DNA from: an uncultured Eubacteriales bacterium
Lineage (GTDB): Bacteria > Bacillota > Clostridia > Christensenellales > CAG-138
Reading direction: 5' to 3'
DNA: 51,205 bases
NCBI GenBank assembly: GCA_902787375.1
Contig: CADAGD010000003.1
Span: forward strand, 1-51,205
The notes under the pieces: model-generated
What the model was told of the DNA's origin: nothing
The model's input: only the letters and a program-made list of their open reading frames with translations
Databases searched by the model: none
Shown: piece after piece, positions 1 through 51,205 of the stretch
Position numbering within the stretch: the stretch's first letter is position 1
How the letters are laid out: each line of letters begins with the position of its first letter
Program-made: the position numbers and the translations under genes

Positions 1-132
1 ATAGGCAGGCTGACGCATAAGGAGGTCAAGCGAATCGAACGGTGGATGAACGATTATCCTCGCGCCATCCTTGGCGGTCTTTCCGCGAAAATGGCGGTTT
101 TTGCCCTCGGTCACGAACCGGTGATTGCTTGA
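1..132 (+). CDS. Transposase C-terminal end (partial, IS30-like)
   Basis: Frame 1 is open from the window edge to TGA at 130-132 and gives 43 residues containing RIERWMNDYPRAILGG. A helix ending in W-(M/I)-N-x-YPR-x-(I/L)-L-G is typical of the C-terminus of IS30-family transposases, where it precedes the last residues of the DDE domain. The 5' part lies outside the window. The following 70 bases (133-202) are AT-rich, contain no gene, and may include the element's right terminal repeat, but no second copy is visible to confirm it. The IS30 assignment is an inference from one short motif; another transposase family is possible. Confidence 0.45.
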   Translation: MGRLTHKEVKRIERWMNDYPRAILGGLSAKMAVFALGHEPVIA

Positions 133-202
133 TTGCTTTCTTTTGAAGGGTGGACATTTAAAGTTGCAATTTTCAAAGCATAACAACTAACAAAAAATAC
201 TG

Positions 203-231
203 TTGAAAAGTTCAATGATATGATGTATAAT
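203..231 (+). promoter_or_regulatory. Sigma-A promoter of the ABC/BY-kinase operon
   Basis: TTGAAA (203-208) and TATAAT (226-231) are separated by 17 bases. Transcription should begin near 238. That is after the first in-frame ATG at 220 and only a few bases before the ATG at 241, so the promoter decides against the longer reading frame and suggests a leaderless or nearly leaderless message. Confidence 0.75.
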
Positions 232-240
232 CAAAGTGGT

Positions 241-2028
241 ATGGAATCGGAAAAAGGTAAAAGGGAAGAGAGGGCTTTTTTTGAATCGCTGCATACGCTT
301 AGGGAAAGAAAGCGTAACGGAAGCATTCATGAGGTCATAGACGATTGGCGTTGGATATTCAAGTATACAATGCGCCATAAATGGGCTGTACTTTTTTACA
401 CCGTACTGGGAGTGCTGTCAACGACCATGACGCTTGTTGCGAGCGTTGCCGGAAAATATCTGATAGATATAATCACCGGCTATCAGACGGAAAAGCTTGG
501 AATGCTGATAGCCATAATGCTTGGAAGCGCGGGTTTCAGCCTGCTTTTCTCTAACATAATAAACAGGGTTTCAACCAAAATAGGTATAGACATCAACAAT
601 GATATTCAGGCGGACATATTTGACAGGATAATCGACGTTGACTGGAAGTCAATAAACGAATACTCAAGCGGCGATTTGCTGAACCGATTTAACAGCGATG
701 TGAGTACGGTGAGCAAAAATGCCATAACATGGTTTCCGTCAATAATAATTGCGATTTACAACTTTATTGTTACGTTCGTACTGATATGGTACTACAACAG
801 GATAATGGCATGTCTGGCGTTTGCGAGCGCACCTGTGATGCTGCTGATGAGCAAATACTTCATTGGAAAGCAGAGGGACTATGCCCGCCGCGTCAAGGAG
901 ATGGGAAGCCGAATGATGGGCTTTGAGGTCGAAACCTTCTACAACTTCGATACCATAAAGTCCTTCGGCATTATGAAAAACTACGGCGAGAAGCTCAAAT
1001 CGTGGCAGCAGAGGTTCAAGAAGATAAGCCTTGAGTACAACATGTTCGTTATAAAGACCAATGTGTTCATGTCCATACTCGGCATGGTTGTGCAGTACGC
1101 GGCGTTCGGATATTGTCTCTTCCTTATGTGGGGACACAGCATCACATACGGAACTATGACGCTCTTTCTTGAACAGCGCGCGAGACTTTCAACGGCCTTC
1201 AGCAATCTTGTAAGCATAATTCCCAATTTTTTGACAAGCTCGGTTTCGGCGCACCGAATACGCGAGCTGACAGAGCTTCCGAAGGAGGTTCATATTCCCG
1301 AAAGCAAGGAGCTTATAGGCCTTGCCGAGCATGGAGTGGAAGTCTTTATGGACAATATAGACTTCGCGTATGTAGAGGGTAACAAGGTCATCTCCAATTC
1401 CTCGTTCAAGGCGTCGCCGGGTGAGATAATAGGCATTGTAGGGCCTTCGGGCGGCGGCAAGACCACAATGATTCGGTTAATGCTCGGTCTGATAAGACCC
1501 GAAAAAGGCGTCGCTGTAATGCGCGCGGACGGTGTTGAGGTCGAGATGAATGCCGACAGCCGAGGATTGTTCTCATATGTGCCTCAGGGCAATACCATAC
1601 TCTCAGGCACGGTTGCGGAAAATATGCGAATGGTAGCTCCGGATGCGACGGATGAACAGATAATAGAAGCCCTCAAGCTTGCTTGTGCATGGGATTTCAT
1701 CCAAAAACTGCCGGATACCATTAACAGCAGAGTCGGCGAAAGGGGACGCGGCTTCTCGGAAGGACAGGCTCAGCGTCTGGCGATAGCAAGGGCAATACTT
1801 CGTGACGCTCCGATACTGCTGTTCGATGAAGCGACTTCGGCTCTTGACGTTGCTACAGAACGCCGGGTGCTTCGCAATATAATGGGTCAAAAGCCGAATA
1901 AAACATGTATTGTCACAACGCACCGTCCAACGGTTCTGAACCTCTGTAAGAGGGTTTATGCTGTTAGTGACGGTATGGTCAGGGAAATGAGCGAGGAGGA
2001 ATCTTCCTCCATGGCGATGGATTTTTAA
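241..2028 (+). CDS. ABC transporter, fused permease and ATPase
   Basis: A half-transporter of the exporter type (about 595 residues): an N-terminal transmembrane domain of six predicted helices (about residues 35-320) followed by an ATPase domain. Visible motifs are Walker A GPSGGGKTT, a Q-loop at VPQGN, the signature FSEGQ (departing from LSGGQ at two positions), Walker B ILLFDEATSALD and the H-loop TTHRP. It should act as a homodimer or with an unseen partner, moving a lipid, peptide or glycan precursor across the membrane; the substrate cannot be read. An ATG at 220 would add seven residues but lies inside the promoter, so 241 is preferred even though no good Shine-Dalgarno precedes it. 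It is the first gene of a unit with an Ig-like secreted protein and two polysaccharide tyrosine kinases, which suggests an envelope glycan role. Confidence 0.85.
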   Translation: MESEKGKREERAFFESLHTLRERKRNGSIHEVIDDWRWIFKYTMRHKWAVLFYTVLGVLSTTMTLVASVAGKYLIDIITGYQTEKLGMLIAIMLGSAGFSLLFSNIINRVSTKIGIDINNDIQADIFDRIIDVDWKSINEYSSGDLLNRFNSDVSTVSKNAITWFPSIIIAIYNFIVTFVLIWYYNRIMACLAFASAPVMLLMSKYFIGKQRDYARRVKEMGSRMMGFEVETFYNFDTIKSFGIMKNYGEKLKSWQQRFKKISLEYNMFVIKTNVFMSILGMVVQYAAFGYCLFLMWGHSITYGTMTLFLEQRARLSTAFSNLVSIIPNFLTSSVSAHRIRELTELPKEVHIPESKELIGLAEHGVEVFMDNIDFAYVEGNKVISNSSFKASPGEIIGIVGPSGGGKTTMIRLMLGLIRPEKGVAVMRADGVEVEMNADSRGLFSYVPQGNTILSGTVAENMRMVAPDATDEQIIEALKLACAWDFIQKLPDTINSRVGERGRGFSEGQAQRLAIARAILRDAPILLFDEATSALDVATERRVLRNIMGQKPNKTCIVTTHRPTVLNLCKRVYAVSDGMVREMSEEESSSMAMDF

Positions 2029-2118
2029 AAGATTATATTCATTTGAGTTTGGAAAGATATAATCCGGGCTGCCAATATAAATCCGCAGGCGGGCTCAGGA
2101 TGGGAGGAGTTTTTATAA

Positions 2119-2979
2119 ATGAGAATTGTCAGAATAATAATGGTGGTATTCTCAATACTGGCGGCATTCGTGTTCGGCTATACTTTATATAACAGAAGGG
2201 TCGTGGACGATAAGGAAGCGCCTGTCATAACCGCGGATGCCGACAGCTTGATGGTCAGTATAACGGCAACGGATGAGGAGCTTTTAAAGGGTATGAAGGC
2301 CAATGATAATCTGGATGGCGATATTACCAATACGCTCGTCGTGCTGTCAAAGAGCAAGTTTATATCCAAGGGAGTGCTGCACGCCAACTATGCCGCCTTT
2401 GACAGCAGCAAGAATGTCGGCACATACACGCGCGAGATAACCTACGTCGATTATGTTTCCCCGCGTTTCAGCATTTCAAGTCCGCTCAGGTTTGACAGCT
2501 CCCAGACAAACCGCGATTTTTTAAAGAGTATCAGGGCGACCGATTGCCTTGACGGAGATATTACAAGACAGATAAAGCTGAGCTATGGCAATACTACTGC
2601 TGTGAGCGCCAACTCCTCCGTCAGGGAGTTTAAGGTACAGGTTACCAATTCATGCGGCGATACATCGGAGTTAGAGCTTACCGCGAGCATTGAGGCTTAC
2701 GATGATTATGCAAATCCCGCGCCCGCTCTCAGGGATTATGTGATATATGTACCGCGCGGCGGAGTGCTGGATCTGAGGTCGAATATAATCGGCGTATGGT
2801 CGGCGGGCAAGGTCAAGAGCTTTGATGATTATAAGCTGAGCATGATGCGCGATGTTACAATATCAAACAACGGTCTTAATCTTAAAACTCCCGGCATTTA
2901 TACCGTAGAGTACAAGCTGCATGACGAGCTTGGCGCTGCATTGGGAACGGCCGAGCTGATAGTGGTAGTGGAAGAATGA
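2119..2979 (+). CDS. Membrane-anchored cadherin/Ig-like (DUF5011-type) protein
   Basis: 286 residues. Residues 5-24 form one hydrophobic helix (signal anchor) and the rest is predicted outside the cell. Two domains of the DUF5011/HYR kind are recognisable by the phrases NDNLDGDIT (about residue 65) and TDCLDGDIT (about residue 140), the aspartate-rich motif typical of these beta-sandwich repeats. A third, more diverged beta-rich stretch follows. The start has a strong GGGAGGAG upstream. It sits 90 bases after the ABC transporter and 55 bases before the first BY-kinase, so it is likely co-transcribed and could act outside the cell in the same polysaccharide export process. That function is inference; such domains usually mediate adhesion or assembly. 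Confidence 0.7.
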   Translation: MRIVRIIMVVFSILAAFVFGYTLYNRRVVDDKEAPVITADADSLMVSITATDEELLKGMKANDNLDGDITNTLVVLSKSKFISKGVLHANYAAFDSSKNVGTYTREITYVDYVSPRFSISSPLRFDSSQTNRDFLKSIRATDCLDGDITRQIKLSYGNTTAVSANSSVREFKVQVTNSCGDTSELELTASIEAYDDYANPAPALRDYVIYVPRGGVLDLRSNIIGVWSAGKVKSFDDYKLSMMRDVTISNNGLNLKTPGIYTVEYKLHDELGAALGTAELIVVVEE

Positions 2980-3034
2980 TTTAAGGCGGAACATATGGTT
3001 CTGAACAGTCAAGAAAGCGGTGAGGAGCATCGGA

Positions 3035-4564
3035 ATGGATAATAAGAACGATAACACATTCAGTTTTGAAAGGATAGACCTTTACAGCGTATTAAGGGAT
3101 GTATTGCGCAATCTCTGGGCAATACTGCTCTTTGCTGTTGCCGCCGGAATGGTGATGAATGTAATCACCCATTATCGGATGGAGAACACATATACTTCCA
3201 AGACCATCTATCTTGTCAATCCGAGAAGCTTTGGAAGCAGTACGGGAAACGTAGTTATTGACTCCAAAACTATTGAAAATTACACGAATGTGCTGGAAAG
3301 CGATTTGCTGAAGAACAGGGTTTGTAAGGAGCTTGGAGTAAAGAGCTTCGAATCGAAGATAGCCACAAGTCTTGTAGATGACACCAATCTCATATCGCTG
3401 AGCGTTACGTCGGATTCCCCGTGGAACACATACAGAACCATAAGGGCGATAATGAAAAACATGAACGAGCTGGCGGATAATGTATCCCCGGACATGGTGC
3501 TGGATGTTTTGCAGGAGCCGGATATACCCAAGATGGCTGATGTCGTCAGTTCCCCGCGCCGCCAAATGATACTCGTATCGGCTGTGGCGTTTATTGCCGG
3601 CTGCGCGATATTCGCGTTCCTGTCGGTTATAAAGAACACCATAAGGAGCGAGGAGGAGCTGGAGGAGAAGCTGGACGCCAAATCCATAGGAGTCATGTAC
3701 TACTATAAGAGCAGAAAGTCCAAAAAGAAAACCAAGGGCAAGCTTCTTATATCCGAGCCGTCAATGGGGTTTGAGTTTGTTGAGAGCTTTAAGAAGATTG
3801 CGACGCATATATCCTCCCAAGCCCGTAAGAACAGGGCAAAGATTATAATGGTCACAAGCGTCATGGAGCATGAGGGCAAGTCAACGGTATCCTCAAATAT
3901 AGCCCTCTCCCTTGCGAGGCAGTCCAACAGGGTGCTGCTGATAGACGGAGACCTTCGCAGACCGACCCTGAACACTTTGTTCCTCGATAAAAACGAAGGA
4001 ATCAGTACGGGACTTGTTGACGTCGTTCTGGACGGGAAAAGCCTAATGGATGCGGTAATGTATGACGAGAAGAGAAAGCTGTTCCTGTTGCTTAATGAGC
4101 ATAATTATCGGAATTCGACGGATATCACTTCATCTTCAAATATGGAGAATATGCTTTCGGAGGCAAGAGAACAGTTCGAATATATCGTAATAGACACGCC
4201 TCCCATGTCGCTTATGGCGGACGCGGAGTCGCTTGCCAATTATTCGGATATCAGCCTGCTCGTTGTCGGATATGATACTGTGCTTGCGCAGGATTTAAAC
4301 GATGCTATAGATACATTGAGAGCGTGCAGGGCGGAGTTCATAGGCTGTGTGCTGAACCAGGTCAAGACGCTTCCCGTAGAGAGAAGAACCGTTGTCGGAT
4401 ACGGAGGCTACGGCAGGTACGGCAGATACAGCCGGTACGGAAAATACGGCAAGTATGGTAAGTACGGAAAATACGGAAGATATGGCAACTATGGCAATTA
4501 CGGTGCTTACGGGTATTATGGTCATTACAGCAATAAAAGCGAGAATGAAGAAAAAACTGAATGA
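3035..4564 (+). CDS. Wzz/BY-kinase fusion, polysaccharide tyrosine autokinase 1
   Basis: About 509 residues. A Wzz-type chain-length domain with two membrane segments (about 25-45 and 178-198) is fused to a cytoplasmic bacterial tyrosine kinase. Kinase motifs: Walker A with EGKST (about 279-283), Walker A' LLIDGDLRRP (about 300-309), Walker B YIVIDTPP (about 383-390). The C-terminus (about 455-498) carries 16 tyrosines in [G/S]-x-Y triplets, the cluster that is autophosphorylated in trans in Wzc-like proteins; most family members have four to seven. The start at 3035 is chosen because GAGGAG lies seven bases upstream; a GTG at 3020 overlaps that site. Most Firmicutes split this protein into a membrane adaptor and a kinase (CapA/CapB), so the fused form is notable. 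It overlaps or abuts a second, related kinase. No cognate phosphatase is seen in the window. Confidence 0.88.
   Translation: MDNKNDNTFSFERIDLYSVLRDVLRNLWAILLFAVAAGMVMNVITHYRMENTYTSKTIYLVNPRSFGSSTGNVVIDSKTIENYTNVLESDLLKNRVCKELGVKSFESKIATSLVDDTNLISLSVTSDSPWNTYRTIRAIMKNMNELADNVSPDMVLDVLQEPDIPKMADVVSSPRRQMILVSAVAFIAGCAIFAFLSVIKNTIRSEEELEEKLDAKSIGVMYYYKSRKSKKKTKGKLLISEPSMGFEFVESFKKIATHISSQARKNRAKIIMVTSVMEHEGKSTVSSNIALSLARQSNRVLLIDGDLRRPTLNTLFLDKNEGISTGLVDVVLDGKSLMDAVMYDEKRKLFLLLNEHNYRNSTDITSSSNMENMLSEAREQFEYIVIDTPPMSLMADAESLANYSDISLLVVGYDTVLAQDLNDAIDTLRACRAEFIGCVLNQVKTLPVERRTVVGYGGYGRYGRYSRYGKYGKYGKYGKYGRYGNYGNYGAYGYYGHYSNKSENEEKTE
4397..4530 (+). repeat. Short tandem coding repeat for the tyrosine tail
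   Basis: About 14 consecutive degenerate 9-base units of the form (G/S)GN-NNN-TA(C/T), encoding Gly-x-Tyr. The units differ in third positions (tac/tat, ggc/ggt/gga), so the array is held mainly at the protein level and is not a recent DNA expansion throughout. The nearly identical middle units (encoding GKYGKYGKYGKYG) could still slip. Confidence 0.6.
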
Positions 4565-4572
4565 GGGATGAT

Positions 4573-6036
4573 ATGAGCGAAAACAAATCAAACACCAATC
4601 AGGAAGTCAAAGAGATAGATCTTCTTGCGTTACTGAATGACTCTATCCACAGCCTTAAAAGACTTTGGTGGGTCGTTATCCTGTGTGTGATTGCCGGGGG
4701 ACTGGTGTCATTTTTCAGCGTTAATCTCAGGTTTTCCCCGAAATACGTCGCCGAGGGCTCCGTTGAGGTAACAGCGGAGGGCGGAAGCGTCAGCGGCAAT
4801 CGGAGCACGGCAAAGCAGATGAGCCTGATATTCCCCTATATTTTAAGCAGCAGCTCGCTTTCGGATATAATAGCTTCCGAAATAGGAACGACAAGGGTGC
4901 CGGGTTCCATCAGTACATCGTATATAGACGGAACCAATGTCCTATCATTCAAGGTGACGTCGGGCAATGCGGAGCAGGCATATGAAGTGCTTAAATCGGT
5001 TATAAAGAATTATCCCGACGCCGCAAGATATGTGGTAGGGCAGGTGCAGTTCGAAGTTCTTTATGACAGCGGCGTACCGGTCGATTCCGGCAAGACCTCG
5101 GCGGTCAGGGGTTCGTTGAGAAACGGCTTGCTCTTAGGTCTTATCATCGGTTTGGCAATAGTGCTTTTAAGGGCATTTACTATCCGTACGGTTCGCAGCG
5201 AGAACGAGCTTAGGGCATTGGTCAATGTGCCGTTTCTCGGCAATCTTCCGATATGCCAAAAGAAGGAAAGACGCTCAAACAAGCATGAGGAGATCAACAT
5301 ACTCTTTGACGCCAACCGCGAAAGCTACACAGAGGCAATGCGCCTGATAAGAACGAGAATCGACCGAAAGCTGGATGGCAAAAAGGTACTCATGGTAACA
5401 AGCTCCGTAGCCGGCGAGGGAAAATCGACCGTAGCGGCAAACCTTGCGGTATCAATGGCGTTGAAGGGCAAGTCGGTCATACTTGTCGATTGCGATCTTC
5501 GCAATCCATCTACCGGAAAGATATTCAATATAACGGGAAGCTATCCGGGACTGGCGGCGGTTCTGGACGGAAGCGTAAAGCTGAACGACGCGCTTGTTGA
5601 AGTCGTCAAGGACGGCAAACCCACGGGGCTGAGGATACTTCCCGGAGCTGACAAGCAAACGAACAGTATTGAGATACTCGGAAGCGAGGCAATGCACAGG
5701 GTAATAGACGAGCTGCGCGGATATGCTGATATTATTATACTTGATACGCCGCCGTCCGCGGTACTGGTTGACGCTATGATGATGACAAAGCATGTCGATG
5801 GTGTAGCGTATGTAGTAATGAGCGATTACGCACGCCGCAGATACATTGTCGATGGCATTGAGGAATTGACGAGCATTGAAGCAAACCTGCTGGGCTGCAT
5901 ATTGAACGGAAGCGGCGCAGGATCGGGCGGATACGGCTATTATGGCCGCTATGGACACTATGGCCGTTACGGATACTATGGCTATGGACATTACAGCTCA
6001 TATTACGGGAAAACAAAATCGAAAAAGAAAAAGTGA
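4573..6036 (+). CDS. Wzz/BY-kinase fusion, polysaccharide tyrosine autokinase 2
   Basis: About 487 residues with the same architecture as the gene before it: a membrane segment near residue 27, a second near 195, then a kinase domain with Walker A EGKSTVAANLA, Walker A' ILVDCDLRNP and Walker B IIILDTPPS, and a tail with 12 tyrosines followed by a lysine-rich end (KTKSKKKK). An ATG at 4561 overlaps the upstream stop (ATGA). The ATG at 4573 has AGGG five bases before it and is preferred; both imply translational coupling. Sequence divergence from kinase 1 in the Wzz domain is large, so this is an old duplication or a heteromeric pair, not a recent copy. The two may transphosphorylate each other and control glycan chain length; that is inference from the family. 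Confidence 0.87.
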   Translation: MSENKSNTNQEVKEIDLLALLNDSIHSLKRLWWVVILCVIAGGLVSFFSVNLRFSPKYVAEGSVEVTAEGGSVSGNRSTAKQMSLIFPYILSSSSLSDIIASEIGTTRVPGSISTSYIDGTNVLSFKVTSGNAEQAYEVLKSVIKNYPDAARYVVGQVQFEVLYDSGVPVDSGKTSAVRGSLRNGLLLGLIIGLAIVLLRAFTIRTVRSENELRALVNVPFLGNLPICQKKERRSNKHEEINILFDANRESYTEAMRLIRTRIDRKLDGKKVLMVTSSVAGEGKSTVAANLAVSMALKGKSVILVDCDLRNPSTGKIFNITGSYPGLAAVLDGSVKLNDALVEVVKDGKPTGLRILPGADKQTNSIEILGSEAMHRVIDELRGYADIIILDTPPSAVLVDAMMMTKHVDGVAYVVMSDYARRRYIVDGIEELTSIEANLLGCILNGSGAGSGGYGYYGRYGHYGRYGYYGYGHYSSYYGKTKSKKKK

Positions 6037-6042
6037 ACAAAT

Positions 6043-6073
6043 GGGGGCCTGTTAAGCTGGGGCCCCTATTTTT
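6043..6073 (+). terminator. Rho-independent terminator of the BY-kinase operon
   Basis: GGGGCC (6044-6049) pairs with GGCCCC (6061-6066) around an 11-base loop and is followed by TATTTTTATC. Confidence 0.85.
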
Positions 6074-6077
6074 ATCA

Positions 6078-6106
6078 TTGCGTTAACTGCGTCAATGAGA
6101 TATAAT
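6078..6106 (+). promoter_or_regulatory. Sigma-A promoter of the tilS-hpt operon
   Basis: TTGCGT (6078-6083) and TATAAT (6101-6106) with a 17-base spacer, just after the preceding terminator and about 75 bases before tilS. Confidence 0.7.
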
Positions 6107-6181
6107 AGTATAAGCTTATCAGGCGCATGAACGGTATCCGTTGATAAACTGAAAGAACAAGCATGGGAAAGGAGCTTTAAT

Positions 6182-7630
6182 ATGGACGAATATGATATGA
6201 ATGCGATGTTCATAGCCGGGAACGCAGAGGAAAAAGAATCCGAACCGGATATGGATGAAGTTTATGAGCTTCCTGAAAGGGTCGAGGAGTACATAGCGGA
6301 AAACGGACTTATCGACCGCAATGATGTGGTGCTGGTTGGGCTTTCGGGCGGAGCGGATTCGGTTGCGCTTTTAACGATACTGTGCAGATTGGCACCAAAG
6401 TACGGCTGGGTCATACGAGCAGCGCATTTCAACCATGGAATTAGGGGGGTCGGAGCGGAGGAGGATGAGCTTTTCTGCCGGAATCTCTGTGAGGAGATGG
6501 GGGTGAAGCTGTATACGGAAACTGCGGATGTGCCGCTTTACGCAAGGGAGAACGGACTGTCAATAGAAACTGCGGGCAGGATACTGCGCTATGGGTTCTT
6601 TGATCGCATTGTTGAGAGGACGGGCTGCAGCCTTGTGGCGACGGCACATCACATGGACGACAATGCCGAATCAATAATGCTCCATCTTATAAGAGGAAGC
6701 GGACTGTCCGGGCTTACGGGCATGAAGCCAAAGAGGGATAATCTCATTCGTCCGCTGCTTGGAGTGCGCAGAATGGAGCTGGAGGCGTTCCTTGAAGTCG
6801 AGGGGATGCTTTACCGCACGGATGAAACCAACCTGATACCGGAGGGTTCGAGAAACAGAGTGCGTCTTGACATAGTCCCCTATCTTGAGAAGCATATCAA
6901 TTCAGCCATAGTTCCGACGCTGTGCAGTATGGCGGAGCTTTTAAACAAGGACGAAGCCTATCTCTCGGAGGTAGCCGAGAGGGAGTATAACGCGGCGAAG
7001 CGTGACGGAGGAATTGTGCGTGAGCAGGTAGCCAAGCTGCCATATCCCATAAAGACGAGAGTCGTAAGAATGGCACTTGCCGACGCCGGTGCTGTGGTTG
7101 ACATAACGCGCGTCCACATAGAAGCGGTATTGGAGCTGCTCGAAGCAAGGACGGGAGCAAAGCTCATGCTTCCGAGAGTCGAGGCATGGACGAGCTATGA
7201 TCTCATCAAGTTCGGCAGACCGTCAAGCGTTGAGGCATTCGAGATACCGCTCAGGGAAGGACTTGTCGAAACGCCTCTCGGTCTGTTCAATATAAGGATT
7301 ATGGACGGTACGGGAAGCTTTGAAAAGAATCCCTGCATCGCATTCCTTGATGTCGAAAAGATAAAATCGCTGAACGAGGCACCGGTCATAAGGACTCGGC
7401 GTGAGGGCGACAGGTTCCATCCCGTCGGCGCACCGGGAAAACGCAAGCTAAAGGATTACCTTATAGGCAGAAAGATCGAGCGGCTTGAGCGCGATGAGAT
7501 TCCGCTTATAGCATGTGGAAACGAGGTGCTTTTTGTGGCAGGATACGGAGCCTCCGAGGTGACAAAGGTTGACGAAGGAACCGTAAGGATGCTCAAGGCG
7601 GAATATCTGGGACAGTTGGGAAACGATTGA
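6182..7630 (+). CDS. tilS: tRNA(Ile)-lysidine synthase
   Basis: 482 residues. It adds lysine to C34 of tRNA-Ile(CAU), switching its reading from AUG to AUA; essential in most bacteria. The N-type ATP-pyrophosphatase P-loop SGGADS is at about residue 55, after a 45-residue N-terminal extension rich in acidic residues that is longer than in most homologues. Further core features are the AAHFNHGIRG stretch (about 80-89) and TAHHMDDNAES. The C-terminal TilS domain has TRREGDRFHP and KLKDYLIGRKI. AAAGGAG precedes the ATG. It heads an operon with hpt, a pairing conserved in Firmicutes. Confidence 0.95.
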   Translation: MDEYDMNAMFIAGNAEEKESEPDMDEVYELPERVEEYIAENGLIDRNDVVLVGLSGGADSVALLTILCRLAPKYGWVIRAAHFNHGIRGVGAEEDELFCRNLCEEMGVKLYTETADVPLYARENGLSIETAGRILRYGFFDRIVERTGCSLVATAHHMDDNAESIMLHLIRGSGLSGLTGMKPKRDNLIRPLLGVRRMELEAFLEVEGMLYRTDETNLIPEGSRNRVRLDIVPYLEKHINSAIVPTLCSMAELLNKDEAYLSEVAEREYNAAKRDGGIVREQVAKLPYPIKTRVVRMALADAGAVVDITRVHIEAVLELLEARTGAKLMLPRVEAWTSYDLIKFGRPSSVEAFEIPLREGLVETPLGLFNIRIMDGTGSFEKNPCIAFLDVEKIKSLNEAPVIRTRREGDRFHPVGAPGKRKLKDYLIGRKIERLERDEIPLIACGNEVLFVAGYGASEVTKVDEGTVRMLKAEYLGQLGND

Positions 7631-7651
7631 TTGATTTCACAGGAGATTATA

Positions 7652-8215
7652 ATGTTAAGAAAAATGGGTTTTGAAAATGATATTAAGGAGGTTCTCCTCA
7701 GCGAGGAGGATATAAGGGCAAAGGTGCGCGAGATCGCGCAGCGCATAACAAGCGATTATAAGGGTAAGAATCCGCTTATGATCTGCATATTGAGGGGCGC
7801 CGTACCGTTCTTTGTCGATCTTTGCAAATGCGTTGAGGACTATCTTGAGATGGACTTTATGCAGGTATCAAGCTATGAGGACGGAATGAAATCCAATGGC
7901 ATAGTCAGAATAAAGAAGGACATAGATAAGAGCATAGAGGGTCGGCATGTAATAATAGTTGATGATATAATGGATTCTGGCAACACGCTGAACCATCTGA
8001 CGAAGCTTCTCAAAACGAGGAATCCCGCATCGCTGAAAATAGTATGCCTGCTCGACAAGCCAAAGAGGAGAACCTGTGACATAACGCCCGATTATTATGG
8101 ATTCATCGTTCCCGATGAGTTCGTCGTCGGCTATGGTCTTGACTATGCGGATGCGTATCGCAATCTGCCATATATAGGAATATTAAAACCGGAGGTATAT
8201 TCAGATGAAAAATAA
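7652..8215 (+). CDS. hpt: Hypoxanthine phosphoribosyltransferase
   Basis: 187 residues. It salvages hypoxanthine and guanine with PRPP to IMP and GMP. The PRPP-binding loop VIIVDDIMDSGNTL is at about 95-108, preceded by the ILRGAVPF loop, and followed by the base-binding LDKPKRR and DYYGFIVPDEFVVGYGLDY stretch typical of bacterial HPRT. The start at 7652 has AGGAG seven bases upstream; an in-frame TTG at 7631 abuts the tilS stop but has no such site. The 3' end overlaps galE by 11 bases. Confidence 0.95.
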   Translation: MLRKMGFENDIKEVLLSEEDIRAKVREIAQRITSDYKGKNPLMICILRGAVPFFVDLCKCVEDYLEMDFMQVSSYEDGMKSNGIVRIKKDIDKSIEGRHVIIVDDIMDSGNTLNHLTKLLKTRNPASLKIVCLLDKPKRRTCDITPDYYGFIVPDEFVVGYGLDYADAYRNLPYIGILKPEVYSDEK

Positions 8216-9233
8216 ACTGCGCGTACTGCTCACCGGAGGCTGCGGATATATAGGCTCACATACTGCTGTTGAACTTATGAGGGTGGGGCATGAGGTCGTC
8301 ATAGCCGATAACCTTGCCAACTCCTGCATGAGCGTTCTGCCGAGGATAGAGGAGCTGGGGGGCAAAAAGGTTGCCTTCTACAATATAGACGTCTGTGACA
8401 GCGAAAAGCTGGACAGCCTTTTCAGCGTGGAGCATATTGATGCCGTGATACATTTTGCCGGGCTGAAATGTGTGCCGGAATCAGTTGAAAAGCCCGTGCT
8501 GTATTACAGGAACAATCTGACTTCCACGATGAATCTGCTGGAAACCATGATAAAGCATGGTGTGAACCATATAGTTTTCAGCTCATCCGCAACCGTTTAC
8601 GGCGAGTCTGACATAATGCCGCTCAGAGAAGATATGCCCACCGGCAACTGCACCAATCCGTATGGCATGACAAAGCATATGTCGGAGGTCATAATAAGGG
8701 ATACGGCGAAGGCTAATAAGAGCATTGGAGCGGTTCTGCTGAGGTACTTCAATCCGATAGGCGCGGATGAGAGCGGAAGGATTGGCGAAGACCCGCTTGG
8801 CATCCCAAACAATCTGCTTCCTTACGTCGCTCAGTTCGCCACCGGAAGGCGCGAAAAGCTGTTTGTAAACGGCAATGATTACCCGACCGAGGACGGAACC
8901 TGCGTCAGGGACTTCATCCATGTTACAGACCTTGCCATTGCCCATATAAAAGCGCTTGATTTTATCGTCGGCAAATCCGGCTGTGAGGTGTTCAATGTGG
9001 GAACCGGCAATGGATACAGCGTTTTGCAGGTGATTGAGGCGTTCTCCGAGGCGTGCGGAAAGGAGCTTAAATATGAGTTTGCTCCAAGACGCGCCGGCGA
9101 TATTCCCACATGCTATGCCGACCCCGGCAAAGCGGAGAAGCTTCTCGGCTGGAAGGCGGAACGCGATATAAGGAAAATGTGCGAGGATACATGGAGATGG
9201 CAGTCAAATAATCCGATGGGATATGAAAAATAG
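8205..9233 (+). CDS. galE: UDP-glucose 4-epimerase
   Basis: 342 residues, a full-length extended short-chain dehydrogenase. NAD-binding motif TGGCGYIGSH is at the N-terminus, SSSATVYG holds the catalytic Ser/Thr region, and NPYGMTK provides the Tyr-x3-Lys pair. It interconverts UDP-glucose and UDP-galactose and could feed the envelope glycans made with the kinase operon upstream. The start has GGAGG eight bases upstream inside hpt, so translation is probably coupled. UDP-GlcNAc epimerase activity is also possible for such enzymes. Confidence 0.93.
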   Translation: MKNKLRVLLTGGCGYIGSHTAVELMRVGHEVVIADNLANSCMSVLPRIEELGGKKVAFYNIDVCDSEKLDSLFSVEHIDAVIHFAGLKCVPESVEKPVLYYRNNLTSTMNLLETMIKHGVNHIVFSSSATVYGESDIMPLREDMPTGNCTNPYGMTKHMSEVIIRDTAKANKSIGAVLLRYFNPIGADESGRIGEDPLGIPNNLLPYVAQFATGRREKLFVNGNDYPTEDGTCVRDFIHVTDLAIAHIKALDFIVGKSGCEVFNVGTGNGYSVLQVIEAFSEACGKELKYEFAPRRAGDIPTCYADPGKAEKLLGWKAERDIRKMCEDTWRWQSNNPMGYEK

Positions 9234-9246
9234 TTTGAGGTTTTAA

Positions 9247-10323
9247 ATGGAGACAGAACAAAAAAAGGTCAAAAAAAAGCTTTCAACGCCTAAAAAGATA
9301 CTGGTTGGTTTTCTTTCGGCACTTGTATTGCTCATAGTCGGCTTTGGTGTATTCACGCTTGTAAAGCTGTATGGCATGAGCATGAACGCGGCGAGATTTG
9401 TCGCAAAGCCGACCGTTTCTCCATATGCTACTCCGGATCCCGGATTGCAGGAAGCAAATGACAATTTAGACCTGACAAGGGACTGGGATTCGGAATTAGA
9501 CCCCAACCTGATTTATCTCGATCCAATATACGTTGAAAACGCCATTGACCCGGATGTAGTCAACATACTCGTAATAGGCGAAGATGATAGTCTTGACGCA
9601 GTGAACGGACGTTCGGACGTTACGCTGATAGTTTCATACAACCAACGTCTGCATACGGTCAAGACAATATCCGTGCTGCGCGACACATGGGTTTATATTT
9701 CAGGGCGTGACCGCTGGAACCGAATAAACGCGGCGTACAGATTCGGAGGAGTCGGTCTTGCCATAAACACAATAAACGAGAATTTCGGGCTCGATATACA
9801 GTATTATATGAAGACCGATTTCAACAATCTGGTGAGTATAATCGACAAGCTCGGCGGTCTGGATGTGCCTCTGAGCGAGGAGGAGCTTGCGTATTATGCC
9901 AAGACACATCCCAACAACCCAATAACGGATGGCGAAAACGGCGTTTATCATCTGAATGGGGAGCAGGTGCTTGCTCATGTCAGGAACCGTACAATAGGCA
10001 ACGGCGACTGGTCAAGAACCGAGCGTCAGAGGATAGTGATGAATTCGCTGCTCAAGAGAGCAAGACAGGAAAAGGATATAGTTTCGCTTACATCCCTCAT
10101 ATACAGCCTGACGGACTACATTGACACAAACCTTTCGCCATGGCAGATGATATCCATAGGCAGCGGAGTGGTTTTCGGAAGCAATCTGAACAACACCCAG
10201 AAGGGAACCATACCCTGTACCGGCTCATGGAATTATGCGTATGAGGGTTCCATGGCGGTAATACACATTGACCTTGAAAAGAACAGGCAGTGGATACGCG
10301 GATTTATTTACGGAGTACAATAA
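9247..10323 (+). CDS. LytR-CpsA-Psr family glycopolymer ligase
   Basis: 358 residues. A basic N-terminus and one membrane helix (about 18-40) anchor an extracellular LCP domain. Recognisable blocks are VNILVIGEDD, a GRSDVTLIVS segment with the conserved Arg-x-Asp, SVLRDTWV with the second conserved Arg, and RINAAYRFGG. Family members transfer teichoic acids or capsule chains from undecaprenyl pyrophosphate to peptidoglycan. Together with the BY-kinases and galE this supports a cell-wall polysaccharide theme across the first 10 kb. GAGG lies six bases before the ATG. Confidence 0.9.
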   Translation: METEQKKVKKKLSTPKKILVGFLSALVLLIVGFGVFTLVKLYGMSMNAARFVAKPTVSPYATPDPGLQEANDNLDLTRDWDSELDPNLIYLDPIYVENAIDPDVVNILVIGEDDSLDAVNGRSDVTLIVSYNQRLHTVKTISVLRDTWVYISGRDRWNRINAAYRFGGVGLAINTINENFGLDIQYYMKTDFNNLVSIIDKLGGLDVPLSEEELAYYAKTHPNNPITDGENGVYHLNGEQVLAHVRNRTIGNGDWSRTERQRIVMNSLLKRARQEKDIVSLTSLIYSLTDYIDTNLSPWQMISIGSGVVFGSNLNNTQKGTIPCTGSWNYAYEGSMAVIHIDLEKNRQWIRGFIYGVQ

Positions 10324-10327
10324 CAAA

Positions 10328-11269
10328 GTGGCACTTGATGATTTGACGGTAAAGTACAGAAGGGTCGTCCGCAGGAGGGCCCTTCTTATAGTAAATCCGA
10401 AAGCGGGAAATATGCGCGCAATGAGCATTGTCGCGCCCACGGTCAAGGCATTGTCCGAGGCGGGCTATGAGTCCATGGTGTTTACGACGGATTCCTGTGG
10501 GGACGCGGCCGTTATAGCGGCGGAATACGGAGCGGAATCGGAGCTGCTCATATGCAGCGGCGGCGACGGAACCGTAAATGAAGCGGTAAGAGGCGTTATG
10601 GAGCTTGAAAAGGAGCAAAGACCCGTCATAGGCTGCATTCCCATGGGCTCGACGAACGATTTTGCGGGAGCGATAGGTCTTCCGAAGCAGAGGAAAAAGC
10701 AAATAGAAACAGCGATAAGCGGAGTACCGACCGAGGTTGACGTCGGAAGGTTTAACGGCAGGTACTACGCTTATCTTGCCTCATTCGGCGCATTTACCGA
10801 TATAAGCTACTCAACCTCTCAGGAGTACAAGAATGTGTTTGGCTTTCTTGCCTATATAGGAAGCGGGGTCAATTCCATAGCCAACATACATCCGATAAGG
10901 GCCCTTGTGCTGACGGATACCCGAATGATAGAGGGGGAGTTCGCGTTTGTCTCGATAAGCAATACGCCCAGCATAGCCGGAGTAATAAACTACGCAAGGA
11001 AGAATCGTGTGGATTTGAACGACGGACTGTTTGAGGTCATGCTCATAGATTATCCCAAGAACGCCATGGAGCTGAGCAGGATAGCTCACGCGCTGTCAAC
11101 AGGGGACTTCTCGTGCGATCTGATGCACTGTTTTCTGTGCAGCGAGGTAAGATTCATATTCGACAAGCCTGTGAAATGGATGCTCGACGGAGAGCTTGCG
11201 CGGGCAGGACACGAGGTATTGATAGAAAACATACATTCAGCGGTAAGACTGATGCTGCCGAAGGGATGA
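10328..11269 (+). CDS. Diacylglycerol/lipid kinase family protein
   Basis: 313 residues from GTG at 10328. Motifs of the DagK/YegS fold: VNPKAG near the N-terminus, CSGGDGTVNEAV (about 80-91) for nucleotide binding, and MGSTNDFA. The enzyme would phosphorylate diacylglycerol or a related lipid, recycling lipid left over from envelope polymer synthesis. An in-frame TTG at 10268 lies deep inside the LCP gene. The GTG four bases after that gene's stop, with GGAG 12 bases upstream, is the better start. No clear terminator follows before the ribosomal promoter. Confidence 0.85.
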   Translation: MALDDLTVKYRRVVRRRALLIVNPKAGNMRAMSIVAPTVKALSEAGYESMVFTTDSCGDAAVIAAEYGAESELLICSGGDGTVNEAVRGVMELEKEQRPVIGCIPMGSTNDFAGAIGLPKQRKKQIETAISGVPTEVDVGRFNGRYYAYLASFGAFTDISYSTSQEYKNVFGFLAYIGSGVNSIANIHPIRALVLTDTRMIEGEFAFVSISNTPSIAGVINYARKNRVDLNDGLFEVMLIDYPKNAMELSRIAHALSTGDFSCDLMHCFLCSEVRFIFDKPVKWMLDGELARAGHEVLIENIHSAVRLMLPKG

Positions 11270-11325
11270 AAACACACGGCTTAGCGTACATTTCAAAATA
11301 TATTTGGTAAAATTCAAAAAAAAGC

Positions 11326-11353
11326 TTGCATTCAGCGAAGAAATATGTATAAT
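11326..11353 (+). promoter_or_regulatory. Sigma-A promoter of the S10 ribosomal operon
   Basis: TTGCAT (11326-11331) and TATAAT (11348-11353) with 16 bases between. The predicted start near 11360 leaves an untranslated leader of about 330 bases before rpsJ. Confidence 0.75.
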
Positions 11354-11359
11354 TAAAGC

Positions 11360-11680
11360 GTTGCGCAATGTGCGGCTTTTGATGCCAACTGAGCTTTGCG
11401 AACCTGTGTAGCGGGCTCAGCTAAAAGTCAATCGGATGCAGCAACTGTTGTCCCTTTGGGAGATTGCCGGTCGCCAGCCGGGTAACTTTTGGAGGGGCGG
11501 CTCCAATCGGGAGCATGGCGGGAAACCGCCCGATAAGTTTTTCAGCATGAAAACACTTGGGTCGGTGTACTGCCGCGAGCGGCGAAAGCCGAACTGCGCC
11601 CGCCGATGATACGGCGGAATGCAGAGGGGCGATACGCTCGGAAAAATTACGGCACGGCGATTCCGTGATAATTTGGAAGG
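11360..11680 (+). promoter_or_regulatory. Structured 5' leader of the S10 operon (candidate r-protein leader)
   Basis: No gene fits this 320-base GC-rich stretch. It holds several hairpins: CTGAGC/GCTCAG enclosing about 20 bases near 11388-11420; GGCGG-GAAA-CCGCC at 11517-11530 with a GNRA tetraloop; CGCCG/CGGCG near 11600; and CACGG/CCGTG at 11653-11667, only about 10 bases before the rpsJ Shine-Dalgarno. In gamma-proteobacteria L4 binds the S10 leader to stop transcription and translation. Whether this leader binds L4 or another operon product is not known from sequence alone. Confidence 0.55.
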
Positions 11681-11688
11681 AGTAAAAA

Positions 11689-11997
11689 ATGGCAAACAAC
11701 AGAATCCGCATTAAGCTCAAGGCGTATGAGTGCGAACTCATCGACCAGAGCGCAGAGAAGATCGTTGATACGGCAAGGCGTACCGGAGCCAGAGTTTCCG
11801 GCCCGATTCCTCTCCCCACCGAGAAAGAGATAGTAACGATCCTCCGTGCGACGCACAAGTACAAGGACTCCAGAGAACAGTTCGAGATGCGCACCCATAA
11901 GCGTTTGATCGACATCATGCACCCCTCGGCAAAGACCGTGGACGCGCTGATGAAGCTCGATCTTCCCGCCGGCGTTGACATCGAGATAAAGCTCTGA
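11689..11997 (+). CDS. rpsJ: 30S ribosomal protein S10
   Basis: 102 residues, full length. Head protein of the small subunit, also the NusE factor of antitermination complexes. The [10 protein letters not shown] start and the THKRLIDI loop near residue 70 are characteristic. GGAAGGAG is six bases before the ATG. First gene of the long ribosomal operon, 16 bases ahead of rplC. Confidence 0.98.
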
Positions 11998-12013
11998 TGA
12001 ATGAGGTGTCACG

Positions 12014-12640
12014 ATGAAACAGGCTATATTGGGTAAGAAAATAGGCATGACACAGGTCTTCTGTGAGGACGGCACAATGGTTCCCGTAACCGTCGTTCTG
12101 GCAGGTCCCTGCCCCGTAACCCAGATCAAGACAGTCGATCACGACGGTTACGACGCGGTTCAGATGGCTTTCATGCCCGTTCGTGAGAAGCTCATCACCA
12201 AGCCCGAAATGGGTCACCTGAAGAAGGCGGGTGTTGAAGCTCATCGCTATGTCAAGGAATTCCGCCTTGACGATTGCAGTCAGTATCAGGTTGGCAGCGT
12301 CATAAAGGCTGACGTCTTCAATAAGGGCGAGCATGTTGACGTTACCGGCATTTCCAAGGGTAAGGGCTTTGAGGGCAACATCAAGCGTTGGAATCAGGGC
12401 CGCGGCCGCAAGACCCACGGTTCCCACTCCTACCGCGTAGCAGGCTCCCTCGGCGCTTGCACATATCCCGGTGAGGTCTTCAAGACCAAGCATCTTCCCG
12501 GTCACATGGGCCGTGAGCGCATCACCGTTCAGAATCTTGAGATCGTTCGTTCCGATGCTGAGAGGAACCTCCTCCTCATCAAGGGCGCCATCCCCGGTGC
12601 CAACGGCGGTCTGGTACTCGTAAAGAGTACTGTTAAATAA
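12014..12640 (+). CDS. rplC: 50S ribosomal protein L3
   Basis: 208 residues. Early-assembly protein beside the peptidyl-transferase centre. The N-terminal [10 protein letters not shown] and the central loop with [16 protein letters not shown] and [10 protein letters not shown], whose glutamine is methylated in some bacteria, are present. GAGGTGT precedes the ATG. Confidence 0.98.
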
Positions 12641-12654
12641 GGAGGTAAGAAACA

Positions 12655-13275
12655 ATGCCTAATGTAAATCTTTACAATATGAAGGGCGAGAACATCGGTA
12701 CCGTTACGCTCGCTGAGACAGTCTTCGGCGCCGAGATCAATGCCTCCGCAATGCATTCCTATGTAGTCGCATACCTTGCCAATCAGCGTCAGGGAACCCA
12801 GAGTGCCAAGACACGCGCCGAGGTTTCCGGCGGCGGCAAGAAGCCTTGGCGTCAGAAGGGTACTGGACGCGCCCGTCAGGGTTCCACAAGGTCGCCCCAG
12901 TGGACACACGGCGGCGTCGTATTCGCTCCCAAGCCCCGCGACTACCGTATGGCTCTCAACAAGAAGCTGAAGCGTGTTGCTCTCGTTTCCGCTCTCTCTT
13001 CCAAGGCTGCCGATGAGAAGATCGTCGTTGTCGATTCCATTGAGATGGATACGATCAAGACAGCCGAGATGGTAAAGAGCCTCAACGCGCTCAAGGCAAA
13101 CAAGCCCCTGATCGTACTCGCTGAGAACGATGAGAAGGTCGTCAAGTCCGCGCGCAACATCGAGGGCGTTGAAGTCACCTTCGTAGGCGCTCTTAACACC
13201 TATGAGATACTCAAGCATGATACGCTCGTCATCTCAAAGGGCGCAGCCGGCAAGATCGAGGAGGTTTACGCATGA
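12655..13275 (+). CDS. rplD: 50S ribosomal protein L4
   Basis: 206 residues. The long internal loop with [17 protein letters not shown] reaches the exit tunnel, where macrolide-resistance changes arise. L4 is the autogenous regulator of the S10 operon in gamma-proteobacteria, which makes the structured leader upstream interesting. Its last codons overlap the rplW start by four bases. Confidence 0.98.
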
Positions 13276-13565
13276 ATTACCACGATATAATAATCCGCCC
13301 GGTTCTCACAGAGAAGAGCTATGACATGATAGGCTCCAAGACCTACACATTCATAGTTGACAAGAGGGCTAACAGGACCGAAGTCAAGGAAGCCGTCGAA
13401 GCCGTTTTCGCGGGCGTCGAGGTCGATAAGGTCAACATCGTCAATAAGACCGGTAAGGTCAAGAGGCAGGGCCTCCATGAGGGCCGCCGTCCTTCCACTA
13501 AGAAGGCTTATGTTACGCTTAAAGAGAACTCCAAGGGTATCGAGTTCTTTGACAGCATGCAGTAA
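13272..13565 (+). CDS. rplW: 50S ribosomal protein L23
   Basis: 97 residues, at the tunnel exit where trigger factor and SRP dock. The start [15 protein letters not shown] is typical. Overlap ATGA with rplD implies coupled translation; 12 bases before rplB. Confidence 0.98.
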
Positions 13566-13577
13566 GGAGGAGTTAAG

Positions 13578-14411
13578 ATGGCTATCAGGAAAATAAAGCC
13601 CACAACCCCCGGTCAGCGTTTTATGACGGTCTCCATGTACGAGGAGATCACCTGCACCAAGCCTGAGCGTTCCCTGCTTGAGGCTAAGAAGCGCACCGGC
13701 GGCCGTAACAATCGTGGCCGCATCACAACACGTCACATCGGCGGCGGCGGCAGGGTATACTACCGCATAATCGACTTCAAGCGCAATAAGGATAACATCC
13801 CCGCTAAGGTCGCGACCGTTGAGTACGATCCCAATCGTTCCGCTAATATCGCCCTTCTGCACTATGCGGATGGCGAAAAGCGTTACATCATTGCCCCCTA
13901 CGGCTTGACAGTCGGTGATACCGTTGTCTCCGGTGAGGGCGCCGATATCAAGGTCGGCAACGCTATTCCTCTCAGGAACATCCCTGTTGGCACCATGATC
14001 CACTGCATCGAGCTGCTTCCCGGCAAGGGCGCTCAGCTCGTCAGGAGCGCGGGCAACGCCGCTCAGCTCATGGCTAAGGAAGGCAAGTACGCTCAGGTTC
14101 GTCTCCCCAGCGGAGAGGTTCGTCTGATCCCCCTCGGCTGCAAGGCCACTATCGGTCAGGTTGGCAACATCGACTTCGCCAACATAATGCTCGGTAAGGC
14201 AGGACGCAAGCGTCATATGGGCATCCGTCCCACAGTACGCGGCTCCGTCATGAACCCGAACGACCATCCCCACGGCGGTGGTGAGGGCAAGAGCCCGATC
14301 GGTCGTCCCGGTCCCGTTACTCCTTGGGGTAAGCCTGCTCTCGGTCATAAGACAAGGAAGACCAAGAACATCAACGATAAGTTCATTGTACGCCGCAGGA
14401 ATGGCAAATAA
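13578..14411 (+). CDS. rplB: 50S ribosomal protein L2
   Basis: 277 residues. Binds domain IV of 23S rRNA near the peptidyl-transferase centre. The conserved [17 protein letters not shown] block, with the histidine linked to activity, is intact at about 221-237, as is the basic C-terminus. TAAGGAGG overlaps the rplW stop. Confidence 0.98.
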
Positions 14412-14431
14412 TTGAGAGGGAGGATAATTAA

Positions 14432-14713
14432 ATGAGTAGGTCAGTTAAGAAAGGACCGTTTGTGTCCGAAAGGCTTCTTGCTCGTATTCAGGAAATGAAT
14501 GAGAGCGGCAAGAAGACCGTCATAAAGACATGGTCCAGAGCATCCACAATCTTCCCCGATATGGTCGGTCACACCATAGCCGTTCACGACGGAAAGAAGC
14601 ACGTTCCCGTCTATGTCACAGAGGACATGGTCGGTCATAAGCTGGGCGAGTTCGCCCCCACCCGTACCTTCCGCGGCCACCGTGGCTCCGAGAAGACGAC
14701 ACGCGGTAAATAA
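14432..14713 (+). CDS. rpsS: 30S ribosomal protein S19
   Basis: 93 residues, full length; small-subunit head protein that contacts S13 and A-site t[13 protein letters not shown] and [10 protein letters not shown] are family signatures. GAGGGAGG precedes the ATG. Confidence 0.98.
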
Positions 14714-14733
14714 GATAGGAGGAAAAGAGATTT

Positions 14734-15120
14734 ATGGCAACAAGGTCTAAAGAAAAAGCGGCTCAGCGTCGCGAGAATGCCGAAAAGCGTCCCCATGCGA
14801 CAGCTAAGTACATCCGCATTTCCTCCCGTAAAGTCAAGGTCGTTATCGACCTGATCCGCGGCAAGTCAGTCGATGATGCAGAGGCAATTCTCCTCTACAC
14901 CCCCAAGGCGGCTTCCGAACCCGTTCTGAAGCTCCTGCGCAGCGCGATAGCGAACGCCGAGAACAATCTCGAACTGTCGAGGGACAGCCTCTATGTTGCA
15001 GAGATTTACGCCAATCAGGGTCCGACGCTCAAGCGTTACCGCCCCAGGGCAAGGGGTTCCGCTTTCCACATCAGGAAGCGCACCAGCCACATCAGCATCA
15101 TTCTGGACGAGAAGGAGTAA
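14734..15120 (+). CDS. rplV: 50S ribosomal protein L22
   Basis: 128 residues. About 18 residues longer than the usual protein at the N-terminus, where a charged [15 protein letters not shown] stretch precedes the conserved [14 protein letters not shown] core. The C-terminal beta-hairpin that lines the exit tunnel ([11 protein letters not shown]) is intact. Three bases separate it from rpsC. Confidence 0.97.
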
Positions 15121-15123
15121 GTT

Positions 15124-15774
15124 ATGGGTCAGAAAGTTAATCCTAATGGCTTCCGCGTAGGCGTTATCAGAGGTTGGAACACCCGTTGGTATGCAAACAA
15201 GAAGAATTTCTCTGATTATCTGATTGAGGACAACAAGATTCGCACATTCCTCAAGAAGAAGTATTATGAAGCAAGCGTCGCCAAGATCGAGATCGAGCGT
15301 GCCGCCGACAAGGCAACAGTCAGCATCTACACAGCTCGTCCCGGCGTCCTCATTGGTAAGGGCGGCGTAGGCGTTGAAGCGATAAAGGCTGAGCTTCTCA
15401 AGCTCGTCGGCCGTCCCGTCAACGTAAACATCATGGAGATAAGCAATCCTGACGCTTGCGCTCAGCTCGTTGCTGAGAGTATCGCAGCCGCTCTTGAGAA
15501 GCGTACCTCCTACCGCCGTGCCATGAAGCAGGCCATGGGTCGTGCCATGAAGGCGAACGCGAAGGGTATCAAGATCACCTGCGCAGGTCGTCTTGGCGGC
15601 GCTGAAATAGCAAGGAGCGAGGATGTTCATGACGGATCAATCCCCCGTCAGACCATTCGTGCGAACATCGAGTACGGTTTCGCTGAGGCTGCCACAACAT
15701 ATGGCCGCATCGGCGTAAAGGTTTGGATCTATAAGGGCGAGATCCTCGGCAAGAGGAACGCCAAGAAAGCGTAA
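15124..15774 (+). CDS. rpsC: 30S ribosomal protein S3
   Basis: 216 residues. mRNA-entry and helicase-site protein with the KH motif [17 protein letters not shown] at about 75-91 and the C-terminal domain ending YKGEILG. The start [12 protein letters not shown] is canonical. Confidence 0.98.
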
Positions 15775-15789
15775 GGAGGCGAATACCCC

Positions 15790-16221
15790 ATGTTAATGCC
15801 TAAGAGAGTTAAGCGCAGAAGGGTCCATCGCGGACGCATGAAGGGCAAAGCCCTGCGCGGTAATACAGTCACCTACGGCGAATTCGGTCTTGTAGCATTG
15901 GAGCCCGCATGGGTCACCAGCAACCAGATCGAGGCAGCCCGTGTCGCCATGACACGTTTCATCAAGCGTAACGGTCAGGTCTGGGTTAAGATTTTCCCCG
16001 ATAAGCCCGTTACCGAGAAGCCTGCTGAGACCCGAATGGGTTCCGGTAAGGGCTCCCCTGAGTATTGGGTAGCAGTCGTCAAGCCCGGCAGAGTTATGTT
16101 CGAGATCGCCGGCACCGACGAGGCGACAAGCCGTGAGGCGCTCCGTCTTGCTATCCACAAGCTGCCCCTCAAGTGCAAGATCGTTAAAAGAGTAGTGGAG
16201 GAAAAGGCTAATGAAGACTAA
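15790..16221 (+). CDS. rplP: 50S ribosomal protein L16
   Basis: 143 residues. Organises the A site and tRNA acceptor end on the large subunit. [11 protein letters not shown] start with GGAGG about ten bases upstream; a second in-frame ATG two codons on is less well placed. [20 protein letters not shown] is intact. Its 3' end overlaps rpmC by 11 bases. Confidence 0.98.
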
Positions 16222-16414
16222 GGAATTCCAGAAGCTGAAGGAGCTCTCCGTCGAGGAGCTTCAGGCCAAAGAGAAGGAGCTCAAGGAAGAGCTTTTCAAT
16301 CTCCGCTTCCAGCAGGCGATCGGTCAGCTTTCCAACCCCATGCGTCTGGGCGAGTGCAAGCGTGACATCGCAAGGGTCAAGACCGTTCTCACAGAGCGTC
16401 TGGCTGCCAACTAA
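16211..16414 (+). CDS. rpmC: 50S ribosomal protein L29
   Basis: 67 residues, two long helices, next to L23 at the tunnel exit. The conserved [15 protein letters not shown] segment is present. Its ribosome-binding site GTGGAGG lies within the end of rplP. Confidence 0.97.
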
Positions 16415-16431
16415 TGAGGGAGGTATTTATA

Positions 16432-16704
16432 ATGGAAAACACTAACACCCTCGTAAGGGGTTATCGTAAGACCCGTACAGGCATCGTCGTAAGCGACAAG
16501 ATGGATAAGACCGTTGTTGTTGCTGTACGCACCAAGGTCCGTCACCCCCTCTACGGTAAGATGGTCAACAAGACCACAAAGTTCAAGGCTCACGATGAAA
16601 ACAATGACTGCGGCATCGGCGATACCGTCCGCATCATGGAGACACGTCCGCTTTCCAAGGATAAGCACTGGCGCATCGTTGAGATCATCGAAAAGGCGAA
16701 GTAA
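16432..16704 (+). CDS. rpsQ: 30S ribosomal protein S17
   Basis: 90 residues. Primary 16S-binding protein with an OB fold. [16 protein letters not shown] and KFKAHDENN are typical. An ATG at 16414 overlaps the rpmC stop, but GGGAGG at 16418-16423 serves the ATG at 16432, which also fits the family's N-terminus. Confidence 0.97.
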
Positions 16705-16719
16705 TCCCGGAGGTAAATT

Positions 16720-17088
16720 ATGATTCAGCCACAGACAAGGTTAAAGGTTGCCGATAATTCCGGCGCTAAGGAAATCATGTGCATTCGTGTGCTGGGCGGT
16801 TCCAAAAGGAAGTTCGCCAGCATCGGAGACGTAATCGTTGCTTCCGTCAAGACAGCTACCCCCGGTGGTGCTGTAAAGAAGAAGGATGTTGTTAAGGCAG
16901 TTGTAGTCCGCACAGTTACAGGCGTACACCGTGCCGACGGCTCCCACATCCGCTTTGACGATAATGCAGCAGTCATTATAAACGATCAGAAGCAGCCCCG
17001 TGGCACCCGTATCTTCGGGCCGGTTGCCCGTGAGTTGCGCCAGGAAGTCTATATGAAAATAGTCTCCCTCGCACCTGAGGTTCTGTAA
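16720..17088 (+). CDS. rplN: 50S ribosomal protein L14
   Basis: 122 residues, exact family length. Forms an inter-subunit bridge and binds silencing factor Rsf[19 protein letters not shown] and the C-terminal [12 protein letters not shown]-like end ([12 protein letters not shown]) are conserved. Confidence 0.98.
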
Positions 17089-17100
17089 GGAGGATATGAT

Positions 17101-17433
17101 ATGAACATCAAGACAGGCGACACCGTAATGGTTATTGCCGGCAACAACCAGAAGGACGTCGGTAAGACCGGCAAGGTCCTCAAGGTCGATCCTAACAAGG
17201 AGCGCGTTGTCGTTCAGGGTCGTGCAATGGTCATCCGCCACACAAAGCCCCGTCAGCAGGGTGAAGAGGGCGGCAGGATCGAGAAGGAAGGCACAATCCA
17301 TGCTTCTAACGTCATGCTTGTTTGCCCCTCCTGCAAAAAGCCCACTCGTGTCGGTCACACCTTCGTTGAAGGCAAGAACGGCGAGCAGAAGAAGGTCCGC
17401 GTTTGCAAAAAGTGCGGCAAGAACATCGACTGA
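17101..17433 (+). CDS. rplX: 50S ribosomal protein L24
   Basis: 110 residues. Assembly-initiator protein with an N-terminal KOW motif (KTGDTVMVIAG). The C-terminal part has CPSC and CKKC pairs, a probable zinc site found in many Firmicutes L24 proteins. TAAGGAGG overlaps the previous stop. Confidence 0.97.
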   Translation: MNIKTGDTVMVIAGNNQKDVGKTGKVLKVDPNKERVVVQGRAMVIRHTKPRQQGEEGGRIEKEGTIHASNVMLVCPSCKKPTRVGHTFVEGKNGEQKKVRVCKKCGKNID

Positions 17434-17445
17434 GGGAGGTAAGTA

Positions 17446-18069
17446 ATGGCTAAGAAGGAACAGGCACAGGCCCCTGCCAAGAAGAAGAAGGGCCAGCAGG
17501 AAGCTGCCGCTTTCACAGAAGCTGCCCGCCTCAGAGTTAAGTATAATGAGGAAGTTGCTCCTGCAATGCATGAGAAGTTCAACTACCCCAACCCCATGAT
17601 GATTCCCAGACTTGAGAAGATAGTTCTCAACATGGGTCTCGGTGCTGATAAGGACAACGCGAAGGCCATCGATGCCGCCGTTGAGCAGCTCGGTCAGATC
17701 GCGGGTCAGAAGCCAATCATCACAAAGGCCAAGAAGTCGGTTGCGAACTTCAAGGTTCGTCAGGGCATGAACATCGGTGCCAAGGTCACACTCCGCGGCG
17801 ATCGTATGTACTACTTCATGGATAAGCTCATGAACATCGTTCTGCCCCGCGTCCGCGACTTCCGCGGCGTTTCCGAAACCAGCTTCGACGGTCGCGGAAA
17901 CTATGCCATGGGCGTTAAGGAACAGCTCATATTCCCCGAAATCAATTATGATGACATCGACAAGGTTCGCGGTATGGACATCGTTTTCGTAACAAGTGCC
18001 AACACCGACGAAGAAGCCAAGGAACTCCTCAAGCTCTTCGGTATGCCTTTCGCCAACATCAACGCCTGA
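17446..18069 (+). CDS. rplE: 50S ribosomal protein L5 with N-terminal extension
   Basis: 207 residues, some 25 more than the usual 179-181. The extra N-terminus is low-complexity and alanine/lysine/glutamine-rich ([16 protein letters not shown]), and the normal protein begins near [11 protein letters not shown]5 binds 5S rRNA in the central protuberance; [11 protein letters not shown] and [12 protein letters not shown] are conserved. The extension is read from a good site (GGGAGG before 17446), and no start with a Shine-Dalgarno lies further in. Confidence 0.96.
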
Positions 18070-18085
18070 CAGGAGGAAAACTTAA

Positions 18086-18271
18086 ATGGCTAAGACATCA
18101 ATGAAGCTCAAGCAGCAGCGTGAACCCAAGTATTCCACCAGGGCGTACACCCGTTGCCGTATCTGCGGTCGTCCCCATTCCGTTCTCAGGAAGTATGGCC
18201 TCTGCCGTGTATGCTTCCGTGAACTCGCTTATAAGGGCGAAATCCCCGGCGTCCGCAAGGCAAGCTGGTAA
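18086..18271 (+). CDS. rpsN: 30S ribosomal protein S14, zinc type
   Basis: 61 residues, the short C+ form. Cysteines 24, 27, 40 and 43 (CRIC and CRVC) make the zinc site; the C-minus paralogue used under zinc starvation is not seen here. AGGAGG precedes the ATG. Confidence 0.98.
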
Positions 18272-18293
18272 TCTTTATTAGGAGGAAAGTATA

Positions 18294-18692
18294 ATGCTTA
18301 TTACAGATCCCATTGCTGATATGCTTACCCGCATCCGTAATGCGCTGGTTGCAAAGCACGAAACCGTCGATGTACCCGCTTCCAACATGAAGCTCGCCAT
18401 CGCCGAGATTCTCCTTAACGAAGGTTACATCAAGTCGTATTCCGTGAACGAGGAAGGCGTTGAGAAGATGATGAACATCGTTCTGAAGTACGGCCCCAAC
18501 CGTCAGCGTGTCATCACAGGCCTCAAGCGCGTTTCGAAGCCCGGTCTGCGCGTTTATGCCCGCAAGGATAAGCTCCCCAAGGTTCTCAACGGCCTCGGAA
18601 TCGCCATCATCTCCACCTCACGCGGCATCATGACCGACCGTGAGGCAAGGAAGCAGGGCGTTGGCGGCGAAGTTCTCGCGTATATCTGGTAA
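18294..18692 (+). CDS. rpsH: 30S ribosomal protein S8
   Basis: 132 residues, full length. Central-domain 16S-binding protein and, in E. coli, the translational repressor of the spc operon. [13 protein letters not shown] and the C-terminal [13 protein letters not shown] are intact. Confidence 0.98.
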
Positions 18693-18716
18693 TACACCTT
18701 TGTTTACAAACGTGCT

Positions 18717-18747
18717 TATATGCTTCCGTTGTCAGCGGAGGCATATA
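18717..18747 (+). promoter_or_regulatory. Intergenic hairpin between rpsH and rplF
   Basis: TATATGCTTCCG (18717-18728) pairs with CGGAGGCATATA (18736-18747), twelve pairs including one G-U, around a seven-base loop. No U-run follows, so it is not a standard terminator. It lies in the only 89-base gap of the rpsJ-rplO block and about 30 bases before the rplF start. It may be an RNA processing or protein-binding site. Confidence 0.6.
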
Positions 18748-18781
18748 GGCCGGTATCAACTTAAAATTTTCGGAGGTAAAA

Positions 18782-19318
18782 ATGTCTCGAATCGGAAAAC
18801 ATCCGATAACCGTACCCAGCGGAGTGACAATCACGGTCGAGAACAGCGTCGTGACCGTCAAGGGCCCCAAGGGTCAGCTTTCGGAGAAGGTATCCCCTCG
18901 CATGAACATCACCGAGGAGGATGGAACGCTCAAGGTAGCAAGGCCTACCGATGAGAAGCAGGATCGCGCCCTGCACGGTCTCACCCGTACACTTATCAAC
19001 AACATGGTCATAGGCGTGACCAACGGCTTCGAGAAGAAGCTTGAGATCGAGGGTACAGGTTATAAGGCTGTCAAGAACGGCAACAAGCTCGTTCTCACAG
19101 TCGGTTTCTCCCATAATGTTGAGTTCGAGGAGAAGGACGGCATCACATTCGACGTTCCCGCTCCCAACAGGATCACCGTTAAGGGTATCAGCAAGCAGAA
19201 GGTCGGTCAGATCGCTGCCAACATCCGCGAGGTTCGTCCCCCTGAGCCTTATAAGGGCAAGGGTATCCGCTATGCCGGTGAGTTCGTACGTCGTAAGGTC
19301 GGTAAGACGGGTAAGTAA
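18782..19318 (+). CDS. rplF: 50S ribosomal protein L6
   Basis: 178 residues, two related domains. SRIGKHPI start and the C-terminal [13 protein letters not shown] near the factor-binding site are conserved. CGGAGG is six bases upstream of the ATG. Confidence 0.98.
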
Positions 19319-19331
19319 TTGGAGGTAAACT

Positions 19332-19700
19332 ATGATTAGCAAGATTGATAAGAATGCGATCAGGGTAGCACGTCATGCACGTCTCCGCCACTATTTCAGC
19401 GGAACCCCCGAACGTCCCCGTCTGAATGTATATCGCTCCCTCAAGCACATCTATGCTCAGGTAATCGACGATGCAGCAGGTATCACACTCGCTGCCGCGT
19501 CCACAATGGATCCTGAGATCAGGACACAGCTTGACGGTAAGAACAAGAAGCAGGCTGCCGAGCTCGTCGGTGAGACTGTCGCCAAGCGCGCCAAGAACAA
19601 GGGCGTTGAGAAGGTCGTTTTCGACCGTGGCGGTTATCTCTACACCGGTCGTGTTGAGGCACTGGCAAACGGCGCCCGCAAGGGTGGTCTGGATTTCTAA
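19332..19700 (+). CDS. rplR: 50S ribosomal protein L18
   Basis: 122 residues. Brings 5S rRNA to the large subunit with L5. A basic N-terminal RVARHARLR stretch and the ending [10 protein letters not shown] are typical. Confidence 0.98.
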
Positions 19701-19712
19701 GGAGGTACTCAA

Positions 19713-20222
19713 ATGCAGCAGAAGCGTAACTTCACACCGGAAGTACCGGAATTTCAGGAGCGCTTAGTCGCGGTCAACCGTGTTGCCAAGGTCGTCAAGG
19801 GCGGTCGTACATTCCGCTTTGCCGCTCTCATCGTCATCGGCGATGAAAAGGGCAGGGTAGGCGTAGGCACAGGTAAGGCTGCCGAGATTCCCGAAGCGGT
19901 TCGCAAGGGCGTCGAGGATGCGAAGCGTCACCTCATCTCGGTTCCCATCGTCGGAACAACCATCCCTCATGCCGTTGAGGGTAAATTCTCCAAGGGTCAT
20001 GTTCGTATGCTCCCCGCTGAAGAAGGTACCGGCGTTATCGCGGGCGGCCCCGTCCGTGCGGTTCTCGAAATGGTCGGCATTAAGGATATTCGTACAAAGA
20101 GCTATGGCTCCAACAATCCCGCCAACTGTGTAAAGGCGACCCTCAATGGACTTCAGCAGCTCAGAACCGCTGAGGAGATAGCTAAGCTCCGCGGCAAGTC
20201 CGTCGCTGAGATTACCGAATAA
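19713..20222 (+). CDS. rpsE: 30S ribosomal protein S5
   Basis: 169 residues. Fidelity protein at the mRNA entry site. The double-stranded-RNA-binding N-terminal part carries [12 protein letters not shown], followed by [13 protein letters not shown] and the [10 protein letters not shown] motif. TAAGGAGG overlaps the upstream stop. Confidence 0.98.
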
Positions 20223-20235
20223 GGGGGTAAGCACA

Positions 20236-20415
20236 ATGGCACAGCTCAAGATTGAATTGGTTAAAAGCACCATTGGTGCGCTCAAGGATCAGCAGGCCAC
20301 AGTTAAGGCTCTCGGTCTTCACAAGATGCACTCCGTAGTCGTTAAGCCCGACAACGCCTGCATCCGTGGCATGATCTTCAAAGTAAAGCACCTTGTCAAG
20401 GTGGAAGAAGTCTAA
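20236..20415 (+). CDS. rpmD: 50S ribosomal protein L30
   Basis: 59 residues, ATG to TAA. It begins [14 protein letters not shown] and contains the [11 protein letters not shown] segment typical of bacterial L30. It fills the gap between rpsE and rplO exactly where spc operons carry rpmD. GGGGG precedes the ATG. Confidence 0.97.
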
Positions 20416-20427
20416 TTGGAGGTGCAA

Positions 20428-20868
20428 ATGAAACTTCACGAGTTACAGCCCACAATGGGTTCCACCACAGCGAAGAAGCGTGTGGGCCGCGGCACCGGTT
20501 CAGGTCTCGGTAAGACCTCCGGTTACGGTCATAAGGGTCAGAAGGCACGTTCCGGAAGCAAGAAGAACGGCTTCGAGGGCGGTCAGATGCCCCTTCCCCG
20601 CAGACTTCCGAAGCGCGGATTCTATAACAACTTTGCCAAGGAGTACACGGTTATCAACATCGAAGTCCTTGAGCAGTTTGACAATGGAACAGAGATCAAT
20701 GCCGAGTTCCTCCGCGAGGCCGGCGTGATTCGCAAGATCAATAAGGACGGACTCAAAGTTCTGGGTCGTGGCAAGCTTACAAAGAACCTTACCGTTAAGG
20801 CGGCAAAGGTCACGGAATCAGCCCGTAACGCTATCGTTGCTGCCGGCGGAACTGTTGAGGTGGAGTAA
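20428..20868 (+). CDS. rplO: 50S ribosomal protein L15
   Basis: 146 residues. Late-assembly protein with a glycine- and basic-rich N-terminal arm ([19 protein letters not shown], about 25-43). The ATG at 20428 follows GGAGG by five bases; an earlier TTG at 20416 overlaps that site. The stop codon shares its last base with the secY start. Confidence 0.97.
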
Positions 20869-22223
20869 TGTTTAAGACGTTCATCAATGCGTGGAAGGTT
20901 AAAGACATCCGCACAAAGATGCTCTTCACTCTCCTGCTCATAGTTGTCTACAGGCTGGGTTCGGTAATTCCGATCCCCGGCGTCAATGCAACAGCCCTGG
21001 AGGAGTCGATAAGGCAGTACGACCTGCTCGGTTTCCTTGATCTGTTCAGCGGCGGATCCCTCAGCCAGTTCTCACTGTTTGCAATGGGTATCAGCCCTTA
21101 CATCACAGGTTCCATTATTGTTCAGCTCCTGACGATCGCCATTCCTTCCCTTGAGCGTCTCTCCAAGGAAGAGGACGGAAGGCAGAAGATCGAAAGGATC
21201 ACAAGATATGTCGGTATTGCCCTCGCTGCCATTCAGTCCATAAGCATCATAATGATGCTCCAGAATGCCAATGTAAGCATTCTGAACGAGCTTAAGCTCT
21301 TCGGCTCCGATGGCGCAAACAAGGCTATAACCTATATCACGATCGGCGTCTGCGCAACAGCCGGTACCGCATTCCTCATGTGGTTGGGCGAGCGCATCAC
21401 TGAAAAGGGTGTTGGAAACGGTATCTCGATGCTGATCTTCGCATCCATCGTCGCTTCCATTCCCAACGTATTTGTCAAGATATTCACCACATGGGAGATT
21501 CTCCCCTGGGCAAGGCTTGACACAGCTCATGGCGGTCTGCTCAAGTGGTGGGCTCCCTTGGCGGCACTCGTAGTCGCTGTTGTGCTCATCGCCGGCGTAG
21601 TTCTCGTTGACAGGGCGGTTCGCCGCATACCTGTTCAGTATGCCAAGCGTGTTGTCGGACGTAAGCTCTATGGCGGTCAGTCCACACACATCCCCATGAA
21701 GGCGAACGCAAACGGCGTTATGCCCCTGATTTTCGCCATGACAATACTCCAGGTTCCCACAATGATCGCTCAGTTCTTCGGCAATCAGAATGCGGGCTTC
21801 CCCCTCTTTGTGAAGACCTATCTGAGTGCTTCCAGCAAGAACCCTGCCGGAATCATCATCTACAACCTGCTGTATGGTCTGCTGATAATCGGCTTCGCCT
21901 ACTTCTATTCGTCCATCAGCTTCAACCCTGTGGACATCTCCAAGAATCTGCAGCAGAACGGCGGCTTCATCCCCGGCATTCGCCCCGGTAAGCCCACAAG
22001 CGATTATCTCCAGAGAAAGTCCAGCCGTCTTACACTTTTCGGCGCGATATTCCTCTGCCTCATCGCTATAATCCCGTCCATACTGCTCAACATCCTCGGT
22101 ATTGACCTCCTCAGCCGTTTCGGTGCGACATCCATACTGATTATGGTAAGCGTTGCTCTTGAAACCTCCGAGCAGCTTGAGTCCCTCATGCTGATGCGTC
22201 ATTACAAGGGATTCCTTGGTTAA
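20868..22223 (+). CDS. secY: Protein translocase subunit SecY
   Basis: 451 residues with ten predicted membrane helices. Pore of the SecYEG channel. Recognisable segments: VIPIPGVN before helix 2 (plug region), the SLERLSKEEDGRQKIERIT cytosolic loop, GERITEKGVGNGIS, and the LMLMRHYKGFLG C-terminus. Coupled to rplO (TAATG), as in most bacteria. Confidence 0.98.
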   Translation: MFKTFINAWKVKDIRTKMLFTLLLIVVYRLGSVIPIPGVNATALEESIRQYDLLGFLDLFSGGSLSQFSLFAMGISPYITGSIIVQLLTIAIPSLERLSKEEDGRQKIERITRYVGIALAAIQSISIIMMLQNANVSILNELKLFGSDGANKAITYITIGVCATAGTAFLMWLGERITEKGVGNGISMLIFASIVASIPNVFVKIFTTWEILPWARLDTAHGGLLKWWAPLAALVVAVVLIAGVVLVDRAVRRIPVQYAKRVVGRKLYGGQSTHIPMKANANGVMPLIFAMTILQVPTMIAQFFGNQNAGFPLFVKTYLSASSKNPAGIIIYNLLYGLLIIGFAYFYSSISFNPVDISKNLQQNGGFIPGIRPGKPTSDYLQRKSSRLTLFGAIFLCLIAIIPSILLNILGIDLLSRFGATSILIMVSVALETSEQLESLMLMRHYKGFLG

Positions 22224-22272
22224 TTGACATAGTCCGTAAAAGGACTTTGCCGATAAGCAATTTAAACGGACG

Positions 22273-22306
22273 CGACGTTTTCCATACATCCGTATGGAAA
22301 ACGTCG
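22273..22306 (+). promoter_or_regulatory. Perfect 15-bp stem-loop between secY and adk
   Basis: CGACGTTTTCCATAC (22273-22287) is exactly complementary to 22292-22306 around a loop of ATCC. No U-run follows. A smaller hairpin (AGTCC/GGACT, 22231-22246) precedes it. It could be an RNase III or RNase Y processing site that separates the ribosomal message from adk-map, or a partial terminator. Confidence 0.7.
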
Positions 22307-22352
22307 TCATAATATTATGAAAGGAAGCCGAAAAACGGCTGAAAAACTTAAT

Positions 22353-22979
22353 ATGAAGCTGATACTTTTGGGCCCGCCGGGTGCAGGCAAGGGCACTCAG
22401 GCAGCAAAGATAGCCGAACGTTACTCGCTCGCACATATTTCAACGGGAGATATGCTGCGGGCTGAAATCGCATCTAAGACTCCTCTCGGTATAAAGGCGA
22501 AATCTCTCATCGACAGCGGTGAACTCGTTCCCGATGAGATAATAGTCGGTATGGTTCAAAACCGCATACAGCAGCCGGATTGCCAGAACGGGTTCCTGCT
22601 TGACGGATTCCCCCGCACGATAGCACAGGCTGAGAACTTGCTCGGATTCTCCGATATCGACTGCGCGGTCTGCATAACGGTTCCCGACGAGGAGATAATC
22701 GACCGTATGGCAAGACGTCGCGTCTGCCCCGTGTGCAAGAATACATACAGCGTTGACGTCAATTCAGCAGAGCATTTCTTCTGCGAGGCTTGCGGAGCGG
22801 AGCTTGTGGCAAGGGATGATGATAAGCCCGAAACCGTCAAGCACAGGCTGGACGTCTATGCGGCACAGACATTCCCCCTTGTCAACTTCTTCAGGGAGAA
22901 GGGGCTGCTTGAGGAGGTCTGCGGCAGCGGCACCGTTGACGAGGTCGCTCAGAGCATATTCAAAATACTTGAAAAGTAA
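22353..22979 (+). CDS. adk: Adenylate kinase
   Basis: 208 residues from 22353. Converts AMP and ATP to two ADP. P-loop GPPGAGKGTQ at 7-16, DGFPRT, and a zinc-type LID domain with CPVC and CEAC pairs (about 125-153), the Gram-positive form. The start MKLILLGPPG matches the family. An in-frame ATG at 22317 would add 12 residues. Neither has a normal Shine-Dalgarno: AAAGGA at 22320-22325 is 27 bases from 22353, and a hairpin AGCCG-aaaaa-CGGCT (22326-22340) lies between and would bring it closer. Confidence 0.93.
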   Translation: MKLILLGPPGAGKGTQAAKIAERYSLAHISTGDMLRAEIASKTPLGIKAKSLIDSGELVPDEIIVGMVQNRIQQPDCQNGFLLDGFPRTIAQAENLLGFSDIDCAVCITVPDEEIIDRMARRRVCPVCKNTYSVDVNSAEHFFCEACGAELVARDDDKPETVKHRLDVYAAQTFPLVNFFREKGLLEEVCGSGTVDEVAQSIFKILEK

Positions 22980-23005
22980 TTCATACAAGAGCATTCGGAG
23001 TATTT

Positions 23006-23773
23006 ATGGCAGAAAGAATAACCATCAAATCTCAGACTCAGCTCGATAAGATGCGTGTCGCCGGCAGACTTGTCGGCGAGACGCTCAATCTTCTTGAAAA
23101 GCTTGTTGAGCCGGGCATAACAACATATGAGCTGAATCACGAGGCAGAGGCGTTTATAAGAAAGAACGGGGGTATACCCTCATTCCTGAACTACAACGGC
23201 TACCCGGCCTCTATTTGCACGTCCGTAAATGAGCAGGTCGTTCACGGCATTCCGTCGAAGAAGGTCAAGCTCAAGGATGGAGATATAATAAGCATTGACT
23301 GCGGAGCCATTGTCGATGGCTGGCACGGCGACGCCGCAAGGACGTTTTCGGTCGGAAGCATAGCTCCGGAGGTGCAGAAGCTCATCGACGTCACAAGGGA
23401 GTGCTTCTTCCTCGGCGCCGAGCAGGCGGTTGAGGGCAACCACCTTGTCGATATAGCGAGGGCTGTTGAAACGCACGCGAAGGAGCATGGCTTCGGCGTG
23501 ATACGCGAGATGGTGGGTCACGGCATTGGCACTCATATGCACGAGCCGCCAGAGGTTCCCAACTATGTTGATATTCGCATGGGCAGGGGTACAAGGCTTA
23601 CAGAGGGCATGACGCTCGCCATAGAGCCGATGATAAGCCTCGGCACATGGAGACTCGTGTTTGCCGATGACGGATGGACGGCGTCCACCGCTGACGGGAG
23701 CATGAGCGCACACTATGAAAACACAATAATTGTTGGAAAAAAATCGGCGGAAGTATTGACATTGGTTCAATAA
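23006..23773 (+). CDS. map: Methionine aminopeptidase, type I
   Basis: 255 residues. Removes initiator methionine. Metal ligands lie in SIDCGAIVDGWHGDAAR (two Asp), GHGIGTHMHEPP (His), TLAIEPMI (Glu) and HYENTIIV (Glu). GGAG is five bases before the ATG. Its last codons hold the promoter for the next gene. Confidence 0.97.
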   Translation: MAERITIKSQTQLDKMRVAGRLVGETLNLLEKLVEPGITTYELNHEAEAFIRKNGGIPSFLNYNGYPASICTSVNEQVVHGIPSKKVKLKDGDIISIDCGAIVDGWHGDAARTFSVGSIAPEVQKLIDVTRECFFLGAEQAVEGNHLVDIARAVETHAKEHGFGVIREMVGHGIGTHMHEPPEVPNYVDIRMGRGTRLTEGMTLAIEPMISLGTWRLVFADDGWTASTADGSMSAHYENTIIVGKKSAEVLTLVQ

Positions 23774-23784
23774 TATGCTATACT
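23756..23784 (+). promoter_or_regulatory. Strong internal promoter at the end of map
   Basis: TTGACA (23756-23761), 17-base spacer, TATACT (23779-23784), with TGC directly before the -10 (extended -10). It overlaps the map stop codon and would drive the KOW protein, infA, rpmJ and the alpha operon separately from the S10-spc transcript. Confidence 0.8.
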
Positions 23785-23823
23785 TAATCAGTTGTGTCAT
23801 GTAGTCCGAACGGAGGTTCCAAA

Positions 23824-24159
23824 ATGTGCGAAAATTCTTGCGGCAATGGTCTTTTGAGGGGTACATCAAACGCCGAAAATGTCGTAGGACACTATGCGGT
23901 ATCCCTTGCGGGGCATGACGCCGGAGAGATATATTTGGTAATCGGAATCGTCCGAGAGGGCAGAATGGCAGGGGAGCTGCTCCTCTGCAATGGCAAAAAC
24001 CGAACTTTTAAAAAGCCCAAGACAAAGAAGAGGAAGCATGTCAGCGTACTGAAGGACGCCGACGCCGAGCTTGCTCAGAGGCTCAAAGAGGGACAGAAGG
24101 TCGATGACTCACATGTTATCCGCTCCCTTAAAGAAAAGAGAAGAAGCTTTTATCAATGA
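23824..24159 (+). CDS. KOW-domain RNA-binding protein
   Basis: 111 residues. In Clostridia a small protein resembling eukaryotic/archaeal L14e with a KOW-like beta-barrel regularly sits between map and infA. Here residues 20-60 (GHYAVSLAGHDAGEIYLVIG) read as a KOW motif, followed by a basic KKPKTKKRKH stretch and a helical, charged C-terminus. GGAGG is seven bases before the ATG at 23824; an earlier GTG-frame extension would overlap the promoter. It probably binds rRNA or ribosomes; the exact role is not established. Confidence 0.8.
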   Translation: MCENSCGNGLLRGTSNAENVVGHYAVSLAGHDAGEIYLVIGIVREGRMAGELLLCNGKNRTFKKPKTKKRKHVSVLKDADAELAQRLKEGQKVDDSHVIRSLKEKRRSFYQ

Positions 24160-24174
24160 AAAGGAGGCTTGAAG

Positions 24175-24396
24175 ATGTCTAAGCAGGATGTTATCGAAGT
24201 AGAAGGCGTTGTAACCAATACATTCCCTAACACAATGTTCGAGGTTACGCTTGAGAATGGGCATAAAATCATTGCCACCATTTCAGGCAAGCTTCGTCAG
24301 AATTTCATTCGTATTTTGACAGGCGATAAGGTCACGGTGGAGCTTTCACCCTATGATCTGACCCGCGGTCGAATAACCTGGCGTGCAAAGAACTGA
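24175..24396 (+). CDS. infA: Translation initiation factor IF-1
   Basis: 73 residues, an S1-type OB fold. [16 protein letters not shown] and GRITWRAKN at the end are conserved. GGAGG is seven bases before the ATG at 24175; the TTG six bases earlier is too close to that site. Confidence 0.97.
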
Positions 24397-24443
24397 ATCG
24401 GTTCGTTGTAAAATATTTTTCATTACATTAAGGAGGAGAAACC

Positions 24444-24557
24444 ATGAAAGTCAGACCGAGTGTCAAGCCCATGTGCGAGAAGTGCAAGATAATCAAGCGC
24501 AAGGGTCGCGTCATGATCATTTGTGAGAATCCCCGTCATAAGCAGAAGCAGGGCTGA
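24444..24557 (+). CDS. rpmJ: 50S ribosomal protein L36
   Basis: 37 residues, [14 protein letters not shown] to KQKQG. The zinc ligands Cys11, Cys14, Cys27 and His32 are all present (C+ form). AAGGAGG precedes the ATG. Confidence 0.98.
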
Positions 24558-24817
24558 TCGGAACGATTGGCGCTCCTGATCTGAATAGGGGCAGTTCGCT
24601 CGGCGAGTTTCACTCCGCTCCGCCGAGGTGTGGATACTTTCTTAAGGAATGTAAGATCATTTCCTGTCCGGTGCGGCTGCCCGGTTTAGACCTAAGCTGA
24701 ATGTGGTTGCTCGGCTTGAGTCTAAATCGGGAACCGGCAGGTGATTATACCCCCTTTGGGAAGGGTAATTCCCAAAATAACGATTCAATCATTATTTTAC
24801 GGAGGTAAAAAAATCTA
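24558..24817 (+). promoter_or_regulatory. Structured leader before rpsM (candidate S4-responsive alpha-operon leader)
   Basis: A 260-base gap without a gene that folds strongly. CTCGGCG/CGCCGAG (24599-24605 with 24621-24627). A nested domain 24663-24741: CCTG-t-CCGGT pairs with ACCGG-CAGG, enclosing a 12-pair stem 24680-24691 with 24720-24731 (one G-U) and a further seven-pair stem 24694-24700 with 24711-24717. Then TTTGGGAA/TTCCCAAA (24755-24762 with 24769-24776), which competes with CCCTT/AAGGG (24752-24756 with 24761-24765). The rpsM GGAGG (24801-24805) follows about 25 bases later. The operon holds rpsD, whose product S4 is the alpha-operon repressor in E. coli; S4 binding here is inference. 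Confidence 0.65.
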
Positions 24818-25183
24818 ATGGCACGTATTAGTGGCGTTGATCTGCCAAGGGATAAGCGTGTTGAGATAGGTCTGACCTACATCTACGGTATCGGCCTTTC
24901 CACATCCAAGCAGATTCTGGCGGAAACCGGTGTTAATCCCGACATCCGTGTAAGGGATCTCAGTGAGAATGACGTTAATCTTCTCAGGGAATACATTGAT
25001 AAGAACTTGAAGGTAGAGGGTGATCTGCGTCGTGAGACAGCTATGAACATAAAGCGTCTCATAGAGATCGGCTGCTACCGCGGTGTTCGTCATCGTAAGG
25101 GACTGCCCGTACGCGGTCAGTCAACAAAGCAGAACGCAAGGACACGCAAGGGTCCCAAGCGTCAGATGAGCAGGAAGAAATAA
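24818..25183 (+). CDS. rpsM: 30S ribosomal protein S13
   Basis: 121 residues. Head protein that contacts S19 and P-site t[19 protein letters not shown], a helix-two-turn-helix region (TYIYGIG) and the basic tail [16 protein letters not shown] are present. GGAGG is 12 bases upstream, a longer spacing than its neighbours use. Confidence 0.98.
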
Positions 25184-25197
25184 GGAGGAAACGATAA

Positions 25198-25602
25198 ATG
25201 GCTAAGCAGGTAAAGGGTAAGAAAGTTACCAGCCGCAAGCGCCGCGAGAAGAAGAACATCGAGCGCGGTCAGGCACACATCCGTTCCTCTTTCAATAACA
25301 CGCTTGTTACGATCACCGATCTTAACGGCAACGCTATCTCATGGGCTTCCGCCGGCGGCTGCGGTTTCCGCGGTTCCAGGAAGAGCACACCCTTCGCGGC
25401 GCAGATGGCTGCGGAGCAGGCTGCCAAGGCATCCATGGAGCATGGTATGCGTGTTGTAGAAGTTTATGTAAAGGGTCCCGGCGCAGGTCGTGAGTCCGCA
25501 ATCCGTTCACTCCAGGCAGCAGGTCTTGAGATCAACATGATCAAGGACGTTACGCCCATTCCCCATAACGGATGCCGTCCTCCCAAGCGCAGGAGAGTAT
25601 AA
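25198..25602 (+). CDS. rpsK: 30S ribosomal protein S11
   Basis: 134 residues. Platform protein of the small subunit. [18 protein letters not shown] and the C-terminal [18 protein letters not shown] are canonical. Confidence 0.98.
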
Positions 25603-25614
25603 GGAGGCACGACT

Positions 25615-26244
25615 ATGGCAAGATATACAGAATCCGTATGCAGGCAGTGCCGCAGGGAAGGCTGCAAGCTCTTCCTCAAGGGCGACCGCTGCTACAGCGC
25701 GAAGTGCGCATTTACAAAGCGTTCCACCCCTCCCGGACAGCATGGTCAGGCTCGTCAGCGCAAACAGTCCAACTACGGCATTCAGCTTCGTGAGAAGCAG
25801 AAGGTTCGCAGGATGTATGGCGTTCTGGAGTCCCAGTTCAGGAAGTATTATGATATGGCCACCAATATGCGTGGCGTAACCGGTGACAACCTGCTCGCTC
25901 TTTGTGAGCGTCGTCTTGACAATGTTGTCTACCGTCTGGCTTTCGGCGCAAGCCGTCCCATGGCACGTCAGCTTGTCGCTCACGGTCACATCACCGTTGA
26001 CGGCAAGAAGGTTGACATTCCCTCCTACATCGTAAAGCCCGGTCAGGTCATTTCCGTTCGCAACAACAGCCGCGATATGGAGTGCTTCAAGGCGCTTCGT
26101 GAGCAGGGTGCGGATGGTAAGATGCCCAAGTGGCTGACACTGGATGCTGAGAACCTCAAGGGCACCGTGGTTGGTATGCCGCAGCGCGATGACATCGACG
26201 TCATCATTGAGGAGCATCTCATTGTTGAGTTCTATTCCAGGTAA
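25615..26244 (+). CDS. rpsD: 30S ribosomal protein S4
   Basis: 209 residues. Primary 16S assembly protein with an S4 RNA-binding domain at about 95-160. The N-terminus keeps cysteines 9, 12, 26 and 31 (zinc-binding form). In Bacillus rpsD stands alone with its own leader; here it is third in the alpha operon, as in proteobacteria, so any autoregulation would act on the rpsM leader. Confidence 0.97.
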
Positions 26245-26318
26245 TGAATTGAAACCCGAATTCTTCCGCTTTGCGGGAGATTACCCTGTACGCTTAATGA
26301 AAGAGAGGGGAGAGTTTG

Positions 26319-27260
26319 ATGTTGGAAATTGAAAGACCCAAAATTGAGTGTGTAGAGCTGACTGAACGATATGGTAAGTTTGAAGTCAAGCCCTTAGAGC
26401 GCGGCTTCGGCACAACACTCGGCAACTGTCTGCGTCGTGTACTGCTTAGCTCACTTCCCGGCGTCGCTGCAACCTCCGTTAAGATCGACGGTGTGCTTCA
26501 TGAGTTTTCCACCATTGAAGGTGTGAAAGAGGATGTAACCGAGATAATACTCAACATCAAGGAGCTGCGCACCAAGATTTACGGCGAGGGCGCCAGACGC
26601 GTCATAATTGACGCGGCGGGTGAATGTGATGTTAAGGCGGGCGATATAATCTGCGACGCGGATGTAGAGATCGTCAATCCCGATCTTCACATTGCAACTT
26701 TGGGCGAGAATGCGCGTCTGTATATGGAGATCATATTAGATCAGGGACGCGGTTATGTTTCCGCTGATAAGAACAAGAAACCCGGAATGCCCATCGGTGA
26801 AATAGCCGTGGATTCAATATTCACACCGATAACAAAGGTAAACTTCCGTGTTGATGATACTCGTGTCGGAAACACAACTGACTTCGATCAGCTTACACTT
26901 GAGGTTTGGACTTCAGGTGCAATACGTCCCGAAGAAGCCGTATCCAAGGCAGCCAATATAATGACCGAGCACCTCAGCCTCTTCATCAACCTCACCGAGG
27001 ATACACAGCACGATACGATATTCGAGGACAAGAGTGCTGACGACAAGTCAAAGCTGCTTGAGACTCCGATTGAGGAGTTGGATCTCTCTGTCCGTTCGTA
27101 TAACTGTCTCAAGCGCGCCGGCATCAATTCGGTAGCCGAATTGGTTGAGCGCAATGAGGAAGAAATGATGAAGGTGCGTAACCTTGGTCGTAAGTCCCTT
27201 GAAGAAGTCCAGCAGAAGCTTGCCGGACTGGGACTTTCCCTCAGAGAAAGCGACGAATAA
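26319..27260 (+). CDS. rpoA: RNA polymerase alpha subunit
   Basis: 313 residues. The N-terminal dimerisation domain (about 1-230) has [21 protein letters not shown]; an acidic linker follows; the C-terminal domain (about 250-313) carries the DNA- and activator-binding helices ([22 protein letters not shown]). The ATG at 26319 is six bases after GGGGAG; a TTG immediately before it is ignored. Confidence 0.98.
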
Positions 27261-27299
27261 TTCTTTAGCCCATCGGCAACTAATATAGGAGGAAAAATT

Positions 27300-27788
27300 A
27301 TGCCTAACCGTAAGCTCAACAAGCCCACCGATCAGCGTGATGCTATGTTCCGCAATATGGCGACCGCTCTGCTCTGGAACGGCAAGCTCGTTACAACCGA
27401 GACCCGTGCCAAGGAGATTCGTCCCATTGTTGAGAAGCTCATCTCGATTGCTGTGGCTGAGTATAAAAATACAGAGACTGTCACAAGGAAGTCCGTCAAC
27501 GATAAGCAGCAGGAGATCGAAGTAGAGAAGAAGATCGACAAGCCCTCAAAGCTCCATGCAAGAAGGCAGATAATGGCTTACCTCTACAACATCACCGAAG
27601 TGCAGCAGCATAAGGAAAAGAGGGAGGACTTCGAGAAGCGTACCGCTGCGAATCATCCCGTTGTTGAGAAGCTGTTCAATGAGCTTGCTCCCAAATATGA
27701 CGGCAAGAACGGCGGTTATACCCGCATCATGAAGCTCGGTCCCCGTCGTGGCGACGCCGCTGAAATGGCACTTATCGAGCTGATATAA
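27300..27788 (+). CDS. rplQ: 50S ribosomal protein L17, long form
   Basis: 162 residues against about 113-127 in most bacteria. The conserved start (N-R-KLNKPTDQRDAM), TTETRAKEIRPIVEKLI, LHARRQ and the end NGGYTRIMKLGPRRGDAAEMALIEL are intact. About 30 charged residues are inserted between VEKLISIAV and KLHARRQ, and a few more near 98-110. Last gene of the supercluster. Confidence 0.96.
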   Translation: MPNRKLNKPTDQRDAMFRNMATALLWNGKLVTTETRAKEIRPIVEKLISIAVAEYKNTETVTRKSVNDKQQEIEVEKKIDKPSKLHARRQIMAYLYNITEVQQHKEKREDFEKRTAANHPVVEKLFNELAPKYDGKNGGYTRIMKLGPRRGDAAEMALIELI

Positions 27789-27803
27789 TTTCAAATTAAA
27801 CGA

Positions 27804-27835
27804 ATTGCCCGAAGGCGGAAACGCTTTCGGGCAAT
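27804..27835 (+). terminator. Terminator of the ribosomal supercluster
   Basis: A 14-pair stem (27804-27817 with 27822-27835, one G-U) capped by GAAA and followed by ATTTATT. It lies between converging rplQ and spoVAC and could serve both strands. Confidence 0.85.
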
Positions 27836-27856
27836 ATTTATTGACGACAACTCTCG

Positions 27857-28336
27857 CTACAGCATTTGAACGATCCATGTGATAAGACCGACTATGACCG
27901 AGCTGGTTATTCCGTATACAAGCACGGGTCCTGCGATTGTAAAGAGCTGGGCGCAAACTCCCATCACTATACCCTCGCTGCGATGCTCCATAGCGGGGGC
28001 AACTACCGAGTTTGAAAAACCGGTTATCGGCACGACCGAGCCTGCTCCTGCAACTGTTCCTATTTTGTCATAGACGCCAAGTCCAGTGAGCAGCGCGGCG
28101 ATAAATATCAGCATTACGGAAATGAATGTGCCGCTCGTTTCCCTGTCAAGCTTCAGCCAAACAACTCCTATATCGCCTATAAGCTGTCCAATACAGCATA
28201 TAGCTCCTCCTGTGACGAATGCCAGCGCACATCTTAAAAGAGTACGGCTCTTGGGCATACGCTCCTTTACAAGTTCAAGATACTTTTCATGCTCCGCTTT
28301 TTCCCTCGCGGTGAGCTTTCTCGGTGGTTTCGACAT
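27857..28336 (-). CDS. spoVAC: Stage V sporulation protein AC
   Basis: 159 residues. SpoVAC is an inner spore-membrane protein, part of the channel that moves dipicolinic acid, and in Bacillus a mechanosensitive channel. The basic N-terminus is followed by about four membrane segments and the family core GAGSVVPITGFSNSVVAPAMEHRSEGIVMG-like region (about 97-126). AGGAGGAG precedes the ATG. It stands alone: no spoVAD or spoVAE partner adjoins, so other spoVA genes must be elsewhere. No convincing sigma-G or sigma-F promoter could be read by eye. Confidence 0.9.
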   Translation of the reverse strand: MSKPPRKLTAREKAEHEKYLELVKERMPKSRTLLRCALAFVTGGAICCIGQLIGDIGVVWLKLDRETSGTFISVMLIFIAALLTGLGVYDKIGTVAGAGSVVPITGFSNSVVAPAMEHRSEGIVMGVCAQLFTIAGPVLVYGITSSVIVGLITWIVQML

Positions 28337-28473
28337 ATTAGCTCCTCCTGATTATATTCATTTTATGTCGTTATAAATATAATTCTTCCCGAATATTGAG
28401 CGAAATAAACGGGTTTGTTAAGCGAACACAACTATATATTTCATATATAAAGTCATAATACGCCATTTTGCTC

Positions 28474-28502
28474 TTGACGGAAAACGCGTTTACTTATATA
28501 AT
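28474..28502 (+). promoter_or_regulatory. Sigma-A promoter of rny
   Basis: TTGACG (28474-28479) and TATAAT (28497-28502) with a 17-base spacer. The predicted start near 28509 lies just before an upstream ATG at 28511 and supports the later start of rny. Confidence 0.8.
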
Positions 28503-28576
28503 TATGATACATGTCTTATAGAATGGGTACAGGTATGTACTCATACGACATATTATATATATTGGAGGACTTTGTT

Positions 28577-30127
28577 ATGGAATGGTGGCAAATATTGCTG
28601 TTGGTACTGGGAGGCTTTGTCCTGCTTGGAGCCGGCGTTGCGATAGGCTATTACTACAGAAGAAACATCGCCGAGGCAAAGATAGCCAAGGCGGAGGACG
28701 CGGTCAAGAAGATGATCGACGATGCGCAGAAGCGTGCCGAAACGCTTAAAAAGGAAACCATACTTGAGGCAAAGGAAGAGGTTTACCGCATCAAGACGGA
28801 ACAGGAGAGGGAGAACAAGGAGCGCAGGAACGAGATACAGCGTTCTGAACGCCGTCTTCAGCAGAAGGAGGAGAGCTTTGATAAAAAGCTTGAGAGCCTG
28901 GAAAAACGAGAGGAGCAGCTCAATACAAGGACTAAGGATGTTGAGAAGCTTGAGGCTTCCGCACAGGAGCTTTACGAGCAACAGAAGGGCGAGCTTGAGA
29001 GGATAGCCGCCATGACTGCCGACGAGGCAAAGAGCATCATACTGAACAATGCCGAAAAGGAAGCTCGCCATGATGCGACATTGATGATTCGTGATATTGA
29101 GGCAAAGGCAAAGGCGGAGGCTGACAGGCGTGCTGTCAACATCATTTCAATGGCGATACAGCGTTGTGCCGCCGACCACGTTGCCGAAACGACAATATCC
29201 GTGGTTCCGCTCCCGAATGATGAGATGAAGGGCCGCATAATAGGCCGTGAGGGACGCAATATAAGGACGCTCGAAACCGCGACCGGCGTTGATCTTATTA
29301 TCGACGATACGCCTGAAGCGGTCATACTCTCCGGCTTTGATCCCGTAAGGCGCGAGATAGCGAGGATTGCCCTTGAGAAGCTCATACTGGACGGTCGAAT
29401 CCATCCCGCAAGGATAGAGGAGATGGTCGAGAAGGCAAGGAAGGAAGTTGACAATCAGATACGCGAAGCGGGTGAATCCGCGATATTCGAGGTTGGCGTG
29501 CATGGCTTGCACCATGAGCTTGTAAGGCTGCTCGGACGCCTGAAATACCGCACAAGCTATGGACAGAACGTACTCAAGCACAGCATTGAGGTCGCGCATC
29601 TGGCGGGACTTATGGCAGTCGAGCTTGGTGTAAACGTCCAGCTTGCAAAGCGTGCGGGTCTTCTCCATGATATAGGCAAGGCGGTTGACCATGAGGTCGA
29701 GGGCAGCCATGCGCAGATAGGCGGAGACCTTGCCAAGAAATACCGTGAGAACAACCAGATTGTTCACGCGATACTCGCTCACCACGGCGACGTCGAGCCC
29801 GGCACGGTCGAGGCGGTTCTTGTGCAGGCGGCTGACGCCATAAGCGCGGCACGTCCCGGCGCAAGGCGCGAAACGCTTGAAAATTACATTAAGCGTCTTG
29901 AAAAGCTGGAGGATATCGCCAACTCCTTCGAGGGCGTTGACAAGGTATTTGCTATTCAGGCAGGACGTGAGGTTCGCATTATGGTCAAGCCTGAGAATGT
30001 CAATGACGCCGATACATTGCTTCTTGCAAAGGATATAGTTAAACGTATCGAGTCCGAGCTTGAGTATCCGGGAACGATTAAGGTAAATGTTATCCGCGAA
30101 ACGAGAGCAGTTGAATTTGCGAAGTAA
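28577..30127 (+). CDS. rny: Ribonuclease Y
   Basis: 516 residues, the usual length. Membrane-anchored endoribonuclease that starts mRNA decay in Firmicutes. One membrane helix at about 5-25, a long charged coiled coil to about 190, a KH domain with [15 protein letters not shown], then an HD domain with [12 protein letters not shown]. The ATG at 28577 has GGAGG eight bases upstream; an in-frame ATG at 28511 lies at the transcription start and would spoil the membrane anchor with 22 extra residues. Confidence 0.97.
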
Positions 30128-30149
30128 TCTGTTGCGCAAACAACAGTAA

Positions 30150-30187
30150 CGGCTCCTGTGCATACAATGGCATGGGAGCCGCTTTTG
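30150..30187 (+). terminator. Terminator after rny
   Basis: CGGCTCC (30150-30156) pairs with GGAGCCG (30175-30181), extended inward by five weaker pairs, and is followed by CTTTTG. The short T-run makes partial read-through into the dipeptidase gene likely. Confidence 0.65.
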
Positions 30188-30214
30188 CGGGATGGAGCAA
30201 AACGGGAGGAAGAC

Positions 30215-31132
30215 ATGTATTTTGCCGACGGTCATTGTGATTTTTTATACGGAATGGTGAATGAGGGCTATGATATAGCTAAGCCGGCAGCCGGGCAGTC
30301 GGTGGCGTTGGACAGACTTAAAGCGGGAGGGGTAAAGCTTCAATTCTTTGCCGCATGGATAGACGTCAAGCACAGGCGTTCGTACCTCCAGCAGTTTTTG
30401 AGCATGTACGACGCCTATGAGCGTATGCTTGAGGAGCATACTGAATTTGTTCCGCTGACGAAGGATTTCGATGTTTCGGGCGATAAGATTGCCACCGTGC
30501 TGACCATTGAGGGCGGGGAGGCGATCGAAGGGTATGAGGACATACTCCGATGCGTGCACCGTATGGGCGTTAAGGCGATGACGCTCACATGGAATACAAG
30601 GAATGAGCTTGCAAGCCCCGCGCTCGGAAAGAACAAAAAGGGACTCACATTCCTCGGAAAGAACATTGTCCGCGAGATGGGCAGGCTCGGAATGGCGGTT
30701 GATGTGTCGCACCTCAATGACGCCGGCATAGATGACGTGCTTGCCGAGAATGTCAAGGTGTTTGCCTCCCACTCAAACGCGAGAGCGGTATTCGATTCTC
30801 CGCGTTCGCATTGCGACGCGCATATAAAGGAGATAGCCCGAAGGGGCGGCACAATAGGCGTCAATTTCTACTATAAGCAGTTGACGTCCGAGAGGATGGC
30901 GCATATAGATGATATAGTCCGCCATGCCGAGCATATATGCGAGGTAGGCGGGGTGGAATGCCTTGCCATAGGCTCCGACTTCGACGGCATGGGGCAGTAT
31001 CCTGTGGGTCTTTCAGACCCTTCAATGCTTCCCGCGTTTGCGGATGCTCTCGAAAAAGCGGGAATCAGGGGCGAGGCGCTTGAGGCGGCGTGTTATAAGA
31101 ATCTGATGAGATTCGCAAAATTGCTGTGCTGA
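30215..31132 (+). CDS. Membrane dipeptidase, peptidase family M19
   Basis: 305 residues. Zinc-dependent dipeptidase of the renal-dipeptidase fold. Metal-site motifs: DGHCDF near the N-terminus (usual DGHND), the bridging glutamate in TIEGGEAIEG, DVSHLND, ASHSNAR, and the C-terminal IGSDFDGM. No signal peptide is seen, so it should be cytosolic. GGGAGG is five bases before the ATG; upstream in-frame ATGs at 30158 and 30167 fall inside the terminator stem and are rejected. Confidence 0.9.
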   Translation: MYFADGHCDFLYGMVNEGYDIAKPAAGQSVALDRLKAGGVKLQFFAAWIDVKHRRSYLQQFLSMYDAYERMLEEHTEFVPLTKDFDVSGDKIATVLTIEGGEAIEGYEDILRCVHRMGVKAMTLTWNTRNELASPALGKNKKGLTFLGKNIVREMGRLGMAVDVSHLNDAGIDDVLAENVKVFASHSNARAVFDSPRSHCDAHIKEIARRGGTIGVNFYYKQLTSERMAHIDDIVRHAEHICEVGGVECLAIGSDFDGMGQYPVGLSDPSMLPAFADALEKAGIRGEALEAACYKNLMRFAKLLC

Positions 31133-31208
31133 GCAAGACAGGCGAAAAACGCTTGATGCCCATGTTGGCTTTTTGACACATTGGCGTATGTTAATTTACA
31201 TAAAAAGA

Positions 31209-31217
31209 TGCTATAAT
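31209..31217 (+). promoter_or_regulatory. Extended -10 promoter before the VTC gene
   Basis: TGC-TATAAT at 31209-31217, about 45 bases before the next start. A TTGACA at 31173 is too far upstream (33 bases) to pair with it, so recognition would rest on the extended -10. Confidence 0.5.
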
Positions 31218-31263
31218 GACCGTATAAAATGGCAATAAATGTACTTGAAAGGCAGAAAAAAGT

Positions 31264-31962
31264 ATGATCCAGTCGGTTTTCGAACGGAAGGAGATCAAAT
31301 ACCTTATGGTGGAGCCGCAGATGCGCGCTCTTATTGATATGCTTTCGGACAGGATATACAGCGACGAGTACGGATTAACAACCATATGCAGCATATATTT
31401 TGACACTCCCGATTACAGGCTCATAAGGGAGTCGATAGAAAAGCCGATGTATAAGGAAAAGCTGAGGCTGAGAACCTATGGGACTCCCAAAAGGGACAGC
31501 ACGGCGTTTGTTGAGCTGAAAAAGAAGTTTGACGGCATCGTCTATAAAAGACGTGAAACCCTGCCCTATGAGGAAGCGATGCGGTTCCTATGCTTCAGAG
31601 AAAAACCGAGCAGGTGGAGCCAGATATTCAGCGAGATAGATTGGACGCTCGAACACTATGGAACGCTTGAACCGGCCATGATTCTGTGCTATGATAGGAT
31701 AGCGTACAGGGCTTTTGAAAACGACGACGTAAGGATAACATTTGATCTTAATACGAGATTCAGGAACTATGAGCTTGATCTGCTCAAGGGAACATACGGC
31801 GAGCGGCTTATGGGGGATGACGAGCTTATAATGGAGCTGAAGATTTCGGAGGCTATGCCGCTCTGGCTGTCAAACGCATTGGACGAGCTTAGGATTTATC
31901 CGGGCACATATACAAAATACGGTAATGCCTATAAAAGGCTTTTGATTGGAGGAAGCTTATGA
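31264..31962 (+). CDS. VTC-domain (polyphosphate polymerase-like) protein
   Basis: 232 residues. The VTC fold is a tunnel of the CYTH/triphosphate-tunnel type. Typical parts: ERKEIKYL at the start (Glu-x-Lys), ICSIYFDTPDYRLIR, KEKLRLRTYG, AFVELKKKFDGIVYKRR and a late MELKI. In fungi such domains make polyphosphate from ATP at a membrane; bacterial members next to DUF4956 proteins are presumed to do the same or handle another phosphate chain. Overlap of four bases with the next gene implies a functional pair. Confidence 0.82.
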   Translation: MIQSVFERKEIKYLMVEPQMRALIDMLSDRIYSDEYGLTTICSIYFDTPDYRLIRESIEKPMYKEKLRLRTYGTPKRDSTAFVELKKKFDGIVYKRRETLPYEEAMRFLCFREKPSRWSQIFSEIDWTLEHYGTLEPAMILCYDRIAYRAFENDDVRITFDLNTRFRNYELDLLKGTYGERLMGDDELIMELKISEAMPLWLSNALDELRIYPGTYTKYGNAYKRLLIGGSL

Positions 31963-32651
31963 TTTCGGATGGTATTTTTACAAGTTTGTTGCTGCATGAG
32001 GGCTATATAGTGCCGAATGCTTTGATGCTTGCTGTCTGCATGTTTGCCGCGCTCCTGCTCGGCTTGGCGGTATCGGTGCTCTATATGTACAGGAACGCTT
32101 TCAACAAGGGCTTTGCGGTAACATTGGTGTTGCTTCCCATGATAGTGGCATCCGTTGTTTCGGTAGTGAACGGCAACATAGGCATGGGTATAGTCATGGG
32201 TGGCGCGTTCGGACTTGTAAGGTTCCGTTCGGCTCAGGGAACAGCCCGCGATATTCTCTCGATATTCCTTTCCATGGCGACAGGACTTATCTGCGGTTCA
32301 GGATATGTGCTTTTTGCCGTTATAATGGTGGCTCTTGTATGCGTCATTGGGTTTATACTTCTCAAGACGGGCTTTGCTCAAAAGAGCTTCCGTCAGCGCG
32401 AGCTTCGCATAACCGTACCCGAAAGCTTAGACTATACCAACTCATTCAATGATATTCTCAAAAAGTACACGTCGGAGTATGAGCTTGAGAAGGTAAAGAC
32501 CACAAATATGGGAAGTCTTTACAAACTATACTATCGGATAAGCCTCAGAAATGTCAAGGATGAAAAGCATATGATGGACGAGATAAGGACGCGCAACGGC
32601 AATCTTGAGATAATTTGCGGCGTTATAGATACCTCAAAGCCGGAGCTGTAA
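31959..32651 (+). CDS. DUF4956 membrane protein
   Basis: 230 residues: four membrane helices in the first 150 residues, including GMGIVMGGAFGLVRFRSAQGTARDI, the family's most conserved loop, then a soluble C-terminus. It starts within the VTC gene (ATGA overlap) and is likely its membrane partner. Function is otherwise unknown. The CotH-type kinase sometimes found as a third partner is not present. Confidence 0.78.
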   Translation: MISDGIFTSLLLHEGYIVPNALMLAVCMFAALLLGLAVSVLYMYRNAFNKGFAVTLVLLPMIVASVVSVVNGNIGMGIVMGGAFGLVRFRSAQGTARDILSIFLSMATGLICGSGYVLFAVIMVALVCVIGFILLKTGFAQKSFRQRELRITVPESLDYTNSFNDILKKYTSEYELEKVKTTNMGSLYKLYYRISLRNVKDEKHMMDEIRTRNGNLEIICGVIDTSKPEL

Positions 32652-32652
32652 T

Positions 32653-33927
32653 ATGGACGGAGCCTTTTATGAGGAGCTTTTGGAGTTTGCCGTATCGCTT
32701 GCGAACAAGCTTCAAGCCTGCGGCGCGGAAACATACCGTGTTGAGGAAACTATAGTAAGGATAATCGAGGCATACGGACAGAAGAAGGTGGACACATTTG
32801 TCATACCGAGCTGCATAATGGCGAGCCTTGAAACATCCGACGGCAAGATGATAACCAAGATACGAAGGCTCAAGGGCGGGGACACGATGCTGGACGGCAT
32901 TGAGAAATACTCGTCGCTTTGCCGCAGAATATGCAACGAAAAGCCCGATATGACGGAGGCGAGAAAGCTCCTGCGTGATACGGAAAAGAGCGTTTGCGTA
33001 TACAGCACATTCATCTACTATTTATCCGCCTTCCTTATAGGGGCGGGTTTTGGTATATTTTTTGGCGGGACTCTTATGGAGATGCTTGCGGCGGGCATAT
33101 GCGGCCTAGCAACGGGAGCATCCCTGAGGTTTATGAGCAAATTCAATGCCAATACCTATTTTAAGTCGTTTGTCAGCAGCTTTATACTGGGCTTCCTTGC
33201 AAACGTGCTTGCGGCGATAGGCATAGGAAAAAATGCCGATATAGCAACAATAGGCGCGCTTATGATACTCGTTCCCGGATTCCTGTTTACGAACAGCTTG
33301 AGGGACATAATCTATGGGGATACAATGAGCGGTGTGAACCGCCTTGTTCAGGTTTTGATAATAGCTGTAGCCATAGTTGTTGGAACGAGCGCGTCGGTAT
33401 CGCTTTCAAGGCAGCTTTTCCCAAGCATTGACACGGGGCTTATTCCAATAGATCATCCGCTTTTTATACAATGCGTGGCGGGACTGATAGGAACGCTTGG
33501 CTTCGGTCTGATGTTCAATATGCACGGACGCGGCATCCCGCTTGCGCTCATGGGCAGCATAATCTCATGGGTGGTTTGCAGCTTATGTATGCAAAACGGC
33601 ATTGATGAGAGCGTCAGCTATCTCATAGCGGCGGCAAGCTCATCCTTCTATGCCGAGATAATGGCAAGAGTGAGAAAGTTCCCCGCGACAAGCTATCTGC
33701 TTTGTGCGCTGGTACCGCTGATTCCGGGAGCGGGCATCTATTATACAATGGACTTCATTCGCAGGGGCATGGGCGCGGAGGCGTACGCAAAGGGCATGTC
33801 AACTGCTTCCATAGCGGGAGCGATGGCTATAGGCGTACTGCTCATATCAACCGCGTTCCGCATGTGGGGAGTTTGGAAGAAGAGCAAGATAAAAATGGAA
33901 GGCATGGGCAAGGGCGCGAAGAAATAA
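32653..33927 (+). CDS. Threonine/serine exporter family protein (ThrE type)
   Basis: 424 residues. The N-terminal half (about 1-125) is the soluble YjjP-like part with CGAETYRVEETI. The membrane half has about ten helices covering both the YjjP and YjjB modules, which are separate proteins in E. coli; the fused form resembles corynebacterial ThrE. The DUF4956 stop and this ATG are separated by one base, so all three genes form an operon. Substrate is inferred from family only. Confidence 0.85.
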   Translation: MDGAFYEELLEFAVSLANKLQACGAETYRVEETIVRIIEAYGQKKVDTFVIPSCIMASLETSDGKMITKIRRLKGGDTMLDGIEKYSSLCRRICNEKPDMTEARKLLRDTEKSVCVYSTFIYYLSAFLIGAGFGIFFGGTLMEMLAAGICGLATGASLRFMSKFNANTYFKSFVSSFILGFLANVLAAIGIGKNADIATIGALMILVPGFLFTNSLRDIIYGDTMSGVNRLVQVLIIAVAIVVGTSASVSLSRQLFPSIDTGLIPIDHPLFIQCVAGLIGTLGFGLMFNMHGRGIPLALMGSIISWVVCSLCMQNGIDESVSYLIAAASSSFYAEIMARVRKFPATSYLLCALVPLIPGAGIYYTMDFIRRGMGAEAYAKGMSTASIAGAMAIGVLLISTAFRMWGVWKKSKIKMEGMGKGAKK

Positions 33928-33948
33928 TGCTGCCCATGAGAGGCGCGT

Positions 33949-36591
33949 TTGGAAAGAATCGTAATAGGTATGCTGGCGCATGTTGACGCCGGTAAAACGA
34001 CATTATCGGAAGCATTGCTGTTTAAATCCGGCGTTACCAGAAATCTGGGAAGGGTCGATCACAGGGATGCTTTTTTGGATACCCATAAAATTGAGAGGGA
34101 GCGCGGCATTACGATATTCTCCAAGCAGGCTCAGCTTACAATAGGGGATAAGTCGGTAACGCTGATGGATACACCGGGGCATGTGGATTTTTCCACAGAA
34201 GCGGAGCGAGTGCTTCGCGCGCTCGATTATGCCATACTGGTCGTAAGCGCGGCAGACGGAGTCCAGACGCATACGCTGACGCTTTGGAAGCTGCTTAAAA
34301 GGCATCATACACCGGTGTTCATATTCGTCAATAAAATGGATTTGCCATGCCCGGAGCGGTCCGCGATAATGAATAAGCTTAAAACAGCATTGGACGGGGC
34401 ATGCGTGGATTTCACGGAGGCTGTCAGTCTGAGGGATGAAAACATTGCGACATGTGACGAGGGCTTGATGGAGGCGTTCCTGCAAAGCGGCAGGCTTTCC
34501 GACGCCCGAATAATGTCGGCTGTAAGGCATGGATTGGTCTATCCGGTCTATTTCGGCTCCGCCTTAAAGCTTGAAGGAGTGGAGGAGCTTATGAACGGAA
34601 TCGCCGCATATACCTCCATGCCGGATTATCCGAAGGATTTTGGCGCAAGGGTGATCAAAATAACGCATTCGGAAGGAACGCGGCTCACATTTATGAAGAT
34701 TACGGGCGGCAGGCTCACGGCAAAGCAGGCTATTACAAACCGGAGCGCAACCGTTTCCGAGAATGACGTTTGGGAGGAAAAAGCGGATCAGCTAAGGCTC
34801 TACTCGGGCGCTAAATACATTGCGGCTCAGGAGGTTTTGGCAGGCTCAGTCGTAGCCGTAACAGGACTCACGCGCACATACGCCGGAGAGGGGCTTGGTA
34901 TAGAGGCAGGAGTAAGCCAATCATGCCTCAATCCGGTGCTGTCATACTCGCTCAAGCTCGCGGAAAACGATAAGGCAACCGTCTATGAAGCATACAGGCG
35001 TATTTCGATATTGCGCGAGGAGGACCCTCAGCTCGGAATCGAGTGGGATGACGCCAACTCCGAGATAAAAGTACACCTGATGGGAGAAATCCAATGTGAG
35101 GTTCTCCGCAGGATAATACTCGAACGCTTCGGATTATCGGTCGATTTTGGACCGGGAGCAGTCATGTACCGCGAAACCATAGCGGACGCTGTCGAGGGAA
35201 TAGGGCACTTTGAACCCTTGCGGCATTTTGCCCATGTCGAGCTTCGCTTGGAGCCGCTTCCGCCGAACAGCGGTATACAGCTTGAAACGGAACTGCCGCA
35301 GAATGAGCTGTCAAGAAACTGGCAAAGGCAGATACTCTCACAGCTTGTGGAGAAAAAGCATAGGGGAGTGCTTACAGGCTCCCCGCTGACCGACGTCAGG
35401 ATAATACTTACGGGCGGCAAAGCTCACATAAAGCATACCGAAGGCGGAGATTTCCGTCAGGCGGCTTGCCGAGCGGTGAGAAACGCGCTTATGTTTGCTC
35501 AAAACGTGCTGCTTGAGCCCTATTATCAATTCAGCCTTGAAGTGCCGGATGAGTGCGTGGGCAGAGCCATGAGCGATATAAAGCGCATGGAGGGCGAGTT
35601 CGGACTTCCCGAAAAGCAAGGGGAGCTGTCCGTCATAAACGGCGAGGCTCCCGTATCGGAAATAATGTATTACGCCAAGGATGTCGCGGCTTATACACAT
35701 GGAAGGGGGAAAATCTCTTTTGAATCAGCCATGTATAAGCCATGCCATAATGCACGGACAGTCATTGAAAGCAGGGACTATTCTCCGGAAGCCGACCTTG
35801 ATAACTCTCCGGATTCCGTATTCTGTGCCGCCGGAGCGGGTTTTACGGTAAAATGGTTCGATGTAGCGGCGTATATGAAAAGGGCAAAATCAAGCCCCAA
35901 TGAGAAAATGCCAACCGCAAAGCCCAAACGCGGCGATTATGACGAGGAGGCGGAGCTTCAGGCGATTTTCGAGCGCACATACGGAACAGCCGACAGAAGC
36001 CTTTTCAGGCAGAGCAAAAAGGCTGTCCGGCAAATAGATGATGCGCCGAGGGAAATCGGGGAGGAGTACATACTCGTTGACGGATATAACGTGATATTCG
36101 CGTGGGAGAGCCTGCGAAGGGTCGCCGCCGATTCGATAGACTCCGCTCGTGAAGCACTTATACGCATGATGATAAACTATGCCGCGCTCAGAAAAACCAC
36201 GTTGATACTCGTCTTTGACGCCTATAAGGTTACGGGCGGCAGGGAAAGCGTCGAAAACGACGGAGGCATATACATAGTCTACACAAGGGAAAGCGAAATA
36301 GCCGATGTGTTCATAGAAAGAGCCGTAAGAAAGCTCAGCGACAGCAAAAAAAACATACGGGTGGTTACTTCGGATGGACTTGAACAGCTCATAGTCATGG
36401 GCAAAGGAGCTTTGCGAGTCCCCGCCTCAGCCTTCGAAAAAGAGGTGAGCCTCTCCAATGAGAGCTTGTCAAATATGATGCAAAAGCTCCGAACCGAGGG
36501 GAAAACCGTACTCCATCTTTGGCAGAAGCTTGCGCAAAAAACCGATGAGGATTCAATACACTGCGGTGCAAACAGTACCGTTGTGGAATAG
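33949..36591 (+). CDS. TetM/EF-G-like translational GTPase fused to a YacP/Rae1-like NYN nuclease domain
   Basis: 880 residues from TTG (GAGAGG five bases upstream). Residues 1-650 follow EF-G and ribosomal protection proteins: G1 AHVDAGKTT (10-18), switch region ERERGITI, G3 DTPGH (74-78), G4 NKMD (128-131), then domains II-V with HTEGGDF in the domain IV loop and LLEPYYQF as in TetM. A low-complexity linker (about 650-700) leads to an NYN domain (about 705-865) with LVDGYNVIF, LVFDAYKV, ADVFIERAV and VTSDGLEQ, matching YacP/Rae1, the ribosome A-site mRNA endonuclease of Bacillus. Tetracycline resistance cannot be assumed: the domain IV loop is closer to EF-G than to TetM. A ribosome-rescue GTPase-nuclease is the likelier role, by inference. 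Confidence 0.85.
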   Translation: MERIVIGMLAHVDAGKTTLSEALLFKSGVTRNLGRVDHRDAFLDTHKIERERGITIFSKQAQLTIGDKSVTLMDTPGHVDFSTEAERVLRALDYAILVVSAADGVQTHTLTLWKLLKRHHTPVFIFVNKMDLPCPERSAIMNKLKTALDGACVDFTEAVSLRDENIATCDEGLMEAFLQSGRLSDARIMSAVRHGLVYPVYFGSALKLEGVEELMNGIAAYTSMPDYPKDFGARVIKITHSEGTRLTFMKITGGRLTAKQAITNRSATVSENDVWEEKADQLRLYSGAKYIAAQEVLAGSVVAVTGLTRTYAGEGLGIEAGVSQSCLNPVLSYSLKLAENDKATVYEAYRRISILREEDPQLGIEWDDANSEIKVHLMGEIQCEVLRRIILERFGLSVDFGPGAVMYRETIADAVEGIGHFEPLRHFAHVELRLEPLPPNSGIQLETELPQNELSRNWQRQILSQLVEKKHRGVLTGSPLTDVRIILTGGKAHIKHTEGGDFRQAACRAVRNALMFAQNVLLEPYYQFSLEVPDECVGRAMSDIKRMEGEFGLPEKQGELSVINGEAPVSEIMYYAKDVAAYTHGRGKISFESAMYKPCHNARTVIESRDYSPEADLDNSPDSVFCAAGAGFTVKWFDVAAYMKRAKSSPNEKMPTAKPKRGDYDEEAELQAIFERTYGTADRSLFRQSKKAVRQIDDAPREIGEEYILVDGYNVIFAWESLRRVAADSIDSAREALIRMMINYAALRKTTLILVFDAYKVTGGRESVENDGGIYIVYTRESEIADVFIERAVRKLSDSKKNIRVVTSDGLEQLIVMGKGALRVPASAFEKEVSLSNESLSNMMQKLRTEGKTVLHLWQKLAQKTDEDSIHCGANSTVVE

Positions 36592-36638
36592 CGCAGCCAC
36601 TATAACAAAATATATCGTCCGTTTGACCGCTTTTGCTC

Positions 36639-36667
36639 TTGACATACACCGTGAAGCGATGTATAAT
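36639..36667 (+). promoter_or_regulatory. Consensus sigma-A promoter of tRNA-Leu
   Basis: TTGACA (36639-36644), 17 bases, TATAAT (36662-36667): both hexamers are perfect. The start would be about 36674, some 14 bases before the tRNA. Confidence 0.88.
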
Positions 36668-36687
36668 AACTCTCGCAGAAAAAAAGC

Positions 36688-36770
36688 GCGGTCGTGGCGG
36701 AATAGGCAGACGCGTACGTTTGAGGGGCGTATGGGAGACCGTATGGGTTCAAGTCCCATCGACCGCACCA
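36688..36770 (+). tRNA. tRNA-Leu (GAG)
   Basis: 83 bases with encoded CCA. Acceptor stem GCGGTCG (36688-36694) pairs with CGACCGC (36760-36766), discriminator A, CCA at 36768-36770. The anticodon loop TTGAGGG has GAG at 36722-36724. The long variable arm (GGGAGACCG region) and GGTTCAAGTCC T-arm are typical of class II leucine tRNA. It marks the border between core genes and the accessory block. Confidence 0.95.
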
Positions 36771-36800
36771 AAAATCCGGGTTTCTCAACCCGGATTTTTC
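36771..36800 (+). terminator. Terminator of tRNA-Leu
   Basis: Twelve pairs (36771-36782 with 36787-36798) around TCTC, with CCCGG in the stem and a TTTTT end. The A-run on the 5' side would let it work on the other strand too. Confidence 0.92.
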
Positions 36801-37185
36801 TTTGCTTAAAATGCCTAAAATCCAATGATTACAAGGGTTTTTTGAAGCTCCGTATTTCAACATGGATCAGCTTCGGATCGTTAAAGACAGGATGCGTTGC
36901 ACACCGGTTGCACACGCTCTTGGATTCGGTTTTCTCAGCTGTTTAGCATTTTTTCTGCTCCCGGCACGATCCCGTTGCACACTTTTGGGCAGTTTTAGCT
37001 TTTTTAGTTAATACATGTCCATTTCTCCTGCGTTTTTCATGCGCTTATAAGCATATTGTTTCTCCGCCAAAGCAGGATTAGACGAACTATTACTTCCGGG
37101 CCACAGGGTTCGCGGTAAAGGTGATGATCTGAGGACGCAAAAGATTTGCCCCCGTACGGGAGTGGCAGTTCTCGTTTCGGATAAA
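36801..37185. other. Gene-free stretch after tRNA-Leu with a short repeated motif
   Basis: No convincing gene on either strand. GTTGCACAC occurs three times: 36896-36904, 36907-36915 (11 bases on, one helical turn) and 36974-36982. A perfect palindrome CCCGTACGGG is at 37151-37160. A minus-strand reading at 37016-37080 ends ALAEKQYAYKRMKNAG and might be the tail of a decayed gene, but it has no recognisable family. Its place directly after a tRNA suggests the scar of an integrative element; no integrase is visible. Confidence 0.4.
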
Positions 37186-37214
37186 TTGAATCTATGATAG
37201 AATAATGGTAAACT
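37186..37214 (+). promoter_or_regulatory. Sigma-A promoter of the apeA-like gene
   Basis: TTGAAT (37186-37191), 17 bases, TAAACT (37209-37214) preceded by TGG (extended -10). Between it and the gene lies an imperfect dyad CTATTT-tttgcg-AAATAG, possibly an operator. Confidence 0.65.
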
Positions 37215-37268
37215 AATAGTTAAATTCTGATTGCTATTTTTTGCGAAATAGAACAAGGAGGGTAACAA

Positions 37269-38693
37269 GTGGAATTACAGTATCGAGGAAACGGAAAGGT
37301 TTACTATAAGGATAAAGAGTATCCTTGTATTTTGTATCTCAACGAAAAAGAAGGCGGGATTGTACTTGTAATAAAAAATAATAACGGAACGGGATTGGGT
37401 GATTTTTTAGAGTTATCACTTGAAATGCCATTTCTGAGTGGTGTTCTTGAATCTGGATTTAAATTTACGCTTATTAGCGTTAAGAGAATAGGCACAAGAG
37501 ATTTAATCTCATATGGTATTACCGAGTACACTTATGACGCCGAATACATTCTTTGTGGTATTGGCGAGCGCAATCAGCAACCTCAATCATTTTATAAAGT
37601 TTGCTATACCCTATCGGACATTGTTGAGTGGGGAGAATACTCTATATATGATATTGACAAAGACGGAAGAATAACTAGTAAAGTTGAAACTGAAAAAAGA
37701 ACGCTTTTTGAAGGAACGAAGTATAGTATAAAATACTCTATAATCGGTTCCTTACTCCCAACAGTTCATCATGAACTCTTAAAGGAAAGTATTGAATTAA
37801 AGCAGAGTGGTGTAATTGAGATTGAGTTTTCATGCGAAGTATCATTTGAAAGCTTTAACGAAGTGTTTAACCAACTAAAAAGCTTGATTGAGATTGCATT
37901 ATTTCGAAAGATCAATGTTGAAAAGATTGTTGCGTACTCACATAAGCTTGATTATCAAATTGGGGATGCAGTATTTGAGCAATCCATTGAAATACACGGT
38001 GCTGCCATAAAGCAACAAAGCGAAGTGCCACACTCTATCTCATGGAAGTGGATTACTCTATCCGAGTTTATCAACCACAATTCGTTTGAGCATTTCATAA
38101 ATAAATACGAAAAATTAGTCCCGATAGTAGAACTATTTGTTGAGCCTATGCGTAATGATTCGATTTCGGATACGAGGGTATTTCTTAATACTGTTCAAGC
38201 GCTGGAAACATATCATTCTAGGTTTGTAACCAACAGCATTGACGATTTTAAATCAAGAGTTGAGAGCATCGTTAATTGCAATGGCGGACAACCTAATGAT
38301 GAAACAAGGAACTTCCTGCTTGCAAATAGCAAAAGCTTTATTACTCTTGAAAGCAGACTTGCTGATTTGTTGCAAGCAAATTGGAAAATTTGGTTTGATA
38401 CCGGCGAAATAACACACAAAGATTTCCCTTCGATAATTGCTCATACGAGGAATTATTATATTCATTATGATGAAAAAATCAAAGAGAAATATCGGATCCT
38501 GTCCAATGAAGAATTACCGTTTTACAATCGATCCTTGGCTGAAATATTGGAGTACTACATCTTGATTCAGCTTGGTTTCCCAGAAGGCCATGGCGAAACA
38601 AGCAAAAAGCTTGCAAATAGATGGGGAAATATCTCCCAGGATATAAGTATCTCCAACCTTTCCAAACGCAAGCTTCATGAGCAGAATCAATAA
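37269..38693 (+). CDS. apeA: ApeA-like HEPN-domain anti-phage protein
   Basis: 474 residues. The N-terminal half (about 1-240) is beta-rich; the C-terminal half is helical and holds HTRNYYIHY with Arg394 and His399, the R-x4-H active site of HEPN ribonucleases. This layout matches ApeA, a single-gene anti-phage system that stops infection by RNA cleavage; the assignment rests on architecture and the motif, not on a search. GTG start with AGGAGG seven bases upstream. It is clearly richer in A+T than flanking genes and uses A/T-ending codons, which points to horizontal transfer. It lies next to a type I RM operon on the opposite strand. Confidence 0.68.
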   Translation: MELQYRGNGKVYYKDKEYPCILYLNEKEGGIVLVIKNNNGTGLGDFLELSLEMPFLSGVLESGFKFTLISVKRIGTRDLISYGITEYTYDAEYILCGIGERNQQPQSFYKVCYTLSDIVEWGEYSIYDIDKDGRITSKVETEKRTLFEGTKYSIKYSIIGSLLPTVHHELLKESIELKQSGVIEIEFSCEVSFESFNEVFNQLKSLIEIALFRKINVEKIVAYSHKLDYQIGDAVFEQSIEIHGAAIKQQSEVPHSISWKWITLSEFINHNSFEHFINKYEKLVPIVELFVEPMRNDSISDTRVFLNTVQALETYHSRFVTNSIDDFKSRVESIVNCNGGQPNDETRNFLLANSKSFITLESRLADLLQANWKIWFDTGEITHKDFPSIIAHTRNYYIHYDEKIKEKYRILSNEELPFYNRSLAEILEYYILIQLGFPEGHGETSKKLANRWGNISQDISISNLSKRKLHEQNQ

Positions 38694-38734
38694 AACTTCA
38701 GGCTGACACTGGTATTATAAGAATTCACGACTTT

Positions 38735-38758
38735 GCCGCTTACACAAGCGGCTATTCT
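38735..38758 (+). terminator. Probable terminator after the apeA-like gene
   Basis: GCCGCTT (38735-38741) pairs with AAGCGGC (38746-38752) around ACAC and is followed by TATTCTTT. The T-run is imperfect. Confidence 0.6.
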
Positions 38759-38833
38759 TTCATCTCGCACATTCGTCAAACCATCCCAGGTCTGCTATGA
38801 TGTTCTCATAGAAAATCGAAAGGGGCGACGAAT

Positions 38834-39124
38834 ATGAAAACAGCGGCAAAGATACTACTTGCACCGATATGGTTCGTAACAACGATACTGCGCCTTGTGT
38901 GCAGACTTGTGGCAGGAATCGGGATCTATGTGCCGATGATCGGCGGCGGGCTGTTGCTCATGTATGATCTGCTGCTCGTCATTTTGCGCATGAGCTCAAA
39001 GGAGCTATGGCTTCAGTTGCTCGCCGTCGCCATAGCCATGCTGGCAATCCCCTTTATCGCCGGACTTCTTGAAGGCTTGCTGGAAAATGCAACCGACGCC
39101 ATAAAAGAATTCATAGAATCATAA
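38834..39124 (+). CDS. Small membrane protein, CD1845-like mobile-element cargo
   Basis: 96 residues, almost all hydrophobic: three helices (about 5-30, 35-54, 60-84). The start MKTAAKILLAPIWF and the overall pattern resemble the CD1845 family often carried by Tn916/CTn-type conjugative transposons of Clostridia. Function unknown. GGGG lies nine bases before the ATG. The GC content is similar to the core, unlike apeA. It precedes tnpV by 13 bases, so both are probably leftovers of one element. Confidence 0.55.
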   Translation: MKTAAKILLAPIWFVTTILRLVCRLVAGIGIYVPMIGGGLLLMYDLLLVILRMSSKELWLQLLAVAIAMLAIPFIAGLLEGLLENATDAIKEFIES

Positions 39125-39137
39125 GGAGGATAAACAC

Positions 39138-39491
39138 ATGGACATCACCTGCACCAAACACGGAGACTATTTCTATCCTGACCTCGTACTCCCTCCCCAG
39201 CCGACCGGGAATATCGGCCGCTTCGGGCGTATGCGGAAGAAGTTTTTGAAGGAGCATCAGCCCGATACCTTCGCATTGATGCTGATGGAAAACACCCTGA
39301 CCGAGCACCTCTTCGAAATCGACCGCCAGGCCAAGGAGCAGATCGACCTCATTACCTCTCAGCTCGCCCTTGCCGAAGGCGTGACCGAAGACCTCAAGGC
39401 CCGCGATCAGCTCGAATGGATCTGCCGGATGAATTCCTGCAGAGCCCGCGCTGAGGAGCAAGTCGTGCGAGAAATAGTGTTTCGTAGCTAA
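39138..39491 (+). CDS. tnpV: TnpV-like transposon-encoded protein
   Basis: 117 residues. The sequence (KHGDYFYPDLVLPP, then GRFGRMRKKFLKEHQP, then a helix with ENTLTEHLFEID) follows the pattern of TnpV, a small protein carried by Tn4451-like mobilisable and other clostridial transposons. Its role in transposition is not established. GGAGG is nine bases before the ATG. No large serine recombinase or relaxase is seen near it. Confidence 0.75.
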   Translation: MDITCTKHGDYFYPDLVLPPQPTGNIGRFGRMRKKFLKEHQPDTFALMLMENTLTEHLFEIDRQAKEQIDLITSQLALAEGVTEDLKARDQLEWICRMNSCRARAEEQVVREIVFRS

Positions 39492-39537
39492 ATAATTATG
39501 GCATGCAAATAGTTGATCGACATTTGATCTGAAAAAC

Positions 39538-39565
39538 AAAAAAGCCTTAAAATCAAGGCTTTTTT
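39538..39565. terminator. Bidirectional terminator between tnpV and hsdR
   Basis: AAAAAAGCCTT (39538-39548) pairs with AAGGCTTTTTT (39555-39565) around AAAATC. A-run and T-run flank the stem, so it can end transcripts from both converging genes. Confidence 0.88.
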
Positions 39566-39617
39566 AGTTGACTTACAGTTGACTGCAAAGGCTTGTGCCG
39601 CCGTTTTGCATGATAAA

Positions 39618-42600
39618 TCAGTTGTTCTCCTCAAAGTTTTCCACCTGTTCCATTACCTTGCGGAACACCTCCGGGCTGTACTGGGGCGGATAACCGTTTT
39701 TGATCAGGCAAACCTTGATATCAAACTTAAGCTGATCACGCACGATCTGGTTGTTGAGCCAGTCGGCAAAAGAGGATTTCGTGTCTATAATCTCCTTGAT
39801 CTTCTTTGCCAAGGTCTTGCATCTATCATTGACCAACACTCCGCCGACTTCTTTATCGGTGCCGTATTCGAAATTGTATTGATCACGCAGAGCCATGAGA
39901 ATATCATAGAAAGCCTTTTCCTCGAAGGTGAGGCCGACCTTGCGGAAGCTTTCGCGGTCCTCGTTCATTTCACGGAGGATCTGCAAAGCCTGTTCCGTAG
40001 CGTTTTGAATGATCTGCTCCGAAGTCAGCTCCTGAGCCTCGCCGGCCTCTTCCGCTGTCAAATGCTTACGGCGTTCGTGGTAAATCTCGATGGTCTTTTC
40101 CAGCATCTCCTGGAACTTTTTAGCCGCCATTTGATTGATTTTGCTGTATTCCGTAATCTGCTTGCGAAGCATCTTTATCAGCAATTCCAACTTCGATGCC
40201 GGCATTTTTACGCTTGAAAGCTTTTCAAAATACTCCGGGCTGAAAATATCCTCCTGCTCACCTTTGTCGAGAACGCTCTCTACTCGGGTGTACCTCAGCG
40301 CTTCTTCGACCATCCGGGCAACGTTGCGGTTCATTGTATCTGCATCGACTTCGCTCGTCCCGCTCATCTTGCGCACAAAGCCGGCGATGGCCATAAAGCA
40401 CTGCGCAAGAGCGGATTCCTCTTCGCCCAGTTCTCCGGAGGGCTGGCAGATATCATACGCGCTGCGCATCCTTTTGACCGTTTTAAGGAAATAGGTTTTG
40501 AACGACACCTGCTGGACGTTCTTTCCGCCTCGGCTGTTCGTGTTGAGCACCTGAGTCGAGGCAAATACATACTCCGCAGCTTTAGCGAGCAACTGATATC
40601 GAAGGGCGGGATCCTCTTCCGGATTCAAGAACGGCTCAAGATCATACTCCTTGAATAATTCCGTAAGAATGAACAGCTCTTCCCTGAACACCCCCGTCGC
40701 CTGCTCAACGTCATCCGCTGTCGGCGCAACAGAATTATCACCGCCGTACATCTTCATTGCCTCGCGCATATTATCACGAATGCCGATATAGTCAATGATG
40801 AGACCGTGATCCTTGCCCGGGTACTTCCTGTTGACGCGGCTTATTGTCTGGATCAGCATATGCTTCTTCAGAGGCTTATCGTTATACATATATGTCAGCG
40901 ACGGCACGTCGAAGCCGGTGATCCACATATCGACGACGACAACGATCCGGAAATTCGATTTTTCCTCCTTGAAAGCCGCATCCATCTCGTCGGAACGCTT
41001 GTCGTTTCTAACTCCGCCGAGATAATTATACATATCCTCCGGGTCATTGCTGCCGACGCTCGCCACCATAGCCATAAGCGGCATGGGTTTCAGCCTGCGC
41101 AGTTCTTCATCGGAAGCATGCACTCCGTCGGGGACCTTCTTCTCAACAAACCACTCCGGGTACTTCTCACGGAAGATCTGCAGCAGATCAAAGGCGATCC
41201 TTCTGTTCGCGCATACGACCATTGCCTTTTGCGTTCTGTCGGGATCTGCGGCGCATGCGGCAACATAATGGTCGTGGATATCCGTGGCAAGTCTCATAAG
41301 GCGTTTCGGCTCTCCTAGGATCACTTCCATGGAGCTCATTGCCTTCTTGCTTGCCTCGATATCCTCCTCGGTCGCACCGTCATCTGCACAGCGCTTGTAA
41401 TATGCCTCTATCTCACGAACTTTTTGTTGGTCGAGCAGCACTTTCGCAATACGCGGATGATACTTTATCGAGACCGTCAGCCCGTCGGCCACTGCCTGAT
41501 CCATGGTGTAACGGTCGATCTCATCGCCGAAAGTCTGATATGTCTCTGCAATCGGCGTGCCGGTGAAGCCAACGAAAGTCGCCTGTGGGAAAGCTTCCCT
41601 CAAAACCTTCGCATACGGCTTGGACACCATTGCTTTCATATTCGCGTCGGCGTCTTTGCTGAATTGGATCTTTCTTGAATGCTCAAGCTGTGTCCTGTGC
41701 GCCTCGTCGGAGAAGCAAATGATATTTGTGCGTTCATTGATAAGGCCGATCTTATCATCCTCGCGGTCGCAGAACTTCTGTATGGTGCAGATATAGAAGC
41801 CGCCGCTTTCGCGTGCGCCGAGCTCTTCGCGCAGCTTCCTGCGGTTCGGAACGACGCTGACTTCGCCGAGGTTCAAAAACTCCTTGCTCTTTGTAAAGAG
41901 CTTCGCGCCCTGCTTCTGGAGCTCTTCGCGGTCAACTATCATTACGATGGTCGGCGAACCGAGCTCCGGCACTTCCGTGCAGCGAAGCGCAAGCTGACGG
42001 GCGAGGAAGGCCATGGTATAGGTCTTGCCGCAGCCGGTCGCACCGAAATAGGTTCCGCCCTTGCCGCTCTTTTCAAGAACAGATTTAACGATGCTGCGTT
42101 TCAAAAGCCGTGATGCGAAAAACTGCGGATAGCGGCAGACTATCTCTTTTTCGTCGCCGTCATATTCGCTGTCCTGAAAATAGATATAATCGCGGAATAT
42201 TTCAAGGAATCTCTCGGGGGCGTACACACCGTTTATCATGGTTTTGGTCTCCTCAAACGGGAGGGTGGAGACCTTGTCCCCCTCGTTCACTCGGCGCCAG
42301 GCATAGAAATGCTCATAAGGCGTGCGCACAGTGCCGAGCCTCGTTTTAACGCCGTCGGAGATACACGCGAGAGGACAGTAGTGCAGAAGATGCGGGATAT
42401 CCCTCCAATAGCGGATAGTGATCTGCTCCCATGCGTCGTGAATGGTGGCGTTTGTATCGGCCGGATTCTTCAGTTCGATCGCGCAAAGGGGCATGCCGTT
42501 GACGAAAAGCAGAACGTCCGGGCGGCGGTTCTCGGTCTGCCCGTTGTTGGTGTATTCGACGGTTAATTGGTTCACCACGCGGAATATGTTGCTGCCGGGA

Positions 42601-42947
42601 TCGTCAAAATCGATCAGCGCGACCATGCGGGGAACGCCGCTTTCGGGTGTGAACTGTATGCCGTTCACCATCCAGCCGTAAACCTTATGGAGGGTGGCGA
42701 AATCACTTTCCGCGCCGGCAAGACGGACGACGTCCATTATCCGCTTTATCTCATCGGCGGTCAAATCGACGTTGGTCTTGCTCAAAAACTGCTCGAGATC
42801 GTCCGCGTAAAGCACCTCCCGCTTTGAGGCGCGCGTAATACTGCTTCCCGGCAGATACTGCCAGCCCGCAGCCTCCAGATATGATATGAACGCGGCTTCA
42901 AAATCGCTTTCGCAGAAGCGGCCGTTGTAGTTTTTCAGTCGGGACAT
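39618..42947 (-). CDS. hsdR: Type I restriction enzyme, R subunit
   Basis: 1109 residues. The ATP-driven translocase and nuclease of a type I system. The nuclease domain has RPDVLLFVNGMPLCAIELK with Asp144, Glu158 and Lys160 of the PD-(D/E)xK site. The motor has Walker A GATGCGKT (302-309), DEAH (414-417), FTGTP (461-465) and the late motif QTISRVNRKYPGK. A helical C-terminus follows for contact with HsdM/S. The Shine-Dalgarno GGAGG overlaps the stop codon region of the upstream unknown gene, so the two are coupled. Apparently intact. Confidence 0.95.
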   Translation of the reverse strand: MSRLKNYNGRFCESDFEAAFISYLEAAGWQYLPGSSITRASKREVLYADDLEQFLSKTNVDLTADEIKRIMDVVRLAGAESDFATLHKVYGWMVNGIQFTPESGVPRMVALIDFDDPGSNIFRVVNQLTVEYTNNGQTENRRPDVLLFVNGMPLCAIELKNPADTNATIHDAWEQITIRYWRDIPHLLHYCPLACISDGVKTRLGTVRTPYEHFYAWRRVNEGDKVSTLPFEETKTMINGVYAPERFLEIFRDYIYFQDSEYDGDEKEIVCRYPQFFASRLLKRSIVKSVLEKSGKGGTYFGATGCGKTYTMAFLARQLALRCTEVPELGSPTIVMIVDREELQKQGAKLFTKSKEFLNLGEVSVVPNRRKLREELGARESGGFYICTIQKFCDREDDKIGLINERTNIICFSDEAHRTQLEHSRKIQFSKDADANMKAMVSKPYAKVLREAFPQATFVGFTGTPIAETYQTFGDEIDRYTMDQAVADGLTVSIKYHPRIAKVLLDQQKVREIEAYYKRCADDGATEEDIEASKKAMSSMEVILGEPKRLMRLATDIHDHYVAACAADPDRTQKAMVVCANRRIAFDLLQIFREKYPEWFVEKKVPDGVHASDEELRRLKPMPLMAMVASVGSNDPEDMYNYLGGVRNDKRSDEMDAAFKEEKSNFRIVVVVDMWITGFDVPSLTYMYNDKPLKKHMLIQTISRVNRKYPGKDHGLIIDYIGIRDNMREAMKMYGGDNSVAPTADDVEQATGVFREELFILTELFKEYDLEPFLNPEEDPALRYQLLAKAAEYVFASTQVLNTNSRGGKNVQQVSFKTYFLKTVKRMRSAYDICQPSGELGEEESALAQCFMAIAGFVRKMSGTSEVDADTMNRNVARMVEEALRYTRVESVLDKGEQEDIFSPEYFEKLSSVKMPASKLELLIKMLRKQITEYSKINQMAAKKFQEMLEKTIEIYHERRKHLTAEEAGEAQELTSEQIIQNATEQALQILREMNEDRESFRKVGLTFEEKAFYDILMALRDQYNFEYGTDKEVGGVLVNDRCKTLAKKIKEIIDTKSSFADWLNNQIVRDQLKFDIKVCLIKNGYPPQYSPEVFRKVMEQVENFEENN

Positions 42948-42950
42948 ATT

Positions 42951-44351
42951 CTATCCTCCATATTCCTCAAGTTTTCGGAGTAGTTCATCTAATGCGGAGA
43001 CTTGTCTCTCATCTTGTTCTTCTTCAGCAATCAATTCTTCAAATTGAGCTTCTGACAGCGTTTCTATGCGATAATCCAGTTCGTTTGGGATATTTCTGTT
43101 CAGGAGACATTTTCTTGTTAATGATTCCAAATACAAAGCAAGATTAACCAGAACTATGGTCTCATCGTCCGATTCCTTGTTTGTAAAATGCACAAATCGG
43201 TTTATTGATTTCTTCGCCTCTTCCAATAATAGGCGTGCATAGCGCTTATCGGCATAATCATCATGATCCTTTCCCAGATAGTAAATCTTTCCCAAGTTAT
43301 AACCGTATTCAGAGAAGGAGCCGCCATAAATGCTGATACTGCACAAACAGTCAAATAACGTTGTTTCATAATTTGACTCCGGATACCGAATACCATTGTT
43401 TTCGTATCCTTCAAAACTCATATTCTGCAACTCATTTCTTAAAAAACGCAAAGAGTACACTATCGCGTTCTGATACTTTGCAAGTAATTCTTTATTCCTT
43501 CGATCCGATAATTCAACTGTAAAAATACGAACGCAATCATCAAATAGATATTCGCTGCCATAGTCAAATCTTTTGCAATACTCTTCCTTTAGATATGCCA
43601 AATACTGGACAACATCATTAGAATAATCAGATATATTTTTAACAGGTTCATTTCTTAAACGTTCATACTCTTTATCTGTGAAGTTGTTTTTGGCTTCTAT
43701 GATCCTTGGAATCAAATCGATCCATTTTGTAAGATATTTCTCAAACTGAGAAATATAAAGAGGGAGGTATATTGCTTCCTCTTGACGATTAGAAGGATAG
43801 ATAATCGCTGTAAGATCACCACTCTCTCCAATGAAGGTGGAAAAATCATCTTTCCATGTAACAAACGGGCAACAATGAAATTGGTTGCCATTCAAGAATT
43901 CTTTTTGGCGATTAGTGCAAAGGGGATGAACCGCGCATAATGAACGAATATACTCGAAGTATTTTTGATCACTACCATTTTCTCCAATTGGGCTTTCAAA
44001 TACCGATGTAGACTTTTCGATTTCTCCGATAAGATTATCGTCAATCCGAAAAATCCTCCCGATTGTTTTTATGCAATCAATCACAATGCATGCGCTATTG
44101 ATAAAATCATAAAAGTCAAAAGCAGAACGGGAATCTCTGTTCTTGCCAAGTTCGATACTATTGAGATAAGCAATAGTATCTTCAAGTCTGTCCATTGCAG
44201 CACAAGTGCGGTTCCATGCACAATAAGATCCGTTTGTTTGCTTCTCTTTATGCGTGTTCTCAATGGATTGCTTAACGCGATCATTTACCGCATCTCGCAA
44301 GTTTGTTGCATACTTCAAGTTGAAGTTGAATTGAAATGTATTCATTTTCAT
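42951..44351 (-). CDS. Unrecognised protein encoded between hsdS and hsdR
   Basis: 466 residues with no family I can name. Mostly helical prediction: an N-terminal region with CAWNRTCAAMDRLEDT and FYDFINSACIVIDCI, a cysteine/histidine patch (SLCAVHPLC, QFHCCPF) at about 140-170, a charged middle, and an acidic end (LIAEEEQDERQVSALDE). No Walker motif, methylase motif, nuclease signature or R-x4-6-H is seen. Its start overlaps the hsdS stop by one base and its end carries the hsdR Shine-Dalgarno, so it is made together with the RM subunits. It is A+T-rich like hsdS and unlike hsdR and hsdM. It might be an accessory defence effector, as PrrC and RloC are in other type I loci; this is position-based inference. 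Confidence 0.75.
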   Translation of the reverse strand: MKMNTFQFNFNLKYATNLRDAVNDRVKQSIENTHKEKQTNGSYCAWNRTCAAMDRLEDTIAYLNSIELGKNRDSRSAFDFYDFINSACIVIDCIKTIGRIFRIDDNLIGEIEKSTSVFESPIGENGSDQKYFEYIRSLCAVHPLCTNRQKEFLNGNQFHCCPFVTWKDDFSTFIGESGDLTAIIYPSNRQEEAIYLPLYISQFEKYLTKWIDLIPRIIEAKNNFTDKEYERLRNEPVKNISDYSNDVVQYLAYLKEEYCKRFDYGSEYLFDDCVRIFTVELSDRRNKELLAKYQNAIVYSLRFLRNELQNMSFEGYENNGIRYPESNYETTLFDCLCSISIYGGSFSEYGYNLGKIYYLGKDHDDYADKRYARLLLEEAKKSINRFVHFTNKESDDETIVLVNLALYLESLTRKCLLNRNIPNELDYRIETLSEAQFEELIAEEEQDERQVSALDELLRKLEEYGG

Positions 44352-45454
44352 TATTCCTCCAACGATCCCTTTATCAAAATTGGGCAGATATCTTTTATCT
44401 GCTTCTTTAGCTCATCACAAAGAGTTTGCCGCTTTATTAGGGCAGTATAAATATTGGTGATGTTCGCTTGCACCTGCAGACTCGGAATGGGTATCCTATA
44501 ACCCGCGAGATTCTCATAGCTCAAAAACTCATACGATGTTCCCTGCGAAGCCCAGTAAACAAATCTTCCGAACTCTCTTCTAGACAACCAAAGCATTAAG
44601 TATTCCGGCTTGAGTTTAGATTCATCTTTTACATAGATTACATCATAAACTGCTGACACAATACAATCGGGTCCTGTTCTCATTGCAACGGCTACATTTT
44701 CATTATTCAACTGCGTACAATAGGCTATTTGCCCCGTTCGCACGACCTGCCGCCCAAGGAAGTTTTCATTCGACCTTTGAGGAGTAATGAATTTCTTTTG
44801 AATGTTAATCCCCTGCTCAAGAGTAATCGAGCCGTCCTTATTCTTTTCGTTGCTCTGCCCAATAAAGTTGCCAATCGGCTCACACGGCATTTTCCGCCGC
44901 AGGTCCTCGATATAGCCGTCGCAGACGAGTTTCAGATCCTCCAACCCGCGCTCATAGCTCTGCTGATTGGCGACCATGGCTTTATAGATATCCACATATT
45001 TCTGCTGAACGGAAAGGGGCGGAAGTTCGATATCTATATCACACATATCCTCCCAGTTGAAGGTTTCACGAGCTGAACCCCAGGAGTTGAACCGTGCATA
45101 ACGATCAAATTCCGGACGATTGAAGTACATGAACAGGTATTCGGCACTCAACAATTCTTTTTTTGAGATACTGAACACCACATAGGAAGAAGATACAATG
45201 AATGTGCTGTTTGAATCATTGTATGCCAAGGTGATCTTTTCTCCGTTTCTTGAAGTAACTGTTACATACGCAAAGAACCCCGGCTTTACAATTATGTATG
45301 GTGTGAGCGAGACGCCCTCCATATCTGCTTTGGTTTCAATAAATGCCTTTTGAATGGAGATGCCTTTAACATCTTCAAGAGTAAACTTTCCATCGGTATT
45401 TCGAGCATCTTCTAACTGAATAAGCTCGCCAAGCTTGTACTTACTCAATCCCAT
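44351..45454 (-). CDS. hsdS: Type I restriction enzyme, specificity subunit
   Basis: 367 residues. Two target-recognition domains (about 5-165 and 200-335), each followed by a conserved helix region: LPPLSVQQKYVDIYKAM near 175 and IPSLQVQANITNIYTAL near 335. The pair sets the two halves of the recognition site. The ATG at 45454 follows AGGGGGA and overlaps the end of hsdM by 14 bases; longer in-frame readings upstream are out-of-frame hsdM sequence. Composition is A+T-rich, as expected if the domains were exchanged from another source. Confidence 0.93.
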   Translation of the reverse strand: MGLSKYKLGELIQLEDARNTDGKFTLEDVKGISIQKAFIETKADMEGVSLTPYIIVKPGFFAYVTVTSRNGEKITLAYNDSNSTFIVSSSYVVFSISKKELLSAEYLFMYFNRPEFDRYARFNSWGSARETFNWEDMCDIDIELPPLSVQQKYVDIYKAMVANQQSYERGLEDLKLVCDGYIEDLRRKMPCEPIGNFIGQSNEKNKDGSITLEQGINIQKKFITPQRSNENFLGRQVVRTGQIAYCTQLNNENVAVAMRTGPDCIVSAVYDVIYVKDESKLKPEYLMLWLSRREFGRFVYWASQGTSYEFLSYENLAGYRIPIPSLQVQANITNIYTALIKRQTLCDELKKQIKDICPILIKGSLEE

Positions 45455-47045
45455 ACCCGATCCCCCTGAAAGCATCCTCCAGCATCTTCTGGGACTGTTT
45501 TTCCTGCGCAATGAGCTCCCGCATTTCGTTCTGAATCCGGCGCATTTCCGTGGGGAAATCGATTTCGAGATCGTGGTCGATGAACTCGATGTACTTGCTG
45601 GGCACGAGGCTCCAGCCGTTACGCTTGATCTCTTCGATCCCGACGCTGCGGTAAAGCTCCGGCACGGCATAGCTTGTCCCGTCCGTTCCCTCCGTCTGCC
45701 ATGTATGGTAGATACCCGCGGCCCGCTCGATCTGCTCCGAAGTCAACTGCACTTTCTTTTTGTTTTCGTTCTTGACCGGGTTTTCCGTCCACGTGCGCAG
45801 ATCCATAAACAGTATTTCATGCTCGCGGTTCCGAAGCTGCCTGTCATGGTATATGCCGCCCTTCTTGTTGCGGTTGAGTATCCAGAGCGTGACGCTGATA
45901 TCCGTGGTGATGAACAGCTCCCGAGGCAGTATCACTATCGCCTCGACCGCGTCGTTCTCTATAAGCTTTTGCCTTATGCGCACAGTATCGCTGTCGCCCA
46001 AGGCGCCGTTTGCAAGCAGAAAACCCGCAACGCCGTTAAGTGGCCTCAGGTGCGAAAGGATGTGCAGTATCCACGCATAGTTTGCGTTGCTCTCCGGCGG
46101 GGTTTCATAATCCGCCCAGCGCGCGTCATTCCGCAGGTTTTCATCGAACCAGCCCTTGAGGTTGAATGGCGGATTGGCCATTATGTAATCGAAATAAATG
46201 CCCTTGTGCAGATCGTGTGTGAAGGTGGAATCGCTCTCGCTGCCGAGGTTATGACTGATACCCCTTAATACCAGGTTCATTTTCGCAAGACGATACGTGG
46301 CAGCTTCCTTTTCCTGTCCGTAAACGTTCATTCCGCTCAAATCGCCTTTTCTTGATTTGACTATATCAGCGCTTTGAATGAACATGCCGCCCGAGCCGCA
46401 GCAGGGATCGTACAGCTTGCCGTCGAAGGGCTCTATCATAGCTGCGATAAGCTGAACGACGTCATGGGGAGTGTAGTATTCGCCCTCCTCCTTCGTTGCA
46501 TTGACCGCGAATTCCTTGAGGAAGTATTCATAAACGCGGCCGATCAGATCCTTTTCCTCGCCGAAAGCCTTGTGGCTGATCTTGTTGACCTCATCCACAA
46601 GCTTCTTAATATCATTCGGCGCAAGGTTGCGTTGAGTAAAAGTTCCCTCTACAAAACAGCCCTTGAGGTTCTTATCATTGGCCGCCATGCTTCGGAGCGC
46701 GGCGTCGAGCGCAACGTTCAGACCGGGAGCGGGAGTGTTGATAATGGTGGACCAGCGCGCCTCCGGCTGCAGATTGTATGTGCCGTCTGTGAAGGTCGAG
46801 TCGTCGAAAAATGCTTCGACTATCTGCGGATCGTCCGGATCAAGCCCCTCGGCGATCAGACTTTTGCGAAGGTTCTCAAGCCCGTCCTCATATTTTTCAC
46901 CGATGAAACGGAGAAAGACGAGCGTAAGCATCATGTCGCGCTTTTCAAAAAACGAGCCGGAGTTGCGTGCCTGACGCAGTATGTCGCGGCATTTGAACAG
47001 TATGGAATCGAGATTGATCTTTTCTTCAACCTTTTTCTTAGCCAT
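45441..47045 (-). CDS. hsdM: Type I restriction enzyme, modification subunit
   Basis: 534 residues. N6-adenine methyltransferase. The HsdM N-terminal helical domain (about 8-145) is followed by the catalytic domain with LYDPCCGSGGMF (motif I, SAM binding) and MANPPFN (motif IV, NPPF). Intact length. It begins 13 bases after the ATPase gene, and its last codons carry the hsdS start. Confidence 0.95.
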   Translation of the reverse strand: MAKKKVEEKINLDSILFKCRDILRQARNSGSFFEKRDMMLTLVFLRFIGEKYEDGLENLRKSLIAEGLDPDDPQIVEAFFDDSTFTDGTYNLQPEARWSTIINTPAPGLNVALDAALRSMAANDKNLKGCFVEGTFTQRNLAPNDIKKLVDEVNKISHKAFGEEKDLIGRVYEYFLKEFAVNATKEEGEYYTPHDVVQLIAAMIEPFDGKLYDPCCGSGGMFIQSADIVKSRKGDLSGMNVYGQEKEAATYRLAKMNLVLRGISHNLGSESDSTFTHDLHKGIYFDYIMANPPFNLKGWFDENLRNDARWADYETPPESNANYAWILHILSHLRPLNGVAGFLLANGALGDSDTVRIRQKLIENDAVEAIVILPRELFITTDISVTLWILNRNKKGGIYHDRQLRNREHEILFMDLRTWTENPVKNENKKKVQLTSEQIERAAGIYHTWQTEGTDGTSYAVPELYRSVGIEEIKRNGWSLVPSKYIEFIDHDLEIDFPTEMRRIQNEMRELIAQEKQSQKMLEDAFRGIGYGIE

Positions 47046-47058
47046 GTCAGCTTCCCCC

Positions 47059-48336
47059 TCAGTTCTTCAGCACAGTGATCGGCACGACGTATACTCCGTC
47101 CTCGCGCCTGTAGGCGTAGGGAGAAGTTCCGGTCAGCACCATAAGGAATGACGGTTCTTTCATCTTGGAGGTGTCGATCTTGTCGGCAACTGCCTTAAGC
47201 GTATGCGCGCCCTCCTCGATAAGCTTATCCCCTCCGAGCTTGATCTCAACAAGGCCGTAGCTGCCGTTGCGCAGGTGGATGACCGCGTCGCATTCCAGAC
47301 CTTCCTTTGTGCGGAAATGGTACACGCTTCCTTCCATCGACTCGGCATATACGCGAAGATCGCGAATGCAGAGCGTTTCAAAAAACAGGCCGCAGGTCTC
47401 AAGATCGTTCAAAAGGTCGCCGGGACCGACGCCGAGGGCGGCCGTTGCGATGGAAGGATCGACAAAGTAGCGCGTATCGGAAGTGCGGATCGCCGTTTTT
47501 GAGCGCAGATTCGGGCTCCATGCCGGGCAGTCCTCGATAACGAATATCTTTTTGAGCGCGTTGGTGTATGAAACAACGGTATCCTTGCTCAGCTCCATAT
47601 CGTCGCTGACGTTGATATCCTCACAGATCGTGGTGTTCGGAGCTTGTGTGCCCTGATGCCTTGCAAGTGAACGCATCAGAAGCCGCGCGCGGTTTTCATT
47701 GCGCGAGACGCCGTCCACGCGGCTGATATCGGATTTTACAACGGCGTCCAGATAGTCGAAGGACTGAATAAGGGCGTCTTCGCCTTCGAGGAAGGTAGCC
47801 TGCGGCCATCCGCCGCGGCAGATCAGAAATGCTATGTCTTCAAGTGTTGCCGTGTTCTCCGCGAAAACCGGCATGTCGCCTTCGGAGAAAAGCGCACCGA
47901 GGCTGACAGCGCCGGCGGATTCACCGGATTCGTATAGGCTCATAGGCCTCATTCTGATCCATGCGAATCTGCCGGTGCCGGTATGATGTACCTGTTCAAG
48001 ATCCGCCGGGACAGCGGAGCCTGTCAAAAGGAAATGACCGAAGCCGTCACGGTGATCCGCTTCGAAACGCACTGCATCCCAAAGCTTCGGAGCCATCTGC
48101 CATTCGTCAATAAGACGAGGCGTTTCGCCCTGAAGCAGCGAACGCGGGCTTATATCGGCAAGCTGCAGATTTTGCCTCACCCTGTCGGGATCGCTCATAT
48201 AAAGGATGCTTGCCGCATGCTGTTCGCAGGTGGTCGTTTTACCGCACCATTTTGCGCCTTCCACCAGTATCGCCCCTTTATTTCTCAAACGATGAGCGAT
48301 CGCCTCATCGATCACCCTCGGTTTATAGATTGCCAT
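47059..48336 (-). CDS. AAA-family ATPase with DUF4143 domain
   Basis: 425 residues. The N-terminal AAA_14 domain has Walker A GAKWCGKTT (about 27-35), Walker B-like RLIDEW and a sensor FLLTGSA. The C-terminal DUF4143 region ends with ECDAVIHLRNGSYGLVEIKLGG, which resembles a PD-(D/E)xK-type nuclease core (Asp, then Glu-x-Lys). Such proteins are common near toxin-antitoxin and defence loci, but their role is poorly known. GGAGG precedes the ATG. It is the first gene of the minus-strand unit leading into hsdM 13 bases on, so it is likely co-expressed with the RM system. Confidence 0.82.
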   Translation of the reverse strand: MAIYKPRVIDEAIAHRLRNKGAILVEGAKWCGKTTTCEQHAASILYMSDPDRVRQNLQLADISPRSLLQGETPRLIDEWQMAPKLWDAVRFEADHRDGFGHFLLTGSAVPADLEQVHHTGTGRFAWIRMRPMSLYESGESAGAVSLGALFSEGDMPVFAENTATLEDIAFLICRGGWPQATFLEGEDALIQSFDYLDAVVKSDISRVDGVSRNENRARLLMRSLARHQGTQAPNTTICEDINVSDDMELSKDTVVSYTNALKKIFVIEDCPAWSPNLRSKTAIRTSDTRYFVDPSIATAALGVGPGDLLNDLETCGLFFETLCIRDLRVYAESMEGSVYHFRTKEGLECDAVIHLRNGSYGLVEIKLGGDKLIEEGAHTLKAVADKIDTSKMKEPSFLMVLTGTSPYAYRREDGVYVVPITVLKN

Positions 48337-48367
48337 TAGGCTATCCTCCGTCCTGTTTGCTGATAAT

Positions 48368-48396
48368 AGTATACAGCATTATAGGATAATAATCAA
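48368..48396 (-). promoter_or_regulatory. Promoter of the ATPase-hsdMS-unknown-hsdR operon
   Basis: On the minus strand TTGATT (complement of 48391-48396), 17 bases, TATACT (complement of 48368-48373), about 30 bases before the ATPase start. The remaining gap to the hip operon (48397-48588) holds a small inverted repeat GGAGGC-cct-GCCTCC (48462-48476) and no gene. Confidence 0.65.
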
Positions 48397-48588
48397 GCAA
48401 AACCTGCGATTTGGCGAAAAAATATCCTGTGAATCGGAGCATACACAACCTGATTTTCGGCGGAGGCCCTGCCTCCCGACTTCCCGGGTTTCGTTATTTC
48501 TCCCAGAATTATTTTACACTAACAGGGCGTTCGCGTGTGCGGGCGCTCTTTCTGTTGGAAAAGTTCGGAGATCGATTTGATTAGGTGA

Positions 48589-49542
48589 TCACGCTTTGAT
48601 TGCGCCGCACCTATCCTCCATCAGCGCTATCAAGCCCGCTTTCATGTCATCCGGCAGCAGCGAGTTTTCCGCATCCGCGATAAACCTGGAAAGCGCTGCA
48701 ATGACTCTATCGATCAAATCGTTCGCGGCCTTTTCGGGTATGCCCGCGGTATCTGCAAAGATTAGGAAGTCCTTTCGGCGAAGATTAGCCTTCTTGCCGT
48801 TCATCGGCAGAGCGAACTGCTCCTTGTCCTCCGGCATGACCAGATTGACCGGGAGCAGGTCGTAAGCCGGAGAAAGAACGTAAACGCCGCTTTCGGGAGC
48901 TGTCTCTATGAGCGAGAAATTCTTGAGGTGCATATCTGAATTGCCGACGGCGAAGGAGAAGACCAGCCGCAGGAAAAGCTCCGCCATATCGAGCGCCGGG
49001 ATCGACGAATACTTCTTAATAAGCTTCGCGCAGCGCTCGTACGAGCCCTTGTATTTATCCTGCGTCAGCCTTTCGTCCAGCTGACAGAAATCCTCCATTG
49101 CAAGCTTTTTCGTGCCGCTTTTATCCTTGATGCGATCGACGCGCTTTGTAATGAAGGCGTATCCGCTCTCGGCCTTTATGAGAGCGTGCGGGACCGTCTT
49201 GATCCCGACGCGCGCCGCCATCTGCATTACAAGATGCTCGGATTCGGGGAGAGCCTTGAAGGCTTCGACCTGGGGCTTCAGTATGTAGCCGGTCGGATAG
49301 TCCACGAGCGTAAGGCGGGGCTGCTGTCCGCGGCCTGAATGGAGATGGAGTGAAAGCTTCTTCTGCACTCCCGGCACGGTAAAGCCCTTGTCCGTGCTCT
49401 TTTCAACGAGAACGGAAAGCGATTCCTCGTCAAGCTCGATCAGCGGAAGCTTCGTGGTCCCGAAGAACTTCTTTATGCATCTGTCATGCCATCCGTGTTC
49501 GGTATTGGGTTCAAGCGGTTTCCCGCAGCAAAGGCAGTTCAT
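48589..49542 (-). CDS. hipT: HipT-like kinase (HipA C-terminal domain)
   Basis: 317 residues. Serine/threonine kinase of the HipA fold, lacking the N-terminal HipA subdomain, which is a separate gene here. An N-terminal CLCCG...HDRC cysteine/histidine cluster (residues 3-22) comes first. Then the loop TVPGVQKKLSL (55-65) that carries the autophosphorylation sites in relatives, YILKP with the ATP-binding Lys89, the catalytic loop VGNSDMHLKN (199-208, Asp203, Asn208) and the metal-binding YDLLP (Asp228). HipA targets GltX and HipT of E. coli targets TrpS; the target here is unknown. Its ATG overlaps the hipS stop by four bases. Confidence 0.85.
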   Translation of the reverse strand: MNCLCCGKPLEPNTEHGWHDRCIKKFFGTTKLPLIELDEESLSVLVEKSTDKGFTVPGVQKKLSLHLHSGRGQQPRLTLVDYPTGYILKPQVEAFKALPESEHLVMQMAARVGIKTVPHALIKAESGYAFITKRVDRIKDKSGTKKLAMEDFCQLDERLTQDKYKGSYERCAKLIKKYSSIPALDMAELFLRLVFSFAVGNSDMHLKNFSLIETAPESGVYVLSPAYDLLPVNLVMPEDKEQFALPMNGKKANLRRKDFLIFADTAGIPEKAANDLIDRVIAALSRFIADAENSLLPDDMKAGLIALMEDRCGAIKA

Positions 49543-49883
49543 TCAGTCACCTCCGATCTGGGCTTATCGTACACGCTCACATTTCCGATACCGTCGCGGC
49601 AGGCGACGAGCAGCAGCCCGAAGCGGTCCTGAGGATCGAGCTTCCAGTTGCGGCTGACGACTTCGAGCAGCCAGCCTTCGGGAACGATCCCGTCGAAGAA
49701 CGGGAACAGCGTTTTAGAGACGTACGGCTTTTCGGAAAGCGGCATCGTCAGCGACACTGCAGACGCGTTGGGAGCGGACAGATAGGCGGGATCGTACATG
49801 AAGATATAGCCCTCGTCGGTCTCCGAAAGGAGCCCGGCGAAGCTGTCGCGAACGTAAATGTAAGCGGTCCTGAAGGTGTTCAT
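49539..49883 (-). CDS. hipS: HipS-like protein (HipA N-terminal subdomain)
   Basis: 114 residues. Matches the N-subdomain-1 of HipA: AYIYVRDSFAGLLSETDEGYIFMYD, LSLTMPLSEKPY-like strand (SLTMPLSEKPY), FFDGIVPEGWLLE and the end DRFGLLLVACRDGIGNVSVY. In the E. coli HipBST system the equivalent HipS is the antitoxin. It starts one base into the stop codon of the preceding HEPN-like gene and overlaps hipT by four, so three proteins are translated in a chain. Confidence 0.85.
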   Translation of the reverse strand: MNTFRTAYIYVRDSFAGLLSETDEGYIFMYDPAYLSAPNASAVSLTMPLSEKPYVSKTLFPFFDGIVPEGWLLEVVSRNWKLDPQDRFGLLLVACRDGIGNVSVYDKPRSEVTE

Positions 49884-50332
49884 CAGGCGTTCCTCCGTGA
49901 ATCAAATATCTTTCGAGTTAGAGCAAAGTACAACTCCTCAAGTTCCGCACCGAATGCTTCAAGTTCGCGGGTTTCGTCTATAAGCATACGCCCTATCGCT
50001 TCACTTCTTCCCGCCTTGAGTACTTCGCGCTTCTGGGCGTCTTTTTTCACGCAAATGTCAAGATAACACTGATGGCACCAATAGTTGCGCTTCTCACGGA
50101 ACTTGTTCAGCACTTCGTATGCAGTATCGGAAAGACGAAGAGTATCATTATCCTTTGTAAGCTTGACGAGCTCTCGGATCACGCTGCCCATGCTGTCACG
50201 TTCAAGGTCATCCATGCTTGCAATAAAGCCTTTATCACTCAGAATGGAGCAGATCCTCTTCAGATTGAATTCGAGGCCTTGATACAATGCTATGATTTCA
50301 CTGTGAGCGATTCGGAATTCTTCCAATATCAT
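49883..50332 (-). CDS. HEPN-like protein in the hip operon
   Basis: 149 residues, predicted all-helical. Residues 75-90 read LNKFREKRNYWCHQCY, giving Arg82-x4-His87, the catalytic signature of HEPN ribonucleases (compare RNYYIH in the apeA-like gene of this window). The N-terminal helix (EIIALYQGLEFNLKRI) and the spacing fit a HEPN four-helix bundle. No nucleotidyltransferase partner of the MNT-HEPN kind is nearby. Two bases separate it from hipB and it overlaps hipS by one, so it is an integral operon member. It could be a second toxin, an RNase activated by the kinase module, or an adaptor that has lost activity; sequence alone does not decide. Confidence 0.7.
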   Translation of the reverse strand: MILEEFRIAHSEIIALYQGLEFNLKRICSILSDKGFIASMDDLERDSMGSVIRELVKLTKDNDTLRLSDTAYEVLNKFREKRNYWCHQCYLDICVKKDAQKREVLKAGRSEAIGRMLIDETRELEAFGAELEELYFALTRKIFDSRRNA

Positions 50333-50334
50333 AC

Positions 50335-50544
50335 TTATTCCTCGCTCCTTTCCGTTTTGCCGGGAACGGCTTCATATCCGAACATTCCAAGCGCGATGTT
50401 GACTTTGTCCATTCGCACGGTCGCCTTCCCCTGCTCAAGCTCGCGCACGAACCTAAGCCCGAGACCGGAGCGCAGTGCAAACTCCTCCTGCGTGAGCCCC
50501 GCTTGCTTGCGGCTTTCCTTAATAAATTGAGCTATCTTATTCAT
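50335..50544 (-). CDS. hipB: HipB-like XRE-family repressor
   Basis: 69 residues, one helix-turn-helix domain (about 5-60): IAQFIKESRKQAGLTQEEFA, then GLGLRFVRELEQGKA with the recognition helix, and a C-terminal beta-type extension (MFGYEAVPG) like HipB. It should repress its own operon by binding the palindromes upstream. GAGGG lies about eight bases before the ATG. Confidence 0.88.
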   Translation of the reverse strand: MNKIAQFIKESRKQAGLTQEEFALRSGLGLRFVRELEQGKATVRMDKVNIALGMFGYEAVPGKTERSEE

Positions 50545-50577
50545 AGTATGCCCTCACTTGAATCAAATTATGCAAAT

Positions 50578-50606
50578 ATTTTATACCCTTTAAGGTGTAA
50601 TGTCAA
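50578..50606 (-). promoter_or_regulatory. Promoter of the hip operon, overlapped by operator 1
   Basis: On the minus strand TTGACA (complement of 50601-50606), 17 bases, TAAAAT (complement of 50578-50583). The spacer is almost exactly operator 1, so bound HipB would block RNA polymerase. Confidence 0.75.
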
Positions 50607-50682
50607 GGGATAAATTAGAAATTATACCCGAAATGGTATAAATGCATGCTAAAAACTCGTCATTATATCCTAACGGGTATAA
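50581..50682. promoter_or_regulatory. Three HipB-type operators, 41 bp apart
   Basis: A 20-bp palindrome TTATACC-N6-GGTATAA occurs at 50622-50641 (perfect), with one-mismatch copies at 50581-50600 (right arm GGTGTAA) and 50663-50682 (left arm TTATATC). Their starts are exactly 41 bases apart, close to four helical turns, so three dimers would sit on one face. The array fills the gap between hipB and the divergent ParB-like gene; operator 2 also overlaps a possible rightward promoter (TTAGAA 50615-50620, TATAAA 50637-50642). Confidence 0.85.
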
Positions 50683-50695
50683 ACACAGACACAAA

Positions 50696-50725
50696 GCGCT
50701 CGCGAAAGCGGGCGCCTTTCCTTTT
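50696..50725 (+). terminator. Hairpin with T-rich tail in the ParB leader
   Basis: GCGCTCGC (50696-50703) pairs with GCGGGCGC (50708-50715), one G-U, capped by GAAA and followed by CTTTCCTTTTC. It resembles an intrinsic terminator or attenuator lying between any rightward promoter and the gene. Confidence 0.5.
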
Positions 50726-50752
50726 CAAAATCAAATTACAAGGAGAATCAAT

Positions 50753-51163
50753 ATGAATACAAATAAAATAAAAGAAACGATCAAAGAACTCAGCATCTCG
50801 GAGCTTCATCCCTTCCGGGGACACCCATACAGGGTTGTCGATGACGAAGAGATGGAAAGGCTCGTCGAGAGCATTGAAGAGCACGGAGTCATGACTCCGG
50901 TCAACGTTCGCCCAATTGATGGCGGGTATGAGGTCATATCCGGGCACCGCCGCATACACGCGGCTAAGCGCGCGGGGCTTACGACTGTTCCCGCCATCGA
51001 AATGGATATGACGAGGGACCAGGCTGCCGTGGCACTCGTCGACAGTAACCTGCACAGGGAGAAGCTTCTCCCGAGTGAGAAAGCGTTTGCGTATAAGCTG
51101 AAGCTGGGCTCTACTCCCAAAATCGTAAAAAATGTGGTATACTCAACCACATGGAAACACTAA
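50753..51163 (+). CDS. ParB-like nuclease/CTPase N-terminal domain protein, 3'-truncated
   Basis: 136 residues in the present frame. Residues 10-100 form a ParB/Srx domain: ISELHPFRGHPYRV, LVESIEEHGVMTPVNVRP, then GYEVISGHRRIHAAKRAGL (the GxRRxxA CTP/DNA motif) and VDSNLHREKLLPSEKAFAY. Such proteins are common on plasmids and integrative elements of gut Firmicutes. After AYKLKL the similarity ends and about 19 unrelated residues precede the stop, where an insertion-sequence end appears to begin (about 51106). The helix-turn-helix and dimer domains are therefore missing. AAGGAG is seven bases before the ATG at 50753; a longer reading from 50642 crosses the operators and hairpin. Confidence 0.75.
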   Translation: MNTNKIKETIKELSISELHPFRGHPYRVVDDEEMERLVESIEEHGVMTPVNVRPIDGGYEVISGHRRIHAAKRAGLTTVPAIEMDMTRDQAAVALVDSNLHREKLLPSEKAFAYKLKLGSTPKIVKNVVYSTTWKH

Positions 51164-51205
51164 TCAAAGGGATACCGGAGTTATTCGGCAAGTCAATAGG
51201 GATCG
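51106..51205 (+). mobile_element. Left end of an insertion sequence (family uncertain)
   Basis: ParB similarity stops abruptly at about 51105. It is followed by GGGCTCTACTCCC, an extended -10 (TGG-TATACT, 51135-51143), an inverted repeat GTGGT/ACCAC (51134-51150) and a new start codon. This is the layout of an IS terminus with an outward-in transposase promoter. GGCTCT-type ends occur in ISL3-like elements, but no target duplication or right end lies inside the window. Confidence 0.5.
51151..51205 (+). CDS. Start of a probable transposase (partial)
   Basis: ATG at 51151 opens a frame of 18 residues, METLIKGIPELFGKSIGI, running off the window. It starts only about eight bases after TATACT, so the message would be nearly leaderless. 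Too short for a family call; the transposase label comes from the insertion-like break in the ParB gene. Confidence 0.4.
   Translation, partial: METLIKGIPELFGKSIGI

Follow-up and report, generated by a model that had tools for sequence, protein, structure and literature searches.

HipBST toxin-antitoxin systems have been described for E. coli O127:H6, Haemophilus and Tolumonas and for Legionella, and are made up of separate hipB, hipS and hipT genes in this order, with hipS immediately 3′ of hipB. In species other than the one analysed here, HipS neutralises HipT (PMC6581861) and the target of HipT is an aminoacyl-tRNA synthetase (PMC6581861, PMC8262856), and the Glu-x-Trp element of E. coli HipS is the means of blocking HipT (PMC10627512).

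Here, we analysed a stretch of 51,205 nucleotides from an uncultured Eubacteriales bacterium (the window). It contains separate hipB, hipS and hipT genes which share with the systems above the B-S-T order, short overlaps, the HipA kinase motifs and the Glu-x-Trp of HipS. The difference is a fourth gene, hereafter X, which intervenes between hipB and hipS (Table 1). HipT has a Gly-rich loop (T55-V-P-G-V-Q-K-K), D203-x-H205 and Y227-D228 with the Mg-binding Asp; its T-V-P places it in the T[IV][TP] group of PMC10627512, whereas E. coli has S-I-S. The sequence-only reading of this DNA had taken hipB, X, hipS and hipT as one coupled unit with gaps or overlaps of +2, −1 and −4 nt, and this layout stands: the four open reading frames and their junctions were confirmed on the minus strand, and HipB, HipS and HipT are each recognised by the model of their family. 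The palindromes spaced 41 bp apart upstream of hipB, for which the sister operons have comparable sites, are putative HipB operators.

Table 1. Features of the four-gene operon in the window (positions in nucleotides of the window)
Feature	Position	Strand	Description
hipB	50335-50544	-	69 aa, hipBST-type HTH autorepressor; TIGR03070 72.2 bits (cut-off 71.65), PF01381 32.1 bits
X (inserted gene)	49883-50332	-	149 aa, very probably a HEPN protein
hipS	49539-49883	-	114 aa, antitoxin-type, HipA N-subdomain 1; TIGR03071 92.2 bits, PF13657 86.6 bits; E69-G-W71
hipT	48589-49542	-	317 aa, Ser/Thr kinase toxin core; PF07804 HipA_C 161.3 bits
R82-N-Y-W-C-H87 of X	50072-50089	-	Predicted HEPN active-site motif
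455-nt stretch without counterpart in empty operons	49884-50338	-	X and hipB stop region; alignment with G079 and G019
Three 20-bp palindromes	50581-50682 (starts 50581, 50622, 50663)	none	TTATACC-like to GGTATAA-like inverted repeats

The same four genes are found intact and in the same order in two further genomes (G080, loci L051/L002; G081, loci L053/L003), and the arrangement is therefore more than chance. All three four-gene genomes belong to one genus, g1. With this gene content read directly from the DNA, hipB-X-hipS-hipT is a real and new arrangement in one genus. We found no description of a HEPN gene within a hip operon in the open-licence PMC literature, consistent with the earlier suggestion that the arrangement was undescribed, and the organisations named in the part of PMC8262856 considered do not include it.

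Based on its motif, its relatives and its predicted fold, X is very probably a protein of the HEPN superfamily. According to PMC3710099, HEPN proteins are marked by Rx4-6H, by a polar residue after the arginine and by Ex3[KR]. The R-x4-H pair noticed earlier in the 149-residue protein is present, followed at its arginine by the polar N83, and a second, acidic motif (E21-F-N-L-K25) fits E-x3-[KR]. The predicted structure of X has five helices and the all-helical HEPN fold. The fold of the family is shown by the model of a relative (L084), for which the 11 best PDB rows, taken from a VIA-align table, are all HEPN proteins.

A scan of genome_contigs gave 47 loci with relatives of X, with titles mostly of Clostridia, Lachnospiraceae, Oscillospiraceae and other gut Bacillota. 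NYWCHQCY was among the search patterns, which makes motif invariance across these 47 loci circular; because this set was retrieved partly by motif, a profile-found set was used for motif conservation. By profile search, 23 of 395 genomes of the order, the window's among them, have the X family. Motif counts refer to 21 profile-found proteins, the three operon copies being left out, and the conservation of R-x4-H carries some bias as the profile was derived from motif-bearing sequences. R-[ND]-x3-H is found in 20 of the 21 (20/20 of those covering the site), the remaining one being a 40-residue fragment without the region. E-x3-K is found in 19 of the 20 relatives covering it, with E-x3-A in L100; L101 does not reach it. 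The residues between R and H are variable (NYW-C, NHW-C, NWL-V, NFW-T, NHI-C, NYL-A, NYY-V and others). Five residues (Q18, E21, G49, R82 and H87) never vary among 24 divergent members, in which K25 is kept at 90% or more. The earlier assignment of the inserted protein as HEPN-like is supported by motif, relatives and predicted fold: the profile-found homologues that cover the site keep R-x4-H, and the modelled fold is that of HEPN proteins.

No curated HEPN model scores above its cut-off for X or for 10 relatives scanned singly. Searched at E ≤1, X has no counterpart in NCBIfam or PADLOC, and its one Pfam match is Zn_ribbon_19 (E 0.17). Many relatives show weak Pfam matches over the R-x4-H region to the Swt1-like, Cthe_2314-like and DUF4145 HEPN families, which stay below cut-off in all members scanned singly and are absent from X itself. 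At E ≤1, 40 members gave 32 matches to HEPN_Swt1 (best 7.7e-05), 14 to DUF4145 and 9 to HEPN_Cthe2314; the counts for a 24-member set were 8 for HEPN_Swt1, 8 for zf-C2HCIx2C and 5 for DUF4145. Profile searches of PDB sequences with two alignments (A1 and A4) returned no HEPN match, the best E values (0.088 and 0.19) belonging to unrelated proteins. When A4 was compared by hhalign with small HEPN_Swt1 and HEPN_Cthe2314 sets and with neighbour-protein controls, every probability was at most 5.8%. The top three rows derive from HEPN_Swt1, one of them pairing R-N-Y-W-C-H with R-N-K-W-A-H; we give this result no weight because other HEPN sets ranked among the controls.

X and its operon were also compared with other known systems. 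HEPN-MNT (HepT/MntA, type VII) combines RX4HXY with an adjacent nucleotidyltransferase gene according to PMC7641770, whereas X has RX4HXXY and is surrounded by hipB, hipS and hipT, with no nucleotidyltransferase gene in the operon. AbiF/Abi_2 of C. difficile, which has an RNA antitoxin (PMC12373285), resembles X in being HEPN-type, in Bacillota and in mobile DNA. At the Rfam gathering score, the window and the 12 X loci examined (of 47) gave no abiF RNA, the matches near X being tRNAs only; in the operon, X begins 2 nt after hipB. For the solo copies, an RNA of a kind not yet described is conceivable. Finally, the anti-phage operon HipAD/DS-6 likewise has a HipA-family kinase with a partner other than HipB, but this partner carries DUF3037/DUF1829 and not HEPN (PMC13092281).

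To place X among hipBST operons, HipT was searched against 103 genomes of the family (28 with a match) and HipS against 395 genomes of the order (18 with a match), which gave 21 distinct hipBST operons with both hipB and hipS in view. This count leaves out G037 (contig stops before hipS), G019 (contig begins within hipB) and distant HipA-like matches (L062-L076, L078 and L116-L120). X is present in 3 of the 21 operons, those of the window, G080 and G081. It is absent from the other 18: G079, G011, G010, G077 (two operons), G058, G074, G051, G067, G396, G201, G219, G385, G330, G381 (whose HipT aligns in part only), G309, G389 and G178. In these X-less operons, hipS begins −5 to 20 nt after the last hipB codon in the alignment. 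The four-gene order thus recurs in G080 and G081 and is missing from the 18 X-less operons and from the readable junction of G019.

Two of these junctions are exact empty sites. G079 belongs to the same genus as the window and G019 to another genus of the family, and their HipT proteins are 95.0% and 97.2% identical to that of the window, respectively. In both, AGGAGCGAGGA continues directly into ATGAACACC, with hipS right after hipB; the extra DNA at this point amounts to 455 nt in the window and G080 and to 458 nt in G081. Since G019 represents another genus and yet has a 97.2% identical HipT, the operon itself has probably moved. In the empty form, ATGA is common to hipB and hipS. In the filled form, the purine-rich AGGAGCGAGGA that preceded hipS stands 5′ of X, and a GGAGGAA at the 3′ end of X stands before hipS. 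As AGGAGCGAGGA would now serve X and X supplies its own GGAGGAA for hipS, translation from gene to gene would still be possible. A target-site duplication was considered for G080, where the ATGAAC directly 5′ of X equals the first six bases of hipS; this candidate is weak because the hipB end by itself accounts for most of these bases, and because ATAAGT stands at this place in the window and in G081.

X differs in composition from the hip genes, with a GC content of 45.8% (GC3 50.0) compared to 53.8-58.0% (GC3 64.3-76.5) for hipB, hipS and hipT. The hsdS gene of the same island is equally low (GC 45.1%, GC3 50.2), so composition alone is a weak sign of a foreign origin of X. Among the three copies, dS amounts to 0.06-0.13 for X, 0.17-0.72 for hipB and 0.17-0.32 for hipS; for hipT, it is 0.10 between the window and G080 and 0.79-0.80 with G081. 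As dS of X is lower than that of hipB, and lower than that of hipT in the pairs with G081, X spread late. When the window is compared with G081, X and hipS are 90-100% identical throughout; most of hipT is at 70-85%, interrupted by blocks of 95-97%. The X-bearing tract thus appears to have been transferred by recombination in the flanking hip sequence, and X looks like a recent capture by the operon. Its dN/dS of 0.25-0.52, calculated from few changes, suggests mild constraint. We also observed that the G081 operon is a within-operon recombination mosaic: its HipT (L053, 1501-2451) is 82.6% identical to the window's, its HipS 95.6% and its HipB 100%.

Away from this lineage, X is mostly found without hip genes. 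Of the 47 genome_contigs loci, several of them short or ending near X, 44 have no hip match in the available DNA. Hip genes adjoin X in two, L002 and L003, which by X sequence are the G080 and G081 copies, and L009 has one weak HipB-like match (7e-04) in a 293-aa protein outside any hip operon. The expectation that the gene would stand next to hipBST in relatives has thus failed for the most part. The order draw contains 20 other X-bearing genomes; HipS has no match in 19 of them, and in G330 hipBST lies on a different contig from X. Taking the two 395-genome draws as one set and counting as hipBST a HipS match of at least 59% identity (13 genomes; 5 distant ones left out), we found hipBST in 1 of 20 X-bearing and 9 of 372 X-less genomes when the three operon genomes are excluded (p = 0.41). 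Including them gives 4/23 compared to 9/372 (p = 0.004), which merely restates the insertion.

The genes near these solo copies are diverse. For example, a DUF3427/PLD/helicase protein lies 111 nt upstream of X in L004, and in L043 a truncated X is followed after 6 nt by a type I methylase. A C5 methylase and a HATPase protein neighbour a truncated X in L045, a RES-domain protein is near X in L028, and L023 and its look-alikes have a tyrosine integrase. Other neighbours are of housekeeping type (NMT1-like, elongation factor and tRNA synthetase genes). Since relatives occur next to restriction, RES-toxin or integrase genes where hip genes are missing, X does not have to rely on HipBST. HTH_3 is the commonest neighbour family (12 of 142 ORFs, taken from 56 non-redundant loci), and a full-length HTH gene starts 32-82 nt downstream of X in 11 related integrase-bearing loci. 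A constant partner gene of solo X was looked for and rejected, as the recurring neighbours are mainly confined to look-alike integrase loci.

The HTH-flanked loci (L022, L023, L025, L026, L032, L033, L036-L039 and L041) mostly also have a tyrosine integrase and an excisionase-like ORF of 64 aa, and X there appears to be carried by a single type of integrative element. In L019, L021, L046 and L048, a coiled-coil-like ORF of about 60 aa (MFE-x-M/W-K-E-K type) starts 8-14 nt after X and is a possible partner of X in this subgroup. In L005, a solo X follows the end of a tRNA gene (5818-5904) at a distance of 87 nt, a layout resembling that of an integration site. Plasmid and phage sequences contained no X relative, and none of 7 pattern matches in viral_contigs was confirmed. 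A class-wide draw of 391 genomes gave no X beyond the window's own copy; genome_contigs has relatives in other gut families, which shows that such genome draws are sparse.

On balance, and with confidence slightly above even, we favour the view that a HipB-controlled HipBST operon captured a roaming, free-standing HEPN RNase gene, with X probably serving as a second, parallel toxin. X would have inserted seamlessly between hipB and hipS with gene-to-gene translation kept, and the HipB operators would now govern it along with hipS and hipT. Its product would dimerise and cleave RNA by means of R82 and H87. Derepression following phage attack, stress or loss of the locus would free this second toxin to act on RNA, beside the attack of HipT on an aminoacyl-tRNA synthetase and in parallel with HipT rather than via it. 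The main rival, which we hold to be possible but rather unlikely, is that X came in by recombination as a passenger without any tie to HipBST, doing the same job as in its relatives and either using the hipB promoter or staying mostly silent. Its restriction to one lineage (3 of 21 operons), the missing co-occurrence with hipBST beyond that lineage and the many unrelated neighbourhoods of X agree with a passenger. The near-zero gaps, intact frame and intact active site in all three copies argue against it, as does the insertion's seeming transfer between operons by recombination.

Tight gene coupling (+2, −1 and −4 nt) would also fit a four-part system in which HipT phosphorylates X, or HipS or HipB binds it, so that kinase and RNase switch each other. 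AMPylation of HepT by MntA offers a precedent for covalent control of a HEPN toxin (PMC7641770), and the kinase-linked KEN domains of RNase L and Ire1 are HEPN-like (PMC3710099). The present results lend no support to the earlier idea that phosphorylation switches RNA cleavage or that the HEPN protein is a sensor. We find such a system improbable: hipBST usually occurs without X (18/21), X usually occurs without hip genes (44/47 loci, with the weak HipB-like match of L009 besides), and its RX4HXXY is not the RX4HXY of the HepT class. That HipT or HipS directly restrains or triggers the HEPN RNase, in a bacterial kinase-HEPN relay with a logic like that of Ire1/RNase L, is a reading we likewise consider improbable. 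If it were true, the insertion would have been retained not by chance but as a two-toxin fail-safe, with the kinase acting on translation, the nuclease on RNA and one repressor over both. Least probable is that X, instead of being an RNase, is an accessory protein that binds zinc or does no more than bind RNA. Its C86-H87-x-C89 does yield weak matches, to zf-C2HCIx2C in 30 of the 40 members at E ≤1 (best 0.00026) and to Zn_ribbon_19 in 9, but C86 and C89 are replaced in wider relatives (RNWLVH, RNFWTH, RNYLAH) while R82 and H87 are constant, and we reject a zinc-ribbon or zinc-finger identity because these cysteines change.

The near-identical HipBST operons with and without the HEPN gene form a natural before/after pair. 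This pair makes it testable whether toxin-antitoxin operons acquire effectors by simple insertion under an old repressor. In addition, a HEPN family of gut Bacillota emerges from the analysis, which lies below the Pfam cut-offs and is found beside restriction, toxin and integrase genes. Should kinase and RNase act on each other, we found no precedent for this in a Hip system in the open-licence literature.

Finally, we observed that the surroundings of the operon (window positions 36688-50544) are rich in defence genes, with an ApeA HEPN gene, type I restriction-modification and an AAA-DUF4143 gene followed by hipB-X-hipS-hipT. This stretch starts beside a tRNA-Leu(gag) gene (36688-36770). ApeA is the second HEPN gene of the window (37269-38693, plus strand; PF18739 E 2.6e-21, ApeA_NTD1 E 4.6e-20). 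A 466-aa protein without Pfam or PADLOC match (42951-44351, minus strand) is tightly packed between hsdS and hsdR, perhaps as another gene inserted into a defence operon. Downstream of hipT and on the same strand (47059-48336, minus) is an AAA_14/DUF4143 protein of the PADLOC candidate family PDC-S01 (E 1e-59). Divergent from hipB, a 173-aa ORF with a ParB_N domain (50642-51163, plus strand) stops soon after the domain match and may thus be a truncated ParB-like gene.
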